A stretch of DNA of 64,000 nt from contig NZ_CP128361.1 in NCBI RefSeq assembly GCF_030345075.1, positions 4,774,001 to 4,838,000 on the forward strand. The letters are read 5' to 3'. This DNA is from Solwaraspora sp. WMMA2065. Lineage in GTDB: Bacteria; Actinomycetota; Actinomycetes; Mycobacteriales; Micromonosporaceae. Below the pieces are notes generated by a model. It saw nothing but the letters and a program-made list of their open reading frames with translations. It made no database searches and was not told the origin of the DNA. Positions 1 to 64,000 of this stretch are shown here, one piece after another. The first letter of the stretch is position 1. The number at the start of each line of letters is the position of its first letter. The position numbers and the translations under genes were made by a program.

Positions 1-144
1 TTCACCACGCGCCGTCTCCTGTCCCCAACGAGCGATCGTACGCCGCAACCTCGCGTCAGGGGAGAGGTCGGGCACCCGCCGCAGGTGTTCCCAGGCCAAT
101 CCGGGTTCGCTGGTCCGACATGTGGTCGGTGTGGTAATGCCCAC
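1..144 (-). CDS. Possible hypothetical protein, cut by window edge
   Basis: An open frame runs leftwards from a GTG at 144 to the window edge (48 codons, no stop). The residues read like real protein in the second half (LAWEHLRRVPDL...), but third-position GC is only moderate and no family is recognised. The stretch 145-240 between it and the IS end holds nothing else I can support. Confidence 0.3.
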   Translation of the reverse strand, partial: MGITTPTTCRTSEPGLAWEHLRRVPDLSPDARLRRTIARWGQETARGE

Positions 145-179
145 GCCGGGCGGCGACACGCCGGACTACCATCAGACGA

Positions 180-1502
180 TCAGTGCGTGTCGCGGCCCGA
201 CCCGGCACCACCGGTGCGACGCGTTTCGAGGGTGAGGTCTTGACTTCCTCCCCGCACTAAGGGACGGGGATTCCCTGGGTCGCCCCCAGGGGGTTCCTGT
301 TTCACCGACGACCGCCCCGTCCGAGAGGAGGACTCCCGGTGAGGTCTTACACCGCCTCCACAGGCAATCACGGAGAGCCCCTCCGCGAGAATGTTCCGGG
401 CCGCGTTCACGTCCCGGTCATGGGCCTGCCCGCACCGGCAGGTCCACGACCGGACCGCCAACGGCATCCGCTCGGCCAGTACGCCACACGCGGAGCACAG
501 TCGGGTCGACGGGAACCAGCGGTCCACGACCACCAGATCCCGGCCGTACCAGTCCGTTTTGTACCCCAGCATGCTGCGGAACTGCCGCCAGCCCGCGTCC
601 GAGATGGCGCGGGCCAGACGGTGGTTGGCCGTCATGTTGCGGACGGTCAGGTCCTCGATCACGATCGTTTGGGTTTCACGAACGAGCCGGGTGGTCAACT
701 TGTGCAGGTGGTCGCGGCGGCGGTCGGCGATCCGGGCATGAATCCGGGCCACCGACAGCCGGGCCTTGGCCCGGTTCGCGGAGCCTCTGGCCTTGCGTGC
801 GAGGTTCCGCTGGGCGCGGGCCAGCCGCCGCCGGTCACGGCGTTCATGTCTCGGGTTGGGGATCTTCTCCCCGGTGGACAGGGTGAACAGGCTGTCGAGG
901 CCGGCGTCGACCCCCACCACGGCAGTGGTGGCCGGGGCCGGTTCGATCCGGTCGTCGCAGAGCAGGGAGACGAACCAGCGGCCCGCCGGGTCCTGCGACA
1001 CGGTCACCGTCGACGGCGCCGCGCCCTGCGGGAGCGGTCGGGACCACACGATGTCCAACGGTTCGGACATCCTGGCGAGGGTGAGGCGGCCGTCGCGCCA
1101 GCGGAACGCGCTGGCGGTGTACTCCGCCGACCGCCGCGACCGCCTCCTCGACTTGAACGTCGGGTACCGGGCCCGTTTCGCCCAGAAGTTGGCGAACGCG
1201 GTCTGCAGGTGCCGCAGCGCCTGCTGCAGAGGGACGCAGGAGACGTCGTTGAGGAACGCCAGTTCGTCGGTCTTCTTCCACCCGGTGAGCATCGCCGACG
1301 TGGCGTTGTAGGTGACCCGTTCCCGACGCAGGGTCCACGCCTCGCTGCGGGCGGCCAGCGCCATGTTGTACACCAGCCGGACACAGCCGAACGTCCGGGC
1401 GAGCTCGGCGGCCTGCCCGGGGGTGGGGTGGAAGCGGTACCTGAACGCCCGCTTCACGGTCCTGGACACAGTCCACAGTCTAGCGATTCGGTCGTGAGCC
1501 AT
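180..1502 (-). CDS. tnpB: TnpB, RNA-guided nuclease of IS200/IS605
   Basis: 440 aa. TnpB proteins are ωRNA-guided DNA endonucleases of IS200/IS605 elements and ancestors of Cas12. The three RuvC acidic residues are present: D199 in VVGVDAG, E283 in IVIEDLTV and D364 in HDRDVNAARN. The zinc-finger cysteines C336, C339, C355 and C357 are also there, so the nuclease looks intact. Start is the ATG at 1502 (MAHDRI); the frame stays open further upstream into the left end but without TnpB similarity. The C-terminus is odd: the frame reads through the right-end hairpins and stops at 180, outside the element, so the last 20 or so residues are flank-encoded. The 3' end overlaps the predicted guide RNA. 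Confidence 0.92.
   Translation of the reverse strand: MAHDRIARLWTVSRTVKRAFRYRFHPTPGQAAELARTFGCVRLVYNMALAARSEAWTLRRERVTYNATSAMLTGWKKTDELAFLNDVSCVPLQQALRHLQTAFANFWAKRARYPTFKSRRRSRRSAEYTASAFRWRDGRLTLARMSEPLDIVWSRPLPQGAAPSTVTVSQDPAGRWFVSLLCDDRIEPAPATTAVVGVDAGLDSLFTLSTGEKIPNPRHERRDRRRLARAQRNLARKARGSANRAKARLSVARIHARIADRRRDHLHKLTTRLVRETQTIVIEDLTVRNMTANHRLARAISDAGWRQFRSMLGYKTDWYGRDLVVVDRWFPSTRLCSACGVLAERMPLAVRSWTCRCGQAHDRDVNAARNILAEGLSVIACGGGVRPHRESSSRTGRSSVKQEPPGGDPGNPRPLVRGGSQDLTLETRRTGGAGSGRDTH
225..400 (-). ncRNA. Predicted ωRNA (TnpB guide RNA) region
   Basis: In IS200/IS605 elements the ωRNA scaffold overlaps the 3' end of tnpB and the right end, and the guide is the flanking DNA just beyond it. 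Here the minus-strand transcript would carry the two right-end hairpins (273-291 and 249-270) and then a guide of about 16-20 nt starting near 240 and running to lower coordinates. The 5' boundary is a guess from family knowledge; only the hairpins are seen. Confidence 0.4.
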
Positions 1503-1612
1503 GGGGTCGCGTGTGCGGTGGACGCCGATCCGCCCCGGCGGCGAACCGGCTTTCCCTGCCCTGCTCCGCAGGAGTTCCGTTTCCTCCCCGGCCTCAAGGC
1601 CGGAGTATCCAA
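241..1612 (-). mobile_element. IS200/IS605-type insertion sequence, tnpB only
   Basis: The element carries one gene, tnpB, and no tnpA transposase, so it is an IS1341-like solo unit that would need a TnpA in trans. Its right end (241-293) has two hairpins: stem 249-254/265-270 and stem 273-279/285-291, with the family's characteristic CTCCCCGCACTAAGGGACGG-type end. Its left end (about 1503-1612) has a hairpin 1588-1593/1598-1603 with a TCAA loop, followed by a short tail. No target duplication is expected for this family. Ends are judged by eye and may be off by a few bases. The left end touches the ribosome-binding site of the following aminotransferase gene. Confidence 0.78.
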
Positions 1613-1624
1613 GGAAGGACTCTG

Positions 1625-2938
1625 ATGACCGGCACGACGCTCGACGACTACACCGACCGCTATGCCCGCCGGGTCCGGGGGATGACCGCCTCGGAGATCC
1701 GGGCGCTGTTCGCCGTCGCCAGTCGGCCGGAGGTGGTGTCGCTTGCCGGCGGAGCCCCGTACGTCGCCGCGCTGCCGCTGGACGCGGTCGGCGAGATGCT
1801 CGGTCGCCTCGCCGCCGAGACCGGCACCTCGACCCTGCAGTACGGCATCGGCCAGGGCACCCTCGACCTGCGGGAACGGATCTGCGAAGTGATGTCGCTG
1901 TCCGGGATCGACGTCTCATCCGGGGCCTCCCCCGAGGACGTGGTGGTGACCGTCGGCGGGCAGCAGGCCCTCGATCTGGTCGCCCGACTCTTCCTGGACC
2001 CGGGCGACGTGGTCCTCGCCGAGGGCCCCACCTACGTCGGCGCCCTCGGCGTGTTCCAGGCGGCGCAGGCCCAGGTGGTGCACGTGCCGATGGACGCCGA
2101 CGGGCTGATCCCCGAGGCGCTGGAACAGGCGATCACCGACGTGGCCCGGTCCGGCCGACGGGCGAAGTTCCTCTACACCATCCCGACGTTCCAGAACCCG
2201 GCTGGCGTGACGCTGACCGACGAGCGCCGCAACCGGGTACTCGACATCTGCGAACGCGCCGGCCTGCTGGTCGTCGAGGACGACCCGTACGGCCAGCTGA
2301 GCTTCGACGGCGAAGCGCCGGTGCCGCTGCGGGCTCGACGCCGGCACGGCGTCTTCTACCTGAGCACCTTCTCCAAGACCTTTGCGCCAGGGCTGCGGGT
2401 CGGTTGGATTCTCGCTCCGCACGCGGTACGCGAGAAGCTGGTCATCGCCAGTGAGGCGCAGATCCTCTGCCCCAGTGCCTACGCCCAGGCCGCGGTCGCC
2501 ACCTACCTGGCCACCATGCCGTGGCGGGAGCAGCTCAAGACGTACCGGGAGGTCTACCGGGAGCGGCGGGACGCGCTGCTGTCCGCGCTGACCGACCTGA
2601 TGCCGGCCGGGACGACCTGGACCCGACCGAGCGGCGGCCTGTTCGTCTGGGCGTCGCTGCCGGACGGGTTGGACGCCAAAGCCATGGTGCCCCGGGCCAT
2701 CGCCGCCCGGGTGGCCTACGTTCCCGGCACCGGCTTCTACGCTGACGGCTCCGGGGCCGGCAACATGCGGCTCAACTTTTCCTACCCCCCACCGGAGCGA
2801 ATCAGGGAAGGCGTCCGGCGGCTGGCCGGCGTGATGGAGCGGGAGTCGGCGATGCGTGAGGTCTTCGGACCGGTCGCCGGCGGATCCGGCCGACGCCAGC
2901 GCCCCGGCGCGGATGCGCCCGGACCTGACTTGGCATGA
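1625..2938 (+). CDS. PLP-dependent aminotransferase (class I/II)
   Basis: 437 aa, fold-type I aminotransferase of the Aro8/LysN/MocR-like group (2-aminoadipate or branched/aromatic transaminase type). Visible: the N-terminal MTASEIRALFAVASRPEVVS start typical of this group, YGIGQGTLDLRE substrate-loop region, IPTFQNPAGVT, a conserved ED-DPYG segment and the PLP-lysine motif STFSKTFAPGLRVGW (Lys near residue 252). Start is ATG 1625 with ribosome-binding site AAGGAAGGA at 1611-1619; an open frame extends upstream through the IS but is not protein-like. Substrate cannot be told. It ends 7 bp before the D-Ala-D-Ala ligase start, so the two are probably cotranscribed. The IS immediately upstream probably separates it from its ancestral promoter. 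Confidence 0.9.
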   Translation: MTGTTLDDYTDRYARRVRGMTASEIRALFAVASRPEVVSLAGGAPYVAALPLDAVGEMLGRLAAETGTSTLQYGIGQGTLDLRERICEVMSLSGIDVSSGASPEDVVVTVGGQQALDLVARLFLDPGDVVLAEGPTYVGALGVFQAAQAQVVHVPMDADGLIPEALEQAITDVARSGRRAKFLYTIPTFQNPAGVTLTDERRNRVLDICERAGLLVVEDDPYGQLSFDGEAPVPLRARRRHGVFYLSTFSKTFAPGLRVGWILAPHAVREKLVIASEAQILCPSAYAQAAVATYLATMPWREQLKTYREVYRERRDALLSALTDLMPAGTTWTRPSGGLFVWASLPDGLDAKAMVPRAIAARVAYVPGTGFYADGSGAGNMRLNFSYPPPERIREGVRRLAGVMERESAMREVFGPVAGGSGRRQRPGADAPGPDLA

Positions 2939-2945
2939 TTCGGGC

Positions 2946-3959
2946 ATGAGCCCAGCGCTGGACCCCACCGCAACCGCATCCTCGTCGTCGTCCGCCGCCC
3001 CGGATCTGCGCGTGCTCGTGCTCGCCGGCGGGTTGTCGTACGAGCGGGACGTCTCGCTGAAGTCCGGTCGCCGGGTGCTGGACGCGCTCCGCTCGGTCGG
3101 CGTCGAGGCTGAGATGCGCGACGCCGACGTCTCGCTGATTCCAGCGCTGCGCTCCGACCCGCCGGACGCGGTGGTCATCGCGCTGCACGGGGCGACCGGT
3201 GAGGACGGCTCGCTGCGCGGCGTACTGGATCTCTGCGGCGTGCCGTACATCGGCTGCGACGCCCGCGCCGCCCGCCTGGCCTGGGACAAGCCGTCGGCCA
3301 AGGCGGTGCTGCGCGAGGCAGGCATCCCGACCCCGGACTGGGTCGCGCTGCCCCACGACCGGTTCTCAGAGCTGGGTGCGGTCGCCGTGCTGGAGCGGAT
3401 CGTCGAACGGCTCGGCCTGCCGCTGATGGTCAAGCCGGCGCAGGGCGGCTCCGGGCTGGGCGCGGCAGTGGTACGCGAGGTGGCAGAGCTCTCCGCGGCG
3501 ATGGTCGGCTGCTTCGCGTACGACTCGACGGCACTGGTGGAGCGCTACGTCACCGGGATGGACGTCGCCGTGTCGGTCGTCGACCGGGGCGACAGCCCGG
3601 AGGCGCTACCGGCAGTCGAGATCGTGCCGCGCAACGGTGTCTACGACTACGCTGCCCGCTACACCGCCGGACTGACGACCTGGCACGCGCCGGCCCGGTT
3701 GGCCGAGCCGGCCGCCGAGCGGGTGGCGGCGACTGCCGTCGCCGCTCACCGGGCACTTGGGCTCCGGGACCTCTCCCGCGTCGACATGATCGTCGACGCC
3801 GATGGCCGGCCGCACGTCCTGGAGGTCAACGTCTCACCCGGAATGACCGAGACCTCGCTGTTGCCACTGGCAGTCCAGGCCGGCGGGCTGGACCTCGGCG
3901 AACTGCTCGCCACCCTGGTGGTCCGGGCTGCGGCGAGACCGTACGACCCGGCGAACTGA
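2946..3959 (+). CDS. ddl: D-alanine--D-alanine ligase
   Basis: 337 aa, the usual length. ATP-grasp enzyme joining two D-alanines for the peptidoglycan pentapeptide stem in the cytoplasm. Seen: ALHGATGEDGSLRGVLD and CGVPYIGCD (substrate-side N-lobe), LPLMVKPAQGGSGLGA (ATP lid), SRVDMIVDADGRPHVLEVNV and SPGMTETSLLP (metal ligands D/E/N of the ATP-grasp fold). Start is ATG 2946, just after the aminotransferase stop; an in-frame extension into that gene is rejected. Whether it prefers D-Ala or another acceptor cannot be judged by eye. Its stop abuts the convergent gene's stop (3959/3960) with no room for a terminator. Confidence 0.93.
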   Translation: MSPALDPTATASSSSSAAPDLRVLVLAGGLSYERDVSLKSGRRVLDALRSVGVEAEMRDADVSLIPALRSDPPDAVVIALHGATGEDGSLRGVLDLCGVPYIGCDARAARLAWDKPSAKAVLREAGIPTPDWVALPHDRFSELGAVAVLERIVERLGLPLMVKPAQGGSGLGAAVVREVAELSAAMVGCFAYDSTALVERYVTGMDVAVSVVDRGDSPEALPAVEIVPRNGVYDYAARYTAGLTTWHAPARLAEPAAERVAATAVAAHRALGLRDLSRVDMIVDADGRPHVLEVNVSPGMTETSLLPLAVQAGGLDLGELLATLVVRAAARPYDPAN

Positions 3960-4889
3960 TCACCGGGTGCCGCCGGTCGGTGCCGCCGCCGAATCGCCCG
4001 CAGCCAAGACTTCAGGACCGCCCTGATCAGTATCGCCCTTCGGGTTTGGGTCGTCGTCATTCTTCACCTCGGTACCGGCATCCGTGTCGGCGCGGGCGGC
4101 GGCATCGACGGTTCCGGTCGGATCGGCCGGGTCGGCATCTTCCTGCTGGGTCGTAGCGACGTCGCTGGCGAGCTCACCGAGATCAGCAGCTGGCTCGATA
4201 CTCTCCATCGGCACCACGAGCTCGGCTACCGCCGGCTCTGCACCGTCGACCTCGCCGAAGTCGTCGACGCTGACCGGATGGCTCGCCTGCTCGCTGAGAT
4301 TCGACGGTGCCCGCCACTGAATCCGCGGCGGCTCAGCGAGCTGGCGACCGCCGAACTCCGCCAGCCACGCAGCGACCAGGGCCAAATTCTCCCGCCAGCG
4401 TGACTCCGAGATCGGCGGCAGGATGCTGTCCCACAGTGAGAGGAACGTGCCACGGAGCTGCAGCTGCCCGTACGGCCGGGCCAGGAACCACAGGTGCAGG
4501 TGCGCCGAGCCGTCCCCCCACCGGTTCACGTGGACCCGGGCCACCCCGTCGAGCGACCGGATCGCCCGCTCGAGACGGACGGTCATCACGCCGAGTTCGG
4601 CCGCGAGCAGGTTCGGCAGGTCGCCGAGGTCGAAGTGGGACCGGGACTCCAGGATGAGGACCATCGGTAGTCCGGTCGGGCGGTCCATCGCGCGCACCCG
4701 CCAGCGTTCGCTGACCCAGATGTACGCGTCGTCCGGGGCGGAGCAGGACGAGCACTCCGCCGTGCCCTCACCCTTGCGAGGCGGCTCGACGGCAACCGGA
4801 TCGTCGAGCCGCTTGACCCGCAGGTCGCCCTCGAAGGGAAAGGATGGCCATCGCGCGAAGTCGGGAACCGAGGCAGGGGTGTCTGGCAC
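3960..4889 (-). CDS. HIT-like conserved hypothetical protein
   Basis: About 309 aa. The centre contains WGDGSAHLHLWFLARP, a histidine-rich H-x-H-x-W pattern like the nucleotide-binding HIT/GalT superfamily, and a paired cysteine CSSC upstream. The last 90 residues are acidic and low-complexity (E/D/P/T rich), probably disordered. The gene is converse to ddl and typical of this position beside parB in Micromonosporaceae; function unknown. Start chosen as GTG 4889 because AGGG lies about 8 nt upstream; an ATG at 4955 is possible but adds a poorly coding stretch. Confidence 0.72.
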   Translation of the reverse strand: MPDTPASVPDFARWPSFPFEGDLRVKRLDDPVAVEPPRKGEGTAECSSCSAPDDAYIWVSERWRVRAMDRPTGLPMVLILESRSHFDLGDLPNLLAAELGVMTVRLERAIRSLDGVARVHVNRWGDGSAHLHLWFLARPYGQLQLRGTFLSLWDSILPPISESRWRENLALVAAWLAEFGGRQLAEPPRIQWRAPSNLSEQASHPVSVDDFGEVDGAEPAVAELVVPMESIEPAADLGELASDVATTQQEDADPADPTGTVDAAARADTDAGTEVKNDDDPNPKGDTDQGGPEVLAAGDSAAAPTGGTR

Positions 4890-5054
4890 GACGCTGACCC
4901 TAACCGAGTCTGCGCCGCCTGTCGTTCCCCGTTTCGGCCGGCCCGGAACACTCATCCGGAGGGACGACCTGTCTCTGGTCAGCGGCCGGCCACCGCCTGC
5001 CGTCCCCAGTTGTCCACAGGAGTTATCCACAGGGCGGCAGCCCGGTCTACCCGC

Positions 5055-5070
5055 TGTTTCACGTGAAACG
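5055..5070. promoter_or_regulatory. parS site 1
   Basis: Sequence TGTTTCACGTGAAACG, one mismatch to the bacterial parS consensus. ParB nucleates here. It lies between the HIT-like gene and parB. Confidence 0.92.
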
Positions 5071-5296
5071 AGGCGTCCTGTGGAAAACGCCTGTGGACAA
5101 CGCGCGAACCCGTACCGGATCGATCACCGGGACACCCGGAACCCGTACGGTCCGGCGGCGAATGCGTCTTGGCGCCTCCGGTGGCCCGGTCTTCTCAACG
5201 ATCCAACGACCATGCGGTAACCGGGCTCGGCGAGCCGTGCGGTGGCGGCCGGAATGGCTGTGGGTCGCCTCGGCCGCAGAGTCGGGCTCGTGTTCT

Positions 5297-5312
5297 GGTT
5301 TCACGTGGAACA
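5297..5312. promoter_or_regulatory. parS-like site 2 (imperfect)
   Basis: GGTTTCACGTGGAACA: the CACGTG core is intact but there are two mismatches to the consensus, one breaking the dyad. Possibly a weak ParB site. Confidence 0.6.
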
Positions 5313-5341
5313 TCGCCATCGGCCCACTCCCGGGCCCCACC

Positions 5342-5357
5342 GGATTCACGTGAAACG
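5342..5357. promoter_or_regulatory. parS-like site 3 (imperfect)
   Basis: GGATTCACGTGAAACG: right half matches the consensus, left half has two mismatches. Only 45 bp from parS-like site 2. Confidence 0.6.
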
Positions 5358-5488
5358 ACCTCCGCGGTCGCCTCCGCCCGGCCGGCCCGCGAGACGCAGC
5401 ACTCCTGGTGGGTGGCCGCCGAGGTTGATCGCCGGCAACGGCCGAGGGCCGGGGCGTCGAGCGACGCGGCCAGGAAGCACCGGCAAGA

Positions 5489-5520
5489 AGGGCTGGTGTT
5501 TCACGTGAAACACCAGCCCT
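5489..5520. promoter_or_regulatory. parS site 4 inside a 32-bp perfect palindrome
   Basis: The canonical 16-mer TGTTTCACGTGAAACA (5497-5512) is extended by 8 bp of perfect dyad on each side (AGGGCTGG / CCAGCCCT). It sits 34 bp beyond the parB stop on the parB transcript, so the RNA can fold a 16-bp hairpin. It probably serves as both parS and parB terminator; the second role is inference. Confidence 0.9.
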
Positions 5521-5553
5521 TGGACAAGCGCCTGCCGGTCGACCGGCAGGGAG

Positions 5554-6603
5554 TCAGTCGACGGCGCCTGCGGCGTCGTCCCCGTTCCCCACACCGATGA
5601 TCCCGACGATCCGCTCCAGGTCGTCGACCGTGGCGAACTCGATCGTGATCTTGCCCTTGCTTCGCCCGATGTCGACCTTGACCCGGGTGTCGAATCGGTC
5701 AGACAGACGATCGGCGAGATCGGTGAGGGCCGGGGCGTGGGCCTTCGGGCGTCGCTGCGGACTGGCCGTACGCTTCGCCGGGTCCTCGCTCCCGGCGAGC
5801 GCCACCAGTTCCTCGGTGGCCCGGACCGAGAGCCCTTCGGCGACGATGCGCAGCGCCAGGGCGTCCTGGGCGTCGGAATCGTCGAGGCTCAGCAGCGCCC
5901 GGGCGTGACCGGCCGACAGCACGCCGGCGGCCACCCTGCGCTGCACCTGAGCCGGCAGATTCAACAGCCGGATCGTGTTGGAGATCTGCGGCCGGCTCCG
6001 GCCGATGCGCTTGGCGAGTTCTTCATGGGTCGCCCCGAACTCGTCGAGCAACTGCTGGTACGCGGCCGCCTCCTCAAGCGGGTTGAGGTTGGCCCGGTGG
6101 ATGTTCTCCAGCAGCGCGTCCCGGAGCATCGCGTCGTTCCTGGTGTCCCGAACGATCGCGGGGATGGACTCCCGGCCGATCGCCTGCGCGGCACGCCAGC
6201 GGCGTTCCCCCATCACCAGCTCGTACTGCTCGCCGTCGTCCAGCTGGCGTACGACGATCGGCTGCAGGAACCCGACCTGCTCGATCGAGACCTTCAGCTC
6301 CTCGAGCGCCTCGTCGTCAAAGACCTGGCGGGGCTGCTTCGGGTTCGGAACGATCGCGGCGACCGGCAGCTCGGCGAACCGGGCACCGGGCACCGGCGAC
6401 AGGTCGGCGGGCGGCGCCAGAGCCGGTTCGGTCGCGACGGCGGCAGCGGTTCCGACACTGCCGGAGACGGCCGCGGTGGCCGGGGACGGAGTCACCGGGT
6501 CCGGGGCCGTCTCCGGCAGTGTGACACCGGACTGAACCGGAGCGGTGGTGGGGATGAGGGCACCGAGCCCGCGCCCGAGCCCGCCCTTCGGACGGTTCTT
6601 CAT
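5554..6603 (-). CDS. parB: Chromosome partitioning protein ParB
   Basis: 349 aa. CTP-dependent DNA clamp that loads at parS, spreads, and partners ParA to segregate the origin. Seen: N-terminal ParA-activating patch [18 protein letters not shown], an acidic/Ala linker, CTPase motifs GERRWRAAQ and [14 protein letters not shown], helix-turn-helix [20 protein letters not shown], and a C-terminal dimer region. ATG 6603 is preceded by GGGAGG. It lies 27 bp downstream of parA in the same operon, and parS sites lie at both ends of the operon. The final 30 residues end just before the palindromic parS. Confidence 0.97.
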
Positions 6604-6630
6604 GCCCTGCCTCCCGCTCCAACCACCGTG

Positions 6631-7854
6631 TCAGACATTGCGACTGAGCCGAGCGACACCGCGCTCGGCGATTTCCTGGGCCGCCTCGAAGTAGCTTGTC
6701 GCACCCCGCGATCCGGGATCGTAGGTCATCACCGACTGGCCGTAGCTCGGTGCCTCCGAAACCCGGACGTTGCGGGGGATGACCGACTGGAGCACCTTGT
6801 CCCCGAAGTGGTTCCGCACGTCCTGCTCGACGGCGTCGGCCAGCCGGGTCCGGCGGTCGTACATGGTGAGCAGGATGGTGGAGACGTCCAGGGTCGGGTT
6901 GAGATGCTGCCGGACCAGGTTGATGTTGTTGATCAACTGGTTGAGTCCTTCCAGCGCGTAGTACTCGCACTGGATCGGGATCAGCACCTCCTGTGCGGCG
7001 ACCAGCGCGTTGACCGTCAGCAGACCCAACGACGGTGGGCAGTCAATGAACACGTAGTCCAGCTCGACCGGGTACGCCGTGATGGCCCGCGACAGCCGCG
7101 ATTCCCGGGCCACGACGGAGACCAGCTCGATCTCGGCCCCGGCCAGATCGATCGTCGCGGGAACGCACCAGAGGTCGGGTATCCCCTCGACCGGCTGCGC
7201 CACCTCGGTCAGCGGCACGTTGTCGATCAGGCAGTCGTAGACGTCCGGTACGCCTGCGTGGTGCGGGACGTTGAGTCCCGTCGAGGCGTTCCCCTGGGGG
7301 TCAAGGTCGACGACCATCACCCGGTTCCCGTGCAGCGCCAGCGCTACCGCGAGGTTCACCGTGGTGGTCGTCTTACCGACGCCCCCCTTCTGGTTGGCCA
7401 CGCACATTACCCGGGTCCGGTCCGGCCGGGGCATGGTCACCTCGCCGCTTGGGTTCAGAATCTGCACGGCGCGCAAAGCCTCCATTGCCAAGGGGGGATC
7501 ATCCTCTTCCCGATTCGGTGTTTCACGTGAAACGTACGGCTCGTCGACGGCCGGGGCGGTCGGTTTGGGTGCCGGCTGCTCCGGCGACGGGGGTGCGGTA
7601 CCCACCGACGTGTCCACGACGAGCGGCACGCCGGACCGGGCCGGGGCACCCGTCGTGGGCGGCTGGGGCACCCCACTGACCGGCGCCGTCCCTCCCTCCG
7701 GCCAACCCGGGTGGTACGCCGTTTCACGTGAAACCATCGTGGGGTCGCCGACATCGTGGCGCTCGCCGGTCGACCGCGGATCCTCGAAACTACCGTTGTC
7801 ATGCACCGTGTCATCCCTGCCCGCGTTGGATGGATCGGCACCGCCAGCGCTCAC
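6631..7854 (-). CDS. parA: Chromosome partitioning ATPase ParA
   Basis: 407 aa. Deviant Walker-A ATPase that binds nucleoid DNA as an ATP dimer and pulls ParB-parS complexes. Motifs: CVANQKGGVGKTTTTVNLA (P-loop), VMVVDLDPQGNAS, DYVFIDCPPSLG. It has an N-terminal extension of about 145 residues before the ATPase domain, proline/acid rich and probably disordered. This part contains VSRET twice because two parS sites (7720-7735, 7519-7534) are read in this frame. Start is GTG 7854; a downstream GTG near 7812 is an alternative that would keep both sites coding. Cotranscribed with parB. Confidence 0.96.
   Translation of the reverse strand: MSAGGADPSNAGRDDTVHDNGSFEDPRSTGERHDVGDPTMVSRETAYHPGWPEGGTAPVSGVPQPPTTGAPARSGVPLVVDTSVGTAPPSPEQPAPKPTAPAVDEPYVSRETPNREEDDPPLAMEALRAVQILNPSGEVTMPRPDRTRVMCVANQKGGVGKTTTTVNLAVALALHGNRVMVVDLDPQGNASTGLNVPHHAGVPDVYDCLIDNVPLTEVAQPVEGIPDLWCVPATIDLAGAEIELVSVVARESRLSRAITAYPVELDYVFIDCPPSLGLLTVNALVAAQEVLIPIQCEYYALEGLNQLINNINLVRQHLNPTLDVSTILLTMYDRRTRLADAVEQDVRNHFGDKVLQSVIPRNVRVSEAPSYGQSVMTYDPGSRGATSYFEAAQEIAERGVARLSRNV
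7519..7534. promoter_or_regulatory. parS site 5, inside parA
   Basis: TGTTTCACGTGAAACG within the parA coding sequence, read on the coding strand as the residues VSRET. One mismatch to consensus. Confidence 0.92.
7720..7735. promoter_or_regulatory. parS site 6, inside parA
   Basis: CGTTTCACGTGAAACC near the parA 5' end; the inner 14 bp are a perfect dyad. Also read as VSRET. Confidence 0.9.
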
Positions 7855-8045
7855 GACCGCGCTTCGGGCGTGGCGTGCGGACCGGCACGGGGCGGCAGGA
7901 GTCGTGCAACTACGCGTTGCCGCCCGGTCCAGACTATCGACGCGCGGTCAGCCTACGGGGATCAGGGCCGGTGTGGCCACGGCCGACTGTCCGACGTGCG
8001 CAGCCTGCACGTCGCTGCACCCCGCCGTCAGGGCGGGTTCGGCGG

Positions 8046-8852
8046 TCATCCCCGGGTTCGCCGCGTCGACCGCGGCCGTCCCCGGTCGACGCGCTCCGAG
8101 CGGCGTCGGCCACCCGCCCCGGGCACCGGACCGGTCCGCTCAATCTCCACCACGGTGGTCGGCGGGTCCAGCCATCGTTCGCCGCAGCGACGCAGCACCG
8201 GATCACCGCCACCAGACCTGATCACCGCCGCCCGGTGTTCGGTGATCTCCGCCCCGGCCGAGTCGCCCTTCATGGCGAGCAGCCGCCCACCGGGCTCGAC
8301 CAGTGGTAGACACCAGCCGGCCAACCGGTCGAGTGGGGCCACCGCTCGAGCGGTGACCACCGGCGCCGCCCCGTCGGGAAAATCCCGGCGGAGTTCCTCG
8401 GCCCGGCCACGCAGCACCTCGACCCGGTCGGTGAGACCAAGGAGCGATACCGCCTCGGCGAGAAAGGCGGTGCGCCGGGCCAGCGGCTCGACCAGGATGA
8501 CGGTGAGGTCCGGCCGCGCGACGGCCAGGACCAGCCCGGGTAGACCGGCCCCGGAGCCGACGTCCAGCACCGTCGCTCCGTCCGGGACGAGTTCACCGAC
8601 GACGGCGCAGTTCAGCAGGTGCCGCTCCCAGAGCCGGGGCACTTCGCGCGGCCCGATGAGTCCACGGAGCAGTCCTTCCGAGGCCAGCAGGCCGGCGTAC
8701 CGGACCGCGAGCCGCAGCTGCTCGGCACCGAAGACCTCGCGGGCGGAATCGGGGGGTGGCCCCGGCGTGGCCGCTCCCGACGGAACCGGCCCGGACGGGT
8801 TCCCGTCCGGGCCGGTGGCCGCCCGATCAGTCTGCTCGGGCAGATCAGTCAT
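8046..8852 (-). CDS. rsmG: 16S rRNA (guanine527-N7)-methyltransferase
   Basis: 268 aa. Methylates N7 of G527 in the 530 loop of 16S rRNA with SAM. Seen: VLDVGSGAGLPGLVLAVARP (SAM-binding glycine loop), VILVEPLARRTAFL (acidic ribose ligand), VVTARAVAPLDRL and GRLLAMKGD, all family signatures. The first 40 and last 30 residues are low-complexity additions. Start is ATG 8852, 6 bp after the upstream jag stop, so it is coupled to jag/yidC. Loss of this protein gives low-level streptomycin resistance in other actinobacteria. A 190-bp gap separates it from parA and probably holds the parAB promoter. Confidence 0.95.
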   Translation of the reverse strand: MTDLPEQTDRAATGPDGNPSGPVPSGAATPGPPPDSAREVFGAEQLRLAVRYAGLLASEGLLRGLIGPREVPRLWERHLLNCAVVGELVPDGATVLDVGSGAGLPGLVLAVARPDLTVILVEPLARRTAFLAEAVSLLGLTDRVEVLRGRAEELRRDFPDGAAPVVTARAVAPLDRLAGWCLPLVEPGGRLLAMKGDSAGAEITEHRAAVIRSGGGDPVLRRCGERWLDPPTTVVEIERTGPVPGAGGRRRSERVDRGRPRSTRRTRG

Positions 8853-8857
8853 GGCGC

Positions 8858-9493
8858 TCAGTCGGCCGGACGGACGACGATGCGCCGGGTCGGCTCGACA
8901 CCCTCGGATTCGCTCAGCACGCCGTCGAGCGCGTTCACCACGTCGTGTACGCACTTGCGCTCGAAGGCGGACATCGGTTCCAGCCGCACCGGCTCGCCGT
9001 ACTCCTTGACCTTCTCCACCGCGTTCTTCGCCACAGCGGCCAACTCCTTGCGCCGGTTGTTCCGGTAGCCGCCGACGTCCAACAGCAGCCGGCTCGGCGA
9101 TCCGGTCTGCCGGAAGACCGCGAGTCTGGTCAGCTCCTGGAGCGCCTCCAGGGTCGCACCCCGCTGCCCGACCAGGGCACTCAGCTGCCCGCCGACCACC
9201 TCCACCACGGGACGGCCGCCGGAGACCAGCTCGTCGATGTCGCCGTCGTAGTCGAGGATGTCCAGCAGTCCCTCGACGTAGTCGGCGGCGATCTCGCTCT
9301 GCTGGAACAGGTCGTTGTCGGTGGCGGCGGAAGCGGGCGCTGACGCGTCCTTGCCGGCCGCGTCCTCGTCAGCCTCGTCGGTGCCCGCGTCGTCGGCGTC
9401 ACCGGTACGGTCGTCGGCGCTGTCGGCGGCCCGGGCTGGGACAACCTCCTCGTCGACAGACGGGTCGGCACTGGGCAGGCTGGTATCGGTCAC
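8858..9493 (-). CDS. jag: Jag/KhpB-type RNA-binding protein (KH + R3H)
   Basis: 211 aa. Cytoplasmic single-stranded nucleic-acid binder usually encoded after yidC; family members (KhpB/EloR) affect cell elongation and sRNA stability. Order: acidic disordered N-terminus (1-65), KH-like domain with the loop ALVGQRGATLEAL (about 105-150), and R3H domain NRRKELAAVAK to PTRRIVVRPA (about 150-211). The N-terminal Jag_N domain of Firmicutes is replaced by the acidic tail, as in other actinobacteria. GTG start at 9493. It lies between yidC and rsmG in one leftward operon. Confidence 0.93.
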   Translation of the reverse strand: MTDTSLPSADPSVDEEVVPARAADSADDRTGDADDAGTDEADEDAAGKDASAPASAATDNDLFQQSEIAADYVEGLLDILDYDGDIDELVSGGRPVVEVVGGQLSALVGQRGATLEALQELTRLAVFRQTGSPSRLLLDVGGYRNNRRKELAAVAKNAVEKVKEYGEPVRLEPMSAFERKCVHDVVNALDGVLSESEGVEPTRRIVVRPAD

Positions 9494-9660
9494 GGTGTCA
9501 TCTCCGTACTCGCTCGGCGGAACCGGTCGGTCCGCTGGTTACCGAGGACCGGCGGACGGGCGCCGTGCCCTCGGGGAGGTCTACGTTGCGGCTGTGCGGG
9601 ACGTCCGCCAGCGCCCGGGACGCCCGCCAGCAGCAGCCGTCCGTCGGGACGCCTGCCCGG

Positions 9661-10731
9661 TCAACCCGGACGCTTCGCCGGCCGCCGCTTCTTCGGGTTG
9701 ACCGGCTTGGCACCAGGCTTGGGCTTGAGACCCTCGCGGACCGGGGCCGGCTCCGTGGCGGCGGCCTCGGCACCGTTGCCGCGTCGGGCGAACACACCGG
9801 CCGACTTGGGCTTGGCGTCGGTCGTGCCGGGCTTGCGTGGCTGGCCGGCACCGGACTTCGCCGCCGGCCGTCCGGTCGATTTCGACGTCGAGGTCGAGGT
9901 CGACTTCGTAGCGGGCTTCCCCTTGCCGGCCGGCATCGGCGGCGGCGGGAACTTGCGCAGCACCCACTGCTGCTGGCCGAGGGTGACCAGGTTGTTCACC
10001 ACCCAGTAGATGATGACGCCGATCGGGAAGATCGCGCCGGAGATGAGCAGCGAGGCCGGGATGCCGTAGAGCATCAGCCGCTGGATCATCTTCTGCTGCG
10101 GGTCCTCCGCCCAGCCGGTCTTGAGGATCATCTGTCGGCTGGTCAGGTAGGTCGTCACGATCATGACGATCACCAAGATCCCGGCGATCACCTTGACCGT
10201 GGTGCCGCTGGCGCCCATCGCCGCCAGCTCGTCGGCCGTCGAACCGAACCGCCCGGCGATCGGCGCGGTGAACAGACTGGCCCGAGAGGCCTCGTAGAAC
10301 TGGTCCGCGGTCCAGCCGTACAGGTCGACGTTGCGGGTCTGCTCCGGGTTGAGCCGGCGCAGGATGTGGAACAGGCCGAGGAAGACCGGGATCTGCAGGA
10401 ACATCGGAAGGCAACCCATCAGCGGGTTGGCCTTCTCCTTCCGGTACAGCTCCATCATTTCCTTCTGGAGCGTCTCCCGGTCACCCTTGTGCTTCTCCTG
10501 CAGCTCCTTGACCTTCGGCTGCAGCGCCTGCATGGCCCGCTGTGACTTGATCTGCTTGACGAAGACCGGGAAGAGGATCACCCGGACCGTGACCACCAGG
10601 AAGATGATGGCCAGGATCCACGACCAGTTGGTACCGAGCACCTCGGTCGACGGAACACCGATCCGGTCCCAGGCCGAGTGCCAGAACAGCAGGATCCACG
10701 AGATGGCCCAGTAGATCCAGTCGAGACTCAA
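9661..10731 (-). CDS. yidC: Membrane protein insertase YidC
   Basis: 356 aa. Inserts and folds membrane proteins with or without Sec. The Oxa1 core spans about residues 30-265: [20 protein letters not shown], a cytoplasmic helical hairpin with many K/E, the [20 protein letters not shown] segment, and later TM helices ending [20 protein letters not shown]. The C-terminal 90 residues are very basic (K/P/A/T), suited to ribosome docking. It lacks the large periplasmic domain of Gram-negatives. Start is TTG 10731 (MSLDWIYW), overlapping the yidD stop by 2-3 bp. Confidence 0.95.
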
Positions 10732-11018
10732 TTCGGGGCTCCAGTCGCATCGGCACGGCGGCCGCCCGGCATCGGTACCGGGTCATATCCACCGGGGTGG
10801 AAGGGATGACAGCGCAGCAGGCGCCAACCCGCCAACAGCACCCCCCGAGGTGCTCCGCGCCGGGCGATCGCCTCCTGGGCGTACGCGCTGCACGACGGGT
10901 GGAACCGACAGCGGGCCGGCAGAGCCGGGCTTATCCAACGACGGTACGCGACGATCGCACCTGTCAGCAGGCGGCCACCCGGTGTCGCGGGGGGAGGTAG
11001 GTCGTCGGGAGCGGTCAT
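10728..11018 (-). CDS. yidD: Membrane protein insertion efficiency factor YidD
   Basis: 96 aa small membrane-associated protein thought to assist YidC-dependent insertion. Family signatures: [26 protein letters not shown] with its conserved cysteines, then [19 protein letters not shown] 11018 overlaps the rnpA stop (ATGA), and its own stop overlaps the yidC TTG, so rnpA-yidD-yidC are translationally coupled. Confidence 0.95.
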
Positions 11019-11476
11019 CGGGCGTCCCCCGCTCTGGCCCGGGTCCGGGGTCCGGTGCGCGGCGCGCCGGACGGGCGATCACCGGCGGTGCCCTGGGAGC
11101 GTCGCTCGGCGGCGCGGACAGCGGTGGACAGCGCGGCGTCAAGGTCGGCGGCGAGCCCCGCCGACGATGCCCCGGCGGCCGGCGGAAGGGCTCGGACGAC
11201 CAGCAGGGTACCGCCCGGCAACGCTGCCAGCCGGGACCGGGCCAGGTGTCGGAGCCGACGACGCACCCGGTTGCGGTTCACCGCGTTGCCGACCGCCTTG
11301 GAGACGATGAAGCCGGCCCGGGCCCCAGTGCTGTCGGTTGCGTCCGACCGGCCACCCGGCCCGGGCGACGACAGCAACAGGTGCACGACGAGCGAGCCAC
11401 GGCCAGCCCGCCGACCCATGCGTACGACCTCGGTGAAGTCGGCACGATTGCGTACGCGCTCAGCGGCGGCCAGCAT
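11015..11476 (-). CDS. rnpA: Ribonuclease P protein component
   Basis: 153 aa, slightly long because of a C-terminal R/P/A-rich tail. Basic protein that helps RNase P RNA bind pre-tRNA 5' leaders. Seen: [19 protein letters not shown] start, [23 protein letters not shown] (the RNR signature) and LVVRALPPA. Start is ATG 11476; the longer open frame upstream overlaps rpmH and is rejected. Confidence 0.95.
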
Positions 11477-11510
11477 GGCGGTTAGATCTCCACGACGCCC
11501 GCGAAGGCCA

Positions 11511-11648
11511 TCAGGCGGACAGGCGGGCGCGGCCCTTGGCGCGGCGGGTGGAGAGGATGGCACGGCCGGCACGCGTACGCATCCGCAGCCGGAAGCCGTG
11601 GGTCTTGGCGCGCCGGCGGTTGTTCGGCTGGAAGGTGCGCTTGCTCAC
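11511..11648 (-). CDS. rpmH: 50S ribosomal protein L34
   Basis: 45 aa, GTG start at 11648: begins [19 protein letters not shown] and ends [11 protein letters not shown], the standard actinobacterial L34. First gene of the leftward rpmH-rnpA-yidD-yidC-jag-rsmG operon. Confidence 0.97.
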
Positions 11649-12318
11649 GTCAGACTCTCCGTCAGGTGCGGCTCCCGGCCTTCGGCCCGGAGTCAGATGA
11701 ATCAGACCGGCTGGCGGTCAGGCCGGCAGTTGGTCAAACCCGGCCGTTGGCCAGGCCGGTGGTGCAGATCAGCGTGGTGCAGATCAGGATGGCGCAGATC
11801 CGGGTGGTGCACGATCTGCGCCCGTGCGTCGTGCAGGCACAACGCGCCTAGCTAGTTTATCAGAGCGGACCAGCGCCGACGGCTCGCCCACCGCCGGTGA
11901 CCCGGCCGTGGAGCGACGCGGCCAGTGCCGCTACACGGTTTTCACCGGAACCGACAACGGGGACCGGCGACCGCCGGTTGAACGGTTGTGGACAACGCTG
12001 TTAGCGTGCCCGATTGCCGGTCAAGCATCAGGCAGCACCTGGCACCGCTTCATCGGTACGAACCAGGCAGCCGGGCCGGTCGCCCGCGACGGTGATCGAC
12101 ACCGGGCGCCGAGCCGGCAGGGGCAGGTTCGGCGGACGACGGGGAGCCGCGGTCAGCAGTACACACAGGTTGTGGATAACTTGTGGATGACGGTCAGTTC
12201 AGCGGCCCGCAGCATGGCTCGTCGTACCTGTTCGAGAGCGGGACCGATCCCGACCGGCGGCCGACATGGAGACAGTGCCGGCGGCCGGGTACTCGGATGC
12301 GATGGGGGTGGCGCTACG
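11649..12318. promoter_or_regulatory. rpmH-dnaA divergent control region
   Basis: A 670-bp gap between leftward rpmH and rightward dnaA. It holds DnaA boxes TGTGGACAA (11987-11995), TGTGGATAA (12171-12179) and a near match TGTGGATGA just after it. These fit autoregulation of dnaA. It also holds a 15-bp tandem repeat (listed separately) and an AT-rich patch CTAGCTAGTTTATCAG near 11850, the best place for an rpmH promoter. An open frame crosses the region in the dnaA frame but is not DnaA-like. Confidence 0.7.
11761..11820. repeat. Four 15-bp tandem repeats upstream of dnaA
   Basis: Units start at 11761, 11776, 11791 and 11806, each beginning GGTGCAGATC or a close variant (third GGCGCAGATC, fourth GGTGCACGATC). 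The exact 15-bp spacing puts successive sites on alternating faces of the helix. Role unknown. Confidence 0.8.
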
Positions 12319-14169
12319 GTGGCCGAGACGATAGACCTCGGCGCGGTCTGGTTGGCGACCACGGACGAGCTGGCGGACGAGATCGTCTCCGCCCAGCAGC
12401 GGGCCTATCTGCGGCTGACCCGGCTGCGCGCCATCGTCGAGGACACCGCGCTGTTGTCCGTACCCGACGCGTTCACCCGCGACGTCATCGAATCGCGACT
12501 GCGTCCGGCGATCACCGAGGCACTGTCGCGGCGGCTCGGTAGGCCGATCCAGGTGGCGGTCACCGTCCGTCCGCCGGAGGACGGCCAGGGTCGACCGGTC
12601 GGCACGGTGTACGGCACCGCGACCGTCGAGACCCGGCTGCACCACCCGGACGAGCCCGACCCACGGCTGGGCCCGCCTCCGCCCGGACCGGACCACCGCG
12701 ACACCGACAACCACCACTGGGACCGCGAGGGCATCGCCGGGCCCGAGGTGCCGGAGCCGATCAGCGGCCGGCCTGACTCGCCGGACGGACCCCATCCGCC
12801 GGAGCACCGTGTCGGCGTATCCGATGCACTGGATGGCGCGACCAGCCGGCTGCCGGTGGTGCCGGCGGCCCGGACCGGCGACCAGGGCTCGCTGTTCGAC
12901 GACGACTACACCGCCGGAGCGCCGGGTCCGCAACGGCTCGACCACGACCTCGAACCGCCGGCGCAGCACCGCGTGGCCCGCCCGCCGACGGACTACCGCC
13001 CGCCGGACCAACGGTACGGCGGCGTCGGCGACGGCCTGCCGACCAGCCCGCCCGACAGCGGACCGGGGCGAGGCGGATTGGACCACCGCGGCACCGGCCG
13101 GGACGACCGCCGGCTGACCGGACCGGGGGTGGACACCGGCGGAAACCGGCTCAACCCGAAGTACATGTTCGAGACGTTCGTCATCGGCTCCTCGAACCGG
13201 TTCGCGCACGCCGCGTCGGTGGCGGTGGCCGAGTCACCGGCGAAGGCGTACAACCCACTGTTCATCTACGGCAGCTCCGGCTTGGGCAAGACCCACCTGC
13301 TGCACGCCATCGGTCACTACGCCACCACCCTCGGACACGCCCGGTCGGTGCGGTACGTGTCGACCGAGGAGTTCACCAACGACTTCATCAACTCGCTGCG
13401 TGACGACAAGACCAGCGCCTTCCAGCGCCGCTACCGTGACGTCGACATCCTCCTGATCGACGACATCCAGTTCCTGGAGAACCGGGAGCGGACCCAGGAG
13501 GAGTTCTTCCACACCTTCAACACACTGCACAACGCGAACAAGCAGATCGTGATCACCTCGGACCGGTCACCCAAGCAGCTGGCCACCCTCGAGGACCGGC
13601 TGCGGACCCGCTTCGAGTGGGGGTTGCTCGCCGACATCCAGCCGCCCGACCTGGAGACCCGGATCGCCATCCTGCAGAAGAAGGCGGCTCAGGAGCGCCT
13701 GTACGCGCCCCCGGACGTGCTGGAGTTCATCGCCTCCCGGATCGCCAACTCGATCCGGGAGCTGGAGGGCGCGTTGATCCGGGTCACCGCGTTCGCCAGT
13801 CTCACCCGGTCGCCGGTCGAGCTGAGCCTGGCCGAGGAGGTCCTGCGGGATTTCATCCCGGACGGCGCCGGCCCGGAGATCACCGCCGACCAGATCATGG
13901 TCGCCACTGCCGACTACTTCGGGGTCAGCCTGGAGGACCTGCGCGGTCACTCGCGTTCCCGAGTGCTGGTCAACGCCCGCCAGGTCGCCATGTACCTGTG
14001 TCGCGAGCTGACCGACCTGTCGCTGCCCCGGATCGGACAGGCATTCGGTGGCCGGGACCACACCACGGTGATGCACGCCGACCGCAAGATCCGGCAGCAG
14101 ATGGCGGAACGCAGGTCCCTCTACAACCAGATCGCCGAGCTGACCAACCGGATCAAGCAGATCGCCTGA
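12319..14169 (+). CDS. dnaA: Chromosomal replication initiator DnaA
   Basis: 616 aa. AAA+ ATPase that binds DnaA boxes and melts oriC. Domain I is about 1-90; domain II is a long (about 190 residues) proline/acid-rich linker typical of actinomycetes; domain III begins [20 protein letters not shown], with Walker [12 protein letters not shown] and Walker [16 protein letters not shown]; domain IV ends with [15 protein letters not shown], the box-binding helix-turn-helix. Start is GTG 12319 (VAETIDLG) behind GGGGGTGG. The frame extends 165 codons further upstream without DnaA similarity. DnaA boxes sit in its leader and downstream in oriC. Confidence 0.97.
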
Positions 14170-14209
14170 CGCCCCGCCGCCCCGCCACCGGGCCCGCCCG
14201 CCGGTTGAT

Positions 14210-14700
14210 CCGGCGGATCACGCACAGGTTCATCCACAGGTTTTCCACCGCGGCCGCCGCCGGATGGTGGATGACAGCTGCATCCCGCCCGCCCAGTTGT
14301 CCACAGGCTGTGGACAACTCTTGGGGAAACCGCTGTGGATAATCACTATCAGTCACAACTTGTCCACAGGCCAGCCACCGCCTGTGGGGATCCTGTTGAA
14401 GGTTCTGGGGACGACGGACCGGCATGGCGCCGGCAGCTTGTCCACAGCTGGGGACGAACCCTCGGGATAACCGGTGGACAACCGGTGGATAACTCGGCAC
14501 GGCTGTGGGCAGCGGGGCAGCCTGTGGATAACGAACCCGGTTGTACCCAGCCCTCTCCACAGGTAATCCACTGCCATCGAACCCATCTGACCTGCGTAAA
14601 CGCGAGATGTCCACAGAGTGCACAGCCCCGATGAAGACGATGAGATTTATCTTCTAGACAACAAAAACCAATCACCGGCGTTGGGGATAGGTGTGGATGC
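14210..14700. other. oriC: Chromosomal origin of replication oriC
   Basis: Intergenic dnaA-dnaN region. Exact or near DnaA boxes: 14230-14238, TTGTCCACA at 14297-14305, 14360-14368 and 14438-14446, TGTGGACAA 14309-14317, TGTGGATAA 14334-14342 and 14523-14531, GGTGGACAA 14473-14481, GGTGGATAA 14484-14492, ATGTCCACA 14607-14615. Boxes occur in both orientations. The only AT-rich segment, about 14636-14673, follows the cluster and is the likely unwinding element. The remainder to 14904 is the dnaN leader. Confidence 0.93.
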
Positions 14701-14904
14701 AGCCGACCTGCCGCACCTGCCGGTCCGGTCGACCGGCAGAAGTCCGGGGCCGGACGCACGGGCCCGGCGCTCTGGCCTATCGTTCGGTGAGGTCCGTCGA
14801 CCGATGACGGTCGAGCCGCCCAGGGACCGCCTCGGGTCCGGCACCACCGAAGATCGTTCGATCGAGTCGACGCGGAGGCACGGCATGAAGTGCGGAGGCA
14901 TGGG

Positions 14905-16038
14905 ATGAAGTTCCGGGTGGAGCGCGATGCGCTCGCCGACGCGGTGGCCTGGACGGCCAAGAGCCTGCCGAACCGGCCGTCGGTGCCGGTGCTGGCCGGC
15001 GCGATGCTCCGGGTCACCGACGGTTCCCTGCAGGTCTCGGGGTTCGACTACGAGGTTTCCAGCCAGGTGACCGTCGACGTGCAGGGCGATGCCGACGGCT
15101 CGGCCCTGGTCTCCGGTCGGCTGCTCGCCGAGATCACCAAGTCGCTCCCGGCCAAGCCGGTCGACATCGCGGCGGTCGGTGCGCATCTGGAGCTGGTCTG
15201 CGGCAGCGCCCGGTTCACCCTGCCGACCATGCCGGTGGAGGACTATCCGACCCTGCCCGAGATGCCGGCCAGCGCCGGTCGGGTCGACGCCCCGACGTTC
15301 GCCGCCGCGGTCGCCCAGGTCGCGGTGGCCGCTGGCCGCGACGAGACGCTGCCGATGATGACCGGGGTCCGGGTCGAGCTGGAGGGCAGCCGGCTCGCCA
15401 TGCTCGCCACCGACCGGTACCGGCTGGCCATCCGGGAGATTGACTGGCAGCCGGACGATCCGGAGATCAGCCTGCACGCACTGGTGCCCGCCCGTACCCT
15501 GGCCGACACGGCCAAGACGCTCGGTCCGATCGGCGGCGAGGTCACCATCGCGTTGGCGCACGGTGGGGCCGGGGAAGGCATGATCGGATTCGCCGGCGGC
15601 ACCCGCCGGACCACCAGCCGGCTGCTGGACGGTGCCAACTATCCGCCGGTCCGGTCGCTCTTCCCGAGCAGCCACAACGCCGAGGCCCGGGTGGGTGTGA
15701 GCACTCTCGTCGAGGTGGTACGCCGGGTCGCCCTGGTAGCCGAACGCACCACCCCGGTACTGCTCAGTTTCAGCGCGGACGGGCTCGTGGTGGAGGCCGG
15801 CAACACCGAGGAGGCGCGGGCCAGCGAGGCGATGGAGGCCGCGTTCACCGGCGAGCCGCTGACCATCGGGTTCAACCCGCAGTACCTGATCGACGGTCTG
15901 CAGAACCTCGGCTCCGCCACGGCGGTGTTCACCTTCGTCGACGCGTTCAAGCCGGCGGTGATCTCGCCGGCCGGCGAGGACGATCAGATCATCCCCGGCT
16001 ACCGCTATCTGATCATGCCGATCCGGGTAACCCGGTAG
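14905..16038 (+). CDS. dnaN: DNA polymerase III beta sliding clamp
   Basis: 377 aa, normal length. Ring-shaped dimer that tethers polymerase III to DNA and recruits repair polymerases. Seen: MKFRVERDALADAVAWTAKS start, LPTMPVEDYPTLPEMP, GVRVELEGSRLAMLATDRYRLA, and the C-terminal RYLIMPIRV end typical of DnaN. ATG 14905 follows a GGAGG at 14895-14899. An earlier ATG at 14886 is out of place. Directly downstream of oriC. Confidence 0.97.
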   Translation: MKFRVERDALADAVAWTAKSLPNRPSVPVLAGAMLRVTDGSLQVSGFDYEVSSQVTVDVQGDADGSALVSGRLLAEITKSLPAKPVDIAAVGAHLELVCGSARFTLPTMPVEDYPTLPEMPASAGRVDAPTFAAAVAQVAVAAGRDETLPMMTGVRVELEGSRLAMLATDRYRLAIREIDWQPDDPEISLHALVPARTLADTAKTLGPIGGEVTIALAHGGAGEGMIGFAGGTRRTTSRLLDGANYPPVRSLFPSSHNAEARVGVSTLVEVVRRVALVAERTTPVLLSFSADGLVVEAGNTEEARASEAMEAAFTGEPLTIGFNPQYLIDGLQNLGSATAVFTFVDAFKPAVISPAGEDDQIIPGYRYLIMPIRVTR

Positions 16039-16089
16039 CACCGGGTCGCCCGGTGGGCGACGATCGGGCAGCGACGAAGGGGGCACACC

Positions 16090-16965
16090 GTGCAGTTGGG
16101 CATCATCGGTCTGGGCCGGATGGGCGGCAACATGCGGGACCGGCTACGTGACGCCGGTCACCAGGCGTACGGCTATGACCGGGACCCGGCGGTCAGCGAC
16201 GTGGCCAGCCTCGCCGAGCTGGTCGACCGGCTCGCCGCTCCGCGGGCCGTCTGGATGATGGTCCCGGCCCAGGTGACGTCGTCGGTCGTCGATGAGCTGT
16301 GCGGCCTGCTCTCCCCCGGGGATCTGGTGATCGACGGCGGCAACTCCCGGTTCAGCGACGACGGGCCGCGTGCGGCCCGGCTGGCCGAGCACGGCGTCGG
16401 CTACCTCGACGTCGGGGTGTCCGGCGGGGTGTGGGGCCGGCAGGCGGGGTACGGGCTGATGGTCGGCGGCGACGCCGAGCACGTACAGCGGATGATGCCG
16501 ATCTTCGAGGCGCTCAAGCCGCCGGCGGAGCACGGCTTCGTGCACGCCGGCCCGGTCGGTGCCGGACACTACGCGAAGATGGTGCACAACGGTGTGGAGT
16601 ACGCGTTGATGCACGCCTACGCCGAGGGCTACGAGCTGATGCTGCAGAGCGAGCTGATCACCGACGTCCCCGGAGTGATCAAGTCCTGGCGCGACGGCAC
16701 GGTGGTCCGGTCCTGGCTGCTGGATCTGCTGGACGCCGCGCTCGACGAGGACCCGCAGCTGGCGGCGCTGCGCGGGTACGCCGAGGACACCGGCGAAGGG
16801 CGCTGGACGGTCGACGAGGCGATCCGGCTCGGGGTGCCGATGAACGTGATCGCGGCCTCACTGTTCGCCCGGTTCACCTCGCGGCAGGACGACTCCCCGG
16901 CGATGAAGGCGGTCGCCGCCCTGCGCAACCAGTTCGGCGGGCACGCCGTGCAGTCCAGCCCCTGA
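16090..16965 (+). CDS. gnd: 6-phosphogluconate dehydrogenase, decarboxylating
   Basis: 291 aa, the short NAD-type family found between dnaN and recF in actinomycetes. Oxidises and decarboxylates 6-phosphogluconate to ribulose 5-phosphate in the pentose phosphate pathway. Seen: [16 protein letters not shown] (Rossmann loop), [30 protein letters not shown], and [20 protein letters not shown] with the catalytic lysine. GTG start at 16090. It ends 5 bp before recF, so it is cotranscribed. Confidence 0.94.
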
Positions 16966-16970
16966 CCTCC

Positions 16971-18119
16971 GTGTACGTCCGCCGTCTCGAACTGATCGAC
17001 TTCCGCTCGTACCAGCGGGTCGAGCTCACCTTCGAACCGGGTGGCAGCGTGCTGGTCGGGCCGAACGGGGTCGGCAAGACCAACCTCGTCGAGGCGCTCG
17101 GCTACCTGGCGACGCTGGGTAGTCACCGGGTCGCCACCGACGCGCCGCTGGTCCGGGTCGGCGCCGATTCGGCGATCATCCGCGGCCTGGTCGTGCACGA
17201 CCAACGGGAGCTGTTGGTCGAACTGGAGATCGTGCCGGGGCGGGCCAACCGGGCCAGGCTGGGTCGGTCGCCGACCCGCCGGGCGCGGGAGGTGATCGGT
17301 GCGCTGCGGCTGGTGCTGTTCGCCCCCGAGGATCTGGAGATCGTCCGGGGCGACCCGGCCGAACGCCGCCGCTACCTGGACGAGCTGCTGGTCACCAGGC
17401 TGCCCCGGTTCGCCGGCGTGCGGGCCGACTACGACCGGGTGGTCAAGCAGCGCAACGCGTTGCTGCGCAGCGCGTACCTCGCCCGCAAGACCGGTGGTGG
17501 CCGGGGCGGTGACCTGAGCACGCTGGACGTCTGGGACGCCCATCTGGCCCGGCACGGAGCCGAGCTGCTCGCCGGCCGGTTGGAGCTGGTCACCGCACTG
17601 GCCCCGCACGTGGCCAAGGCGTATGACGCGGTGGCGGCCACCAGCGCGGCGGCCGGCATCAGCTACCGGCCGTCGATCGATCTGCCGGATGCCGGGACCG
17701 TGCCGTCGGCGGCGGACCGGTCCGCGCTTGAGTCAGCGCTGCTGGCCGCGCTGGGCGAGGCCCGCCGCAGCGAGGTCGACCGTGGCGTCACCCTGGTCGG
17801 CCCGCACCGCGACGACCTGCATCTGACGATCGGCAGCCTGCCGGTGAAGGGGTACGCCAGCCACGGCGAATCCTGGTCCTGCGCGCTGGCGCTGCGGCTG
17901 GCCGCGTACGACCTGCTCCGCGCGGAAGGCATCGAGCCGGTCCTGGTCCTCGACGACGTGTTCGCCGAACTGGACAGCGGCCGCCGGGAACGGCTCGCCG
18001 AGTTGGTCGCCGGGGCCAGCCAACTGCTGGTGACCTGCGCGGTGGCCGAGGACGTCCCGGTAGCGTTGCGCGGGGCACGCTTCGAGGTCAGCCGTGGGGA
18101 GGTACGCCATGTCGGATGA
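16971..18119 (+). CDS. recF: DNA replication and repair protein RecF
   Basis: 382 aa. SMC-like ATPase that loads RecA at gapped DNA with RecO/RecR. Seen: [19 protein letters not shown] start, Walker [15 protein letters not shown], signature [17 protein letters not shown] motif [16 protein letters not shown] and Walker [18 protein letters not shown] start at 16971; the frame is open far upstream through gnd but only as a shadow. Its end overlaps the DUF721 gene by 11 bp. Confidence 0.96.
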
Positions 18120-18690
18120 GCCGCAGCACGGTGAGCCGGCGCAGGCTGCCGACCAGCCGCCGATCCTGCCCCCGCCGTCGACCGGCCCGCAGTTGGCCAG
18201 GGCGGTGCTGGACGCGGCCCGCGCCCGTCGAGAGGCGAACCGGCCCCGCCGCCGGACCGGTGGCGGCAGCGACACTGGCGGAGCCGGGTCGGGCGGCCGA
18301 CGACTGCGCGGCTACTCGGGTCCGGGGCCGGACCCCCGCGATCCCCAGCTGTTCGGCGACGTGCTGGCCCGGCTGGTCAAGGCGCGCGGCTGGCAACGGC
18401 CGGCCGCCGAGGCGACCGTCTTCGGCGCCTGGGAACGGGTGGTCGGGCCGGAGGTGGCCAAGCACAGCCGCCCGGTCAAGTTGGAGAACGGCGAGTTGAC
18501 GGTCGAGGCGGAGTCGACCGCGTGGGCGACCCAGCTACGTCTGCTCGCCCGCTCCTTGCTGCGCCAGATCGCCGCTGAGGTCGGGCACAACGTGGTGACG
18601 AAACTGCATATTCACGGCCCGGCCGCGCCATCCTGGTCGAAGGGACCGAGGCGGGTCCGTGGTCGTGGCCCGCGGGACACGTACGGTTGA
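18109..18690 (+). CDS. DUF721 (DciA-like) protein
   Basis: 193 aa. The C-terminal half ([33 protein letters not shown] onwards) matches DUF721. This family includes DciA, which helps load the replicative helicase in bacteria lacking DnaC. The N-terminal 70 residues are P/R/G rich and disordered. ATG 18109 with GGGGAGG just upstream overlaps the recF stop, so translation is coupled. The setting recF-DUF721-gyrB is standard in actinobacteria and agrees with a replication role. Confidence 0.88.
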
Positions 18691-18737
18691 TCCCCACCCG
18701 GCCGGTCCGCTCCCTGGCCGACGCCGGCCGCCCAGGA

Positions 18738-19298
18738 TCAGGCTGCCGCGTCGGCGTAGACGGCGAAGCCGCGATCGGCGCAGCGGCGGTAGAAGCGGGA
18801 CAGCACCGCCAGCTCCGACCGGGGGAAGCTCCACTGCGGCGCGTCACCGGCGTCGTCGCGGAGCGCGTCGAGCCGGCTGTCCAGCCAGCGCAGCTGCTGT
18901 TCGGCGAGCCGGGCCCCGGCGAGGGCGTCGCGCAGCACCGCCCCGACCGTGTCGAAGGTGACGGTGTCGCCGTACCGGTCGTGGCCGTCGACGAACCGCT
19001 CCAGGCCGCCGGCGATCCAGGCACAGCCGTCCGGGTCGATCACCGGGTCCTCGTCCTCGGCGGCCGCCTCGGTGGCGTACAGCACTCCGGTCAGCCCCAG
19101 CAGCAGGTCCACCAGCTCGGTGTAGGCGGTGGCCCGGACACTGCCGGTCTTCGCGATGTAACCGGCGAGCGCGGCGGTCGGCGCCGCGACGTCGGCCTGC
19201 TCCGCCAGCTTGTCGAAGTCGACGAACTCGGCCGGTGCGACCGGTTCGTAGAACTCGCCGACCCGTGGCCATTGCACCGCGACGTTGTCCAGCCCCAT
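18738..19298 (-). CDS. Conserved hypothetical protein, unknown
   Basis: 186 aa, acidic. Begins MGLDNVAVQWPRVGEFYEPV and is rich in A, D and E, mostly predicted helical from its pattern; no signal peptide or membrane segment. It contains three Trp-Phe/Tyr rich spots (WSFPRSELAVLSRFYRRCAD near the C-terminus). I do not recognise the family. It is convergent with DUF721 and divergent from gyrB, an accessory gene in an otherwise conserved run. Start is ATG 19298 with an AGAAGGG about 10 nt upstream. Confidence 0.75.
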   Translation of the reverse strand: MGLDNVAVQWPRVGEFYEPVAPAEFVDFDKLAEQADVAAPTAALAGYIAKTGSVRATAYTELVDLLLGLTGVLYATEAAAEDEDPVIDPDGCAWIAGGLERFVDGHDRYGDTVTFDTVGAVLRDALAGARLAEQQLRWLDSRLDALRDDAGDAPQWSFPRSELAVLSRFYRRCADRGFAVYADAAA

Positions 19299-19885
19299 CG
19301 CAAGCGTCACCCTTCTCCAGCTGGTGGCCCGGGTCGGGTGCGCATCCGCGATGCTGCTGCCCGGTGCGAGCCTGTGCGGTAGCGGCACTGTAGCGGCATC
19401 CGGGTAGTCGTTTCATCTTCAGGTGGCCCGGCGGGCCGCCGCACCGTCGGTGCGGTGCCCCGTGGCCGACCGATGATGGATCTGGTGCGTGTGGGGGTGG
19501 TCGCGGTGGGTGGGGTGCGGCCGGCTACGAACCTCTCAGCCGCTTTACGGGGGTGCCGCGTCCCGGTTATGTCGGCTCGGCACAGTAGGATCGGAGACAG
19601 AGACGAGGGAGACCCGCGCGGCGCGACGATCCGGAGCCCGCCTGGCAGGATCACCGACGAGGTGACCACCGGCAGCCGTGATCGCCGGACCGTACGGGGC
19701 CCAGCCGTTCGTGATCCGCGGGTCCGCTGCGGCGTACGGCGCGTTTCGCCACCCGTCGGCGATCCACCCGGAAGATGCGGGTTGTCGGCCATGGTGCCGG
19801 TTCGCGTCCGTCCGCCGTCGGAAGATCCGCCGAACCCCGCGTCCCTGTGCCGTCGCGGCCCAGGTGTGCGAGAAAGTGGCTGAGG
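19299..19885 (+). promoter_or_regulatory. gyrB leader and divergent promoter region
   Basis: 587 bp without a convincing gene. Several open frames cross it on both strands but none looks protein-like. A TAGGAT at 19586-19591 could be a gyrB -10 box, without a good -35. Promoters for the leftward gene must also lie here. Confidence 0.45.
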
Positions 19886-21829
<1,944 letters not shown>

Positions 21830-21956
21830 CGCCGCGCGCGGCCGGGCGACCCCCCGAACAGGGGCCGGCCCGGCCGCGTCATCAGCAACTTCGCCAGCTT
21901 CCACAGCCGTTGTCCAGCACCGGTACGACGGTTTCAAAGGTTGATAAGGGTTAACT

Positions 21957-24485
<2,529 letters not shown>

Positions 24486-24488
24486 TTG

Positions 24489-25499
24489 ATGACGGAGACC
24501 CAGGCGAAGTCGGGGGGAACAGGATCCTCGGCGGCTCCGGTCGACGAGGAATCCGCCGCCGGAGGCACATCAACGGCCACCGGCCGCGCCGCTGTCGGCC
24601 GGGCCAGCGTGCCCGGTGATTCGCCGTCGCCCAAGTTCACCCGGGCGCCAGGGATGCCTCCCCCGCCCGACAGACCCGCCGACGACCCAGCCGGTGGCAC
24701 CGGCGACTCCGTCGACGGTTCGACCCGCGCCGGAGGCACCGGCGACAGCGCCACTCAGCTCGGCGGCATATCCGCCTCTTCCGGAAGGTCGGCACCTCCT
24801 GTGACGTCGGCACCTCCTGTTTCATCCGCTCCGCCGGCCAGCTCCGGCAGCGGATTCACCGGTGGAGCGCTCGGCGCCACCGCGGCAAGTGGCACCCGAC
24901 CGGGCGGTGGGCTCGGGCCCACCGGGCAGTTCGGCACCATCGGCGGCACGGCCCGGGTGGGTACGGCCACTCCCGGCTCGCGGACCGGCCTGGGTTCGCC
25001 GACCGTACGCACGATCGGTGGTGCCGGTGCCGGTGCCGGTGCCGGTGCCGGTGTTGGCGCGGTCGGCGCGGCGCGAGTCGGCCCTGACGGTGCCCGCACC
25101 GCGCGACCCGGGGTCAGCTCGGCTGCCTCGCGAGGTCCGCGTCGAGCTCGCCTCAACCTGAAGCGGATCGACCCCTGGTCCGTCATGAAGTTCTCGTTCG
25201 CGGTCTCGCTGGTGCTGTTCATCGTGGTGATCGTCGCGACCTCGGTGCTCTACCTGGCGCTTGACGCGATGGGCGTGTTCCAGAGCGTCAACGCCAGCCT
25301 CGGTGACCTGATCGGTACCGGCACCGGGGACGGTCCGAGCCTGCGGATCACCGCTCAGGGCGTGATCGGCACGGCGGCGCTGTTCGGGCTGATCAACGTG
25401 GTGCTCTACACCGCGCTGGCGACGCTCGGCGCGTTCATCTACAACGTCTGCGCCGACCTGGTCGGCGGGATCGAACTGACCCTGGCCGAGCGGGACTGA
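24489..25499 (+). CDS. DUF3566 membrane protein
   Basis: 336 aa. The C-terminal 115 residues are the DUF3566 domain, with two membrane helices (about 240-260 FAVSLVLFIVVIVATSVLY and about 290-315 GVIGTAALFGLINVVLYTAL). The N-terminal 210 residues are a disordered G/A/P/T/S linker, including a run of GAGAGA from a 6-bp GGTGCC repeat (25018-25054). The family is the usual neighbour of gyrA in actinobacteria; one member (CwsA-like context) is linked to cell shape, but function here is unknown. ATG 24489, coupled to gyrA. Confidence 0.88.
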   Translation: MTETQAKSGGTGSSAAPVDEESAAGGTSTATGRAAVGRASVPGDSPSPKFTRAPGMPPPPDRPADDPAGGTGDSVDGSTRAGGTGDSATQLGGISASSGRSAPPVTSAPPVSSAPPASSGSGFTGGALGATAASGTRPGGGLGPTGQFGTIGGTARVGTATPGSRTGLGSPTVRTIGGAGAGAGAGAGVGAVGAARVGPDGARTARPGVSSAASRGPRRARLNLKRIDPWSVMKFSFAVSLVLFIVVIVATSVLYLALDAMGVFQSVNASLGDLIGTGTGDGPSLRITAQGVIGTAALFGLINVVLYTALATLGAFIYNVCADLVGGIELTLAERD

Positions 25500-25673
25500 T
25501 CCGGCCCGCTCAGGGAAGCGGAGGACGGCCGGGCGGGTCGATACCCATTGGCCCCGGCCGTCCGCGATCCGGTAGTCTCCCCATGGTCCGGCGCTCCGTT
25601 CGCCGGCTGCCGGTGGCTTTCGCCCCGAGTTGGGGTGTAGGACACAGGTGCGGTAACCTTGCTCGTCGCGTAC

Positions 25674-25747
25674 GGGGCTATAGCTCAGTCGGTTAGAGCG
25701 CAGAGCTGATAACTCTGAGGTCGCTGGTTCGATTCCAGCTAGCCCCA
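25674..25747 (+). tRNA. tRNA-Ile (GAT)
   Basis: 74 nt cloverleaf: acceptor GGGGCTA pairs with TAGCCCC, D-arm AGCTCAGTCGGTTAGAGC, anticodon GAT in CTGATAACT, T-arm GGTTCGATTCC. CCA is not encoded. Confidence 0.97.
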
Positions 25748-25781
25748 CTCCACGACAGTCGAGCGTAAGGGGACACGCCCC

Positions 25782-25910
25782 ATGGTCAAGAAGATCCTCA
25801 TCATCGCCGGCGTCATCGGCGTAGCCGCGCTGATCGCCAAGAAGGTCAAGGAGACCAGCGACGAGCGTGCCCTCTGGCACGAGGCGACCACCGCTCCTGA
25901 TCTCCGCTGA
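25782..25910 (+). CDS. DLW-39 family small protein
   Basis: 42 aa: starts MVKKILIIAGVIGVAALIAK (one membrane helix), then a charged tail containing the conserved LW (RALWHEATT). The family lies between tRNA-Ile and tRNA-Ala in actinobacteria; function unknown. ATG 25782 with AAGGGGA upstream. Confidence 0.85.
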   Translation: MVKKILIIAGVIGVAALIAKKVKETSDERALWHEATTAPDLR

Positions 25911-25962
25911 TCCAACTTCTGTCCCCGGACCGCAGTCGTCACCGCTGCGGCGGGGACCACTC

Positions 25963-26035
25963 GGGGCCATAGCTCAACTGGCAGAGCACTGCCTTTGCAA
26001 GGCAGGGGTTAGGGGTTCGAGTCCCCTTGGCTCCA
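25963..26035 (+). tRNA. tRNA-Ala (TGC), element integration site
   Basis: 73 nt: acceptor GGGGCCA with TGGCTCC, anticodon TGC in TTTGCAA, T-arm GGTTCGAGTCC. The 3' half is duplicated at 39797-39827, so the inserted element regenerates an intact tRNA gene. Confidence 0.97.
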
Positions 26036-26036
26036 C
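26006..26036 (+). repeat. attL: attL core (31-bp direct repeat, left copy)
   Basis: The core covers the T-arm and acceptor end of tRNA-Ala and is identical over 31 bp to 39797-39827. Short direct repeats GTACAA around 26092 and 26103, just inside, may be integrase arm sites. Confidence 0.92.
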
Positions 26037-26111
26037 TCACCACCCGCCCTGACCAGGGCTTGGATGTTTTCCAAGATCCACTAGTACAACATCGGTACAA
26101 ACCAGTGTTGA

Positions 26112-27332
26112 TCATGGTCGGTGGCTCCCGTCGGCAGCCGCCCGCAACGCAGCCCCGACCAGGCCCCGCGTGCGCTCCCGCTTCGGCCACCAGTGCACGT
26201 ACGTCTCCAGCGTGATCCGCAGCGTCTTGTGCCGCAGCAGCCGCTGTACCTCCTGCGGCTCGGCGTGGTTCGTGATCAAGGTCGTGGCGAAGAAGTGCCG
26301 CAGCGCATGGAACGTGCCGTGCTCCTTCGGCCACCCGGCCGCCTCCCGCCAGCGCGCCCACTCCCGCGACCAGGTCCGGTCAGTGAACGGCCTGCCGCGC
26401 GTGGTGGTGAACAACAGCGGCACCGTCCGGCGCACCGGATCACCCCCGCAAATGTCGACCAGGTCGACGCCGACCGGCGGAAACTCGCGGACGTGGTCGG
26501 CCAGCATCTCCGCCACCACCGGATCCAGGTCGATCGTGCCGGACGAACGAGCTTTCGGCTCACTGAGGTAGAACCCGTCGTACACCTTGGGTGAGTAGCG
26601 CAGTTGCTGAACGATGTGCAGCTCGCCGCGCCCGGCGTCAACGCACCGCGTGCCGTCTTCCATCCCCAGCGCCTCACCGTGCCGGCAGCCCTGACCCGCA
26701 CCGAGCCAGATGGCCGCCCGGTAGCGCGGCGGGACGGCGTCGATCAGCGCCAACACCTCCGCCTCAGTCGGCACCCACTTCGGCACCCGCGAGACGCCCC
26801 GCAGCACCTGGGCCAGCTTCACCCCGTCGCACGGGTTGTCCGGGATGAGCTTGTCCGTGACGGCCGCCGCCAGGACCGCATCCAGCAGCTCGAAGTACAG
26901 CCGCAGCGTCGATCCCGGAGTGTCCTCGGACAGCCGGCGGGTCAACCATTCGAGTACGGACGTGAGCCGGATCGACCGCGCCGGCTGGTCGCCGAACACC
27001 GGGTACAGGTGCAGCCGCAGGTTCGATTCCACCCGCCGCCGAGTCTCCACCGCCCAACCGATTTCACGGGACAGCCGCCAGCGCTCGCCGTACTCCCGGA
27101 ACGTGATCTGTCGGTCGGCGAGGTCGACCCTGGTCTCACGGGCGACACCGGCACGGGCATCGGCATCCCACGCGTCAGCGTCGACCTTGCGCTCAAAGAA
27201 CATGGTGCGAGCCCGGCCGGACGCGTCGGTGAAGCGGACCCGCCACCGCTTGCCCTGCCCGTGCCGCTTCGATGGCAGCCGCTTGCCGTTCGGCCCGCGC
27301 TTGTTCAGGTACCAGAGATCATCAACGGGCAT
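26112..27332 (-). CDS. int: Tyrosine recombinase (integrase)
   Basis: 406 aa. Site-specific recombinase for integration into, and excision from, tRNA-Ala. N-terminal arm/SAM-like domain about 1-190 (ITFREYGERWRLSREIGW), catalytic domain about 200-406 with the Arg in GQGCRHGEALGM, HxxR in FHALRHFFATTL, second His in LLRHKTLRITLETY, and the Tyr in that TYVHWW. All catalytic residues are present. ATG 27332 is 1 bp after the xis stop. It lies next to attL, the usual AICE position. Confidence 0.96.
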   Translation of the reverse strand: MPVDDLWYLNKRGPNGKRLPSKRHGQGKRWRVRFTDASGRARTMFFERKVDADAWDADARAGVARETRVDLADRQITFREYGERWRLSREIGWAVETRRRVESNLRLHLYPVFGDQPARSIRLTSVLEWLTRRLSEDTPGSTLRLYFELLDAVLAAAVTDKLIPDNPCDGVKLAQVLRGVSRVPKWVPTEAEVLALIDAVPPRYRAAIWLGAGQGCRHGEALGMEDGTRCVDAGRGELHIVQQLRYSPKVYDGFYLSEPKARSSGTIDLDPVVAEMLADHVREFPPVGVDLVDICGGDPVRRTVPLLFTTTRGRPFTDRTWSREWARWREAAGWPKEHGTFHALRHFFATTLITNHAEPQEVQRLLRHKTLRITLETYVHWWPKRERTRGLVGAALRAAADGSHRP

Positions 27333-27333
27333 G

Positions 27334-27519
27334 TCAGGCCGCCTGATCCGCGAGCCAGGCCCGCACGTCCGCCGGGTCGTACCGCAGGTGACGGCCCACC
27401 CGTGACGCCCGTGGCCCGGTCCGCAGGTACCGCCACTGGTAGAGCGTCGACGGAGGAACCCGCAGGTACGTCGACACTTCCTGAACAGTCCAGAGAGGTT
27501 CAATGGTGGGGGTGGTCAT
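27334..27519 (-). CDS. xis: Excisionase, MerR/AlpA-type helix-turn-helix
   Basis: 61 aa. WTVQEVSTYLRVPPSTLYQW is a MerR-like DNA-binding helix-turn-helix, followed by RTGPRASRVGRHLRYDPADV and RAWL, typical of AICE Xis. It bends attachment-site DNA to favour excision. ATG 27519 overlaps the rep stop by 3 bp; its stop is 1 bp from int. Too short for long-ORF gene calls but clear by motif. Confidence 0.93.
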   Translation of the reverse strand: MTTPTIEPLWTVQEVSTYLRVPPSTLYQWRYLRTGPRASRVGRHLRYDPADVRAWLADQAA

Positions 27520-29288
27520 TGCTTCCCTTCGCCGCCGTCGCCAGTTGCCGAAAGGTCGTGCCTCGTCTCCTGTGCCGCCCGGTCCTTCGCGGCGAGGAGT
27601 TGGGAGCGCCAGCGGGCGCGTTCGGAGATGGAGCGCAGCAGCCGATGCCCCAGCGGGGTGACGTCCGGGTCGTCGGGCCGGGCCAGCTCCCACGCGTGCC
27701 GGGACGAGGTCGCGCCGTCGGTGCCGGTCGGCTGGTCGACGCCGGCCAGGTCGGTCGTCGCGCCGAGCAGTGCCCGGACCCAGGCCCGTGCGTCGTGTTT
27801 GTGGTCGGTGAGGGTCTTGCCGGACCAGTCGCGGGAGATGAGGATGCGCCGGCCGCCGATGCCGAGGGTGGCGCGTTGGTGGACTTTGCCCCGGCAGCGT
27901 CCGGGCCGCAGCTTCGCGCTGGCGTTCTTCGGTTGGACGCCGTAGAGCAGCCAGTTCGCGCACCGGTCGGTGCAGGGGGTGACCTGCAACTGTCGCCAGA
28001 ACCGTTCGAGGTGCGCGCGTTGCCGGCCGCTGGTGGTGGTGTGGCAGTCGGCGGCGTGTTTGGTGATGTACTTCGTGATGTAGCGGATGGTGCGTTCCGC
28101 ATCCTGGGTGCCGGGCATGACGCCGCGTGCGTCGACCTGGCTGCCGAAGCGGACGACGTGGACCGGTTCGGCGTCGGGATCGTGGTCGACCGCGTCGAGT
28201 GCTTCCGCCCAGCTGGTCAGCGGTTGACGGGTGTGCGGGTCGACCCATGCACCCTGGTCGACGTCCCAGACGGGCAGGTGTTCGCCGCCGTAGTGCTGGA
28301 CTTCGACGGACGGCCACCACACCTGGTGATAGGTGGCCGCCGCCACTGTCCGCAGGATCTGCCGGGGGATGGTGCCGCGGATCGCGAAGTGAGCGTGAGG
28401 CGCGAGTCTGCGTTGCGGTTCGACGCATCCGGCGTACTGGACGTTCCAGCCTTCACACCGTCGGAGGTTCTGCCAGAACCGGTCCAGGAGTCGGGGGAAG
28501 TGGACCGCGTCCCAGGCGGCACGGCGGTAGTCGTACCGGTCGGGGTTGACCGGTGTGCCGTCCGGACGAACCGGGCCGTAGGAGTCGAGGGTGAGTGTGA
28601 GCCACATCGACGGCCGATACTGGCTGCCGTCGGGTGCGGTGTACGTCTTGCCGATCGTCCGCGCTTCGACAGGCTTGCGGGGTAGGTCGGGTGCGTCCTG
28701 GCGCCGCCTGGTCGACCGCTTCCGCCGCTTGCCGTTGTCCTGCGCGTCGCCCTGGTCGACCCCGTCCCCGTCGCCGGTTGGGGTGTGGGGTGGTGCGACG
28801 CGGCCGCGTAGTCCTTCGGCGGTGATGGCGTCTTCGACTTCGCGGATGGCGTCTTCGAGGTCGGTGACCTGTCGCCAGTCGGCTTCCCGTACGGCCGCGT
28901 CGCGTTCGAACTCGAAGTGCGCCCGCAGAACGATCAGCGCTTTCTGCTCATCCGTGGCCGGTTCGGGTGGCGGCAAGGGTTCGTCGTCGCGGTGCCAGCC
29001 GTCGCGGATCTGCGCTTGGCGCAGTCGGCGGTTGCGCTTCGCGCACGGCGGGCACTTGTCCTCACGGGTCGCCCCGCAGGGCAGGTCGATCACCTCGGTA
29101 CGGCCGGTGTCGAGATCGGTCCGCCGCATCGCGAGCGGACGGATGCAGACGCCGTATTCGGTGGCGACGTCGCGGAGGACGTCGACCGACCGGGGTAGGC
29201 CCATCCGCGCGGCACGTGAGCCGGGTCGAGGTTGTTCAACGGTCGCCGGCCGATCGGTGTCGAGTCCGGGCAGGGTGGGGGCGGTCAT
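27516..29288 (-). CDS. repSA: RepSA-like replication initiator
   Basis: 590 aa, the usual length for pSAM2-type Rep. Replicates the excised circle. Seen: Zn-like cluster CGATREDKCPPC (about 75-90), MWLTLTLDSYGPV (about 235), a central HUH-type pattern CVEPQRRLAPHAHFAIRG (His-x-His, about 300), a Tyr-bearing IRYITKYITKHAADCHTT (about 415), and CTDRCANWLLYGVQP. The region 175-215 is an R/K/D-rich linker. The HUH and Tyr support rolling-circle initiation. ATG 29288 overlaps the spd-like stop; overlaps xis. Confidence 0.9.
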   Translation of the reverse strand: MTAPTLPGLDTDRPATVEQPRPGSRAARMGLPRSVDVLRDVATEYGVCIRPLAMRRTDLDTGRTEVIDLPCGATREDKCPPCAKRNRRLRQAQIRDGWHRDDEPLPPPEPATDEQKALIVLRAHFEFERDAAVREADWRQVTDLEDAIREVEDAITAEGLRGRVAPPHTPTGDGDGVDQGDAQDNGKRRKRSTRRRQDAPDLPRKPVEARTIGKTYTAPDGSQYRPSMWLTLTLDSYGPVRPDGTPVNPDRYDYRRAAWDAVHFPRLLDRFWQNLRRCEGWNVQYAGCVEPQRRLAPHAHFAIRGTIPRQILRTVAAATYHQVWWPSVEVQHYGGEHLPVWDVDQGAWVDPHTRQPLTSWAEALDAVDHDPDAEPVHVVRFGSQVDARGVMPGTQDAERTIRYITKYITKHAADCHTTTSGRQRAHLERFWRQLQVTPCTDRCANWLLYGVQPKNASAKLRPGRCRGKVHQRATLGIGGRRILISRDWSGKTLTDHKHDARAWVRALLGATTDLAGVDQPTGTDGATSSRHAWELARPDDPDVTPLGHRLLRSISERARWRSQLLAAKDRAAQETRHDLSATGDGGEGKQ

Positions 29289-29890
29289 CGGCCGACCACC
29301 ATCCCGTTTGCCCGTCGCGGTTGGACGACCCCGAGCGGCGGCAGCACCGACGCGTGACCGGGGACGCGTGCCGGTTCGACGACCGCCGGCCGCTCGACGT
29401 GATCCGGTTCCGGGTCGGTGTCGTCGGTGGGGACCTGGTCGACGGTGTCCGCCTGGTCGACGCGCACCCGATCAGCCGTGTTGGCCGCCGTGGTCGACGC
29501 CGACGGGCCAGCCGGGACAGCGGGTGCGCTGGACAGCACGACCTTGACCAGGGCCAGGAACGCCAACGACGGGACAGCCGCCACGATCCACCCCCACACG
29601 GACGGTTCTGCCTCAGCCACCTGCGCGGCCAACGACAGAAGCGCGAAGCCGACCAGGAGGACGGCGACGAACCCGACCGGTCGACCGGTCCGACGCCGAG
29701 CCCGGATTTCCAGGCCGAGGTAGATGGCCATGAGCTCGACGGCGACGGCGTTGGCCCAGCCGATCCAGTGGGGTTGGCCGTGGGCGACGGACAGGTCATG
29801 GACGTGGGTGAACGCGGCCGCGCCGGCCATCGAGCCGATGGCGAGCAGGATCACCAGCCGCAGCACCGTTTCGGCACGCTGCCAGCTCAT
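29285..29890 (-). CDS. DUF2637 membrane protein (Spd-like)
   Basis: 201 aa. Four hydrophobic helices in the first 120 residues (LRLVILLAIGSMAGAAAFTH, WANAVAVELMAIYLGLE, VGFVAVLLVGFALLSLAA, GWIVAAVPSLAFLALVKVV). The HVHDLSVAHGQPHWIGWANA segment is the DUF2637 signature. Such proteins sit with Rep/Tra genes in actinomycete conjugative plasmids and are thought to aid intramycelial spread. The C-terminal 80 residues are cytosolic and V/D/T/P-rich. ATG 29890, overlapping both neighbours. Confidence 0.85.
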   Translation of the reverse strand: MSWQRAETVLRLVILLAIGSMAGAAAFTHVHDLSVAHGQPHWIGWANAVAVELMAIYLGLEIRARRRTGRPVGFVAVLLVGFALLSLAAQVAEAEPSVWGWIVAAVPSLAFLALVKVVLSSAPAVPAGPSASTTAANTADRVRVDQADTVDQVPTDDTDPEPDHVERPAVVEPARVPGHASVLPPLGVVQPRRANGMVVGR

Positions 29891-30099
29891 GCGTTGTCCT
29901 TGTCGTCGGTGATGGTCAGTTCGATGCGGATACGCCGGCCGGGGCGTCCGTGCCGGTGCAGGAACGTGCTCAGCCCGGTGAGGAAGGAGGCGAGTTGATC
30001 GGCGGGGCCGGTCGCGGTGATGCGGATCGGCCGGTGCAGGAGTCGGGCCAGCCACGGCAGCCGGACGAGGAGCCAGGAGGGTCGGTTGAGGGATGCCAT
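29887..30099 (-). CDS. Small basic AICE protein, unknown
   Basis: 70 aa: MASLNRPSWLLVRLPWLARL then a basic patch and RRIRIELTITDDKDNA. Mostly one amphipathic or membrane-associated helix plus a strand-rich end. Family not recognised. Stop overlaps the DUF2637 start, so it belongs to the transfer/replication transcript. Confidence 0.7.
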   Translation of the reverse strand: MASLNRPSWLLVRLPWLARLLHRPIRITATGPADQLASFLTGLSTFLHRHGRPGRRIRIELTITDDKDNA

Positions 30100-30106
30100 G
30101 GTCGGG

Positions 30107-30382
30107 TTACCTCCCGGTCGGGTGGATGGTGGTGCGGATGTGGTCGGGTGGGTCGCCGAGGGAGGCGACCGCTTCGGACAGGCAGCGCCACAGCGCCCAT
30201 GCCTCACCGGGGGTCAGGTAGACCCGGCGCCGGCCGGAGCCGATGGCGACATACAGCGGGTAGGGGTCGGGGCGGTCGGTGTCGACCCGCACGGAGACAG
30301 CTGTTCCGCGTCCGCCGTCGGGGGTGGGGGTCCGCAGCCGGTAGAAGCGCCGCCCCGACGTCGACGTCTGCGTTTCGCTCAC
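30107..30382 (-). CDS. Small AICE protein, unknown
   Basis: 91 aa, GTG start overlapping the traB stop. The middle (YPLYVAIGSGRRRVYLTPGEAW) looks like a small beta-rich domain seen beside traB in AICEs. No membrane helix. Not recognised further. Confidence 0.7.
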   Translation of the reverse strand: MSETQTSTSGRRFYRLRTPTPDGGRGTAVSVRVDTDRPDPYPLYVAIGSGRRRVYLTPGEAWALWRCLSEAVASLGDPPDHIRTTIHPTGR

Positions 30383-32046
30383 CGGGAACCACCCCCGCTG
30401 CTGTTGTCGGTGTCGCCCTGGTCGTGCCGGAGGATGTTGAGTAGCGAGTCAGGCAGCAGCGGCCCGGAAGGCCTACGAGGCAACGGAACCCGCCGGGTCG
30501 ACGCGGCAGTCTGTTCCGGTTCGGGGGCGGTTTCCCGGCCGACCTGGGCAAGGATGTCCGCAGCGGCAACCGGCGCCGCGTACTCTTCGGCCATGGTTTT
30601 GATGTCGGTGTCGGTGAGGTAGGAGAACCGGACCCGCACCGGATCAGGGGTGCCATCCAGCAGGACGTAGCCGACGCCCTTGGCCCACGACGGCATCTGA
30701 TCCGCCAACGCGCCCCGGTTGCGTGCGCCGTCACCCAACACCATGTCCACCTGGGATGCCTCGGTCAGACCGAGCGCGATCCGGGTCGGGAACAGGTCCC
30801 GGAACGGCAGCACCTCCTTACGCGGGTCCTGCAACGCGGCCACCACCAGCACGCCGACGCCGGCACCCTGGGACAGCAGCAGCCCCAACGAGGACGCGAT
30901 CCGCTTACGCAGCTCGACGTCTTGCAGGTACGCCGTCAGCGCCGCCATTTCGTCGATCACCACCACAACGAGGGGGTCATCAACGGTGGGTGTATGGACG
31001 CGGACCGTGCCGGCAAGACGTGCCTGCCGCTCCCGCAGGACCGCGACCGCTTCGTCTAGCAGGTCGGCCATGTCGTCGAAGGAGGTGGACGCGAACCGGG
31101 CGAACATCGGACGGCCGAACGCGAATTCCATCCCGCCCTTGGGGTCGATCACCCACAGCCGGACCAGCCCGGACGCCACCCCACCCGCCAACGAGCGCAC
31201 GAGGGACCAGAGGACGGAGCCTTTCCCGCGTCGGGTCGCCCCACCGATCAGCACATGCGTCGCCAACAGATGGAGATGCCAGGTCCGCAGGTCCTCCCGC
31301 ACCGCCAGCGGCAGCGCGGTGAAGTCCGGCACCGTCGGCACCGGGAACGGCGGAACCGTCCTGCGCAACGCGTCGGTGCGGACCAGGACGACGTAGACGA
31401 CGTCGGGCCGGTCACGAAACCGGTAAGCGTCGACCTGGCGCAGCAGCCACCCCACCCAGCCACCGCCACGCACCGGCACCTCATCGGGGCGTTCCGTGTA
31501 GACCCGTGCATGCCGACGGCCGAACGCATAGGCAAGCTGCTCGGTCGCCTGTTGGAAGTCGGCAGGGGTCTGCCCGCGCAGCATCCGCACCGACAACACA
31601 TCAAGGGCCTGGTCACAGTGCACGGCCAGGAGTTGCGGTAGCACGGTCTGGTGCTGGTAGACCCGCGACAGGTCACACATGGTCATCGCTTCCCGCCACA
31701 CCCGCCGGTACACGACCGCGTGCCGCCACCGGCCGAGCACAGGTCCGGCGCACCACGACCACCAGGACGTTTCGTGCCGCCACCGCCACACCGCCGACCC
31801 CAACCCGGCCAGAACAACCGGGGTGACCAGCCCGGCAATGCCGTAGTCGAGGTACACGGCGATCGTGATCACGGAGACGGTGAGGATGCGGGGGTGCTTG
31901 AGGCACCACCACAGGCCCCGACCGGTCCACCGCGCGAGCAGGCCGAGGAGGAGCGCCCACCAGGGCAGCCGCAGTCGGCGGGGCCGGACGACGAGCAGGT
32001 CACCGGAGACGGTGGTGACGACCTCACCACGCGGACGGCCCATCAT
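30379..32046 (-). CDS. traB: TraB/FtsK-SpoIIIE-type DNA translocase
   Basis: 555 aa. Double-stranded DNA pump for mycelial conjugation of AICEs. N-terminal membrane helices at about 28-60 and 65-90 (ILTVSVITIAVYLDYGIAG, LVTPVVLAGLGSAVW), then an RecA-like motor: Walker A GGATRRGKGSVLW (about 268), LWVIDPKGGMEFA, Walker B VVVVIDEMAAL (about 355), and LSQGAGVGVLVVAALQDPRK. It lacks a clear FtsK gamma-like tail; the C-terminal 60 residues are linker-like. ATG 32046 overlaps the upstream zinc-ribbon gene. Confidence 0.93.
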   Translation of the reverse strand: MMGRPRGEVVTTVSGDLLVVRPRRLRLPWWALLLGLLARWTGRGLWWCLKHPRILTVSVITIAVYLDYGIAGLVTPVVLAGLGSAVWRWRHETSWWSWCAGPVLGRWRHAVVYRRVWREAMTMCDLSRVYQHQTVLPQLLAVHCDQALDVLSVRMLRGQTPADFQQATEQLAYAFGRRHARVYTERPDEVPVRGGGWVGWLLRQVDAYRFRDRPDVVYVVLVRTDALRRTVPPFPVPTVPDFTALPLAVREDLRTWHLHLLATHVLIGGATRRGKGSVLWSLVRSLAGGVASGLVRLWVIDPKGGMEFAFGRPMFARFASTSFDDMADLLDEAVAVLRERQARLAGTVRVHTPTVDDPLVVVVIDEMAALTAYLQDVELRKRIASSLGLLLSQGAGVGVLVVAALQDPRKEVLPFRDLFPTRIALGLTEASQVDMVLGDGARNRGALADQMPSWAKGVGYVLLDGTPDPVRVRFSYLTDTDIKTMAEEYAAPVAAADILAQVGRETAPEPEQTAASTRRVPLPRRPSGPLLPDSLLNILRHDQGDTDNSSGGGSR

Positions 32047-32273
32047 CGGTCACCCCCGGCGATGGGGAGGAATCGGCCGCGAGCGTCGCGCAGCCGGGGG
32101 AACGGCAACACCAGCTGGCCCGCGCACAGCCCACACCGGGCCGCATCCCCGCCGGCAGCCGCGTTGGCGTTGTCGGTGTCGCCCTGGGCGTCGGCAGGGT
32201 TGGGGGTGAACATGTTCTTGCAGTCGGCACAGCGGATCCGCGCCCGAGTCTGGGCGCGCTTAACCTGGGACAC
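32043..32273 (-). CDS. Small zinc-ribbon protein
   Basis: 76 aa with two CxxC pairs (CADCKNMF and CGLCAGQL) about 29 residues apart, suggesting a zinc ribbon. GTG start at 32273; its end overlaps the traB ATG. Likely AICE accessory; function unknown. Confidence 0.72.
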   Translation of the reverse strand: MSQVKRAQTRARIRCADCKNMFTPNPADAQGDTDNANAAAGGDAARCGLCAGQLVLPFPRLRDARGRFLPIAGGDR

Positions 32274-32375
32274 GTCGGAACCTCACCGAATCTGTGAAGA
32301 GGAGGAGTGGGGGGAAGACACCAGGGGTGGGGCTGCCGTCCGCCAAGACCAGACAGCCCCACCCCGAACCGAGTG

Positions 32376-32795
32376 CTACGACGCCGAGCCCGTACCCGTG
32401 CGCGCCTTACCGTTGGAGGCCGCGCCGGCCGGGGCGCGCATCCCCGACGCCCGCAGCGAGTACGCCATCCGCCCGTTGCTGGCCACGTACGGCGTGACCG
32501 TCATGTCGTCGAACTCCACCGCCTCGAACGGCGTGCCGGTCGGCGGGACCGGCTGGTGGTCGGCCGAGATCTTGACCGTGGTCTCCCGCGACCGCTTGCC
32601 CAACTCCGGGTCGAGGTCCATGACCCGGACCTGCCACACCCGTTGACCCGTCAGCTTGTCCTTCGCCGGCGACCGCCGGCCCGTCTTCTCGTCGTAGTCC
32701 TCGACCTCGCCCAGCGACTCGGGCACCAACGCGCACCCCGCCGGGAACACGTCCGAACACCGGACCGAGAACCTCGTTCCGCCTCGCAGAGCCAT
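32376..32795 (-). CDS. pra: Pra-like activator of AICE replication/excision
   Basis: 139 aa. It begins MALRGGTRFSVRCSDVFPAG and carries VWQVRVMDLDPELGKRSRET, TVKISADHQPVPPTGTPFEAV and RMAYSLRASGMRAP. This pattern is known from proteins annotated as plasmid replication, integration and excision activators (Pra of pSAM2). In pSAM2 Pra switches on rep, xis and int, and is repressed by KorSA. ATG 32795 with GGGAG upstream. A 102-bp gap separates it from the downstream operon, room for the promoter it controls. Confidence 0.82.
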   Translation of the reverse strand: MALRGGTRFSVRCSDVFPAGCALVPESLGEVEDYDEKTGRRSPAKDKLTGQRVWQVRVMDLDPELGKRSRETTVKISADHQPVPPTGTPFEAVEFDDMTVTPYVASNGRMAYSLRASGMRAPAGAASNGKARTGTGSAS

Positions 32796-33056
32796 CTCTG
32801 CAACTCCCAACTTGTAGTAACGTCTGCCAACCGGCAGGACCAAAGGTAGGGACTACTTGGCAGACATGTCAACAAGTCTCGGAAAGTGGTCCGGTATACC
32901 CCGAATGACCCTTGCGGGCAGCAGCGCAACCCCGCCCGGACCAGCTAACGGGTCGACGGACGTCGACGGACGTCGACGAGCACGGGACGACGTCGACGGG
33001 CACGCGAAGAAGCCCCGCCGGTCGGTGTGGACCAGGCGGGGCGGGACGGGTGCCGG
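32796..33056. promoter_or_regulatory. Pra upstream region with iterated GTCGAC motif
   Basis: 261 bp holding the pra promoter and, at 32951-33000, a 10-bp-periodic repeat with four copies of GTCGACG (starting 32952, 32962, 32972 and 32992), each core a GTCGAC palindrome. One unit (32981-32990) is degenerate. The array may be a clt transfer locus or a regulator-binding cluster; undecided. Confidence 0.55.
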
Positions 33057-33821
33057 TTAGGGCAGGGTGATCGTGGTGTTGAGCGCGGTCAACGCCCGTA
33101 CCCGTCGTTCGATGATCCGCATCCGGGTCGTGTGTTCGGCCGGTTCGCGGTGCGCGGCCTGGCTGGTGACCTGACCGGGCCACTTGCGGTACAGCAGGCC
33201 GGTTTCGGCGTGGAAGAAGCCGCCGGTGATGGTGCTCGCGGCCAGGAGTAGGCCGGTGTCCTCGGACGCGGGCAGGGCCATCCAGCCGCCCAGGGCGAAC
33301 AGCACATCCGTCCGCAGACACAGGGTCGCCGGATGCACGGGTGCCCGGTAGTTGTTGGCGAGCCAGAACGCGTGCACGTCACCGCAGGCGATCGGCCCGG
33401 CGGGTGGGTCGGAGTCGAAGCCGACCGTGGACCCGTCCGGCAGCAGATCCAGCACCCGCGACGTCGACCACCCGATCGACGGGTGTGCGGTCAGGGTGGC
33501 GATGTCCCGGGCGAGGACACCGGGGGTGAGTTGGTCGTCGGCGTCGAGGACCTTCACCAACGGCCCGTCGACGCGGTCCATCGCGAGGGTGCGGGCGACA
33601 CCGGGGCCGCCGGGTCGGCCGACACCGACGGAGATGCGCGGGTCGTCGGGTAGGGCGTCGGCGACGGCCCCGGTGCGTCCGTCCTCCTGGACCAGCCACC
33701 GCCACCCCCAGCCGTCCGGCATCTGCTGGGCGGCCAGGGAGGCGTAGGCGTCGGCGAGATAGCCGATGCTCGGCGGGTGCACCGGGGTGATGACCGAAAC
33801 GACCTGGGTCAAGCAGGCCAC
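33057..33821 (-). CDS. Family 2 glycosyltransferase
   Basis: 254 aa. GT-A fold: VVSVITPVHPPSIGYLADAY at the start, and the metal/nucleotide DxD in VKVLDADDQLTPG (about 90). It lacks membrane segments, so is cytosolic. Sugar and acceptor unknown. GTG start at 33821 overlaps the upstream GntR gene by 13 bp, so both are coupled. A glycosyltransferase is unusual cargo for a core AICE operon; it might decorate the host surface or a small product made by the neighbouring unknown genes. Confidence 0.82.
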   Translation of the reverse strand: MACLTQVVSVITPVHPPSIGYLADAYASLAAQQMPDGWGWRWLVQEDGRTGAVADALPDDPRISVGVGRPGGPGVARTLAMDRVDGPLVKVLDADDQLTPGVLARDIATLTAHPSIGWSTSRVLDLLPDGSTVGFDSDPPAGPIACGDVHAFWLANNYRAPVHPATLCLRTDVLFALGGWMALPASEDTGLLLAASTITGGFFHAETGLLYRKWPGQVTSQAAHREPAEHTTRMRIIERRVRALTALNTTITLP

Positions 33822-34732
33822 CGCGCGAGCGTGTTCGAGTACACCAGTTCGGTGCGGTCGCCGGGCATGACGACGTCGGCGACCTCCACCACCCGCTCAC
33901 CGATGTCCACCGACGTTTTGCGCACCGTCAGGACGGACACGCCCGGATCGATGTCGAGGAGTTCGGCCTCATCCGGCGACGGCGGCCTAGCGCGGATCTC
34001 ATCCACGATCCGGTCAAGTTCGATCCCGACCGTGTACAGCTGATGCTGCGTACCACCCGGCCACGGCTCCTTGCCCGCGTCGAGCAGGTCCGGGTTCCCG
34101 GCGATCAACGCCACCGGCAGGAACGAGTACGACACCGACAACGGAGCCGACTCCGTGCGGGTCGTGGTCCAGTACACCCGCCGCAGCAACTCCACACCGG
34201 GCTCCAGGCCGAACGCAACCGCCATTTCGGCATCGGCCGGGACGCGGGTGTACTCGGCGTGGAACTTCAGATCATCGACCGTCAGACCGGTGTCATGCTC
34301 CGTGCCGCCCGTCGCCCGCCGTTCCGCGTCGGGGAGTAGGACGCGGTCCTTCTCCCACTGGTAGCGCTCCGTGTTACGCCGCCGCACCCGCTGACGAGGA
34401 GCCCGTACGTAGGTGCCCCTGCCTTGTTCGGCGCGGACCAGGCCCCATTCCCGCAGCTGCCGGATCGCGTTACGCACGCTCGTGCGTGACAGGCCCGACG
34501 AGTCGGCCAACTCGGTTTCCGACGGCATCAGGGTGCCCGGCGGCATGTCCCCGGACAGGATCTGACCCCGCAACTGCTCAGCGAGTTGCAGATACCGGGG
34601 GCGCCAGTCCTTGGCCGTCACGCCGGCAACGCTACCCCCTAGACGTTCATACGTCTGCCAGGTGGTCGGCGCACCGGCACGGTCCGCCCACACCCCGCCC
34701 CGCACCACCCGACGGCTGATCCGTTGGGTCAT
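33809..34732 (-). CDS. GntR/HutC-family regulator with UTRA domain
   Basis: 307 aa. The winged helix (about 45-110: YLQLAEQLRGQILSGDMPPG, SETELADSSGLSRTSVRNAI) is followed by a UTRA ligand domain (about 150-305: YWTTTRTESAPLSVSYSFLP, VLTVRKTSVDIGERVVEVAD). HutC-type repressors usually respond to a small metabolite. ATG 34732 overlaps the stop of the upstream gene (ATGA); a GTG 37 codons further in would give the more standard length. It probably regulates the five-gene cluster in which it lies. Confidence 0.87.
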   Translation of the reverse strand: MTQRISRRVVRGGVWADRAGAPTTWQTYERLGGSVAGVTAKDWRPRYLQLAEQLRGQILSGDMPPGTLMPSETELADSSGLSRTSVRNAIRQLREWGLVRAEQGRGTYVRAPRQRVRRRNTERYQWEKDRVLLPDAERRATGGTEHDTGLTVDDLKFHAEYTRVPADAEMAVAFGLEPGVELLRRVYWTTTRTESAPLSVSYSFLPVALIAGNPDLLDAGKEPWPGGTQHQLYTVGIELDRIVDEIRARPPSPDEAELLDIDPGVSVLTVRKTSVDIGERVVEVADVVMPGDRTELVYSNTLARWPA

Positions 34733-35241
34733 GGGCCGATCACCAGCGGCTCCATATCGGCCGGCACCAGCACCGTGTAGACCGGGCCGCCGGACTCCTG
34801 CCGCACCGACAACAGCGCCGCCGTCGGGAACTCCGGAACCTCGTCGGTGTCGACGACCAGGACCACGCCGCCGAACAGCAGCACCCGCATCCCCGGCTCC
34901 AACTGCGCAGCCCGCCGGTACGCCAACCCCTCCACCCGCACTGTCGGGCGGGTGAACGCGTGCAGCAGCCGCGTCGCCTGGTTCAGGCCGCCGAGGAACC
35001 GCGCCGCCGGACCCGGCTGCAGCAACACCGTCTGCGTTGACGCGTACCGGGTGACGTCCACCTTCACCCGTACGTCCGACACCGCCCCGTGATCAGCGAT
35101 CACATCCGCACTGACCCAGCCCGTGCGCTCGGTCCCCGCCGTCACCAGACCGGCCCGGTGCATCCGGTCGCGCGGACCACACCCCGCGCACCACACCGGA
35201 CACAACACCAGCCCACCCGGCCGGGCATCCTCCCCGTTCAC
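34729..35241 (-). CDS. AICE hypothetical with CPxWC motif
   Basis: 170 aa. Contains CPVWCAGCGPRDRMHRAGL near the N-terminus and a beta-rich rest (VKVDVTRYASTQTVLLQPG, MRVLLFGGVVLVVDTDEVP). The C-x2-W-C start recalls DUF6907-like AICE proteins, a weak match. GTG 35241; overlaps both neighbours by 4 bp. Confidence 0.68.
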   Translation of the reverse strand: MNGEDARPGGLVLCPVWCAGCGPRDRMHRAGLVTAGTERTGWVSADVIADHGAVSDVRVKVDVTRYASTQTVLLQPGPAARFLGGLNQATRLLHAFTRPTVRVEGLAYRRAAQLEPGMRVLLFGGVVLVVDTDEVPEFPTAALLSVRQESGGPVYTVLVPADMEPLVIGP

Positions 35242-35615
35242 GAGCCGCCCACCTTCCCCCGGTCGCCGCTGTCGCTGTCGTCGCCCGGTCCGGTGCCGGC
35301 CGTGTCGGCGTCGGCGAGCAGGCCGGTCAACGCGTCGACGAGCTTGCGCACCTCCGACAGGCGCAACTCAGCACACCCCGCGCCCAGCCACGGCGCAGCC
35401 GCGTGCACCGCCACCACCGGCGGCAACCGGTCACCACCGATCAGATAGGCCACCACACTGCCGCCCGCGACACGAGGCGTGCCCACCTGACACAACCTGG
35501 ACCGGTGCCGCCGCGCCATGTGCGCAAAGAGTGGGGGCACCACAAGCCCACACCGGTCCCGCGCACACCACGCCGGATGCTCCACTGTCTCCGCGCCACC
35601 GCCGACCGGGGTCAC
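35238..35615 (-). CDS. AICE hypothetical with HPAWC motif
   Basis: 125 aa. VEHPAWCARDRCGLV is followed by a basic region HMARRHRSRLCQ and VVAYLIGGDRLPPVVAVHAA, then a helix-rich segment and an acidic tail. It shares the PxWC start and beta-rich core with the next gene (34729-35241), suggesting paralogues. GTG 35615 is chosen because the stop of the 64-aa upstream gene overlaps it exactly. Confidence 0.65.
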   Translation of the reverse strand: MTPVGGGAETVEHPAWCARDRCGLVVPPLFAHMARRHRSRLCQVGTPRVAGGSVVAYLIGGDRLPPVVAVHAAAPWLGAGCAELRLSEVRKLVDALTGLLADADTAGTGPGDDSDSGDRGKVGGS

Positions 35616-35806
35616 CGCGACCACCGCCCACCAGCAGCCCGGAACCGCTGACCCACCGTCAACAACGGCGCACCCACCACCAGCGGAGACACCCGGGTCG
35701 GTTCCACCGCCCACCCAGGAACGACACGGGCCACCGCCCGCACAGTCGGGCCGGTCCGACGTCGACGACGCCACCACGCCACCAGACGTGACCGCGAAGC
35801 TCTCAT
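35612..35806 (-). CDS. Small basic protein heading the five-gene cluster
   Basis: 64 aa, very arginine-rich (MRASRSRLVAWWRRRRRTG). ATG 35806 has a strong GGGAGG ribosome-binding site 8 nt upstream. The stop overlaps the next GTG. This is likely the first gene of a coupled run 35806 to 33057. Family unknown. Confidence 0.6.
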   Translation of the reverse strand: MRASRSRLVAWWRRRRRTGPTVRAVARVVPGWAVEPTRVSPLVVGAPLLTVGQRFRAAGGRWSR

Positions 35807-36146
35807 GATCAGCACCTCCCACGCTGACAGGAGACCGGCGACCCCGCACGCAACGGGGGTAACGCGCAGAGCCGCCGGCCCCACCGCGAGATACGGCGCA
35901 CCGCCCGGCGGGCGGAGTCGGGTAACGCCGCACCCCGACCAGGACACGCACCACCCGCACCCCCACACAGAGGAGGTGCCACCAGGCAGTACGCGAGCGT
36001 GTGGCCGGGACACCACCGCAGCCAACCCCTTGATCACGAGCGGCTAACCCGGCCACACACAGGGAAACGTACCTACAAGTGGACCTGTTGTCCAGATGTG
36101 GAAACGAGCAGCCAGACGGCACTTGACTACACAACAGACAGGTAAC
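35807..36146. promoter_or_regulatory. Divergent promoter region, GntR operators likely
   Basis: 340 bp between the leftward cluster and rightward korSA-like gene. It includes the dyad GGACCTGTTGTCC at 36081-36093, a TTGACT at 36123-36128 that may be a -35, and ACAACAGACAGG at 36131-36142, partly the inverse of CCTGTTGT. No gene seen. The dyads are candidate KorSA/GntR sites. Confidence 0.5.
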
Positions 36147-36638
36147 GTGACACGAGTGCCAACCCCGCACTACGGAACACCCCGCTACCGCCGCGTAGCC
36201 GACCAACTCCGCGACCGCATCACCAGCGGCGCCATACCACCCGGCGCACTCCTACCCGCAGAAACCGCACTCGCCAAAGAATTCAACGTCGCACGCGGCA
36301 CCATCCGCGCCGCCATCAACGCCCTACGCCAAGACGGACTCGTCACCACCGAACACGGCCGAGGCACCCACACCCGACCAACACCCGCACCGCGCAGCCC
36401 CGACCGCGACCACCAGGACGACGCAGACCGAGGGACCGCCGCAGCCGACTCCGGCGCACAACGCCGCTACGTCGTCCACATCCCGATCCACGCCCACGAC
36501 CTCACCGCAGCCATCCAAACAGCCCGCACCATCGCAGCGACCCTCGTTGACGCCCGCCCTGACCTACGCGGACTCGACTACCGCAGCGCCACCGTCACCG
36601 CCGACGAGGACCAGGCCCAGCACCACCGCGTGACCTGA
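36147..36638 (+). CDS. GntR-family regulator (KorSA-like)
   Basis: 163 aa. An N-terminal GntR winged helix (YRRVADQLRDRITSGAIPPG, ETALAKEFNVARGTIRAAIN) without a UTRA domain; the C-terminus is a short ACT-like or unknown alpha-beta piece (RRYVVHIPIHAHDLTAAIQT). Matches the KorSA repressors that hold AICE transfer genes off. It uses far more A-ending codons (GAA, GCA, CCA, CTA) than host genes nearby. Start is GTG 36147; the earlier in-frame ATG has no ribosome-binding site. Confidence 0.82.
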   Translation: MTRVPTPHYGTPRYRRVADQLRDRITSGAIPPGALLPAETALAKEFNVARGTIRAAINALRQDGLVTTEHGRGTHTRPTPAPRSPDRDHQDDADRGTAAADSGAQRRYVVHIPIHAHDLTAAIQTARTIAATLVDARPDLRGLDYRSATVTADEDQAQHHRVT

Positions 36639-37047
36639 CGTCACCGTTGCCGCGAGTCGTGGTCAACCCCTACTACCGCGCCGCTTCCGCTCCTCGCCGC
36701 TGGCGCGGCTGCGGTGCGGGTCGGCTTGGTCCCGACCTACGTCCGCAGCACTCTCGGGAGACCGTCAGCAACCTAAATCTTCTGCCGCTTGTGCAGGGCC
36801 GCGTACCAGCAGCAGCCGCCGCCCGCAGTCACTGCTTCCCACGTTGCCGAATAGTTCTGTATTGGATCAAGACGCCGCGCCCAGCGCGGCGCGCGGGCGG
36901 AACACCGCCCGGCGGCAAGCCGCCCCGGACCGCTACGCGGCCGGGGCGGAAAACCACCGTCACCACCGGGCAACCGCCCGCCGCGCCGTGTTACTCGGCC
37001 CTCGGCGAGAGACGGTTGCCCTTGTCCGGAAGGCATCAAGGCGCAGA
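36639..37047. terminator. Intergenic hairpin cluster, convergent terminator
   Basis: 409 bp between convergent korSA-like and STAND genes, with no gene visible. Three GC-rich hairpins in a row: 36873-36880/36884-36891, 36895-36900/36905-36910 and 36920-36928/36941-36949. They lack T-runs, as is usual in actinobacteria, and may stop transcription from both sides. Confidence 0.6.
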
Positions 37048-39579
37048 TCAGGTGCTGGTCTGTCGTTGCCAGTGGGCGAGGTTGTTGCGGGTGGTCAGGG
37101 TGTCGGGGTGATCCGGCCCCAGCACCCGCACAGAGTCGGCGAGCAACTCCTCGAACGCGGCGGCCGCGCCGACGACGTCACCCGCCTCACCCCGCCAGGA
37201 AGCGACGTTGTTGCGGGTGGTCAGGGTGTCGGGGTGATCCGGCCCCAGCACCCGCAGCCGGTCGGCGAGCAACTCCTCGAACGCGGCGGCCGCGCCGACG
37301 ACGTCACCCGCCTCACCCCGCCAGGAAGCGACGTTGTTGCGGGCGCGCAGGGTGTCGGGGTGATCCGGCCCCAGCACCCGCACAGAGTCGGCGAGCAACT
37401 CCTCGAACGCGGCGGCCGCGCCGACGACGTCACCCGCCTCACCCCGCCAGTAAGCGACGTTGTTGCGGGTGGTCAGGGTGTCGGGGTGATCCGGCCCCAG
37501 CACCCGCACAGAGTCGGCGAGCAACTCCTCGAACGCGGCGGCCGCGCCGACGACGTCACCCGCCTCACCCCGCCAGGAAGCGACGTTGTTGCGGGTGGTC
37601 AGGGTGTCGGGGTGATCCGGCCCCAGCACCCGCACAGAGTCGGCGAGCAACTCCTCGAACGCGGCGGCCGCGCCGACGACGTCACCCGCCTCACCCCGCC
37701 AGGAAGCGACGTTGTTGCGGGTGGTCAGGGTGTCGGGGTGATCCGGCCCCAGCACCCGCAGCCGGTCGGCGAGCAACTCCTCGAACGCGGCGGCCGCGCC
37801 GACGACGTCACCCGCCTCACCCCGCCAGGAAGCGACGTTGCTGCGGGCGCGCAGGGTGTCGGGGTGATCCGGCCCCAGCACCCGCACAGAGTCGGCGAGC
37901 AACCCCTCGAACGCGGCGGCCGCGCCGACGGCGTCACCCGCTCGACCCCGCCAGGAAGCGACGTTGCTGCGGGTGGTCAGGGTGTCGGGGTGATCCGGCC
38001 CCAGCACCCGCACAGAGTCGGCGAGCAACTCCTCGAACGCGGTAGCGGCAGCCGCGACTTGTCCGGTGTTCCCGAGGCTGCGGAGGCTGCGAAACAGCAG
38101 CGTATGAGCATCGGGCTGCAGGAGTGCATCACCGCTGGCCATCCGTAGAGCGGTGCTATTGGCACGCAAGGTCTGCGTGGTGTCGTGGTCCCGGTCGATC
38201 TCGGGCCAGACAGCCAGTAGAGCGTCAGCGGCGGCCCGGGCGAGAGCGGCGAGGTGGACCGGGTCGAGGGTGTCGCGCGTGACCCGCTGCACCAGGGCGT
38301 GGACGCGGACCGTGCCGGTGGCCGTGTCGTGGGTGACAAGGCTCAGTCGGTGCAGGTTCCGTAGCGCGTCGCGTACGTCGTCAGCTGTCACCTGCCGCCC
38401 GCTGCGGTCCGCGAGGTGCGCCACGGCAGCATCGGCGGTGAACACGGCCTCGGGGATGCCGTTCGGATCCAGCACAGCGGCGAGGTTCAAGACATGCCGA
38501 GCCAGACCGGCTGGCGGATGGCTGTCCGCCACGTCGATCGACAGCGACCACGTGACCGCGACCGTCGCCCGGTGCCCATCTGGGAGAGCGTCATCCGGCG
38601 GGACAAGCTCAATCAACCTCTTCCGCCGGTCAGCCAGCCGGGCCCGATAACCGGCAGGATCGATACCCCGGTCCCGGATGAACGCGGCCGCCTGCGCCAA
38701 CGCCAACGGCAGACACCCCAGATCAGCGGCCAACGCAGCCAGATCGTCATCCTGGTCACCACTGGCACCGATCGCACCGTCAAGATAATCGACAGCGTTA
38801 TCCGAGCTGAACACATCGACGTCGACCAGGAAACGGCCGTCCGTGTGCAGCACCGGATCACGGCGACGGGTCGTCACCACCGTCCGACCATTGCGACTGT
38901 TCGGCGGCCACCAGTCCGCAGCGTCACCAGGGCTATCGAGGTTGTCCAACACGACCAGCCACCGCTTCGACGTGCGCTCCAACCACGACACGAACCGGCT
39001 GGCCGCAGCCTCATCGTCCCCGTCTCCCGCCACAGCGGCACCCACCGAGCGGGCAGCGTCGGCGTAACGGGCGACGATCGCGTCACGACTCGACGCCGTC
39101 ACCCACACCAGCACATCCACCTCACGACCCCGCTCCAACCGGCGCGCGAACTCCGCCGCCAACTGGGTCTTGCCCACCCCACCCATCCCCGACAACACCT
39201 GCGTCAACACCGCCGTCTGGCCCGCCCTGGCCGCCCGCGACAGCTCCGCGCCCGCAGGCCGACCCTGAAACCACGCCGCCCGCTCCGGGACCCGCCCGAC
39301 ACGCACCACCGCACCCTTCGGCACCGACGACGGACCACGCTTGACGCGCCGAGCCATGAACCCGTCGACGAGTGCCGCCAAAGCCGCCACGCTGCCGATA
39401 ATCCCCGCGATCCAGCCAGCCTGTTCCGTACCCGCCCAACCGAACCGAGGCAGCCCCCACCCCCACGGATTCCACCAGGCGAACAGGGCCACCAGGCCAC
39501 AGACGACAGCCAAGACCGCAAACACAACCGTCCGCCGCCGCCACCGACGAGGAAACACCCGAGCCACGCGCACCATCAT
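37048..39579 (-). CDS. STAND/NB-ARC ATPase with membrane anchor and TPR repeats
   Basis: 843 aa. Two N-terminal membrane helices (about 16-35 TVVFAVLAVVCGLVALFAWW and 55-77 WIAGIIGSVAALAALVDGFM), then an NB-ARC NTPase: Walker A SGMGGVGKTQLAAEF (about 133-147), Walker B RWLVVLDNLD (about 212), sensor VVTTRRRDP, and the GLPL-like LGCLPLALAQAAAF. A winged-helix/helical part (about 360-500) leads to eight 42-residue TPR units (about 505-840) that are nearly identical in protein and DNA. Such proteins in actinobacteria resemble NLR immune receptors. No toxin domain is visible beyond the membrane helices. Start is ATG 39579; TTG 39594 is an alternative. Confidence 0.88.
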   Translation of the reverse strand: MMVRVARVFPRRWRRRTVVFAVLAVVCGLVALFAWWNPWGWGLPRFGWAGTEQAGWIAGIIGSVAALAALVDGFMARRVKRGPSSVPKGAVVRVGRVPERAAWFQGRPAGAELSRAARAGQTAVLTQVLSGMGGVGKTQLAAEFARRLERGREVDVLVWVTASSRDAIVARYADAARSVGAAVAGDGDDEAAASRFVSWLERTSKRWLVVLDNLDSPGDAADWWPPNSRNGRTVVTTRRRDPVLHTDGRFLVDVDVFSSDNAVDYLDGAIGASGDQDDDLAALAADLGCLPLALAQAAAFIRDRGIDPAGYRARLADRRKRLIELVPPDDALPDGHRATVAVTWSLSIDVADSHPPAGLARHVLNLAAVLDPNGIPEAVFTADAAVAHLADRSGRQVTADDVRDALRNLHRLSLVTHDTATGTVRVHALVQRVTRDTLDPVHLAALARAAADALLAVWPEIDRDHDTTQTLRANSTALRMASGDALLQPDAHTLLFRSLRSLGNTGQVAAAATAFEELLADSVRVLGPDHPDTLTTRSNVASWRGRAGDAVGAAAAFEGLLADSVRVLGPDHPDTLRARSNVASWRGEAGDVVGAAAAFEELLADRLRVLGPDHPDTLTTRNNVASWRGEAGDVVGAAAAFEELLADSVRVLGPDHPDTLTTRNNVASWRGEAGDVVGAAAAFEELLADSVRVLGPDHPDTLTTRNNVAYWRGEAGDVVGAAAAFEELLADSVRVLGPDHPDTLRARNNVASWRGEAGDVVGAAAAFEELLADRLRVLGPDHPDTLTTRNNVASWRGEAGDVVGAAAAFEELLADSVRVLGPDHPDTLTTRNNLAHWQRQTST
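37081..38043 (-). repeat. Eight near-identical 126-bp tandem repeats (TPR units)
   Basis: Units begin at 37081, 37207, 37333, 37459, 37585, 37711, 37837 and 37963 (last one partial). They differ at a handful of positions (TTR/RAR, DSV/DRL, AS/AY). Variants repeat with a four-unit period: units 2-3-4 (RA, DRL, DSV) match units 6-7-8 in protein order, implying a 504-bp duplication or conversion. Confidence 0.97.
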
Positions 39580-39796
39580 CGACGACAAGCACAATCACCG
39601 AACTCACCGAGTCGGGATCACGTCATCGCTGCCGGGGCCAGCCAAACAGCGGCAAGCCGACCCACGAAGATCAACTACGACAACGCCAGTACAAACGAGA
39701 ACCGAAGCAGCTGCGAGAGGCCGAGAGACGTCGAGGAACCCGCCGCAGGCCAGCGAGCCGACGTGTCCGGTTCGACCCGATCCAAGGCCCGGACGC

Positions 39797-39827
39797 GGGT
39801 TAGGGGTTCGAGTCCCCTTGGCTCCAC
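39797..39827 (+). repeat. attR: attR core (31-bp direct repeat, right copy)
   Basis: Identical to the 3' part of tRNA-Ala (26006-26036) over 31 bp. The rest of a tRNA is absent upstream. 39580-39796, between the STAND gene and this site, shows no gene. Confidence 0.92.
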
Positions 39828-39899
39828 CCACATTATGGCTGGTCGGCGCGCCAGTGCATCGACCCTTGTCGCGCTGGCCAGTCGGACCAGGAACCAGAA

Positions 39900-40350
39900 T
39901 CAGCGAATCGTCAGCAGAAGTCGCCGAACACGTCCCGTACCCCCGTCGCTGATGAGCCACGTGGCGTACGAGTTCCTCAGGTCGTGCAAGCGGAGCCCGC
40001 CAGCGGCCTTGAGCGCGACCTGGTCGACGGCTTCCCGCTCGGTCGCGAACTCGGCAACCACTCGACGCCGGTCGCGTCGGTCCACTTGGCGTGCCACTTG
40101 TCCGGCGACACTTCGGCTACCTTGCCGAGTAAGCCAGCCCGGACCAGCGCCGGACGCCAGACCTGTCGACGAAAGTTTGACCGCCGGAGTGGGCTGCCGT
40201 CCCGCGTGGCGAACACCAGCGCGGCCGGCTTGGGCTCTGCGGGCTGTGCGCCGAGTCGCGGGCAGTCCAACGCCATCAGGCCTGCCGGCGGGTGGGCCAG
40301 AGGAACCACGTCGTGTCCGTGGTCTGGCAGGTGGTCGACCCAGGCAGGGG
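39900..40350 (-). pseudogene. Frameshifted tyrosine-integrase remnant
   Basis: Fragments of a site-specific recombinase in two frames. One frame reads LVFATRDGSPLRRSNFRRQV and WRPALVRAGLLGKVAEVSPD, KWHAKWTDATGVEW. The other reads TEREAVDQVALKAAGGLRLH, then DLRNSYATWLISDGG, including the HxxR catalytic region with N for the usual H/R. The N-terminal domain and the catalytic Tyr are missing. It lies on the same strand and directly beyond attR, where the int of a second, tandem element would be. Boundaries are approximate. Confidence 0.75.
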
Positions 40351-40440
40351 CGAGCGTACTGACCGGGCTGATCGACGACTACCAGTTGATGGTCCAGCTC
40401 AGCGCCTGAGCCGTGCGGCCCGACGACGATCTGAGGCGGG

Positions 40441-40484
40441 ACAGCTGTGCCCACCGCGTGGTTGGGCGCGGTGGGCACAGCTGT
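40441..40484 (-). terminator. 18-bp-stem hairpin terminator
   Basis: Perfect inverted repeat 40441-40458 / 40467-40484 with an 8-nt loop, just after the LAXTG gene stop (40506). No T-run follows. The strongest hairpin in the window. Confidence 0.82.
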
Positions 40485-40505
40485 GCGGTACGGAGGTGGT
40501 TGAGG

Positions 40506-41777
40506 TCAGCGCTTCCGGTTCGGGTAGCGGCGACGTTGGGTCAGGTGGACAAGGATCACTCCGCCGACGATCAGCACTAGGCCGACGACCAGGAAGTTCA
40601 TGGTGTTCGCGCCGGTCAGTGCCAGCGGACTGGCCGACTCGTCAGCATCTGCTTCGTTTGCAAGGTTGTCCACGGCTGGGGCATTGATTCCACCGGCAGC
40701 GGCAGTCGGGCTCGGGTCCGCACTCGGCTGTGCGGTCGGCTCGGCTTCCTTCTCCTCTCCGGCAGCGGTCTCGGTCGGCTCCGGCGTGGGCTTGGCTTCC
40801 TGCGTCGGCGGTGCCGGATCGTCGGTGACCTCCGCCTCAGGGCTGGCCGGTGCCGGTGTCTCCTCAACGGGCGGTTCCTCGGCCGGCGGTTCGTCGGCGG
40901 GCGGTTCGTCGGCGGGCGGTTCGTCGGCGGGCGGTTCCTCGGCGGGCGGTTCCTCGGCGGGCGGTTCGTCGGCGGGCGGTTCGTCGGCGGGCGGTTCCTC
41001 GGCGGGCGGTTCCTCGGCGGGCGGTTCCTCGGCGGGCGGTTCCTCGGCGGGCGGTTCCTCCGCTCCGCCGGCTCGCACCTCGATACGGACGGCGTCGATC
41101 GCCGGGGTCTGGTTGGCCCGCTGCATCATCGGGATCCGGTGCGATCCGTCGCCGGCCCACGATGCGCACTGGGCGATCCCCTCCTGGGGCAGCCCGGGCA
41201 CCTGGATAGTGACGACATCCGGCTCAGCACCGCCGCCACCGTCCTCAGTCGCGACGAAGAAGGCCGGCACCGGCTCCGGGTCGAGCGCCTCGGTGGTGCT
41301 GGTCAGCATCCGGCAGGCGGTGTGGAAGTGACCGCGGGTCAGTCCGTCTCCGGTCAGCAGCGCGGACTCCACGTAGTACCCGCCCTGAGCCGCCGGGAGG
41401 AAGCGGTCCCGGACCAGATTGCGGGTGCTGACCCGCAGTTGGAACGGTTCGCCGACGCCGACCGATTCCGGCGACTCGGTGATCAGCAGCGTCGGGTTCT
41501 GCTCTGCCGCACCGACCTCTCCGAACGCTGTCGAGACGCAGCGGCTGCCCACCTGGAAGCCGTCGTGTAGCTCCAATGAGCTGTCGTCGCAGCCGGTCCC
41601 GAGCACATCGAGTCCGTTGACCTGCTCGCTGGCCTTGCGATCCGTCCCAGCACTGGAGATCTGGCTGACGGCGATCAGGACCCCGAAGGCGGACAGGGTC
41701 GCGACCGCGATGACGGCGCGGCGCGCCCGTCCGCCCTTCGCGGGTCTGGCGGCGCTTCTGTGAGCCGGTTGTCCCAT
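40506..41777 (-). CDS. Sortase-anchored (LAXTG) surface protein
   Basis: 423 aa. N-terminal signal helix (RRAVIAVATLSAFGVLIAVS), a folded 200-residue beta-rich domain with four cysteines (CDDSSLE, RCVSTAFG, CRMLTS, CASWAGD), then a stalk of EEPPA/DEPPA repeats (about 235-305), a P/E/T/S linker, and the sorting signal LALTG, a membrane helix NFLVVGLVLIVGGVILVHL and RRRYPNRKR. LALTG fits the class E sortase motif LAXTG. The domain's function is unknown. ATG 41777 has GGAAGG 7 nt upstream; GTG 41783 is too close. Carries its own terminator. Confidence 0.85.
   Translation of the reverse strand: MGQPAHRSAARPAKGGRARRAVIAVATLSAFGVLIAVSQISSAGTDRKASEQVNGLDVLGTGCDDSSLELHDGFQVGSRCVSTAFGEVGAAEQNPTLLITESPESVGVGEPFQLRVSTRNLVRDRFLPAAQGGYYVESALLTGDGLTRGHFHTACRMLTSTTEALDPEPVPAFFVATEDGGGGAEPDVVTIQVPGLPQEGIAQCASWAGDGSHRIPMMQRANQTPAIDAVRIEVRAGGAEEPPAEEPPAEEPPAEEPPAEEPPADEPPADEPPAEEPPAEEPPADEPPADEPPADEPPAEEPPVEETPAPASPEAEVTDDPAPPTQEAKPTPEPTETAAGEEKEAEPTAQPSADPSPTAAAGGINAPAVDNLANEADADESASPLALTGANTMNFLVVGLVLIVGGVILVHLTQRRRYPNRKR
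40866..41060 (-). repeat. 15-bp repeats encoding EEPPA/DEPPA stalk
   Basis: About 13 copies of a GGCGGTTC(C/G)TCGGCG-type 15-mer, each one codon-phase unit of five residues. The E/D difference comes from one base (C/G). Confidence 0.92.
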
Positions 41778-41992
41778 GTGCACACCTTCCGAATGCTCAC
41801 CGTACTGGGATGTCTGTATTAGGCTCGGGCACGACGGTGCCGGCGGGGGTTCACCGGGAGCGGATGACTAGTCGCCCCGGGCCATACGCACACGTTAGGG
41901 AGCGGTTCAATCAAGAATCAACTTCAGCGCCAGAAATGATGATTTCTTGAGCCGCAGGTAAAGAAAACTTATGGCATCGATCTCGAACGCCT

Positions 41993-42016
41993 GACATCAG
42001 CCGTTCGGCTGATGTC
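41993..42016 (-). terminator. Hairpin terminator after matB-like gene
   Basis: Perfect 10-bp stem GACATCAGCC / GGCTGATGTC with GTTC loop, 30 bp beyond the stop of the CoA ligase. The rest of 41778-42046 is AT-richer than average and must hold the promoter of the LAXTG gene. Confidence 0.78.
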
Positions 42017-42046
42017 GATGTGGTGACTGTCGGTAGTGGTGGGATG

Positions 42047-43438
42047 TCACCGGCGGTCGTCGTGCAGTAGCTTCTTCTGCACCTTACCCATCGCGTTGCG
42101 TGGCAGGTCGTCCACGATGCGCACTTCACGTGGGCGCTTGTGGGTGGAGAGTTCGGTGGCCACGAAGTCGATCAGCGACTGCGGGGACACGCCCTCGGCC
42201 ACCACGTACGCGACGACCCGTTGCCCGAGGTCTGCGTCGGGTGCGCCGATGACCGCCGCCTCGCGTACTGCCGGATGGGTCAGCAGCACGTTCTCCACCT
42301 CGCCGGCACCGATCCGGTAACCACCGCTCTTGATCAGATCGGTCGAGGCGCGGCCGACGATTCGGTGCCAGCCGGCCTGGTCGATCGCCGCTACGTCGCC
42401 GGTGCGGAACCAGCCGTCCGGGGTGAAGTCGCCGCGCCCGGCGGCGCCGAGGTAACCGTCGAACACCATCGGGCCGCGAACCTGCAGTTCGCCGATGGTC
42501 TCGCCGTCCGCCGGCAACTGCTCGCCGTCCTCACTGGCCAGCCGGGTGTGTACGCCGGCGAGCGGCGCACCGACCCAGCCGGGTCGCCGCTCGCCGTCGG
42601 CGCGGCTGCTGACCGTGATCAAGGTTTCGGTCATTCCGTACCGTTCGACCGGTGCCTGCCCGGTGAGCTCGGTGAGCGTGCGGAAAACCGGGGCGGGCAG
42701 GGCCGCCGAACCGGAGACGAGGAGCCGGGCGGCGCGTAACGCCCGGGCGGAGGGTCGGTCGTCGCAGATTCGGGACCAGATCGTCGGTACGCCGAAGTAC
42801 AGCGTGCCACCGGCGGCGGCGTACGCCCCAGGGGTGGGCCGGCCGGTGTGCACCAGCCGGCAGCCGACGCGTAGCGCGCCGATGACGCCGAGCACCAGAC
42901 CGTGTACGTGGAACAGCGGCAGGCCGTGGACCAGGGTGTCGTCCGGCGTCCACGCCCAGGCCTCGGCGAGGGCGTCGAGGTCGGCGGCGATGTTGGCGCT
43001 GGTCACCGGTACACCTTTCGGTGCGCCGGTGGTGCCGCTGGTGTAGAGGATCAGCGCGGGGGCGTCGGACCCGACGGTCCGGCGCTGGCCGGGCCCGCCC
43101 TGGTCGGAGCCGCCCTGGTCGGAGCCGCTCCCGACCGGCCTCGTCGGGTTGGGGCCAAGCAGCAGTTGAGCGCCGGAGTCGCGCAGGATGTGACCGCGTT
43201 CGACCGGGCCGGCGTCCGGCGGTACGGGGACCAGCGTGGTGCCGGCCAGCAGGCAACCGGTGAGCGCGACGACCGTGTCGAGGCTGGCGGTGGCGTCGAC
43301 CGCGACGGTGTCGGCGCCAGCGATCTGCCTGGCGACGGCGGTCGCGGCTTCGAGCAGGTCGTCGCCGGACATCGACTGGTCGCCGACGGTGACCGCCGCC
43401 GGCCGGCCGGTCAGTCGCGTGGGGTTCAGCAACGCCAT
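42047..43438 (-). CDS. MatB-like acyl-CoA synthetase
   Basis: 463 aa. ANL-family adenylate-forming enzyme: LILYTSGTTGAPKGVPVT (A3 ATP loop), GLPLFHVHGLVLGVIGAL, ERYGMTETLITV, DGWFRTGDVA, and the C-terminal GRASTDLIKSGGYRIGAGEVE and catalytic-lysine motif NAMGKVQKKLL. Length and the HGLPLFHVHGLVLG motif best fit malonyl-CoA synthetase (MatB), which makes malonyl- or methylmalonyl-CoA; a general short-chain CoA ligase is the alternative. ATG 43438. No partner such as a malonate carrier lies nearby. Confidence 0.82.
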   Translation of the reverse strand: MALLNPTRLTGRPAAVTVGDQSMSGDDLLEAATAVARQIAGADTVAVDATASLDTVVALTGCLLAGTTLVPVPPDAGPVERGHILRDSGAQLLLGPNPTRPVGSGSDQGGSDQGGPGQRRTVGSDAPALILYTSGTTGAPKGVPVTSANIAADLDALAEAWAWTPDDTLVHGLPLFHVHGLVLGVIGALRVGCRLVHTGRPTPGAYAAAGGTLYFGVPTIWSRICDDRPSARALRAARLLVSGSAALPAPVFRTLTELTGQAPVERYGMTETLITVSSRADGERRPGWVGAPLAGVHTRLASEDGEQLPADGETIGELQVRGPMVFDGYLGAAGRGDFTPDGWFRTGDVAAIDQAGWHRIVGRASTDLIKSGGYRIGAGEVENVLLTHPAVREAAVIGAPDADLGQRVVAYVVAEGVSPQSLIDFVATELSTHKRPREVRIVDDLPRNAMGKVQKKLLHDDRR

Positions 43439-43494
43439 CTTCCCGACTCTCCTCCTGCCGGTGGGCGGACCGGCTCCGGACCATTGTCGGCTCT

Positions 43495-43809
43495 GTGGTT
43501 GCCGGGCTGGCGCTCTGGGTCGCCGGCTTCGTCGGACTGTTCGGGTACGGGTACACGGCGAAGTCGCAGCGCGACGCCGCCGCCGTGGACCTGTCCAGGG
43601 TGGCGATCGACGACACCGTCACGGTCCAGGTCACTGACGGCGGCAAGTACGGCGTCCGGCTGGAGACCATCGCCGGAGCCGACCGCCCCGACACGGTCCA
43701 GCGGCTGATCGACGCTGCGTGGGCTGCTCACCGCCGGATCGGCGGCCGGCGGTGGACTGCTGCTGGTGCTCGGGTCGGTGCTGCCCTGGATCGCCGGTCC
43801 GGACGCTGA
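43495..43809 (+). CDS. Small membrane protein, maybe 5' part of a frameshifted gene
   Basis: 104 aa, GTG start. One N-terminal membrane helix (MVAGLALWVAGFVGLFGYGY), then an extracytoplasmic stretch SRVAIDDTVTVQVTDGG and KYGVRLETIAGADRPDT. After about residue 75 the sequence looks like a shadow, with poor third-position GC, while frame +2 becomes the coding frame. Family unknown. Confidence 0.5.
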   Translation: MVAGLALWVAGFVGLFGYGYTAKSQRDAAAVDLSRVAIDDTVTVQVTDGGKYGVRLETIAGADRPDTVQRLIDAAWAAHRRIGGRRWTAAGARVGAALDRRSGR

Positions 43810-44101
43810 TGCCGTCATGTACGGCGCGGTGGAGACCGCCGGCGGGTCGGCGCTGGGTTCGCGGGCCGGGCTCTCCGGCGGGGACGCGTTCGTGACCCTG
43901 CTGGCCGGGCTCGTCGCGCTGGTCGTCGCCGGGTGGTACGGAATGGGCCGGGCCCGCCGGTGGCAGCAGGTGACGATGGCCGGGGCGGGCGTGCTGGCCA
44001 TCGCCTGGGCAATGCTGAACCACGCCGAGATCGGCGAGCCGGATGGCACCGTCGTGCTCGGCCCGGTCGCCCCGGACAGCCCGGTCGACCAGATCAACTA
44101 G
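43766..44101 (+). CDS. Small membrane protein, maybe 3' part of the same gene
   Basis: 111 aa, GTG start at 43766. Three hydrophobic helices (MLGSVLPWIAGPD; FVTLLAGLVALVVAGWYG; VTMAGAGVLAIAWAMLN). Its coding frame begins inside the preceding open frame, right after an in-frame stop near 43714. It may be separate and overlapping, or the continuation after a frameshift. Unknown function. Confidence 0.5.
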   Translation: MLGSVLPWIAGPDADAVMYGAVETAGGSALGSRAGLSGGDAFVTLLAGLVALVVAGWYGMGRARRWQQVTMAGAGVLAIAWAMLNHAEIGEPDGTVVLGPVAPDSPVDQIN

Positions 44102-44504
44102 ATCGACCAGACCGACCGGGTCGGCCTGGTTCGTTCGTTCCCTCCGTTGTCGACGGGCTCTCTTCTGACCGCTACCGGTCAGTTCTGAAACACGCCGTCT
44201 GATTCCTGCCACAAATGTTCGTCGCTGGGCACGGAAAATCACATGACTTGTATTTCGGATGTATTTCGCGATGCTATGGGATAAATGAGACGTGAAATCT
44301 ATGCTTCTCGGCGGTGCTCCCTGCTCACATGATGTCGAAGCGTTTAGTGAAGTTGGATCCAATGGTTCTGGTGGACATCTACCCAGCTCAAGCGGCAGGT
44401 TTCGCGAGTGTCCGTGATCAGTCATTCAAACTCCGTTGTGATCAATGGAAATTTGCCAATACGCTGCTAGCGCCCAGATGGGTACCAAGACAAGGGAGGG
44501 TCTC
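44102..44504 (+). promoter_or_regulatory. Upstream region of the secreted protease
   Basis: 403 bp, the AT-richest non-origin stretch seen (about 44200-44300), with no convincing gene. Probably a promoter and leader for the protease. Confidence 0.4.
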
Positions 44505-45512
44505 TTGAAATCCACACTGCGCTGGTCGGCGATGGCCGGCCTGGCACTCGCGCTGGTCGTCACCGGCGCGCCGGCCGCCCAGGCGGAGTCGTCGCCGTTC
44601 AAGTCGGACGGCAACACGAGCGCCATCGCCCGCACCCTCGACGGCCGGGCGATCACCAACGCCAAGATCGCGAAGGAGGTCACCGACTTCTGGACCGAGG
44701 AGCGGATGGCATCGGCGGTCGACCTGACCTTCGCGAGGTCGGCGAAGGGTGCCGAATCGACGATCGCCGACGCCAAGCCCAACGGGCCGGCGGGTGCGGT
44801 GGCGCCGGTCGCGCCGAGCCTCGGCAGCCGCGGTGACGTCGGACTGATGCTCAACGAGTCGCAGGCCGTCGGCAAGGTCTACTTCACCACCCCCACCGGC
44901 GGCACCGCCTCCTGCTCGGCCAGCACCGTCGCCAGCGGCAAGCGTCGGCTGGTCATGACCGCCGGGCACTGCGTCCACCAGGGCCCCGGCGGACAGTGGT
45001 ACAGCAACTGGCAGTTCGTCCCGCGCTACCGCAACGGCTCGCGCCCGTTCGGCACGTTCGTGGCGTCCAGCCTCAACACCCGTACCGCCTGGATCAACAG
45101 CGGCAGCTACGCCGAGGACATGGGCATCGCCATCATGAACAACGGCGGCATCTACGGTGCCAAGGTCGTCGACACCGTCGGCGGCCACGGGCTGCGCTGG
45201 AACTACAGCTACAGCGTCTATGTCACCGCTCTCGGTTACCCGTCCAACCTGGGTGGCGGCGAGAGTCAGTACTACTGCCAGGGCACCACGTGGAACCCCG
45301 GCGGCCAGCAGATCCGGATGTACTGCAACATGACGTACGGTTCCAGCGGCGGACCTTGGCTGCAGGAATACAACGACTCGACCGGCTACGGGTACATCAA
45401 CAGCGTGGTAAGCCACGGTGACAACCCGGGCAATGGTCAGTTCGACGGCCCGTACTTCGACAACGACATCAAGAGCCTGTACGACTTCGCCGAAGGTATC
45501 TCTCCGGCCTGA
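44505..45512 (+). CDS. Secreted trypsin-like serine protease
   Basis: 335 aa. Signal peptide MKSTLRWSAMAGLALALVVT then GAPAAQA-ES cleavage; a propeptide of about 80 residues; then a chymotrypsin-fold domain. Triad: His in LVMTAGHCVH, Asp in AEDMGIAIMN, Ser in YGSSGGPWLQ. Four cysteines include the SCSAS/GHC and YYCQG/MYCNM pairs. Likely secreted and self-processed; substrate unknown. TTG 44505 chosen because GGGAGG precedes it by 4-5 nt; ATG 44478 is possible. Convergent with the HerA gene. Confidence 0.9.
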   Translation: MKSTLRWSAMAGLALALVVTGAPAAQAESSPFKSDGNTSAIARTLDGRAITNAKIAKEVTDFWTEERMASAVDLTFARSAKGAESTIADAKPNGPAGAVAPVAPSLGSRGDVGLMLNESQAVGKVYFTTPTGGTASCSASTVASGKRRLVMTAGHCVHQGPGGQWYSNWQFVPRYRNGSRPFGTFVASSLNTRTAWINSGSYAEDMGIAIMNNGGIYGAKVVDTVGGHGLRWNYSYSVYVTALGYPSNLGGGESQYYCQGTTWNPGGQQIRMYCNMTYGSSGGPWLQEYNDSTGYGYINSVVSHGDNPGNGQFDGPYFDNDIKSLYDFAEGISPA

Positions 45513-45543
45513 TCCGTCCGTCCACCTGATCAGTACCGTCCAA

Positions 45544-45576
45544 AGGTAGCCTCGGCCGATATGGTCGGGGCTACCT
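45544..45576. terminator. Bidirectional hairpin terminator
   Basis: Stem AGGTAGCC (45544-45551) / GGCTACCT (45569-45576) with an inner partly paired loop, 32 bp past the protease stop and 87 bp from the convergent ATPase stop. Confidence 0.72.
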
Positions 45577-45662
45577 CCGCTGCCAGTCCGTCAGCGGCTG
45601 CCAGTCCGCTGATTGGCGTGGCTATCTCCCGCCGCGAACCAACGTCGTCGTCACCGGTACGG

Positions 45663-48600
45663 TCACCGGTGGACGGCGGCTCGTTGTACGACCTCCTCGG
45701 TTGTCAACGGGCTGCGTGGGTGGTGGCTCAGGCACATCGGCGCCTGCAGCTTGACGAACCGCGCGCCTTCCACCGCTGCGTAGAACTGTCCGGTAGCCAT
45801 CTTGCCGACGTCAGGGATGTCGGTACCCTTGGCCCGCGCGACGTCACGGGCCGCCTCGATCTGCACAGGTGCGGTCAACAGGCCGAAGAACTGGGTGGCA
45901 GCGTTGCCGGGGATCTGATTGTGCAGCGCCTTCGGGGCCTGGGTCGCGAAGACCAGACCGAGCCCGTACTTACGGGCCTGTGACGTCAACGCGAGGGTGC
46001 TCTGGGTGCAGGCGGTGACCGAGCCGGATGGTGCGAGGGTCTGAGCCTCATCCATCACGAACAGTCCGCCGAGTGGCCGGTCGCCGGCCGGATTTCGCTT
46101 GATCCAGGTGAACAGGGCGAGCTGTAACTGGTTGACGAAGCTCTGCCGCTGGTGGTCGTGTGGCAGTCCGACGAAGCTGATCACCGAGACGCGGGCGTGT
46201 CGGCCCGGCGGCGGCGTGAGCAAGATGCCCGGGTCGACGGGAGTGCCGTCACCGCCGAGCAGCGGATCATCGATCAACGCTGCCTTGAGTAGTTGCGCCA
46301 TGCCTGCTGCCAGCTTCGGTGCGCTGTCGAGCTGGCTGACCCCGTCCGGTAGGTCGTTCAACAGATCGGTGAACGCCTGCAGGTCGCTGCCACCGTTCTG
46401 GGCGTAACCAATCAGTGCCTCGCGCAGCACGGCTCGCCCCAGCCTTGCCTTGTCGGTGCCGCCGTCGACCCGGGCATGTGGCGCGAGGGTGGCGACGGCT
46501 GAGTCCACGGCTGCGCGGAACCCGTCGGGATCGTCGAGTACGTCACCGAAGTTCGGGAGCGGTTGAAAGCTCAGCGGGCGGCCGGCACGACGACCGGGCG
46601 TCCAGACGACCACGTCGGTACCGGCGAAGTAGGCAGCAGCTTGATCCGGATCCGCAGGACCCCAGCCGGTCGGCGGCTCCGGCCAGGCATCGCCGAGTCG
46701 GGCGAGGTCGTTGTTCGGGTCCAGCACGATCGCGGACACGCCACGCAGCGCGCACTCCTCGACAAGCCGGCGGAGCAGCACCGTCTTGCCGGATCCCGAG
46801 CCGGCGAATATCACCGTGTGCCGACGCAGTGACTCCAAGTCCATTCGGACCGGGTCCGCCCGGCCGGCGACGGACCCGATCGTCATCTGGGGCGGGTCGA
46901 TCCCGGCCTGCATCGCCAGCTGCTCGGCGGGCCCTCCGCGACCAGCGGACGAGTTCCCGCTGGCCGCCGGCCGCACCGATACGGAGGCCCGACCGACGGC
47001 CCGCACCGGCGGGCCGACCTGCTGCATGGCCGGATCGGGCTCGGTTGGCGCCGTCGTGTCGTGACTGTCAGCATGGCTTTCCCTGTTGGCGTCGGCACCG
47101 CCATCGAGCGCGTCGCGCAAGAAAGCGACGGTGGAGGCCGGCTGTCGGGAGGCGAACCATGGCCGCAGTCGTTCCAACCCGTACTGCTGGATCAGCCGTT
47201 CCAAGGCGGCAAGGCGCCTGATGTCCGCGGTGGGGAAGGGAAGCGTCTGCCCGCCGGCTCTGGTGAACGCGTCGAGCAGTTCCCGGGTACGTGCACCGGC
47301 CGACCAGCCCGCGCTGCGGAGCAGGAAGAGTCGCCGCTTGGTGACCCCTTCGGTCAACCCGGAGGTGGTCATGGCGTTGCGGATCCGGTTGAGCGCCGCG
47401 ATGTGGTGCGGCGCACAGACGGCCCGGAACGACCAGTGCTCCTCGTCCTCGGTCTCCTCGTCGAGCGTCCGCCGCACCCGGGCGTGCAGGGCCGGCTTGC
47501 CGCTGAACGGCAGCGGGTCGAGGCTGAACTCATCGGCCGATCCGCCCTGCGCGGCGATCCACGCGGTCAACCCGGCCTGTAGCAGCGCCGGCACTCTCAG
47601 GTCCTCGCTGGACTGCTGCACCGCGCTTGCGGTCTCGGCTGACTCGATCAACTCGGCGTAGCTAATGTCGATCTTGGCGAGCTCGTCGGACTCGGCCGGC
47701 ACCGACTGCGCGCCTTCCTGCACCTCGGACTTGTCGGACCGATCGGGTGTGGGAACGGCATCGGACCTCGTGGCCGGGCCGTTCTTTCCGGACTGCGCGT
47801 GCAGGAGGTGGGTGAGCTCGCGTACCTGCCCGTCGGCCAGACAGGAGCGCACGTGGGTGTCGATCCGACGGAGCAGTTCGCGTGGCGTGAACTGGACGAC
47901 CTCAGTGAAGGCGGACGGATGGATCGGCCACGTCGGGTACGGCGGGGTGAAGCCCAGCTCGTCGAAGACCAGGCCGAACCGCTTCTCCACCAGCTCGCGG
48001 CCGATGTCCGGCGACGGGATCTCCTTGAGCCGCACCGCCTCCCGGAACCGATCCTGCACGGTGTCGGTGGCCTGCTCCTTGATGCTCTGCCAGGTCTGTG
48101 GCAGGCAGGAGACGACCGACAGCGCGCGGCGGGTGTTCTCCCGGAGCGACATCAGCCCGCTGGCGATCTGCTCAAGCAGCAATGAGGTCTGCCAGTCGAC
48201 CTCGCCGCGTACCTCGCGACTGGTGGACTTGACCGACTGCGCGACCATCAGGTCGATCTGGTCGAGCGCGATCACGGTGGGCCCGACCAGAGCGAGCAGC
48301 CGGGACGCGTCGCGGACGATCTCCTGCGGTGCTCGCTTGCTACGTCGGATGCCCCAGGCGGCCAATGCTCCCGGGCTTTCCTCGTCGCTGGATGAGAGGA
48401 AATCGTGGCCGAGGTCCTGAGCCGTGCCGTCGTCGCTGGCGTACAGCACGAGTGCCCGAGCAGTGTCCTGGCATTCGGTGCCGATCTGGCGATTGATCTT
48501 CCGTACCTGGTCTACGAGGGCATCGAGGGCATGCCGGGTCAGTTCGGTGTCGCCGGTGATCGACCGACGGACGGCCCGCGGCGCGTCGACCTCGTCGGCA

Positions 48601-49004
48601 AGTCTGCGCAGGAAGGTGCGCAGCTGAGAGGTTCCGTCCGGTGCCGGTCGGACGAAATCCTCCAGCAGGGACAGCGAGGTGCTTCGCCAGAACGCGCTGG
48701 CCTCCAGGAGCTTGACAAGAAAAAAGAAGCCACCGGCGGTCTGTACCCGTTGACGCAACGCGCCGAGCAGGTGTGTCTTGCCGGTGCCGCGTTGCCCCAG
48801 GATCGCCAGTCCCACCGGGCTGGAGTCGACGCTGTCATCCGCTTCGGCGACGCCCTCCATCACCATCTCGATGATCTGGTGATGCAATCCTTCGACGTGG
48901 AAGGGAAGCGGCTTCCAGACATCGTCCGGGGTCGGTGCCCAGTTGAACCGTAGTGCGGCCAGCGCTCGCCGCTGCTCGTCGGTCATCCCGGTGGGACCCG
49001 TCAT
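45663..49004 (-). CDS. AAA/STAND-HerA double ATPase
   Basis: 1113 aa. N-terminal AAA-type NTPase: Walker A ILGQRGTGKTHLLGAL (about 70-77), Walker B VIALDQIDLMV (about 265). Middle: a long helical region and an acidic linker around 385-435. C-terminal HerA/FtsK-like motor: Walker A FAGSGSGKTVLLRRL (about 735), LDPNNDLARL, Walker B LFVMDEAQTLAP (about 980) and LVFATQAPKALHNQIPGNAA. HerA motors translocate on or pump DNA, often with a nuclease in defence loci; none is visible here. ATG 49004 overlaps the stop of the wHTH gene (ATGA). A longer frame upstream is shadow. Confidence 0.88.
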   Translation of the reverse strand: MTGPTGMTDEQRRALAALRFNWAPTPDDVWKPLPFHVEGLHHQIIEMVMEGVAEADDSVDSSPVGLAILGQRGTGKTHLLGALRQRVQTAGGFFFLVKLLEASAFWRSTSLSLLEDFVRPAPDGTSQLRTFLRRLADEVDAPRAVRRSITGDTELTRHALDALVDQVRKINRQIGTECQDTARALVLYASDDGTAQDLGHDFLSSSDEESPGALAAWGIRRSKRAPQEIVRDASRLLALVGPTVIALDQIDLMVAQSVKSTSREVRGEVDWQTSLLLEQIASGLMSLRENTRRALSVVSCLPQTWQSIKEQATDTVQDRFREAVRLKEIPSPDIGRELVEKRFGLVFDELGFTPPYPTWPIHPSAFTEVVQFTPRELLRRIDTHVRSCLADGQVRELTHLLHAQSGKNGPATRSDAVPTPDRSDKSEVQEGAQSVPAESDELAKIDISYAELIESAETASAVQQSSEDLRVPALLQAGLTAWIAAQGGSADEFSLDPLPFSGKPALHARVRRTLDEETEDEEHWSFRAVCAPHHIAALNRIRNAMTTSGLTEGVTKRRLFLLRSAGWSAGARTRELLDAFTRAGGQTLPFPTADIRRLAALERLIQQYGLERLRPWFASRQPASTVAFLRDALDGGADANRESHADSHDTTAPTEPDPAMQQVGPPVRAVGRASVSVRPAASGNSSAGRGGPAEQLAMQAGIDPPQMTIGSVAGRADPVRMDLESLRRHTVIFAGSGSGKTVLLRRLVEECALRGVSAIVLDPNNDLARLGDAWPEPPTGWGPADPDQAAAYFAGTDVVVWTPGRRAGRPLSFQPLPNFGDVLDDPDGFRAAVDSAVATLAPHARVDGGTDKARLGRAVLREALIGYAQNGGSDLQAFTDLLNDLPDGVSQLDSAPKLAAGMAQLLKAALIDDPLLGGDGTPVDPGILLTPPPGRHARVSVISFVGLPHDHQRQSFVNQLQLALFTWIKRNPAGDRPLGGLFVMDEAQTLAPSGSVTACTQSTLALTSQARKYGLGLVFATQAPKALHNQIPGNAATQFFGLLTAPVQIEAARDVARAKGTDIPDVGKMATGQFYAAVEGARFVKLQAPMCLSHHPRSPLTTEEVVQRAAVHR

Positions 49005-49693
49005 GAGGGCGAGATCGAAATCAGATGCCGTAGCTGATTGCCGATGCTGACGGCGGCGTCGCGCTCCTGCGTCCTGAGTACCTTCTGGTTGGACTCCGGC
49101 ACGATCTGCACGTCGGGGTCCTGGTTGAGCTTGATCAGCGCGGCGTCGAGATCGTCGCGAGACAGATCGGCGAGCACGGCCCGCAGCGCGGCCAGCATGA
49201 CGTAGTCGCCGGGTTGGTCGATCAGCTCGTGGTACGCCCGACGGATCCGCGTGGCCACGTCGACCTGGCTCGCTTCGCTGCCGTTGGCCGTCGGCGCGAC
49301 CGGCTCTGCCGAGTCGGTGGTGGAAGCGATCTCGTCGGGCTTGAACTGCATCCGGAACAGGTCGTCCGCTCGGACGCCCGAGTGGTCGATCAGCCGACGA
49401 ACGAAGTCGAGCACCGTGTAGAGCGTCGCACCTGCGGTGCCGGCACCCTTCGGTGGCTCGTCCTTGCTCAACTCCGCCTTGGCCGCCTCCCACCCGCTGT
49501 CGGTCAGGTGCAGGGTGATTGGCTTCTCCGTCACCTCGATCAGCCCAAGGGCTTCCAGGGCGCGGCGATGGGTCGCCTTGAGCCCGGTGACGCCCGCGAC
49601 GTTGATCAGGTAGCTCTGCTGCAGCGGAGCGGCCTTGACCATCAGGTTGATGAGTACGCACCGCTCGACGAGGGTGAGTTCCTTCTCCGACAT
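49001..49693 (-). CDS. Winged-helix protein coupled to the HerA ATPase
   Basis: 230 aa. The N-terminal 75 residues (EKELTLVERCVLINLMVKAA, TGLKATHRRALEALGLIEVT) form a MarR/replication-protein-like winged helix. The rest is helical, with an acidic linker and a C-terminal HTH-like segment (IRRAYHELIDQPGDYVMLAA). Possibly a DNA adaptor or regulator for the ATPase. ATG 49693 has GAGGAG 8 nt upstream; an open frame to 50590 is rejected because this ribosome-binding site is clear and the extension is a shadow. Confidence 0.8.
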   Translation of the reverse strand: MSEKELTLVERCVLINLMVKAAPLQQSYLINVAGVTGLKATHRRALEALGLIEVTEKPITLHLTDSGWEAAKAELSKDEPPKGAGTAGATLYTVLDFVRRLIDHSGVRADDLFRMQFKPDEIASTTDSAEPVAPTANGSEASQVDVATRIRRAYHELIDQPGDYVMLAALRAVLADLSRDDLDAALIKLNQDPDVQIVPESNQKVLRTQERDAAVSIGNQLRHLISISPS

Positions 49694-50068
49694 GCGGTGC
49701 TCCTCAAGGGCGTGAGCGGTCGCATCGACATGGCGATGATCAATAGCTCGGGGTGGCCGGGAAGATGAGGTGCCGGGCCGGGGGTGGCCTGGGCACTGGC
49801 CGATTCTGCCGATACCGCTGGATCGACGCAAGGTCCGTCCGTCCGATGCAGATAGCTGACACTCCGCCATGGGTGGATCTTCAATGTCGCAGGGCAGGAG
49901 GTCACCTGAAACACCTGTTCGCAGGGGCCGGAAAGTGATCATGAATAGAACCGTTGCCAAATCTCGTCGGTGAGAGGCAGCATGGCTGGTCGGTGCAACC
50001 CGGGTGGCGGTCCGCAGAGCGCGGGCTGCGGTCTTATGCCCGTTTCTCGCGGGCGGCGGAGGTGTGCG
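49694..50068. promoter_or_regulatory. Divergent promoter region of the HerA and Trypco1 operons
   Basis: 375 bp with no supported gene. It must drive both the wHTH-HerA pair (left) and the Trypco1/protease pair (right). AT-rich patches occur at about 49725-49750 and 49935-49960. Confidence 0.5.
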
Positions 50069-50398
50069 GTGCAGTCCGAAGTGGTCCGCTACCAGGTCGA
50101 CGACAAGACGGTAGCGATGGTCGAGATCGATCCGCCGGTTGGTTTTCAGCCGGCCGGGGTCGGCGACGTCGTTGGCTGGGTACGGGAGTCCGCCGCACCT
50201 GCCATCGCCGCCGCCAGCGTGTTGTTGGACCAGGTCAAGGCGGTCTCTCCGGATGCCGTCGAGGTGAAGTTCGGCATCAAGGCGACCGGCACGACCAACT
50301 GGGTGGTCGCCAAGGCGGCGGCTGAAGGGAATTTCGAAGTCACCCTCGGCTGGTATCCGGGTGGGCCGCCGGACGCCAGCACCACGATGCGGCGCTGA
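50069..50398 (+). CDS. Trypco1-like (trypsin-co-occurring) protein
   Basis: 109 aa: VVRYQVDDKTVAMVEIDPPV start, ALL-beta/alpha middle with SPDAVEVKFGIKATGTTNWV and VVAKAAAEGNFEVTLGW. This is the pattern of the trypsin-co-occurring domain 1 family, small proteins encoded next to trypsin-domain conflict ATPases. Start is GTG 50069 with GGAGG 9 nt upstream. It ends 18 bp before the trypsin-STAND-WD40 gene. Proposed roles in the literature are substrate or trigger for the protease; not shown here. Confidence 0.82.
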   Translation: MQSEVVRYQVDDKTVAMVEIDPPVGFQPAGVGDVVGWVRESAAPAIAAASVLLDQVKAVSPDAVEVKFGIKATGTTNWVVAKAAAEGNFEVTLGWYPGGPPDASTTMRR

Positions 50399-50415
50399 CC
50401 GGGACGGAGCGGCTG

Positions 50416-53400
50416 GTGACCGCAGGACCCGACGACTGCTCCTGGCTGGTTGCCCTGCACCGTGGGCAGCACCAGGACACCCCCGTCGGTACCGGCGTCG
50501 TTGTGGAGAGCAACCTGGTGCTGACCTGCCACCATGTCGCGTTCGGCAACGACGGGCAGCTGTACGACGACCTCTGGATCTCGTTCCCACTGGCCGAGAA
50601 GGTCACCTGGTTCGACCGCCGCCGGATCGGCGGCTGCCCGCACGACGGAATGCGGGATGCCAAGGTCGACCTGGTCATGCTTGAACTCGTGGAGCCGGTG
50701 CCGGCCTCGGTGACCCCGGCCCGACTTCGTTGTCTGCCCGCCAAGCCGCTGGCGGGAAGCGCTTACTGGACGTACGGGTTCCCGACGCACGTGGTCGGCG
50801 GCTGCCATGCCGAAGGTAGTGTCGGCCAGCCTGGTGGGTGGGGCCGCGTCATGATCCACACCTCGCCGGCCACCCAGCTGAGCAAGGGATTCAGCGGCGG
50901 TCCGGTCTGGTCATCCGAGTACCAGGCGGTGGTCGGCGTCGTTGTCACCGCCGACGCTCAGGGCGGCGGCCAAGCCGTGACCCTGCACTACGCCGACCAG
51001 CAACTACCGGACATGAAGCTGGCGACTCTGTCCGCCTGGCGGGCCGCCGACGCGGACGACGCCGCCCTTGCCGCCTGGGGATGGGCCCTGGCCACCGACG
51101 GCGAGGCAGGCCGGCACTGGCTGCCCAGGGCACGCGGGGTCGCGGTCGACACCGAAGGCGGCGCGCGGTTCCGCGGCCGGGCCGCCGCCCTGCGTCGCGT
51201 CGTCGACTGGATCGACAGCGTCGAACCGATCAGCCGGCCGCTGATCGTCACCGGGTCGCCGGGGGTCGGCAAGTCAGCCGTGCTCGGGCGGATCGTCACC
51301 ACCGCCGACCAGCAGATCAGCGGGGAACTGTCCGACACGGACATGGCCGTCCGAGCTCCGGTCGGTGCGGTTTCCTGCGCAGTGCACGTCAAGGGCAAGA
51401 CTGCCCTCGAAGTCGCCGCCGAGATCGCCCGTGCCGTCGCCGTCGAGCTGCCCGGCGTACCGGCTGATCTGATGCCTGCGGTGCGCGACCAGCTGAACCA
51501 CCGACGGACCCGATTCACCCTGGTCCTCGACGCGCTCGACGAGGCGACCGACCCGGCGCAGGCGCGCATGGTGATCGACGACATCCTGATGCCGCTGGCC
51601 CGTGACTGTGGCCCTCGGGGCCTGCGGATCGTGATCGGCACCCGGCGCTCAGACCATCACGGTGACCTGATCAGCCGCTTCGGCGGTAACGCGGAACTCG
51701 TCGACCTGGACGCGCCGGAGTACTTCGCCGAATCCGACCTGGCCGACTACGCCCAGGCGACGCTGCAACTGATCGGTGCCGAACGACCAGGCAACCCGTA
51801 CGCCGATCCGACCGTCGCCGCGCCGCTCGCCCGCCGTATCGCCGCCCTCGCCAAGGGAAACTTCCTGGTCGCCGGCCTGATCGCCCGCGCTCACGCGCTG
51901 CGCGACAACACCGCGATCGACCCGGACGAGGTGTCGTTCACCGCTACCGTGGCGCACGCCCTGGACACCTACCTGGCCGGGCTGCCGACCGCCGGCCGGA
52001 CATCGGCCCGGCTGGCGTTGACCGCCCTGGCGTACGCCGAGACGCCGGGACTGCCACTGACGTTGTGGCAGTCCGCGATCGAAGCCCTCGGCGGGGCGGT
52101 CACCGAGCCGGAACTCGCCGACTTCGCGCGTACCTCGGCGGCGAACTTCCTCGTCGAAACGGGCGGCGGCGCTCAGCCCGCGTACCGGCTGTTCCACCAG
52201 GCGCTCAACGACGCGCTGCTGGCCGATCGGGACGCTCAGGCCTCGCGGCGCGACGACCACGCCCGGCTGCTGGCGAGCTGGACCGCCATCGCGCGAGCTA
52301 CCGGATGGGCCACAGCGTTCGACTACCTGCTGCGGTCGCTGCCGCAGCACGCGGCCGGCGCCGGCGCGGTCGACGACCTGCTCACCGACGACGACTATCT
52401 GCTGTACGCCCACCTGGACCGGTTACTTACGGTGGCGGACGCGGCCGAGGCGCCGCTCGCCGTAACCCGTGCCCGGCTCCTGCAACGGACCCCGCTGGCG
52501 GTGGCAGCCGCGCCGGCTGAGCGGGCGGCGTTGTTCTCTGTCGTCGACCGGCTCGACGGCCTGGACAACGGGATCACGGCGGCGGCCGCCCCGTACCGGG
52601 CAGGCTGGGCGCACACCCCGCCCCGGCAGGAACGCAGCATCCTCGACGGACACTCCGAGGCCGTCTACGACGTCGCGGCGATCGTCATCGACGGGCGTCG
52701 GCTGCTCGCCTCGGCCGGCGACGACGGCACGGTGCGACTCTGGGATCCGCTGACCAACCAGGCCGAGCAGACGTTCACCGGCCACGACGACACGATTCAT
52801 GGTGTCTGCGCGGTGCGCCTCGCCACCGGTGAGGTGCTGCTCGCCACGGCCAGCCACGACGGCACCATCGGACTGTGGGACCCGCGTTCCGGGCACCGCC
52901 GGCACGAGCTGCGTGGCCACGGCGACTGGGTACGCAACATCTGCGCGATCCCAATGCCCGACGGTGACCTGCTCGCCTCCGCCGGTGACGACCGGACGGT
53001 GCGGTTGTGGGATCCGGAGACGGGCAGACCAGGCCATGTGCTGACCGGGCACACCGGCTGGGTGACGGCGGTGACCCACGTGCCCGTCGGGGACCGACAG
53101 TTGCTCGCCTCCACCGGCTACGACGGCACGGTGCGGCTGTGGGACCCGGCGACCGGTGGGGAGCCGACCGGAGTCCTCACCGGTCACCTCGGCTGGGTCA
53201 ACACTCTGTACGCGGTGCGTACCCCCGGCCGTACCCTGCTCGCCTCGGCGGGCTATGACGGCACGGTGCGAATCTGGGATCCCGTGATCAGGGCGTGCGT
53301 CCAGGTCCTGCGAACCGGAGGTCCGCTGACCGATCTGTGCACAGTCGATGTCAGCGACGGATGCCTGCTGGTCTCGACCGGTGAGGACGGACTGATCCGA

Positions 53401-54483
53401 ATGTGGGAGGTGCCGACCGGCGCCCCGCAGCAGACCTGGATTCCCCGACCGAGCCTGCGCGGGCATGCCAGCTGGATCCGAGCGGTCTGCGAGCTGCCGA
53501 CGGCGAACAACCGGATGCTCGCCACCGCTGGCGACGACGGGACCGTGCGACTGTGGGACCCGGGCGGCGGACCGCCGGGGGCGGTCGCCGAGCACGACCG
53601 GATCGGGGCGGTGACCGCGGTGTGCCCGGTGCCGGGGGACGAGGGCCGGCTGGTCGCATCCGCCGGATCGGACGGGCAGGTACGGATCTGGGACGCGGTC
53701 ACCGGTGCCCAGCTGCGCGAGTTCCGGGCGTCGGACGGCCCGGTCAATGCGCTGTGCGTCGTACCCGACGAGGAGGAGCCGCGCATCCTGACGGCTGGCG
53801 ATGATCGAGTCGTCAAGCTGTGGGACGCGCGGGACGGCACACTGCAGGGGGAGATGAACGGCCACTACGAGCGAGTCGCCGCCGTCTGCTCTGTGCAGCA
53901 CGACGCGGAGCTGTTGGTGGCCTCTGCCGGCGACGACCAGACTGTCCGGCTGTGGCGTCCGTACTCGGGCGACGTGCGCGGGGTGTTACTCGGGCACGTG
54001 ACCCTGGCCTGGGTGACGACGCTGACCACGGTCGCCGGGCCTGCCGGCGAGCTGCTCGCCTCCGCAGACAAGAGCGGCACCATCATGCTCTGGGACACCG
54101 ACGGCACGCAGCTCTGGTCGCAGCAGGGGCATCAGGACGCGGTGAACGCACTCTGCGGGCTCATGGTCGCCGACCGCCCGGCGCTGGCATCGGCCAGCGC
54201 GGACCACACGATCCGGTTGTGGGACGCCGAGCGGGGCCAGCCGATCCACTGGCTGACCGGGCACACGGGGCCGGTGACCGGGCTGAGCCTGGTCCAGGTG
54301 GGTGGGCGTGACCTGCTCGCCTCGACCAGCCACGACCGCACCGTCCGGGTCTGGGACCCACCGACCGCTCGCGCGGTACGCACGATCCCGGTGCTCCATC
54401 CAGCGCTGGCCTGCTGCACCGTCGACGACACGCTACTGATCGGGCTGGACCAGGGCCTGCTGGCGCTCACGATCACGAGTTGA
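50416..54483 (+). CDS. Trypsin-STAND NTPase-WD40 conflict protein
   Basis: 1355 aa. Residues 1-200: trypsin-like domain with His in VLTCHHVAF (H40), Asp in AKVDLVML (D85) and Ser in GFSGGPVW (S160); all three present. 245-735: STAND NTPase with Walker A TGSPGVGKSAVLG (280-287), Walker B TLVLDALDEATD (368-377) and sensor VIGTRRSDH. 740-1355: thirteen WD40 units ending LWDP-like, probably two seven-bladed propellers. No signal peptide, so it acts in the cytoplasm. Such proteins are proposed to sense an invader through WD40, oligomerise through the NTPase and unleash the protease. GTG start at 50416; convergent with the toxin gene, 5 bp apart. Confidence 0.92.
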   Translation: MTAGPDDCSWLVALHRGQHQDTPVGTGVVVESNLVLTCHHVAFGNDGQLYDDLWISFPLAEKVTWFDRRRIGGCPHDGMRDAKVDLVMLELVEPVPASVTPARLRCLPAKPLAGSAYWTYGFPTHVVGGCHAEGSVGQPGGWGRVMIHTSPATQLSKGFSGGPVWSSEYQAVVGVVVTADAQGGGQAVTLHYADQQLPDMKLATLSAWRAADADDAALAAWGWALATDGEAGRHWLPRARGVAVDTEGGARFRGRAAALRRVVDWIDSVEPISRPLIVTGSPGVGKSAVLGRIVTTADQQISGELSDTDMAVRAPVGAVSCAVHVKGKTALEVAAEIARAVAVELPGVPADLMPAVRDQLNHRRTRFTLVLDALDEATDPAQARMVIDDILMPLARDCGPRGLRIVIGTRRSDHHGDLISRFGGNAELVDLDAPEYFAESDLADYAQATLQLIGAERPGNPYADPTVAAPLARRIAALAKGNFLVAGLIARAHALRDNTAIDPDEVSFTATVAHALDTYLAGLPTAGRTSARLALTALAYAETPGLPLTLWQSAIEALGGAVTEPELADFARTSAANFLVETGGGAQPAYRLFHQALNDALLADRDAQASRRDDHARLLASWTAIARATGWATAFDYLLRSLPQHAAGAGAVDDLLTDDDYLLYAHLDRLLTVADAAEAPLAVTRARLLQRTPLAVAAAPAERAALFSVVDRLDGLDNGITAAAAPYRAGWAHTPPRQERSILDGHSEAVYDVAAIVIDGRRLLASAGDDGTVRLWDPLTNQAEQTFTGHDDTIHGVCAVRLATGEVLLATASHDGTIGLWDPRSGHRRHELRGHGDWVRNICAIPMPDGDLLASAGDDRTVRLWDPETGRPGHVLTGHTGWVTAVTHVPVGDRQLLASTGYDGTVRLWDPATGGEPTGVLTGHLGWVNTLYAVRTPGRTLLASAGYDGTVRIWDPVIRACVQVLRTGGPLTDLCTVDVSDGCLLVSTGEDGLIRMWEVPTGAPQQTWIPRPSLRGHASWIRAVCELPTANNRMLATAGDDGTVRLWDPGGGPPGAVAEHDRIGAVTAVCPVPGDEGRLVASAGSDGQVRIWDAVTGAQLREFRASDGPVNALCVVPDEEEPRILTAGDDRVVKLWDARDGTLQGEMNGHYERVAAVCSVQHDAELLVASAGDDQTVRLWRPYSGDVRGVLLGHVTLAWVTTLTTVAGPAGELLASADKSGTIMLWDTDGTQLWSQQGHQDAVNALCGLMVADRPALASASADHTIRLWDAERGQPIHWLTGHTGPVTGLSLVQVGGRDLLASTSHDRTVRVWDPPTARAVRTIPVLHPALACCTVDDTLLIGLDQGLLALTITS

Positions 54484-54488
54484 GTGCA

Positions 54489-54872
54489 TCAAAGGAGCCC
54501 GAGCCGTCGCAGCTCCGCGGCGATCGCGTCGACCTCGTGCAGGCTGCCGTCGGCGACTGCGAGCATGAACGCCTCAGCGCGGTCGACGTCGACGTCCGGG
54601 ATCGTCGCCCCGGTGTTGAGGTTGATGAAGACCAGCGCGGCGGCCCAGGCAAGGCGTTTGTTGCCGTCGACGAGTGCGTGGTTGCCGCAGATCGAGTGCA
54701 GCAGGCTGGCCGCTTTGCCCGCGAGGTCGGGGTAGGCCTCCTGCCCGAAGACGATCGTGCTCGGTCGGGCGGCGGCGGAGGCGAGCAGCCCGTAGTCGCG
54801 GACCTTGGCTGGCGTGCCGAAGACGATCGAGCCGATCTCCAGCAGGTCTTCGACGTCGAGATAGACGGTCAC
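54489..54872 (-). CDS. doc: Doc-type toxin (Fic fold)
   Basis: 127 aa. Fic-family motif HALVDGNKRLAWAAALVFIN (consensus HxFx(D/E)GNKR). Doc toxins phosphorylate EF-Tu and arrest translation. It starts LDVEDLLEIGSIVFG. Start GTG 54872 overlaps the antitoxin stop (GTGA), so the pair is coupled. The His, Asp, Asn, Lys and Arg of the motif are intact. Confidence 0.92.
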   Translation of the reverse strand: MTVYLDVEDLLEIGSIVFGTPAKVRDYGLLASAAARPSTIVFGQEAYPDLAGKAASLLHSICGNHALVDGNKRLAWAAALVFINLNTGATIPDVDVDRAEAFMLAVADGSLHEVDAIAAELRRLGLL

Positions 54873-55072
54873 TGGGCCAGTCGGTCGAGTAGCTCACGGT
54901 GGCGCTCGGCCACATCTGCGGCCAACCCACGCACCTTGGACCGCTTGCTGTGCCTCGCGACGTACTCCTCGATCGCGACGACGATGGTGGCGTTGGCCGA
55001 CCGGTGCTCGGTCTCAGCGATCTGCTTGAGCCGCGCGTGCAGATCGTCCGGCAGGTTGACTGTGGTAACCAT
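54869..55072 (-). CDS. Antitoxin, RHH-type DNA-binding
   Basis: 67 aa: MVTTVNLPDDLHARLKQIAE and HRSANATIVVAIEEYVARHS form a ribbon-helix-helix with a basic then acidic C-terminal tail that would bind the toxin. ATG 55072. First gene of the toxin operon; probably autoregulates its promoter in 55073-55261. Confidence 0.88.
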   Translation of the reverse strand: MVTTVNLPDDLHARLKQIAETEHRSANATIVVAIEEYVARHSKRSKVRGLAADVAERHRELLDRLAQ

Positions 55073-55261
55073 AGGACAATCATATGACATCCAAGTGATA
55101 CTGGCCGCGCAGCGGACCGGTGACCTGGAGTGGATCAACCGGGTGGCGTGGTCGAGTCGGATGATCGGGTCGGGAATGCACCAGATGACGGGACTTACCG
55201 TGCGTACCCGGGCGGTGATTGAATCGACGGACTGTCAGTGGTGCCGGGCCGGGGAGCAGTG

Positions 55262-58200
55262 GTGGACGTCTTCGATGTACGCGACAAGCTCATCGAGGAC
55301 TACAAGGAGTTCACGTCCAGCTTCGTCGACCCCCGCGACCCGAAGATCGCCGAACACATCGCGGAGTTGACCGCCCAGGGCTACCAGTGGCCGGCACCGT
55401 TCCTGTCGCTCAATCCCAACTTCGCCTCCGGCGGCAGGGTCGACGAGCTGGTCCAGCAGGGCCTGCTGCACCCCGACAACGAGCGGATCTTCCGGATCAA
55501 GCGCCAGCCGGACGACCCGGGGGCGCGGCCGCTGCGGCTGCACCAGCACCAGCGGGAAGCGATCGAGATCGCCCGGGACCGGCACAGCTACGTGCTGACC
55601 ACCGGCACCGGTTCCGGCAAGAGCCTGTCGTACATCGTGCCGATCGTCGACCGGGTGCTGCGGGCCAAGGCCGCCGGCACCTACCGGCCCGGGGTGAAGG
55701 CGATCATCGTCTATCCGATGAACGCGCTGGCCAACAGCCAGCTCAACGAGCTGACGAAGTTTCTCAGCTGGGGCCTGCCGGGCGGGACCCCGCCGGTGCG
55801 GTTCGCCCGCTACACCGGGCAGGAGAACACCGAGGAGCGGCGGCGGATCCTCGCTGACCCGCCGGACATCCTGCTCACCAACTACGTGATGTTGGAGCTG
55901 GTGCTGACCCGGCACGCCGAACGTGGCCCGCTGACCCGGGCCGCCCGTGGCCTGTGGTTCCTGGTCCTCGACGAGCTGCACACCTATCGTGGCCGGCAGG
56001 GTGCCGACGTGGCGTTCCTGGTCCGCCGAGCCCGGGACGCCTTCGCCGCGCCGCAGGTGCAGTGCGTCGGCACCTCGGCGACGATGGCCTCCGACACCAC
56101 CGGCGCAGACCAGCGGATCAAGGTGGCCGAGGTGGCGAGCCGGCTGTTCGGCACCACCGTCGAACCCGGCCACGTGATCGTCGAGACGCTGGAGCGGGCC
56201 ACCAGCGCACCGGCCACCAGCGCGCCGGTCGGCGGCGCTCCGGCCACCGGAACGCCGGCCGGCACCGGCGCGGACCCCGCCGGTCTGCGTGACCGGGTCC
56301 TGCGGTGGGCCGCCACCGAGCCGCCACAGCCGGACGTCGACGGGTTGCGGACCGATCCGTTGGCAGCGTGGGTCGAGGGCGCGTTCGGGGTGGAGCCCGA
56401 CCCGGTGACCGGCCGGCCGGTGCGGCTGCGCCGGCCCAGGACGGTCCCGCAGGCCGCGGACCTGCTCGCCGAGCTGACCGGGGTGCCGGGCCGGGAGTGC
56501 GCCACCGCGATCGAGGCGGTACTGGCCGCCGGTGCGGGGCTCGACGACCCGGGGACCGGGCGGCCGTTCTTCGCGTTCCGGCTGCACCAGTTCCTGTCCA
56601 AGGGCGACAACGTCTACACCACGATCGAGCCGCCGTCGGTGCGGCATGTGACCAGCCGCTACCAGGCGCTCTCCCCGACCAGTACGGTCGACCAGTCGAA
56701 GGCGCTGGTCCCGTTGGCCTTCTGCCGCGAATGCGGCCAGGACTATCTGATCGTCCGGCGCGCCGACCACGGCTTCGAGGCGGGCAGCGAGGTGGAGTCG
56801 GCCACCGGTGACGCCGGCTACCTCTACATCAGCGACGACCAGCCGTGGCCGGCGGATCTCGACACCGTGCTCAGCGACGCCCGGCTGCCGTACTCGTGGA
56901 CGCTGCTGGCCGACGACGGGCGCACCATCGTGGCCCCGACGAAGGAACGCCACCTGCCGGAGCTGGTGCATCTCGACCCGATGGGCACCGAGCAGGCACC
57001 GGGGCAGGGGGTGCCGGCGGCCTGGATCTCGTCGCCGTTCCGGTTCTGTCTGCGCTGCCAGGTGTCCTACGAACGCCAGCGCGGCAAGGACTTCGCCCAG
57101 CTGGCGAAGCTGTCCGTCGAGGGCCGCAGCTCGGCGTTGTCGGTGGTCGGGGCGAGCGTGGTACGCGCGTTGCGGGCCGCCCCGCGGCTGCCGGCGGAGG
57201 CCCGCAAGCTGCTCGCCTTCGTCGACAACCGGCAGGACGCCTCGCTGCAGGCCGGGCACTTCAACGATTTCGTCCAGGTGGTGCAGTTGCGTGGCGCGCT
57301 GTACCGGGCGGTGGCGGCGGCCCCGGACGGGTTGACCCACGAGCGGGTGGCGCAGCAGGTCACCGAGGCGCTGCGGCTGGAGTTGGGGCAGTTCGCCCGG
57401 ACCCCGGAGGTGCGGTACGGCAAGGACGAGATCTGGCGGGCGCTACGCGAGGTGGTCAACTACCGGCTCTACCTCGATCTGGAACGCGGCTGGCGGGTCA
57501 CCATGCCGAACCTGGAGCAGACCGGCCTGCTGCGGATCGGCTACCGCTATCTCGACGAGGTAGCCGTCGACGAGGAGATCTGGTCGCGCAGCCACCATCT
57601 GCTGCGCGACGACAAACCGGAACGCCGCCACGACGTGGCCTCGACGCTGCTGGACGAGCTGCGCCGCAACCTGGCGATCGACGTACGGTGCCTGACCCAG
57701 GACGGTTTCGACGAGATCGACCGGCTGTCCCGCCAGCAGCTGGCCGAGCCGTGGAAGCTGGGTGAACGGGAGCGGGCGGTCGTCGCCGGGGTCGCCTACC
57801 CGAAGCCGAGCGGCAAGGGCGAGCGGCGCAAACTGCTGCACTTGTCCGGCCGGGGGGCGTTCGGCAAGTACCTGATCCGACAGTACGGCAAGGACGGCTG
57901 CACAGTCGCCGACGCGCAGGACATGATCCGCGACCTGTTGGCGGTGCTGGCCGAGGCGACCCTGGTGATCGAGGTGCCACCGGAGGGCGACGACCTGGTC
58001 AGCGGCTACCGGCTGAAGTCGGACGCGCTGATCTGGCAGGCCGGGGACGGCACGGTGGGCGCGGAGGACCGGGTCCGCAAGGTGCTCTCCGGTGAGGCCG
58101 GTGCCCGGGTCAACACCTTCTTCCGGGACCTGTACCGGGACACTTCGCATCTGCTGGCCGGGTTGCAGGCGAAGGAACACACCGCCCAGGTGGAGGCGGC

Positions 58201-60559
58201 GGACCGGCAGAAGCGGGAGAAGCAGTTCCAGGAGGCGGCGCTGCCGCTGCTGTTCTGCTCGCCGACGATGGAGCTGGGCGTCGACATCAAGGATCTCAAC
58301 GCGGTGGCGATGCGTAACGTGCCGCCGACGCCGGCCAACTACGCCCAGCGGGCCGGGCGGGCCGGCCGGTCCGGGCAGCCGGCGCTGGTGGTCACCTACT
58401 GCTCGACGGGCAACGCGCACGACCAGTTCTATTTTCGACGCCCGCAGCTGATGGTCGGTGGTGCGGTGCAGGCGCCCCGGCTCGATCTGGCCAACGAGGA
58501 TCTGGTGCGGTCGCACGTGCAGGCGATCTGGCTGGCCGAGACCGGGGCCGAGCTGCCCAGTTCGCTGGTGCGGCTGTTGGAGACCGGCGGGGAGGCCCCG
58601 TCGCTGCGGATCCGGCCGGAGTTCGTCCGCAAGCTGCGCGACGACGACGCCCGCAAGCGGGCGCTGGCCCGCGCGGAAGCGGTCCTGGCCGGCGACGTCG
58701 GCGGGGCGTCCGGCGGGAACCCAGGCGGGGCGCTTGCCGGGGCTCCCTGGTGGCGGGACCGCTGGGTCGCCGACACGGTGGAGCAGGCGTACGACGAGTT
58801 CGACGCGGCGTTGGGCCGCTGGCGGCAGCTCTACCAGGCGGCGCTGCGCGAGTATGAGGTGCAGAACCGCCGGGCGGTGGACACCAACGTGACCGGCAAG
58901 GCCCGGGACGAGGCGAGCCGGCGGGCCAACGACGCCCGGGTGCAGCTGAATCTGCTGGCCAACGAGAACTCCGACGAGCCGCAGACCGACTTCTACACGT
59001 TCCGCTATCTGGCGTCGGAGGGTTTCCTGCCCGGCTACTCGTTCCCCCGGCTGCCGCTGGCCGCGTACGTGCCGGGGCTGGCCGGTGGACGCAAGGGCGA
59101 CTACATCCACCGGCCCCGGTTCATCGGGATCAGCGAGTTCGGCCCGGGTGCGTTGATCTACCACGAGGGTGCCCGCTACCTGGTGCGCGGCGTGCAGCTG
59201 CATCAGGTGGCGTCGAACGCCGACGGGGTGTTGACCTCGTCGGCGCGGCGGTGCGCCGAGTGCGGGCATCTGCACGACGACGAGGTCGGCTGGGACGTGT
59301 GTGTGAACTGCGGGCAGGGGCTGGGCGCGACGGACACCAATCTGCTGCGCCTGTACACGGTCCGCACGCAGCGGCGGGAGCGGATCTCGTCGGACGAGGA
59401 GGAGCGGCGTCGGTCGCTGTTCGAGATCGAGACGTCGTACCGCTTCCATGATCATGGTCGGCGGCCGGGCCGGTTGACGGCGGCGGTGACCACCGCCGAC
59501 GGCAGCCCGCTGGCCGAGCTGGTCTACGGCGACGCGGCGACGGTGCGGCGGGCCAATCTGGGGTTGCGTCGCCGCAAGGAGGCCAGCGTCCGGGGCTTCT
59601 TCCTGGATCCGGCGACCGGTGACTGGCTGTCCGAGCGTAAGGCGACGGAGAAGAACCGGGCCGACGACGAGGAGCTGACCTCGGACGAGGCGGCGATCAC
59701 GGCGATCGACAAGGTGGCCGCGCCGGAGCGGGTGATCCCGTACGTGCAGGACCGGCGCAACATCCTGGTGCTGCGGCTGGCCGAGCGGGTACCCGACGAC
59801 ATGGCGGTGACCCTGCTGTACGCGGTGGAACGCGGCATCGAGGCGCATTTCCAGCTGGAGGATTCGGAGCTGACCGGTGAGCTGCTGCCGGATCCGGATG
59901 ACCGTGGCCGGATGCTGTTCATCGAGAGCGCCGAGGGCGGGGCGGGGGTGCTGCGTCGGCTGGTCGAGGAGCCGCACGCGGTCGCCCGGGTGGCGGCGAA
60001 GGCGTTGGAGATCGCGCACTTCGACCCGACCGGGGTCGATGTGGACCAGCCGGATGCCGGTGCCGACCACTGTGTCCAGGGCTGCTACGACTGTCTGTTG
60101 TCGTACTCGAATCAGGGGTTTCACCGGCGGATCAACCGGCACCTGGTGGCGCAGCTGTTGGTGTCGTTCGCGTCGGCGGCGGCCGAGCGGCCGGCGGCCG
60201 GCCGGCCGCCGGGCGGCGACTGCCCACCAGTGGGCAGCGACGGGGCGGCTGGTGCCGGTAGCGTCGACGGGCCGGTCGCCGAGTTCGTGGCCTGGCTGGC
60301 GCGCGAGTCGTACCGGGGGCCGGATCCGGTGGCGGATCCGGTGGCGGGGGCCCGGCCGGATCTGACCTACCGGCAGCAGCGGGCGGTGGTCTTCGTCGAT
60401 GAGCCGGGCGTGCAGCCGGGTGCCGGGCGGGACGTGGACGCCGAGGAGAGTGTGATCGACGCCGGCTGGACCCCGATCCGGGTGACTGCCGGTGACTGGC
60501 AGAGCGCGGTGGGTCGGTATCCCGGCGTGTTCGGGCGGCGGCAGGGAGGCAGTGCGTGA
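55262..60559 (+). CDS. DEAD/DEAH helicase with C-terminal DUF1998
   Basis: 1765 aa. N-terminal SF2 helicase: Walker A TTGTGSGKSLSYIVPIV (about 120), DELH box in LVLDELHTYRGRQGAD (about 240), GTSATM (about 268), a second RecA domain after a long insertion (LLFCSPTMELGVDIKDLNAV, about 1000; QRAGRAGRSGQPALVVTY). A treble-clef-like CAECGHLHDDEVGWDVCVNC cluster lies around 1330, and a C-terminal DUF1998/MrfA-type zinc motif CVQGCYDCLLSYSNQ near 1610. The last 140 residues are a short nuclease-like or unknown tail. Large compared with MrfA (about 750). GTG 55262 after GGGGAG; GTG 55238 is possible. Overlaps the next gene by 4 bp. Confidence 0.9.
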   Translation: MDVFDVRDKLIEDYKEFTSSFVDPRDPKIAEHIAELTAQGYQWPAPFLSLNPNFASGGRVDELVQQGLLHPDNERIFRIKRQPDDPGARPLRLHQHQREAIEIARDRHSYVLTTGTGSGKSLSYIVPIVDRVLRAKAAGTYRPGVKAIIVYPMNALANSQLNELTKFLSWGLPGGTPPVRFARYTGQENTEERRRILADPPDILLTNYVMLELVLTRHAERGPLTRAARGLWFLVLDELHTYRGRQGADVAFLVRRARDAFAAPQVQCVGTSATMASDTTGADQRIKVAEVASRLFGTTVEPGHVIVETLERATSAPATSAPVGGAPATGTPAGTGADPAGLRDRVLRWAATEPPQPDVDGLRTDPLAAWVEGAFGVEPDPVTGRPVRLRRPRTVPQAADLLAELTGVPGRECATAIEAVLAAGAGLDDPGTGRPFFAFRLHQFLSKGDNVYTTIEPPSVRHVTSRYQALSPTSTVDQSKALVPLAFCRECGQDYLIVRRADHGFEAGSEVESATGDAGYLYISDDQPWPADLDTVLSDARLPYSWTLLADDGRTIVAPTKERHLPELVHLDPMGTEQAPGQGVPAAWISSPFRFCLRCQVSYERQRGKDFAQLAKLSVEGRSSALSVVGASVVRALRAAPRLPAEARKLLAFVDNRQDASLQAGHFNDFVQVVQLRGALYRAVAAAPDGLTHERVAQQVTEALRLELGQFARTPEVRYGKDEIWRALREVVNYRLYLDLERGWRVTMPNLEQTGLLRIGYRYLDEVAVDEEIWSRSHHLLRDDKPERRHDVASTLLDELRRNLAIDVRCLTQDGFDEIDRLSRQQLAEPWKLGERERAVVAGVAYPKPSGKGERRKLLHLSGRGAFGKYLIRQYGKDGCTVADAQDMIRDLLAVLAEATLVIEVPPEGDDLVSGYRLKSDALIWQAGDGTVGAEDRVRKVLSGEAGARVNTFFRDLYRDTSHLLAGLQAKEHTAQVEAADRQKREKQFQEAALPLLFCSPTMELGVDIKDLNAVAMRNVPPTPANYAQRAGRAGRSGQPALVVTYCSTGNAHDQFYFRRPQLMVGGAVQAPRLDLANEDLVRSHVQAIWLAETGAELPSSLVRLLETGGEAPSLRIRPEFVRKLRDDDARKRALARAEAVLAGDVGGASGGNPGGALAGAPWWRDRWVADTVEQAYDEFDAALGRWRQLYQAALREYEVQNRRAVDTNVTGKARDEASRRANDARVQLNLLANENSDEPQTDFYTFRYLASEGFLPGYSFPRLPLAAYVPGLAGGRKGDYIHRPRFIGISEFGPGALIYHEGARYLVRGVQLHQVASNADGVLTSSARRCAECGHLHDDEVGWDVCVNCGQGLGATDTNLLRLYTVRTQRRERISSDEEERRRSLFEIETSYRFHDHGRRPGRLTAAVTTADGSPLAELVYGDAATVRRANLGLRRRKEASVRGFFLDPATGDWLSERKATEKNRADDEELTSDEAAITAIDKVAAPERVIPYVQDRRNILVLRLAERVPDDMAVTLLYAVERGIEAHFQLEDSELTGELLPDPDDRGRMLFIESAEGGAGVLRRLVEEPHAVARVAAKALEIAHFDPTGVDVDQPDAGADHCVQGCYDCLLSYSNQGFHRRINRHLVAQLLVSFASAAAERPAAGRPPGGDCPPVGSDGAAGAGSVDGPVAEFVAWLARESYRGPDPVADPVAGARPDLTYRQQRAVVFVDEPGVQPGAGRDVDAEESVIDAGWTPIRVTAGDWQSAVGRYPGVFGRRQGGSA

Positions 60560-63450
60560 CGGTGGCGGCGCAGCGGTTCGAGCCGGGGACGTTGGTCACG
60601 GCGCGGGGCCGGGAGTGGGTGGTGCTGCCCGAGTCGGAGCCGGAGGTGCTGGTGCTGCGCCCGCTCGGCGGGGCGGACGACGAACGCGCGGCGGTGCTGC
60701 CGGATGTCGAGGAGGTCCGGTCGGCGACGTTCGCGTACCCGGATCCGACCGATGCCGGCAACGCCAGCCGGGCCGGCCTGCTGCGGACGGCGCTGCGGAT
60801 CGGGTTCCGCTCCTCCGGCGGGCCGTTCCGGTCGTTGGGCGCGGTGGCGGTGGAGCCCCGGCCGTACCAGCTGGTGCCGCTGCTGATGGCGTTGCGTCAG
60901 GACCCGGTGCGGATGCTGATCGCCGATGACGTCGGCATCGGCAAGACCGTCGAAAGTGGGTTGATCGCGGCCGAGCTGCTGGCCCAGGGCGACGCGGACG
61001 GGTTGGCGGTGCTGTGCAGCCCGGCGTTGGCCGAGCAGTGGCAGCGGGAGCTGGCGGCCAAGTTCGGCATCGCCGCCGAGTTGGTGCTGCCGGGCACCGT
61101 ACGCCGGTTGCAGGCGTCGCTGGTCGGCTCGACCGATTCGGTGTTCGACCGCTACCGGCACGTGGTGGTCTCCACTGATTTCATCAAGCGGCCGGAGCTG
61201 CGCGAGCAGTTCGTCCGCGGCTGTCCCAACCTGGTCATCGTCGACGAGGCGCACGGCTGCGTGCCGGACGACGACCGCCGGGCCGGCAAGTCCCGGATGT
61301 TGCGCTACGAGTTGGTACGCCGGTTGGCCGCCGACCCGGCCCGGCAGTTGATCCTGGTGACGGCGACGCCGCACAGCGGCAAGGACACCGGGTTCCGCAA
61401 TCTGCTCGGGCTGCTGGATCCGGAGCTGGCCACAGTAGACCTTAACCAGGTGGCGGGTCGGGAGCGGCTGGCCCGGCATTTCGTGCAGCGTCGCCGCGCC
61501 GACATCCGGGGTTTCCTGGAGGACACCCCGTTCCCGGAGGACCGGCACACCACCGAGCGCGCCTACCGGCTGTCCGGCGAGTACCGCGACCTGTTCGACG
61601 ACGTGGTGGCGTACGCCCGGCAGGTGGTGCGGGATCCGCTCGGCGGGCAGGTGCGCCAGCGGGTGCGGTACTGGTCGGCGTTGGCGCTGTTGCGGGCGTT
61701 GGCGTCGTCGCCGGCCGCGGCGGCGGCGACGCTGCGGACCCGGGCGGCGAACGCCGACGCCGACAGCGCCGAGGACGCGGACACTCTGGGTCGGGCGGCG
61801 GTGCTGGATCTGCCCGACGACGAGACCCAGGAGTCGGCCGACGCGACCCCGGGCGCGGACCCGGGAGCGGACGGTGGCGGCGGCAGTGCCGAGCAGCGCC
61901 GGCTGCGGGAGTTCGCCCGCCGCGCCGAGGCGCTGGCCGGGGCCGGCGACGCCAAACTGACCTTGCTGGTCAAGGAGGTCAAGACGCTGCTCGGTGACGG
62001 CTTCAACCCGGTGGTGTTCTGCCGCTACATCGACACCGCCGAGTACGTCGCGCAGCGGCTGGAGGCGGCGTTGGGCCGTAACTTCGCGGTCGGCTGCGTC
62101 ACCGGGGCGTTGCCGCCTGAGGAGCGGGCGGCCCGGATCGCCGAGCTGACCGCCGACACCAGCCGCCGCCCGGTGCTGGTCGCCACCGACTGCCTGTCCG
62201 AGGGGGTCAACCTGCAGGAACGGTTTCAGGCGGTGGTGCACTACGACCTGGCGTGGAACCCGACCCGGCACGAGCAGCGGGAGGGCCGGGTCGACCGGTT
62301 CGGCCAGGTCGCCCCGACGGTACGCGCGGTGATGATCTACGGCGCGGACAACCGGATCGACGAGATCGTGCTGAAGGTGCTGCTGCGCAAGCACAACCGG
62401 ATCCGCGAGACGTTGGGCATCTCGGTGCCGGTGCCGGACGCCAGCGACGACGTCCTGCAGACGATCGCCCACGAGCTGCTGGTGGCGCCGGAGCAGCCGG
62501 AGCAGTTGACCATCGACGCGCTGGCCGCCGGCCCGCGTGAGGAGCTGCACCGGCAGTGGGATTCGGCGGCCGAGCGGGAGAAGGAGTCGCGCACCAAGTA
62601 CGCCCAGCGGGCGATCAAACCGGCCGAGGTGGCCGACGAGTTGGCCGAGATCCGGGCCAGTCTGGGCACCCCGGCCGAGGTGGCCGAGTTCGCAGCGACC
62701 GCGCTGGCCGCGTTCGGCGCCGATGTGGTCGAGCGGCCGTACGGGTTCGACGCCGACCTGGCCGGGCTGCCCAGCCAGGTCACCGACGCCTTCCCACCCC
62801 GGCCGACGAAGGCGGGGCAGGGCAGGGCCGGGGTGTTGCAGCTGCGCCGTGAGCTGCCGACCCCGCCGGGCGCGGCACATCTGGACCGGACCGACCCGTA
62901 CGTGTCGGCGCTGGCCCGGCAGGTGCTGGAGTCGGCGCTGAATCCGTCGCTGCCGGCGGACAAACTGTCGGCGGAGAAGCGGCCGGCGCGGCGGGCCGGG
63001 GTGATGCGTACCGCTGCGGTGTCGAAACGCACGACGCTGCTGCTGGTGCGGTTCCGGCTGCATCTGACGTTGCCGGCCGGCGCGGCGGCGGGCGGTGAGC
63101 CGCGCCCGATGGTCGCCGAGGAGGCGCGGGTGCTGGCGTTCCGGGGTGCCCCGCAGGCGGCCGAGTGGCTGACCGAGGAGGAGACGGCCGCGCTGCTGTC
63201 GGCGACCCCGACCGGCAACGTGCTGCCGGACGCGGCGACACCGCTGCTGACCCGGGTCGTCGGCCAGCTCGACGCGGTCACCGACCATCTGTCGGCCACC
63301 GCCGACGAGCTCGCCGACCGGCTGCGGGCCGCGCATCTGCGGGTCCGGGAGGCGGCCGGGCAGCGGGTCCGCCGGCAGGTCACGGTCACCGCGCAGAAAC
63401 CGGCCGACGTGCTCGGCGTCTACCTCTATCTTCCCGGAGGGCAGCAGTGA
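60556..63450 (+). CDS. SNF2/DrmD-like helicase
   Basis: 964 aa. SWI2/SNF2-type motor: Walker A DDVGIGKTVESGL (124-131), DEAH in VIVDEAHGC (230-233), LVTATPHSGKD, and the second lobe ATDCLSEGVNLQERFQAVVH, NPTRHEQREGRVDRFGQ. The C-terminal 300 residues are helical and arginine-rich. Resembles DISARM DrmD; the HepA/RapA group is the alternative. GTG 60556 overlaps the upstream stop (GTGA). Confidence 0.9.
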   Translation: MTVAAQRFEPGTLVTARGREWVVLPESEPEVLVLRPLGGADDERAAVLPDVEEVRSATFAYPDPTDAGNASRAGLLRTALRIGFRSSGGPFRSLGAVAVEPRPYQLVPLLMALRQDPVRMLIADDVGIGKTVESGLIAAELLAQGDADGLAVLCSPALAEQWQRELAAKFGIAAELVLPGTVRRLQASLVGSTDSVFDRYRHVVVSTDFIKRPELREQFVRGCPNLVIVDEAHGCVPDDDRRAGKSRMLRYELVRRLAADPARQLILVTATPHSGKDTGFRNLLGLLDPELATVDLNQVAGRERLARHFVQRRRADIRGFLEDTPFPEDRHTTERAYRLSGEYRDLFDDVVAYARQVVRDPLGGQVRQRVRYWSALALLRALASSPAAAAATLRTRAANADADSAEDADTLGRAAVLDLPDDETQESADATPGADPGADGGGGSAEQRRLREFARRAEALAGAGDAKLTLLVKEVKTLLGDGFNPVVFCRYIDTAEYVAQRLEAALGRNFAVGCVTGALPPEERAARIAELTADTSRRPVLVATDCLSEGVNLQERFQAVVHYDLAWNPTRHEQREGRVDRFGQVAPTVRAVMIYGADNRIDEIVLKVLLRKHNRIRETLGISVPVPDASDDVLQTIAHELLVAPEQPEQLTIDALAAGPREELHRQWDSAAEREKESRTKYAQRAIKPAEVADELAEIRASLGTPAEVAEFAATALAAFGADVVERPYGFDADLAGLPSQVTDAFPPRPTKAGQGRAGVLQLRRELPTPPGAAHLDRTDPYVSALARQVLESALNPSLPADKLSAEKRPARRAGVMRTAAVSKRTTLLLVRFRLHLTLPAGAAAGGEPRPMVAEEARVLAFRGAPQAAEWLTEEETAALLSATPTGNVLPDAATPLLTRVVGQLDAVTDHLSATADELADRLRAAHLRVREAAGQRVRRQVTVTAQKPADVLGVYLYLPGGQQ

Positions 63451-64000
63451 TGAGCGGCGCGGTGGTCTATCCGGCGGTACGGGTCGACGGCGGCCTGCTG
63501 CCCGGCGGTCTGCTGCAGCGCATCGGCCACGGCGACCGGGAGCTGCCGGGGATGGACCCGGCCGCGTACGGCCTGCAGTCGGGTGAGTCGGTGCGCCGCT
63601 ACGCCAACCGGTCGTTCGCCTACCTGCAGGAGGTGTGGCGGGACTTCAGCCGGCAGCGGGAGCGGGCCGGCGACGGCGCACCGGCCCGGCTGACCCGGGA
63701 ACGCTGGCTGCTGGTGCTGCTGCGGGAGCTGGGCTTCGACCCGTTGACGCCGGTGACCGGCGGGATCGCCGTCGACGAGTTGACGTTCCCGGTGTCGCAC
63801 CGGTTGGACGCCGTACCGGTGCATCTGCTCGGCTGGGGGGTGGACCTGGACCGGCGGACGGCGCGGGTGCGCGGCGCGGCCGGCGCCGCCCCGCATTCGA
63901 TGGTGCAGCAGCTGCTGAACCGCAGCGACCGGCACCTGTGGGCGGTGCTGTCCAACGGGCAGAAGCTGCGGCTGCTGCGGGATTCGACGACGCTGGTCGG
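63450..64000 (+). CDS. Eco57I-type DNA methylase, N-terminal part
   Basis: First 183 codons, cut by the window edge. Region LQEVWRDFSRQRER..LTRERWLLVLLRELGF and FPVSHRLDAVPVHLLGWGVD plus HSMVQQLLNRSDRHLWAVLS and NGQKLRLLRDST is the leader of the large Eco57I/N6-adenine methylase family found in DISARM and related systems. The SAM-binding and NPPY motifs would lie beyond the window. ATG 63450 overlaps the SNF2 stop (TGATG). Confidence 0.78.
   Translation, partial: MSGAVVYPAVRVDGGLLPGGLLQRIGHGDRELPGMDPAAYGLQSGESVRRYANRSFAYLQEVWRDFSRQRERAGDGAPARLTRERWLLVLLRELGFDPLTPVTGGIAVDELTFPVSHRLDAVPVHLLGWGVDLDRRTARVRGAAGAAPHSMVQQLLNRSDRHLWAVLSNGQKLRLLRDSTTLV

Follow-up and report, generated by a model that had tools for sequence, protein, structure and literature searches.

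At the right-hand edge of the window (the whole 64,000-nucleotide stretch of Solwaraspora sp. WMMA2065 DNA that was analysed), three overlapping genes encode a large helicase, a SNF2-like helicase and an Eco57I-type methylase, raising the questions of which defence system they belong to and what becomes of such a system when the catalytic residues of its fused nuclease-like domain are gone. The first-pass annotation had proposed a DISARM branch with naturally fused DrmA and DrmB or, failing that, a different helicase-methylase system. It is the second option that agrees with the evidence, as gene content, gene order, most of the domains tested and phylogeny match Type I of ARMADA, an anti-phage system described in the main text of a 2025 preprint (PMC12458937). 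A central question about ARMADA is whether it is the fused nuclease that kills, and the locus offers an approach to it.

Layout of the locus and domains of its three genes

Gene 1 (55262..60559, forward strand, 1765 aa) encodes a YprA/DruE-like SF2 helicase with a fused DUF1998 (MZB) and a C-terminal Vsr-type domain, as indicated by ORF call, PADLOC, Pfam and a helicase tree. The frame as called runs from an alternative GTG at 55238 to 60559 (1773 aa), and the in-frame GTG at 55262, the position at which the genome's second gene 1 copy starts in the alignment, yields the 1765-aa product; residues are counted here from 55238. Gene 2 (60556..63450, forward strand, 964 aa) encodes a SNF2/RapA (BrxHII/DrmD/DpdE-like) helicase according to ORF call, PADLOC, Pfam, NCBIfam and motifs, and gene 3 (63447..64000 in the window, forward strand) an Eco57I-type (PglX/DrmMI-like) adenine methyltransferase according to profiles and motifs, its full length being 1337 aa and its stop lying beyond the edge at window-equivalent 67460 (L005:1447-5460). 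The 4-bp overlaps reported earlier were recovered at both junctions, gene 1/gene 2 and gene 2/gene 3, with ORF calls and Pfam agreeing on the trio. Chance arrangement is excluded because the same order on the same strand recurs in 77 of 80 related loci, these being the top 80 of 417 relatives, which were picked by likeness to gene 2 and all come from actinobacteria; the other three (L021, L027, L031) are interrupted by contig ends. Clustering of neighbouring genes mingled true genes with antisense frames and was relied on only after Pfam tests. A promoter scan gave a single weak match, which is not relied on.

Pfam places DEAD (residues 103-286), Helicase_C (970-1046) and MZB, that is DUF1998 (1528-1620), in gene 1, which thereby holds all of RecA1, RecA2 and the fused DUF1998 of a YprA-like helicase. 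RecA1 (DEAD, 55544..56095, forward) has both its GTGSGKS motif (from 55604) and its DELH motif (from 55970) intact. A PerR/Fur/MarR-like winged-helix domain (57536..58024, forward) is predicted ahead of RecA2 (Helicase_C by Pfam, 58145..58375, forward) from a structure model and VIA-align, in which the best Z of 8.1 (rmsd 3.0, 86 aligned) is moderate and tied among wHTH families. The MZB/DUF1998 zinc domain follows (Pfam, 59819..60097, forward), with CVQGCYDC from 60071. A MarR-like wHTH in the RecA2 part and zinc-binding cysteine (CxxC) pairs match the ARMADA architecture given in the main text of PMC12458937. The same text treats a BrxA-like helical domain after RecA1 as the synapomorphy of the lineage; no BrxA was among the Foldseek or VIA-align matches listed for a 692-residue middle model of the region after RecA1, a result not counted against its presence. 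The best PDB sequence match of gene 1 is 9tu7 (E 1.2e-47), an entry named only 'DEAD/DEAH box helicase', which we guess to be DruE. Of the earlier description of a 1765-aa helicase ending in DUF1998, the size (from the GTG at 55262) and the DUF1998 stand, but the protein does not end there, about 150 further residues holding the Vsr-type domain.

Gene 2 matches Helicase_C, DEAD and ResIII in Pfam and carries GIGKT, DEAH and REGRVDR motifs. Gene 3 matches Eco57I, MmeI_Mtase and N6_Mtase and contains DPACGSGHFL and NPPW, so that the methylase core, whose presence past the window edge the first-pass annotation had set as a check, is indeed there.

Assignment to ARMADA Type I

The trio is almost certainly an ARMADA Type I operon. 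Its order of YprA, BrxHII/RapA-like helicase and PglX-like methylase is that given for Type I (YprA, BrxHII-like, PglX-like) in the main text of the preprint (PMC12458937; Bell et al. 2025), and it further shares with that type the YprA clade, the fused DUF1998, the wHTH insert, the zinc pairs, the C-terminal Vsr fold and the frequent proximity of McrBC. It departs from it in the Vsr domain, whose helix E and motif H are missing in the window copy, whereas the fused Vsr nuclease of Type I is described in the same text as 'predicted active' and as typical rather than type-defining.

The proposed fusion of DrmA and DrmB was the first alternative to be weighed. Class 1 DISARM does share DUF1998 and DrmD-like and DrmMI-like genes with the operon, and the earlier likening of gene 2 to DrmD and gene 3 to DrmMI reflects a real resemblance in PADLOC and NCBIfam: gene 2 scores 293.7 bits against NCBIfam DrmD (under the cut-off of 610), and DrmMI is the best PADLOC match of gene 3 (219.5 bits). 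These components are common to ARMADA and class 1 DISARM, however, and the helicase-DUF1998 fusion is the usual state of YprA, the split being the peculiarity of DISARM (PMC12458937, main text). The operon differs from DISARM in its unsplit helicase/DUF1998, its permuted order and its YprA branch. Gene 1 is DruE-like: its best PADLOC match is DruE3 with 324.7 bits, whereas the highest-scoring DrmA reaches 74.3 bits, and NCBIfam DrmA gives 13.9 bits (cut-off 950); DrmB was not among the 25 listed of the 34 PADLOC families that match it. The same genome supplies a control, a protein at 5.016 Mb scoring 1293.9 bits against DISARM_DrmAS and 980.7 bits against PADLOC DrmA, with a separate neighbouring DrmB (253 bits) and the genome's best PLDc_2 match directly after. 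The apparent lack of drmC in the window extends past 64000, as none of the four PLDc_2 matches in the whole genome lies within 180 kb of the operon, though a PLD too divergent for the model is possible. Because of the family scores and this drmA-drmB-PLD control locus, the DISARM fusion was rejected and is regarded as extremely improbable.

Phylogeny points the same way. In a helicase-core tree of 24 rows, in which several branches are long and group labels were assigned from gene neighbours rather than from the preprint's own tree sequences, a branch (91/93) separates the 18 Type I rows from two ARMADA II and four Druantia rows. A Type I core profile scored 71-138 bits for RecA1 and 80-117 bits for RecA2 against six ARMADA II and Druantia proteins, compared with negative scores or no match for RecA1 and 14.8-18.1 bits for RecA2 against five DrmA proteins.

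Two labels assigned by automatic tools, DruE for gene 1 and DpdE for gene 2, are corrected by this assignment. Druantia shares the top family label of gene 1 and a related helicase core, but the window protein lies on a separate tree branch, and no DruH-like match was found among the neighbouring proteins scanned with PADLOC (part of the neighbouring ORFs). Inactivated Vsr domains are reported for Druantia types I and II. DruE is also the best PADLOC label for the YprA proteins of two control operons (L095, L101) that are ARMADA II-like as judged from their gene order. The first of these, on Escherichia coli plasmid pLAO8, has a homologous helicase, a RapA-like helicase and a methylase, and PADLOC likewise labels its YprA protein DruE3 and labels its RapA-like protein DrmD; it differs from the window operon in its order (RapA, methylase, YprA), a fourth gene for an ATP-dependent helicase and a YprA of 2113 aa. 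As for Dpd, gene 2 matches cluster PDLC02853, which PADLOC assigns to DpdE, over its length (991 bits), yet scores only 182 bits against NCBIfam DpdE (cut-off 500), and the scanned proteins contain no dpd cluster, nor any dpd partner beyond the shared-helicase matches of gene 1 (DpdJ, DpdF). Dpd was thus rejected despite the PADLOC score, and the PADLOC cluster looks mislabelled.

Degeneration of the Vsr-type domain

The Vsr-type nuclease fold (60266..60535, forward) is recognised from motif alignment, a structure model and VIA-align. It is predicted with high confidence in the C-terminal model, for which Foldseek gave no match at E <= 0.001; the Vsr group emerged only via VIA-align, with I-Bth0305I at Z 7.8 and Vsr 1cw0 at Z 6.7, values that are middling (Z <8), and the sixth and seventh places are taken by two mitoribosomal chains (Z 6.6 and 5.9). 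Pfam MTES_1575 at E <= 1 matches 34 of 69 family members and not the window member. The helix E is replaced by V and the H of VFVDGPxH is gone (VFVDEP here), while the D of PDL (residue 1708) is retained, so that the E/D/D/H signature reads V/D/D/none. With residue roles taken from motif and fold, the domain of the window copy keeps its predicted fold and is very probably catalytically dead.

The same condition is widespread among relatives. The signature was scored in 74 full-length copies (from 72 of the 80 loci, the window and the genome's second copy) and is intact in 34 and degenerate in 40, of which 31 lack both E and H and nine lack H alone. Degenerate copies fall in four separate actinobacterial clades (groups of 17, 13, 5 and 5 rows). 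On a quick tree without a mixture model, built with the nuclease columns left out and containing one degenerate clade in which long branches come together, the degenerate state amounts to four changes, all four forced by starred branches, compared with a shuffled mean of 24.8. Of 14 Type I-like plasmid loci also fetched, 12 were judged, four being degenerate and eight intact; the other two were L092, whose gene 1 is fragmented, and L093, whose sequence stops too early. Loss is the likely direction of change, since these intact plasmid copies occur in Deinococcota, Cyanobacteriota, Pseudomonadota, Actinomycetota and one archaeon. The nuclease residues thus appear, from these alignments, to have been lost several times independently in related bacteria. 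No nuclease-dead ARMADA Type I was found in print in a literature search, in PMC12458937 without its supplements or in the text accessible of PMC13192584 and PMC13316683; nuclease degeneracy in ARMADA Type I copies is new here.

One might instead suppose that the domain still has its activity, catalysis having passed to a different set of residues. The fold itself would suit such a replacement, as would two aspartates, that of PD (retained in 71 of 74 copies) and the one preceding G (66 of 74). But the residue standing in place of E varies (Q, V, A, R, L, C, D or K), the loop that bears the H has been cut short or lost in varying ways, and no shared substitute was seen, which makes altered catalysis quite improbable.

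Maintenance of the degenerate operons and possible modes of action

Several signs indicate that degenerate operons are maintained. All 40 degenerate copies conserve Walker A, DExH, motif VI and the cysteines of MZB, and 39 of them conserve GTSAT. A full-length methylase stands beside 36 of the 40, with an NPPW-type match (by a loose pattern) in 36/36 and the SAM pattern in 33/36, the exceptions to its exact form being L020, L022 and L085. A single gene-2 match at E <= 1e-150 was found in 38 of the 39 degenerate-type genomes other than the window genome and in 31 of 33 intact-type genomes, counts that come from many draft genomes and, in some, from only part of the first-look candidates. A second ARMADA I serving as backup for degenerate copies is accordingly not borne out among these relatives; in the window genome itself a backup is possible, because a second ARMADA Type I operon with an intact nuclease signature is present at 6.571-6.584 Mb.

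These observations also bear on the view that the operon is decaying, loss of the nuclease residues being a first step and defence already gone. The second, intact operon of the window genome is in keeping with it, and so is the Vsr/helicase dN/dS ratio, whose median is 2.4 in degenerate against 1.3 in intact pairs, a weaker relative constraint as expected of a domain on its way out. However, none of the 11 degenerate pairs reaches a Vsr dN/dS of 1 (range 0.14-0.62), each of the 74 copies counted has gene 1 as a single uninterrupted frame (L026 and L071 of the 80 loci, with gene 1 in two ORFs, having been excluded), whole groups retain the degenerate state with helicase and zinc motifs intact, and the operon is usually the sole copy found. 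Decay is accordingly unlikely. Given the kept motifs and the single gene-2 matches, nuclease-dead ARMADA probably still works, either as a helicase/translocase block or with the help of a nuclease in trans, and we consider it likely that the window operon is functional.

The interpretation that we hold with good confidence is thus of an ARMADA Type I anti-phage operon that has kept the Vsr fold and lost its catalytic residues. Type II is reported in the main text of PMC12458937 to be anti-phage and non-abortive and to require all four of its genes; for Type I, anti-phage activity is inferred. The methylase would mark host DNA, in a presumed self/non-self role; the YprA helicase would load onto unmarked DNA entering from the phage, or onto intermediates of its replication, and the RapA-like translocase would process what has been loaded; and the phage would be halted directly, without host suicide. 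In the window copy, the phage would be halted by blocking or unwinding, or by a nuclease that cuts in trans, rather than by cutting with the fused Vsr.

For the nuclease in trans, the helicase complex would expose DNA to be cut by a host nuclease or by the McrBC pair often encoded next to the operons, as also stated in the main text of PMC12458937. Among the 63 loci with sufficient flanking sequence, 28 have McrC no more than 3.5 kb beyond gene 3, and the ten neighbour proteins tested proved to be McrC in 5/5 (PF10117) and AAA_5 ATPases, of McrB type by position, in 5/5. Moreover, a PLD-pocket mutant of Druantia III lost defence alone and kept its synergy with Zorya against T3, according to the text accessible of PMC13192584. 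McrC is, however, hardly commoner beside degenerate (16/34) than beside intact (11/26) copies, a difference too small for McrBC to be the rule as a replacement for the lost nuclease, and the McrBC pair of the window genome (L006:3490-6965) does not adjoin gene 3 but lies downstream of it at a distance of about 18 kb. Cutting in trans is therefore possible but rather doubtful.

A broader proposal, advanced with somewhat more doubt than belief, is that ARMADA I includes a widespread class with a dead nuclease, derived more than once from ancestors that carried the nuclease, and that this class continues to provide defence through a methylation-guided, BREX-like helicase/translocase block. Vsr cutting would be dispensable, the dead Vsr fold would serve as a DNA-binding or assembly module, and specificity would be made switchable by extra stand-alone target-recognition genes together with a methylase paralogue of mosaic structure.

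For the question of whether killing is the work of the fused nuclease, the degenerate clades constitute a natural experiment, seemingly repeated, in which separate clades have lost the nuclease residues and preserved the remaining machinery, in most cases without a second copy being found. Furthermore, since the window genome carries the dead copy, the intact copy and the drmA-drmB-PLD (DISARM-type) locus, dead, intact and DISARM-type systems can be compared in one strain.

Assignment to ARMADA Type I

The operon lies on the forward strand of a single-contig genome of 6.74 Mb, with the window at 4.774-4.838 Mb. It comprises three genes joined by 4-bp overlaps at both junctions: gene 1 at 55262-60559 (or from an alternative start at 55238), gene 2 at 60556-63450, and gene 3, which begins at 63447 and runs past the window edge to window-equivalent 67460. 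Gene 1 matches DEAD, Helicase_C and MZB (DUF1998) in Pfam, and the approximately 150 residues C-terminal of MZB hold a Vsr-type domain; gene 2 is a SNF2/RapA-like helicase by Pfam and NCBIfam. The methylase core, which was out of sight for the first-pass annotation, is complete, since gene 3 matches Eco57I, MmeI_Mtase and N6_Mtase and contains DPACGSGHFL at 64959 and NPPW at 65778 (window-equivalent coordinates).

This gene content and order are those of ARMADA Type I. Among 80 actinobacterial relatives retrieved by gene 2 similarity, 77 carry the whole trio in this order and on a single strand, the other three (L021, L027, L031) being cut by contig ends. In a tree of RecA1 and RecA2 (24 rows, 408 columns; group labels set from gene neighbours), the 18 Type I rows, including the window and the second own copy, share one side of a branch (91/93), several branches being long; ARMADA II (2 rows, 100/98) and likewise Druantia (4 rows, 95/92) stand separately from them. 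At E <= 1e-150, the gene 2 profile was found in 16 of 150 genomes of the window's family and, within the genus, in one of seven, the window's own. PADLOC PDLC02853, labelled DpdE, fits ARMADA I gene 2 from end to end, with scores of up to 2040 bits; this cluster is likely mislabelled and would yield false Dpd calls.

The earlier proposal of a DISARM system with a DrmA-DrmB-type fusion was not borne out, as gene 1 scores 324.7 bits to DruE versus 74.3 bits to DrmA in PADLOC. Assignment of gene 1 as DrmA was likewise rejected with NCBIfam DrmA (13.9 bits; cut-off 950). According to the accessible part of PMC12458937, the helicase normally carries DUF1998 as a fusion, and only in DISARM are the two consistently encoded apart. 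A Type I helicase-core profile built from 13 Type I sequences scored 71-138 bits (RecA1) and 80-117 bits (RecA2) against six ARMADA II and Druantia proteins, versus a negative score or no match (RecA1) and 14.8-18.1 bits (RecA2) against five DrmA proteins. A drmC-type PLD nuclease was not found beside the operon either: four PLDc_2 matches occur genome-wide, none of them close to it. As a positive control from the same genome, L008:1665-5315 reached 1293.9 bits to DISARM_DrmAS and 980.7 bits to PADLOC DrmA, and the adjoining L008:5021-7153 reached 253 bits to DrmB. This own locus (L008:1665-about 7950; 5.0157-5.0219 Mb) thus has drmA and drmB as separate genes, followed at 5.0215 Mb by the genome's best PLDc_2 match, which is likely drmC.

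The Vsr-type nuclease signature across the family

Aligned C-termini of gene 1 gave a Vsr-domain signature of E (LExxF), D (PDF), D-G and H (VFVDGPxH), which resembles the EDxHD residues of Vsr-like nucleases. Among 74 full-length copies, drawn from 72 of the 80 loci, the window and the second own copy, 34 carry the signature intact; loci cut by contig ends (L010, L021, L027, L033, L043, L044) or with gene 1 in two ORFs (L026, L071) were left out. In the available text of Bell et al. (PMC12458937), ARMADA I and II are described as having a C-terminal Vsr domain that is predicted to be active. In the window copy, V replaces E and H is missing from the last motif, which reads VFVDEP; PD is retained. 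Among all 40 degenerate copies, E and H are both lost in 31 and H only in 9. Pfam MTES_1575 at E <= 1 matches 34 of 69 family members and not that of the window.

In the structural model, the window Vsr domain still folds compactly, with a block-mean pLDDT of 88-97 over residues 91-180 of the modelled piece. VIA-align placed I-Bth0305I (Z 7.8, rmsd 3.0, 86 aligned), VRR_NUC (Z 7.5) and Vsr 1cw0 (Z 6.7, rmsd 5.7, 97 aligned) among its top five rows, followed by two mitoribosomal chains (Z 6.6, 5.9), all Z values being middling; Foldseek alone returned nothing significant for the C-terminal model.

On a quick helicase-part tree (74 rows, LG+G4, nuclease columns excluded), degenerate copies fall into four groups (17, 13, 5 and 5 rows), and their state requires four changes, all forced by starred branches, against a shuffled mean of 24.8. 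The window belongs to the 13-row group, which has a support of 92 (unstarred), and adjoins Micromonospora craterilacus (L009). Of fourteen Type I-like plasmid copies fetched, the alignment allowed a verdict by eye on 12: eight are intact (Thermus, Deinococcus, Pseudanabaena, Nostoc, Nocardioides, Rhodococcus, Paraburkholderia and the archaeon Haloquadratum; Thermus, Pseudanabaena and Nostoc judged on gene 1 only, not the whole operon) and four degenerate (Acidithiobacillus, Mesorhizobium, Paracoccus, Chlorohelix). Because the intact form is so widely spread, loss of the signature is favoured over gain, the tree alone giving no direction. The ARMADA Type I system itself is already known; what is new, relative to the literature searched, is this repeatedly arisen nuclease-dead variant, which was not found there, including in the accessible part of PMC12458937. 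By eye, the Paraburkholderia plasmid helicase (L091:3842-9004) keeps the Vsr signature and apparently lacks the MZB cysteines (ASYDDLLSY).

Retained motifs and a proposed mechanism

Walker A, DExH, motif VI and the MZB cysteines are present in 40/40 degenerate and 34/34 intact copies, and the GTSAT pattern in 39/40 and 31/34, respectively. Full-length methylases were at hand for 36 of the 40 degenerate and 26 of the 34 intact copies; all have an NPPW-type pattern (searched loosely, anywhere in the protein), and a SAM pattern occurs in 33/36 degenerate-type (not L020, L022, L085) and 26/26 intact-type methylases. By the Nei-Gojobori method, the Vsr domain has a dN/dS of 0.14-0.62 across 11 degenerate pairs and of 0.05-0.51 across 11 intact ones, and the Vsr/helicase ratio exceeds 1 in 10/11 (median 2.4) and 9/11 (median 1.3); these values, rough for so short a domain, suggest that constraint on the degenerate domain is weaker, not gone.

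A single gene-2 match was found in 38 of 39 other genomes with a degenerate copy (many of them drafts), and a second operon is therefore unusual. One exception is the window genome, which also carries a complete ARMADA I operon with an intact Vsr signature (L007:971-14348, minus strand; 6.571-6.584 Mb). The longest ORFs of this operon measure 2084, 998 and 1386 aa, and its genes share 50, 53 and 46% identity with genes 1, 2 and 3, respectively.

Precedents include the inactivated Vsr domains of Druantia I and II (PMC12458937) and a Druantia III PLD-pocket mutant that lacked defence alone and retained Zorya synergy against T3 (PMC13192584), as far as the accessible text of each goes. The same portion of PMC12458937, with no test of Type I in it, describes E. 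coli ARMADA Type II as protective against 13 of 80 phages, growth continuing without arrest. Protection was abolished by deletion of any one of the four genes, by mutation of either Walker motif, A or B, in ArmA and ArmC, by the ArmD Walker A mutant and by the methylase NPPW mutant; mutating Walker B of ArmD or the GxG motif of the methylase caused partial loss only.

In the window operon, gene 3 probably marks host DNA. Gene 1 would then act on unmarked phage DNA, perhaps where it is single-stranded, as DruE is reported to do in the available part of PMC13192584, as would the translocase gene 2, and replication would be stopped directly. If the Vsr domain is inactive, the phage DNA would be blocked or unwound, or else cleaved by a different nuclease. 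Of 63 loci, 28 encode McrC no more than 3.5 kb beyond gene 3; its frequency differs little between degenerate (16/34) and intact (11/26) copies, so McrBC was rejected as a simple replacement of the Vsr nuclease.

Neighbouring genes and additional methylase parts

Upstream, the window encodes a 1332-aa HerA-like (DUF87) ATPase (45663-49661, minus strand); a 1355-aa WD40-repeat protein (50416-54483) with a weak N-terminal match to RT-Protease models (E 1.9e-5), a candidate defence sensor; and, divergent from gene 1, a Fic/Doc-like gene paired with one that resembles a ribbon-helix-helix antitoxin (54489-55138, minus strand). Directly after the operon, in own-genome DNA beyond the window, L005:5633-7233 holds genes for a DddA-like deaminase toxin and Imm1, then a second, opposite-strand Imm1 gene. 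Farther downstream, an AbiE toxin-antitoxin pair (L005:12824-14531) and an AAA_5 ATPase with McrC (McrBC; L006:3490-6965) make this a defence island.

An orphan full-length gene 3 paralogue, 62% identical and free of stops, spans L005:16203 to L006:246 (window-equivalent about 78203-82246). In gene 3 numbering, residues 861-978, 1039-1141 and 1261-1316 are 84-88% alike and 1142-1260 only 39-56%, a sequence pattern that would fit an exchange of target-recognition parts. An extra target-recognition-like ORF follows the methylase in tandem in 5 of 80 loci (L023, L025, L030, L039, L076), possibly conferring multi-specificity; in L025, L030 and L076, the methylase core and the first recognition part are separate ORFs.
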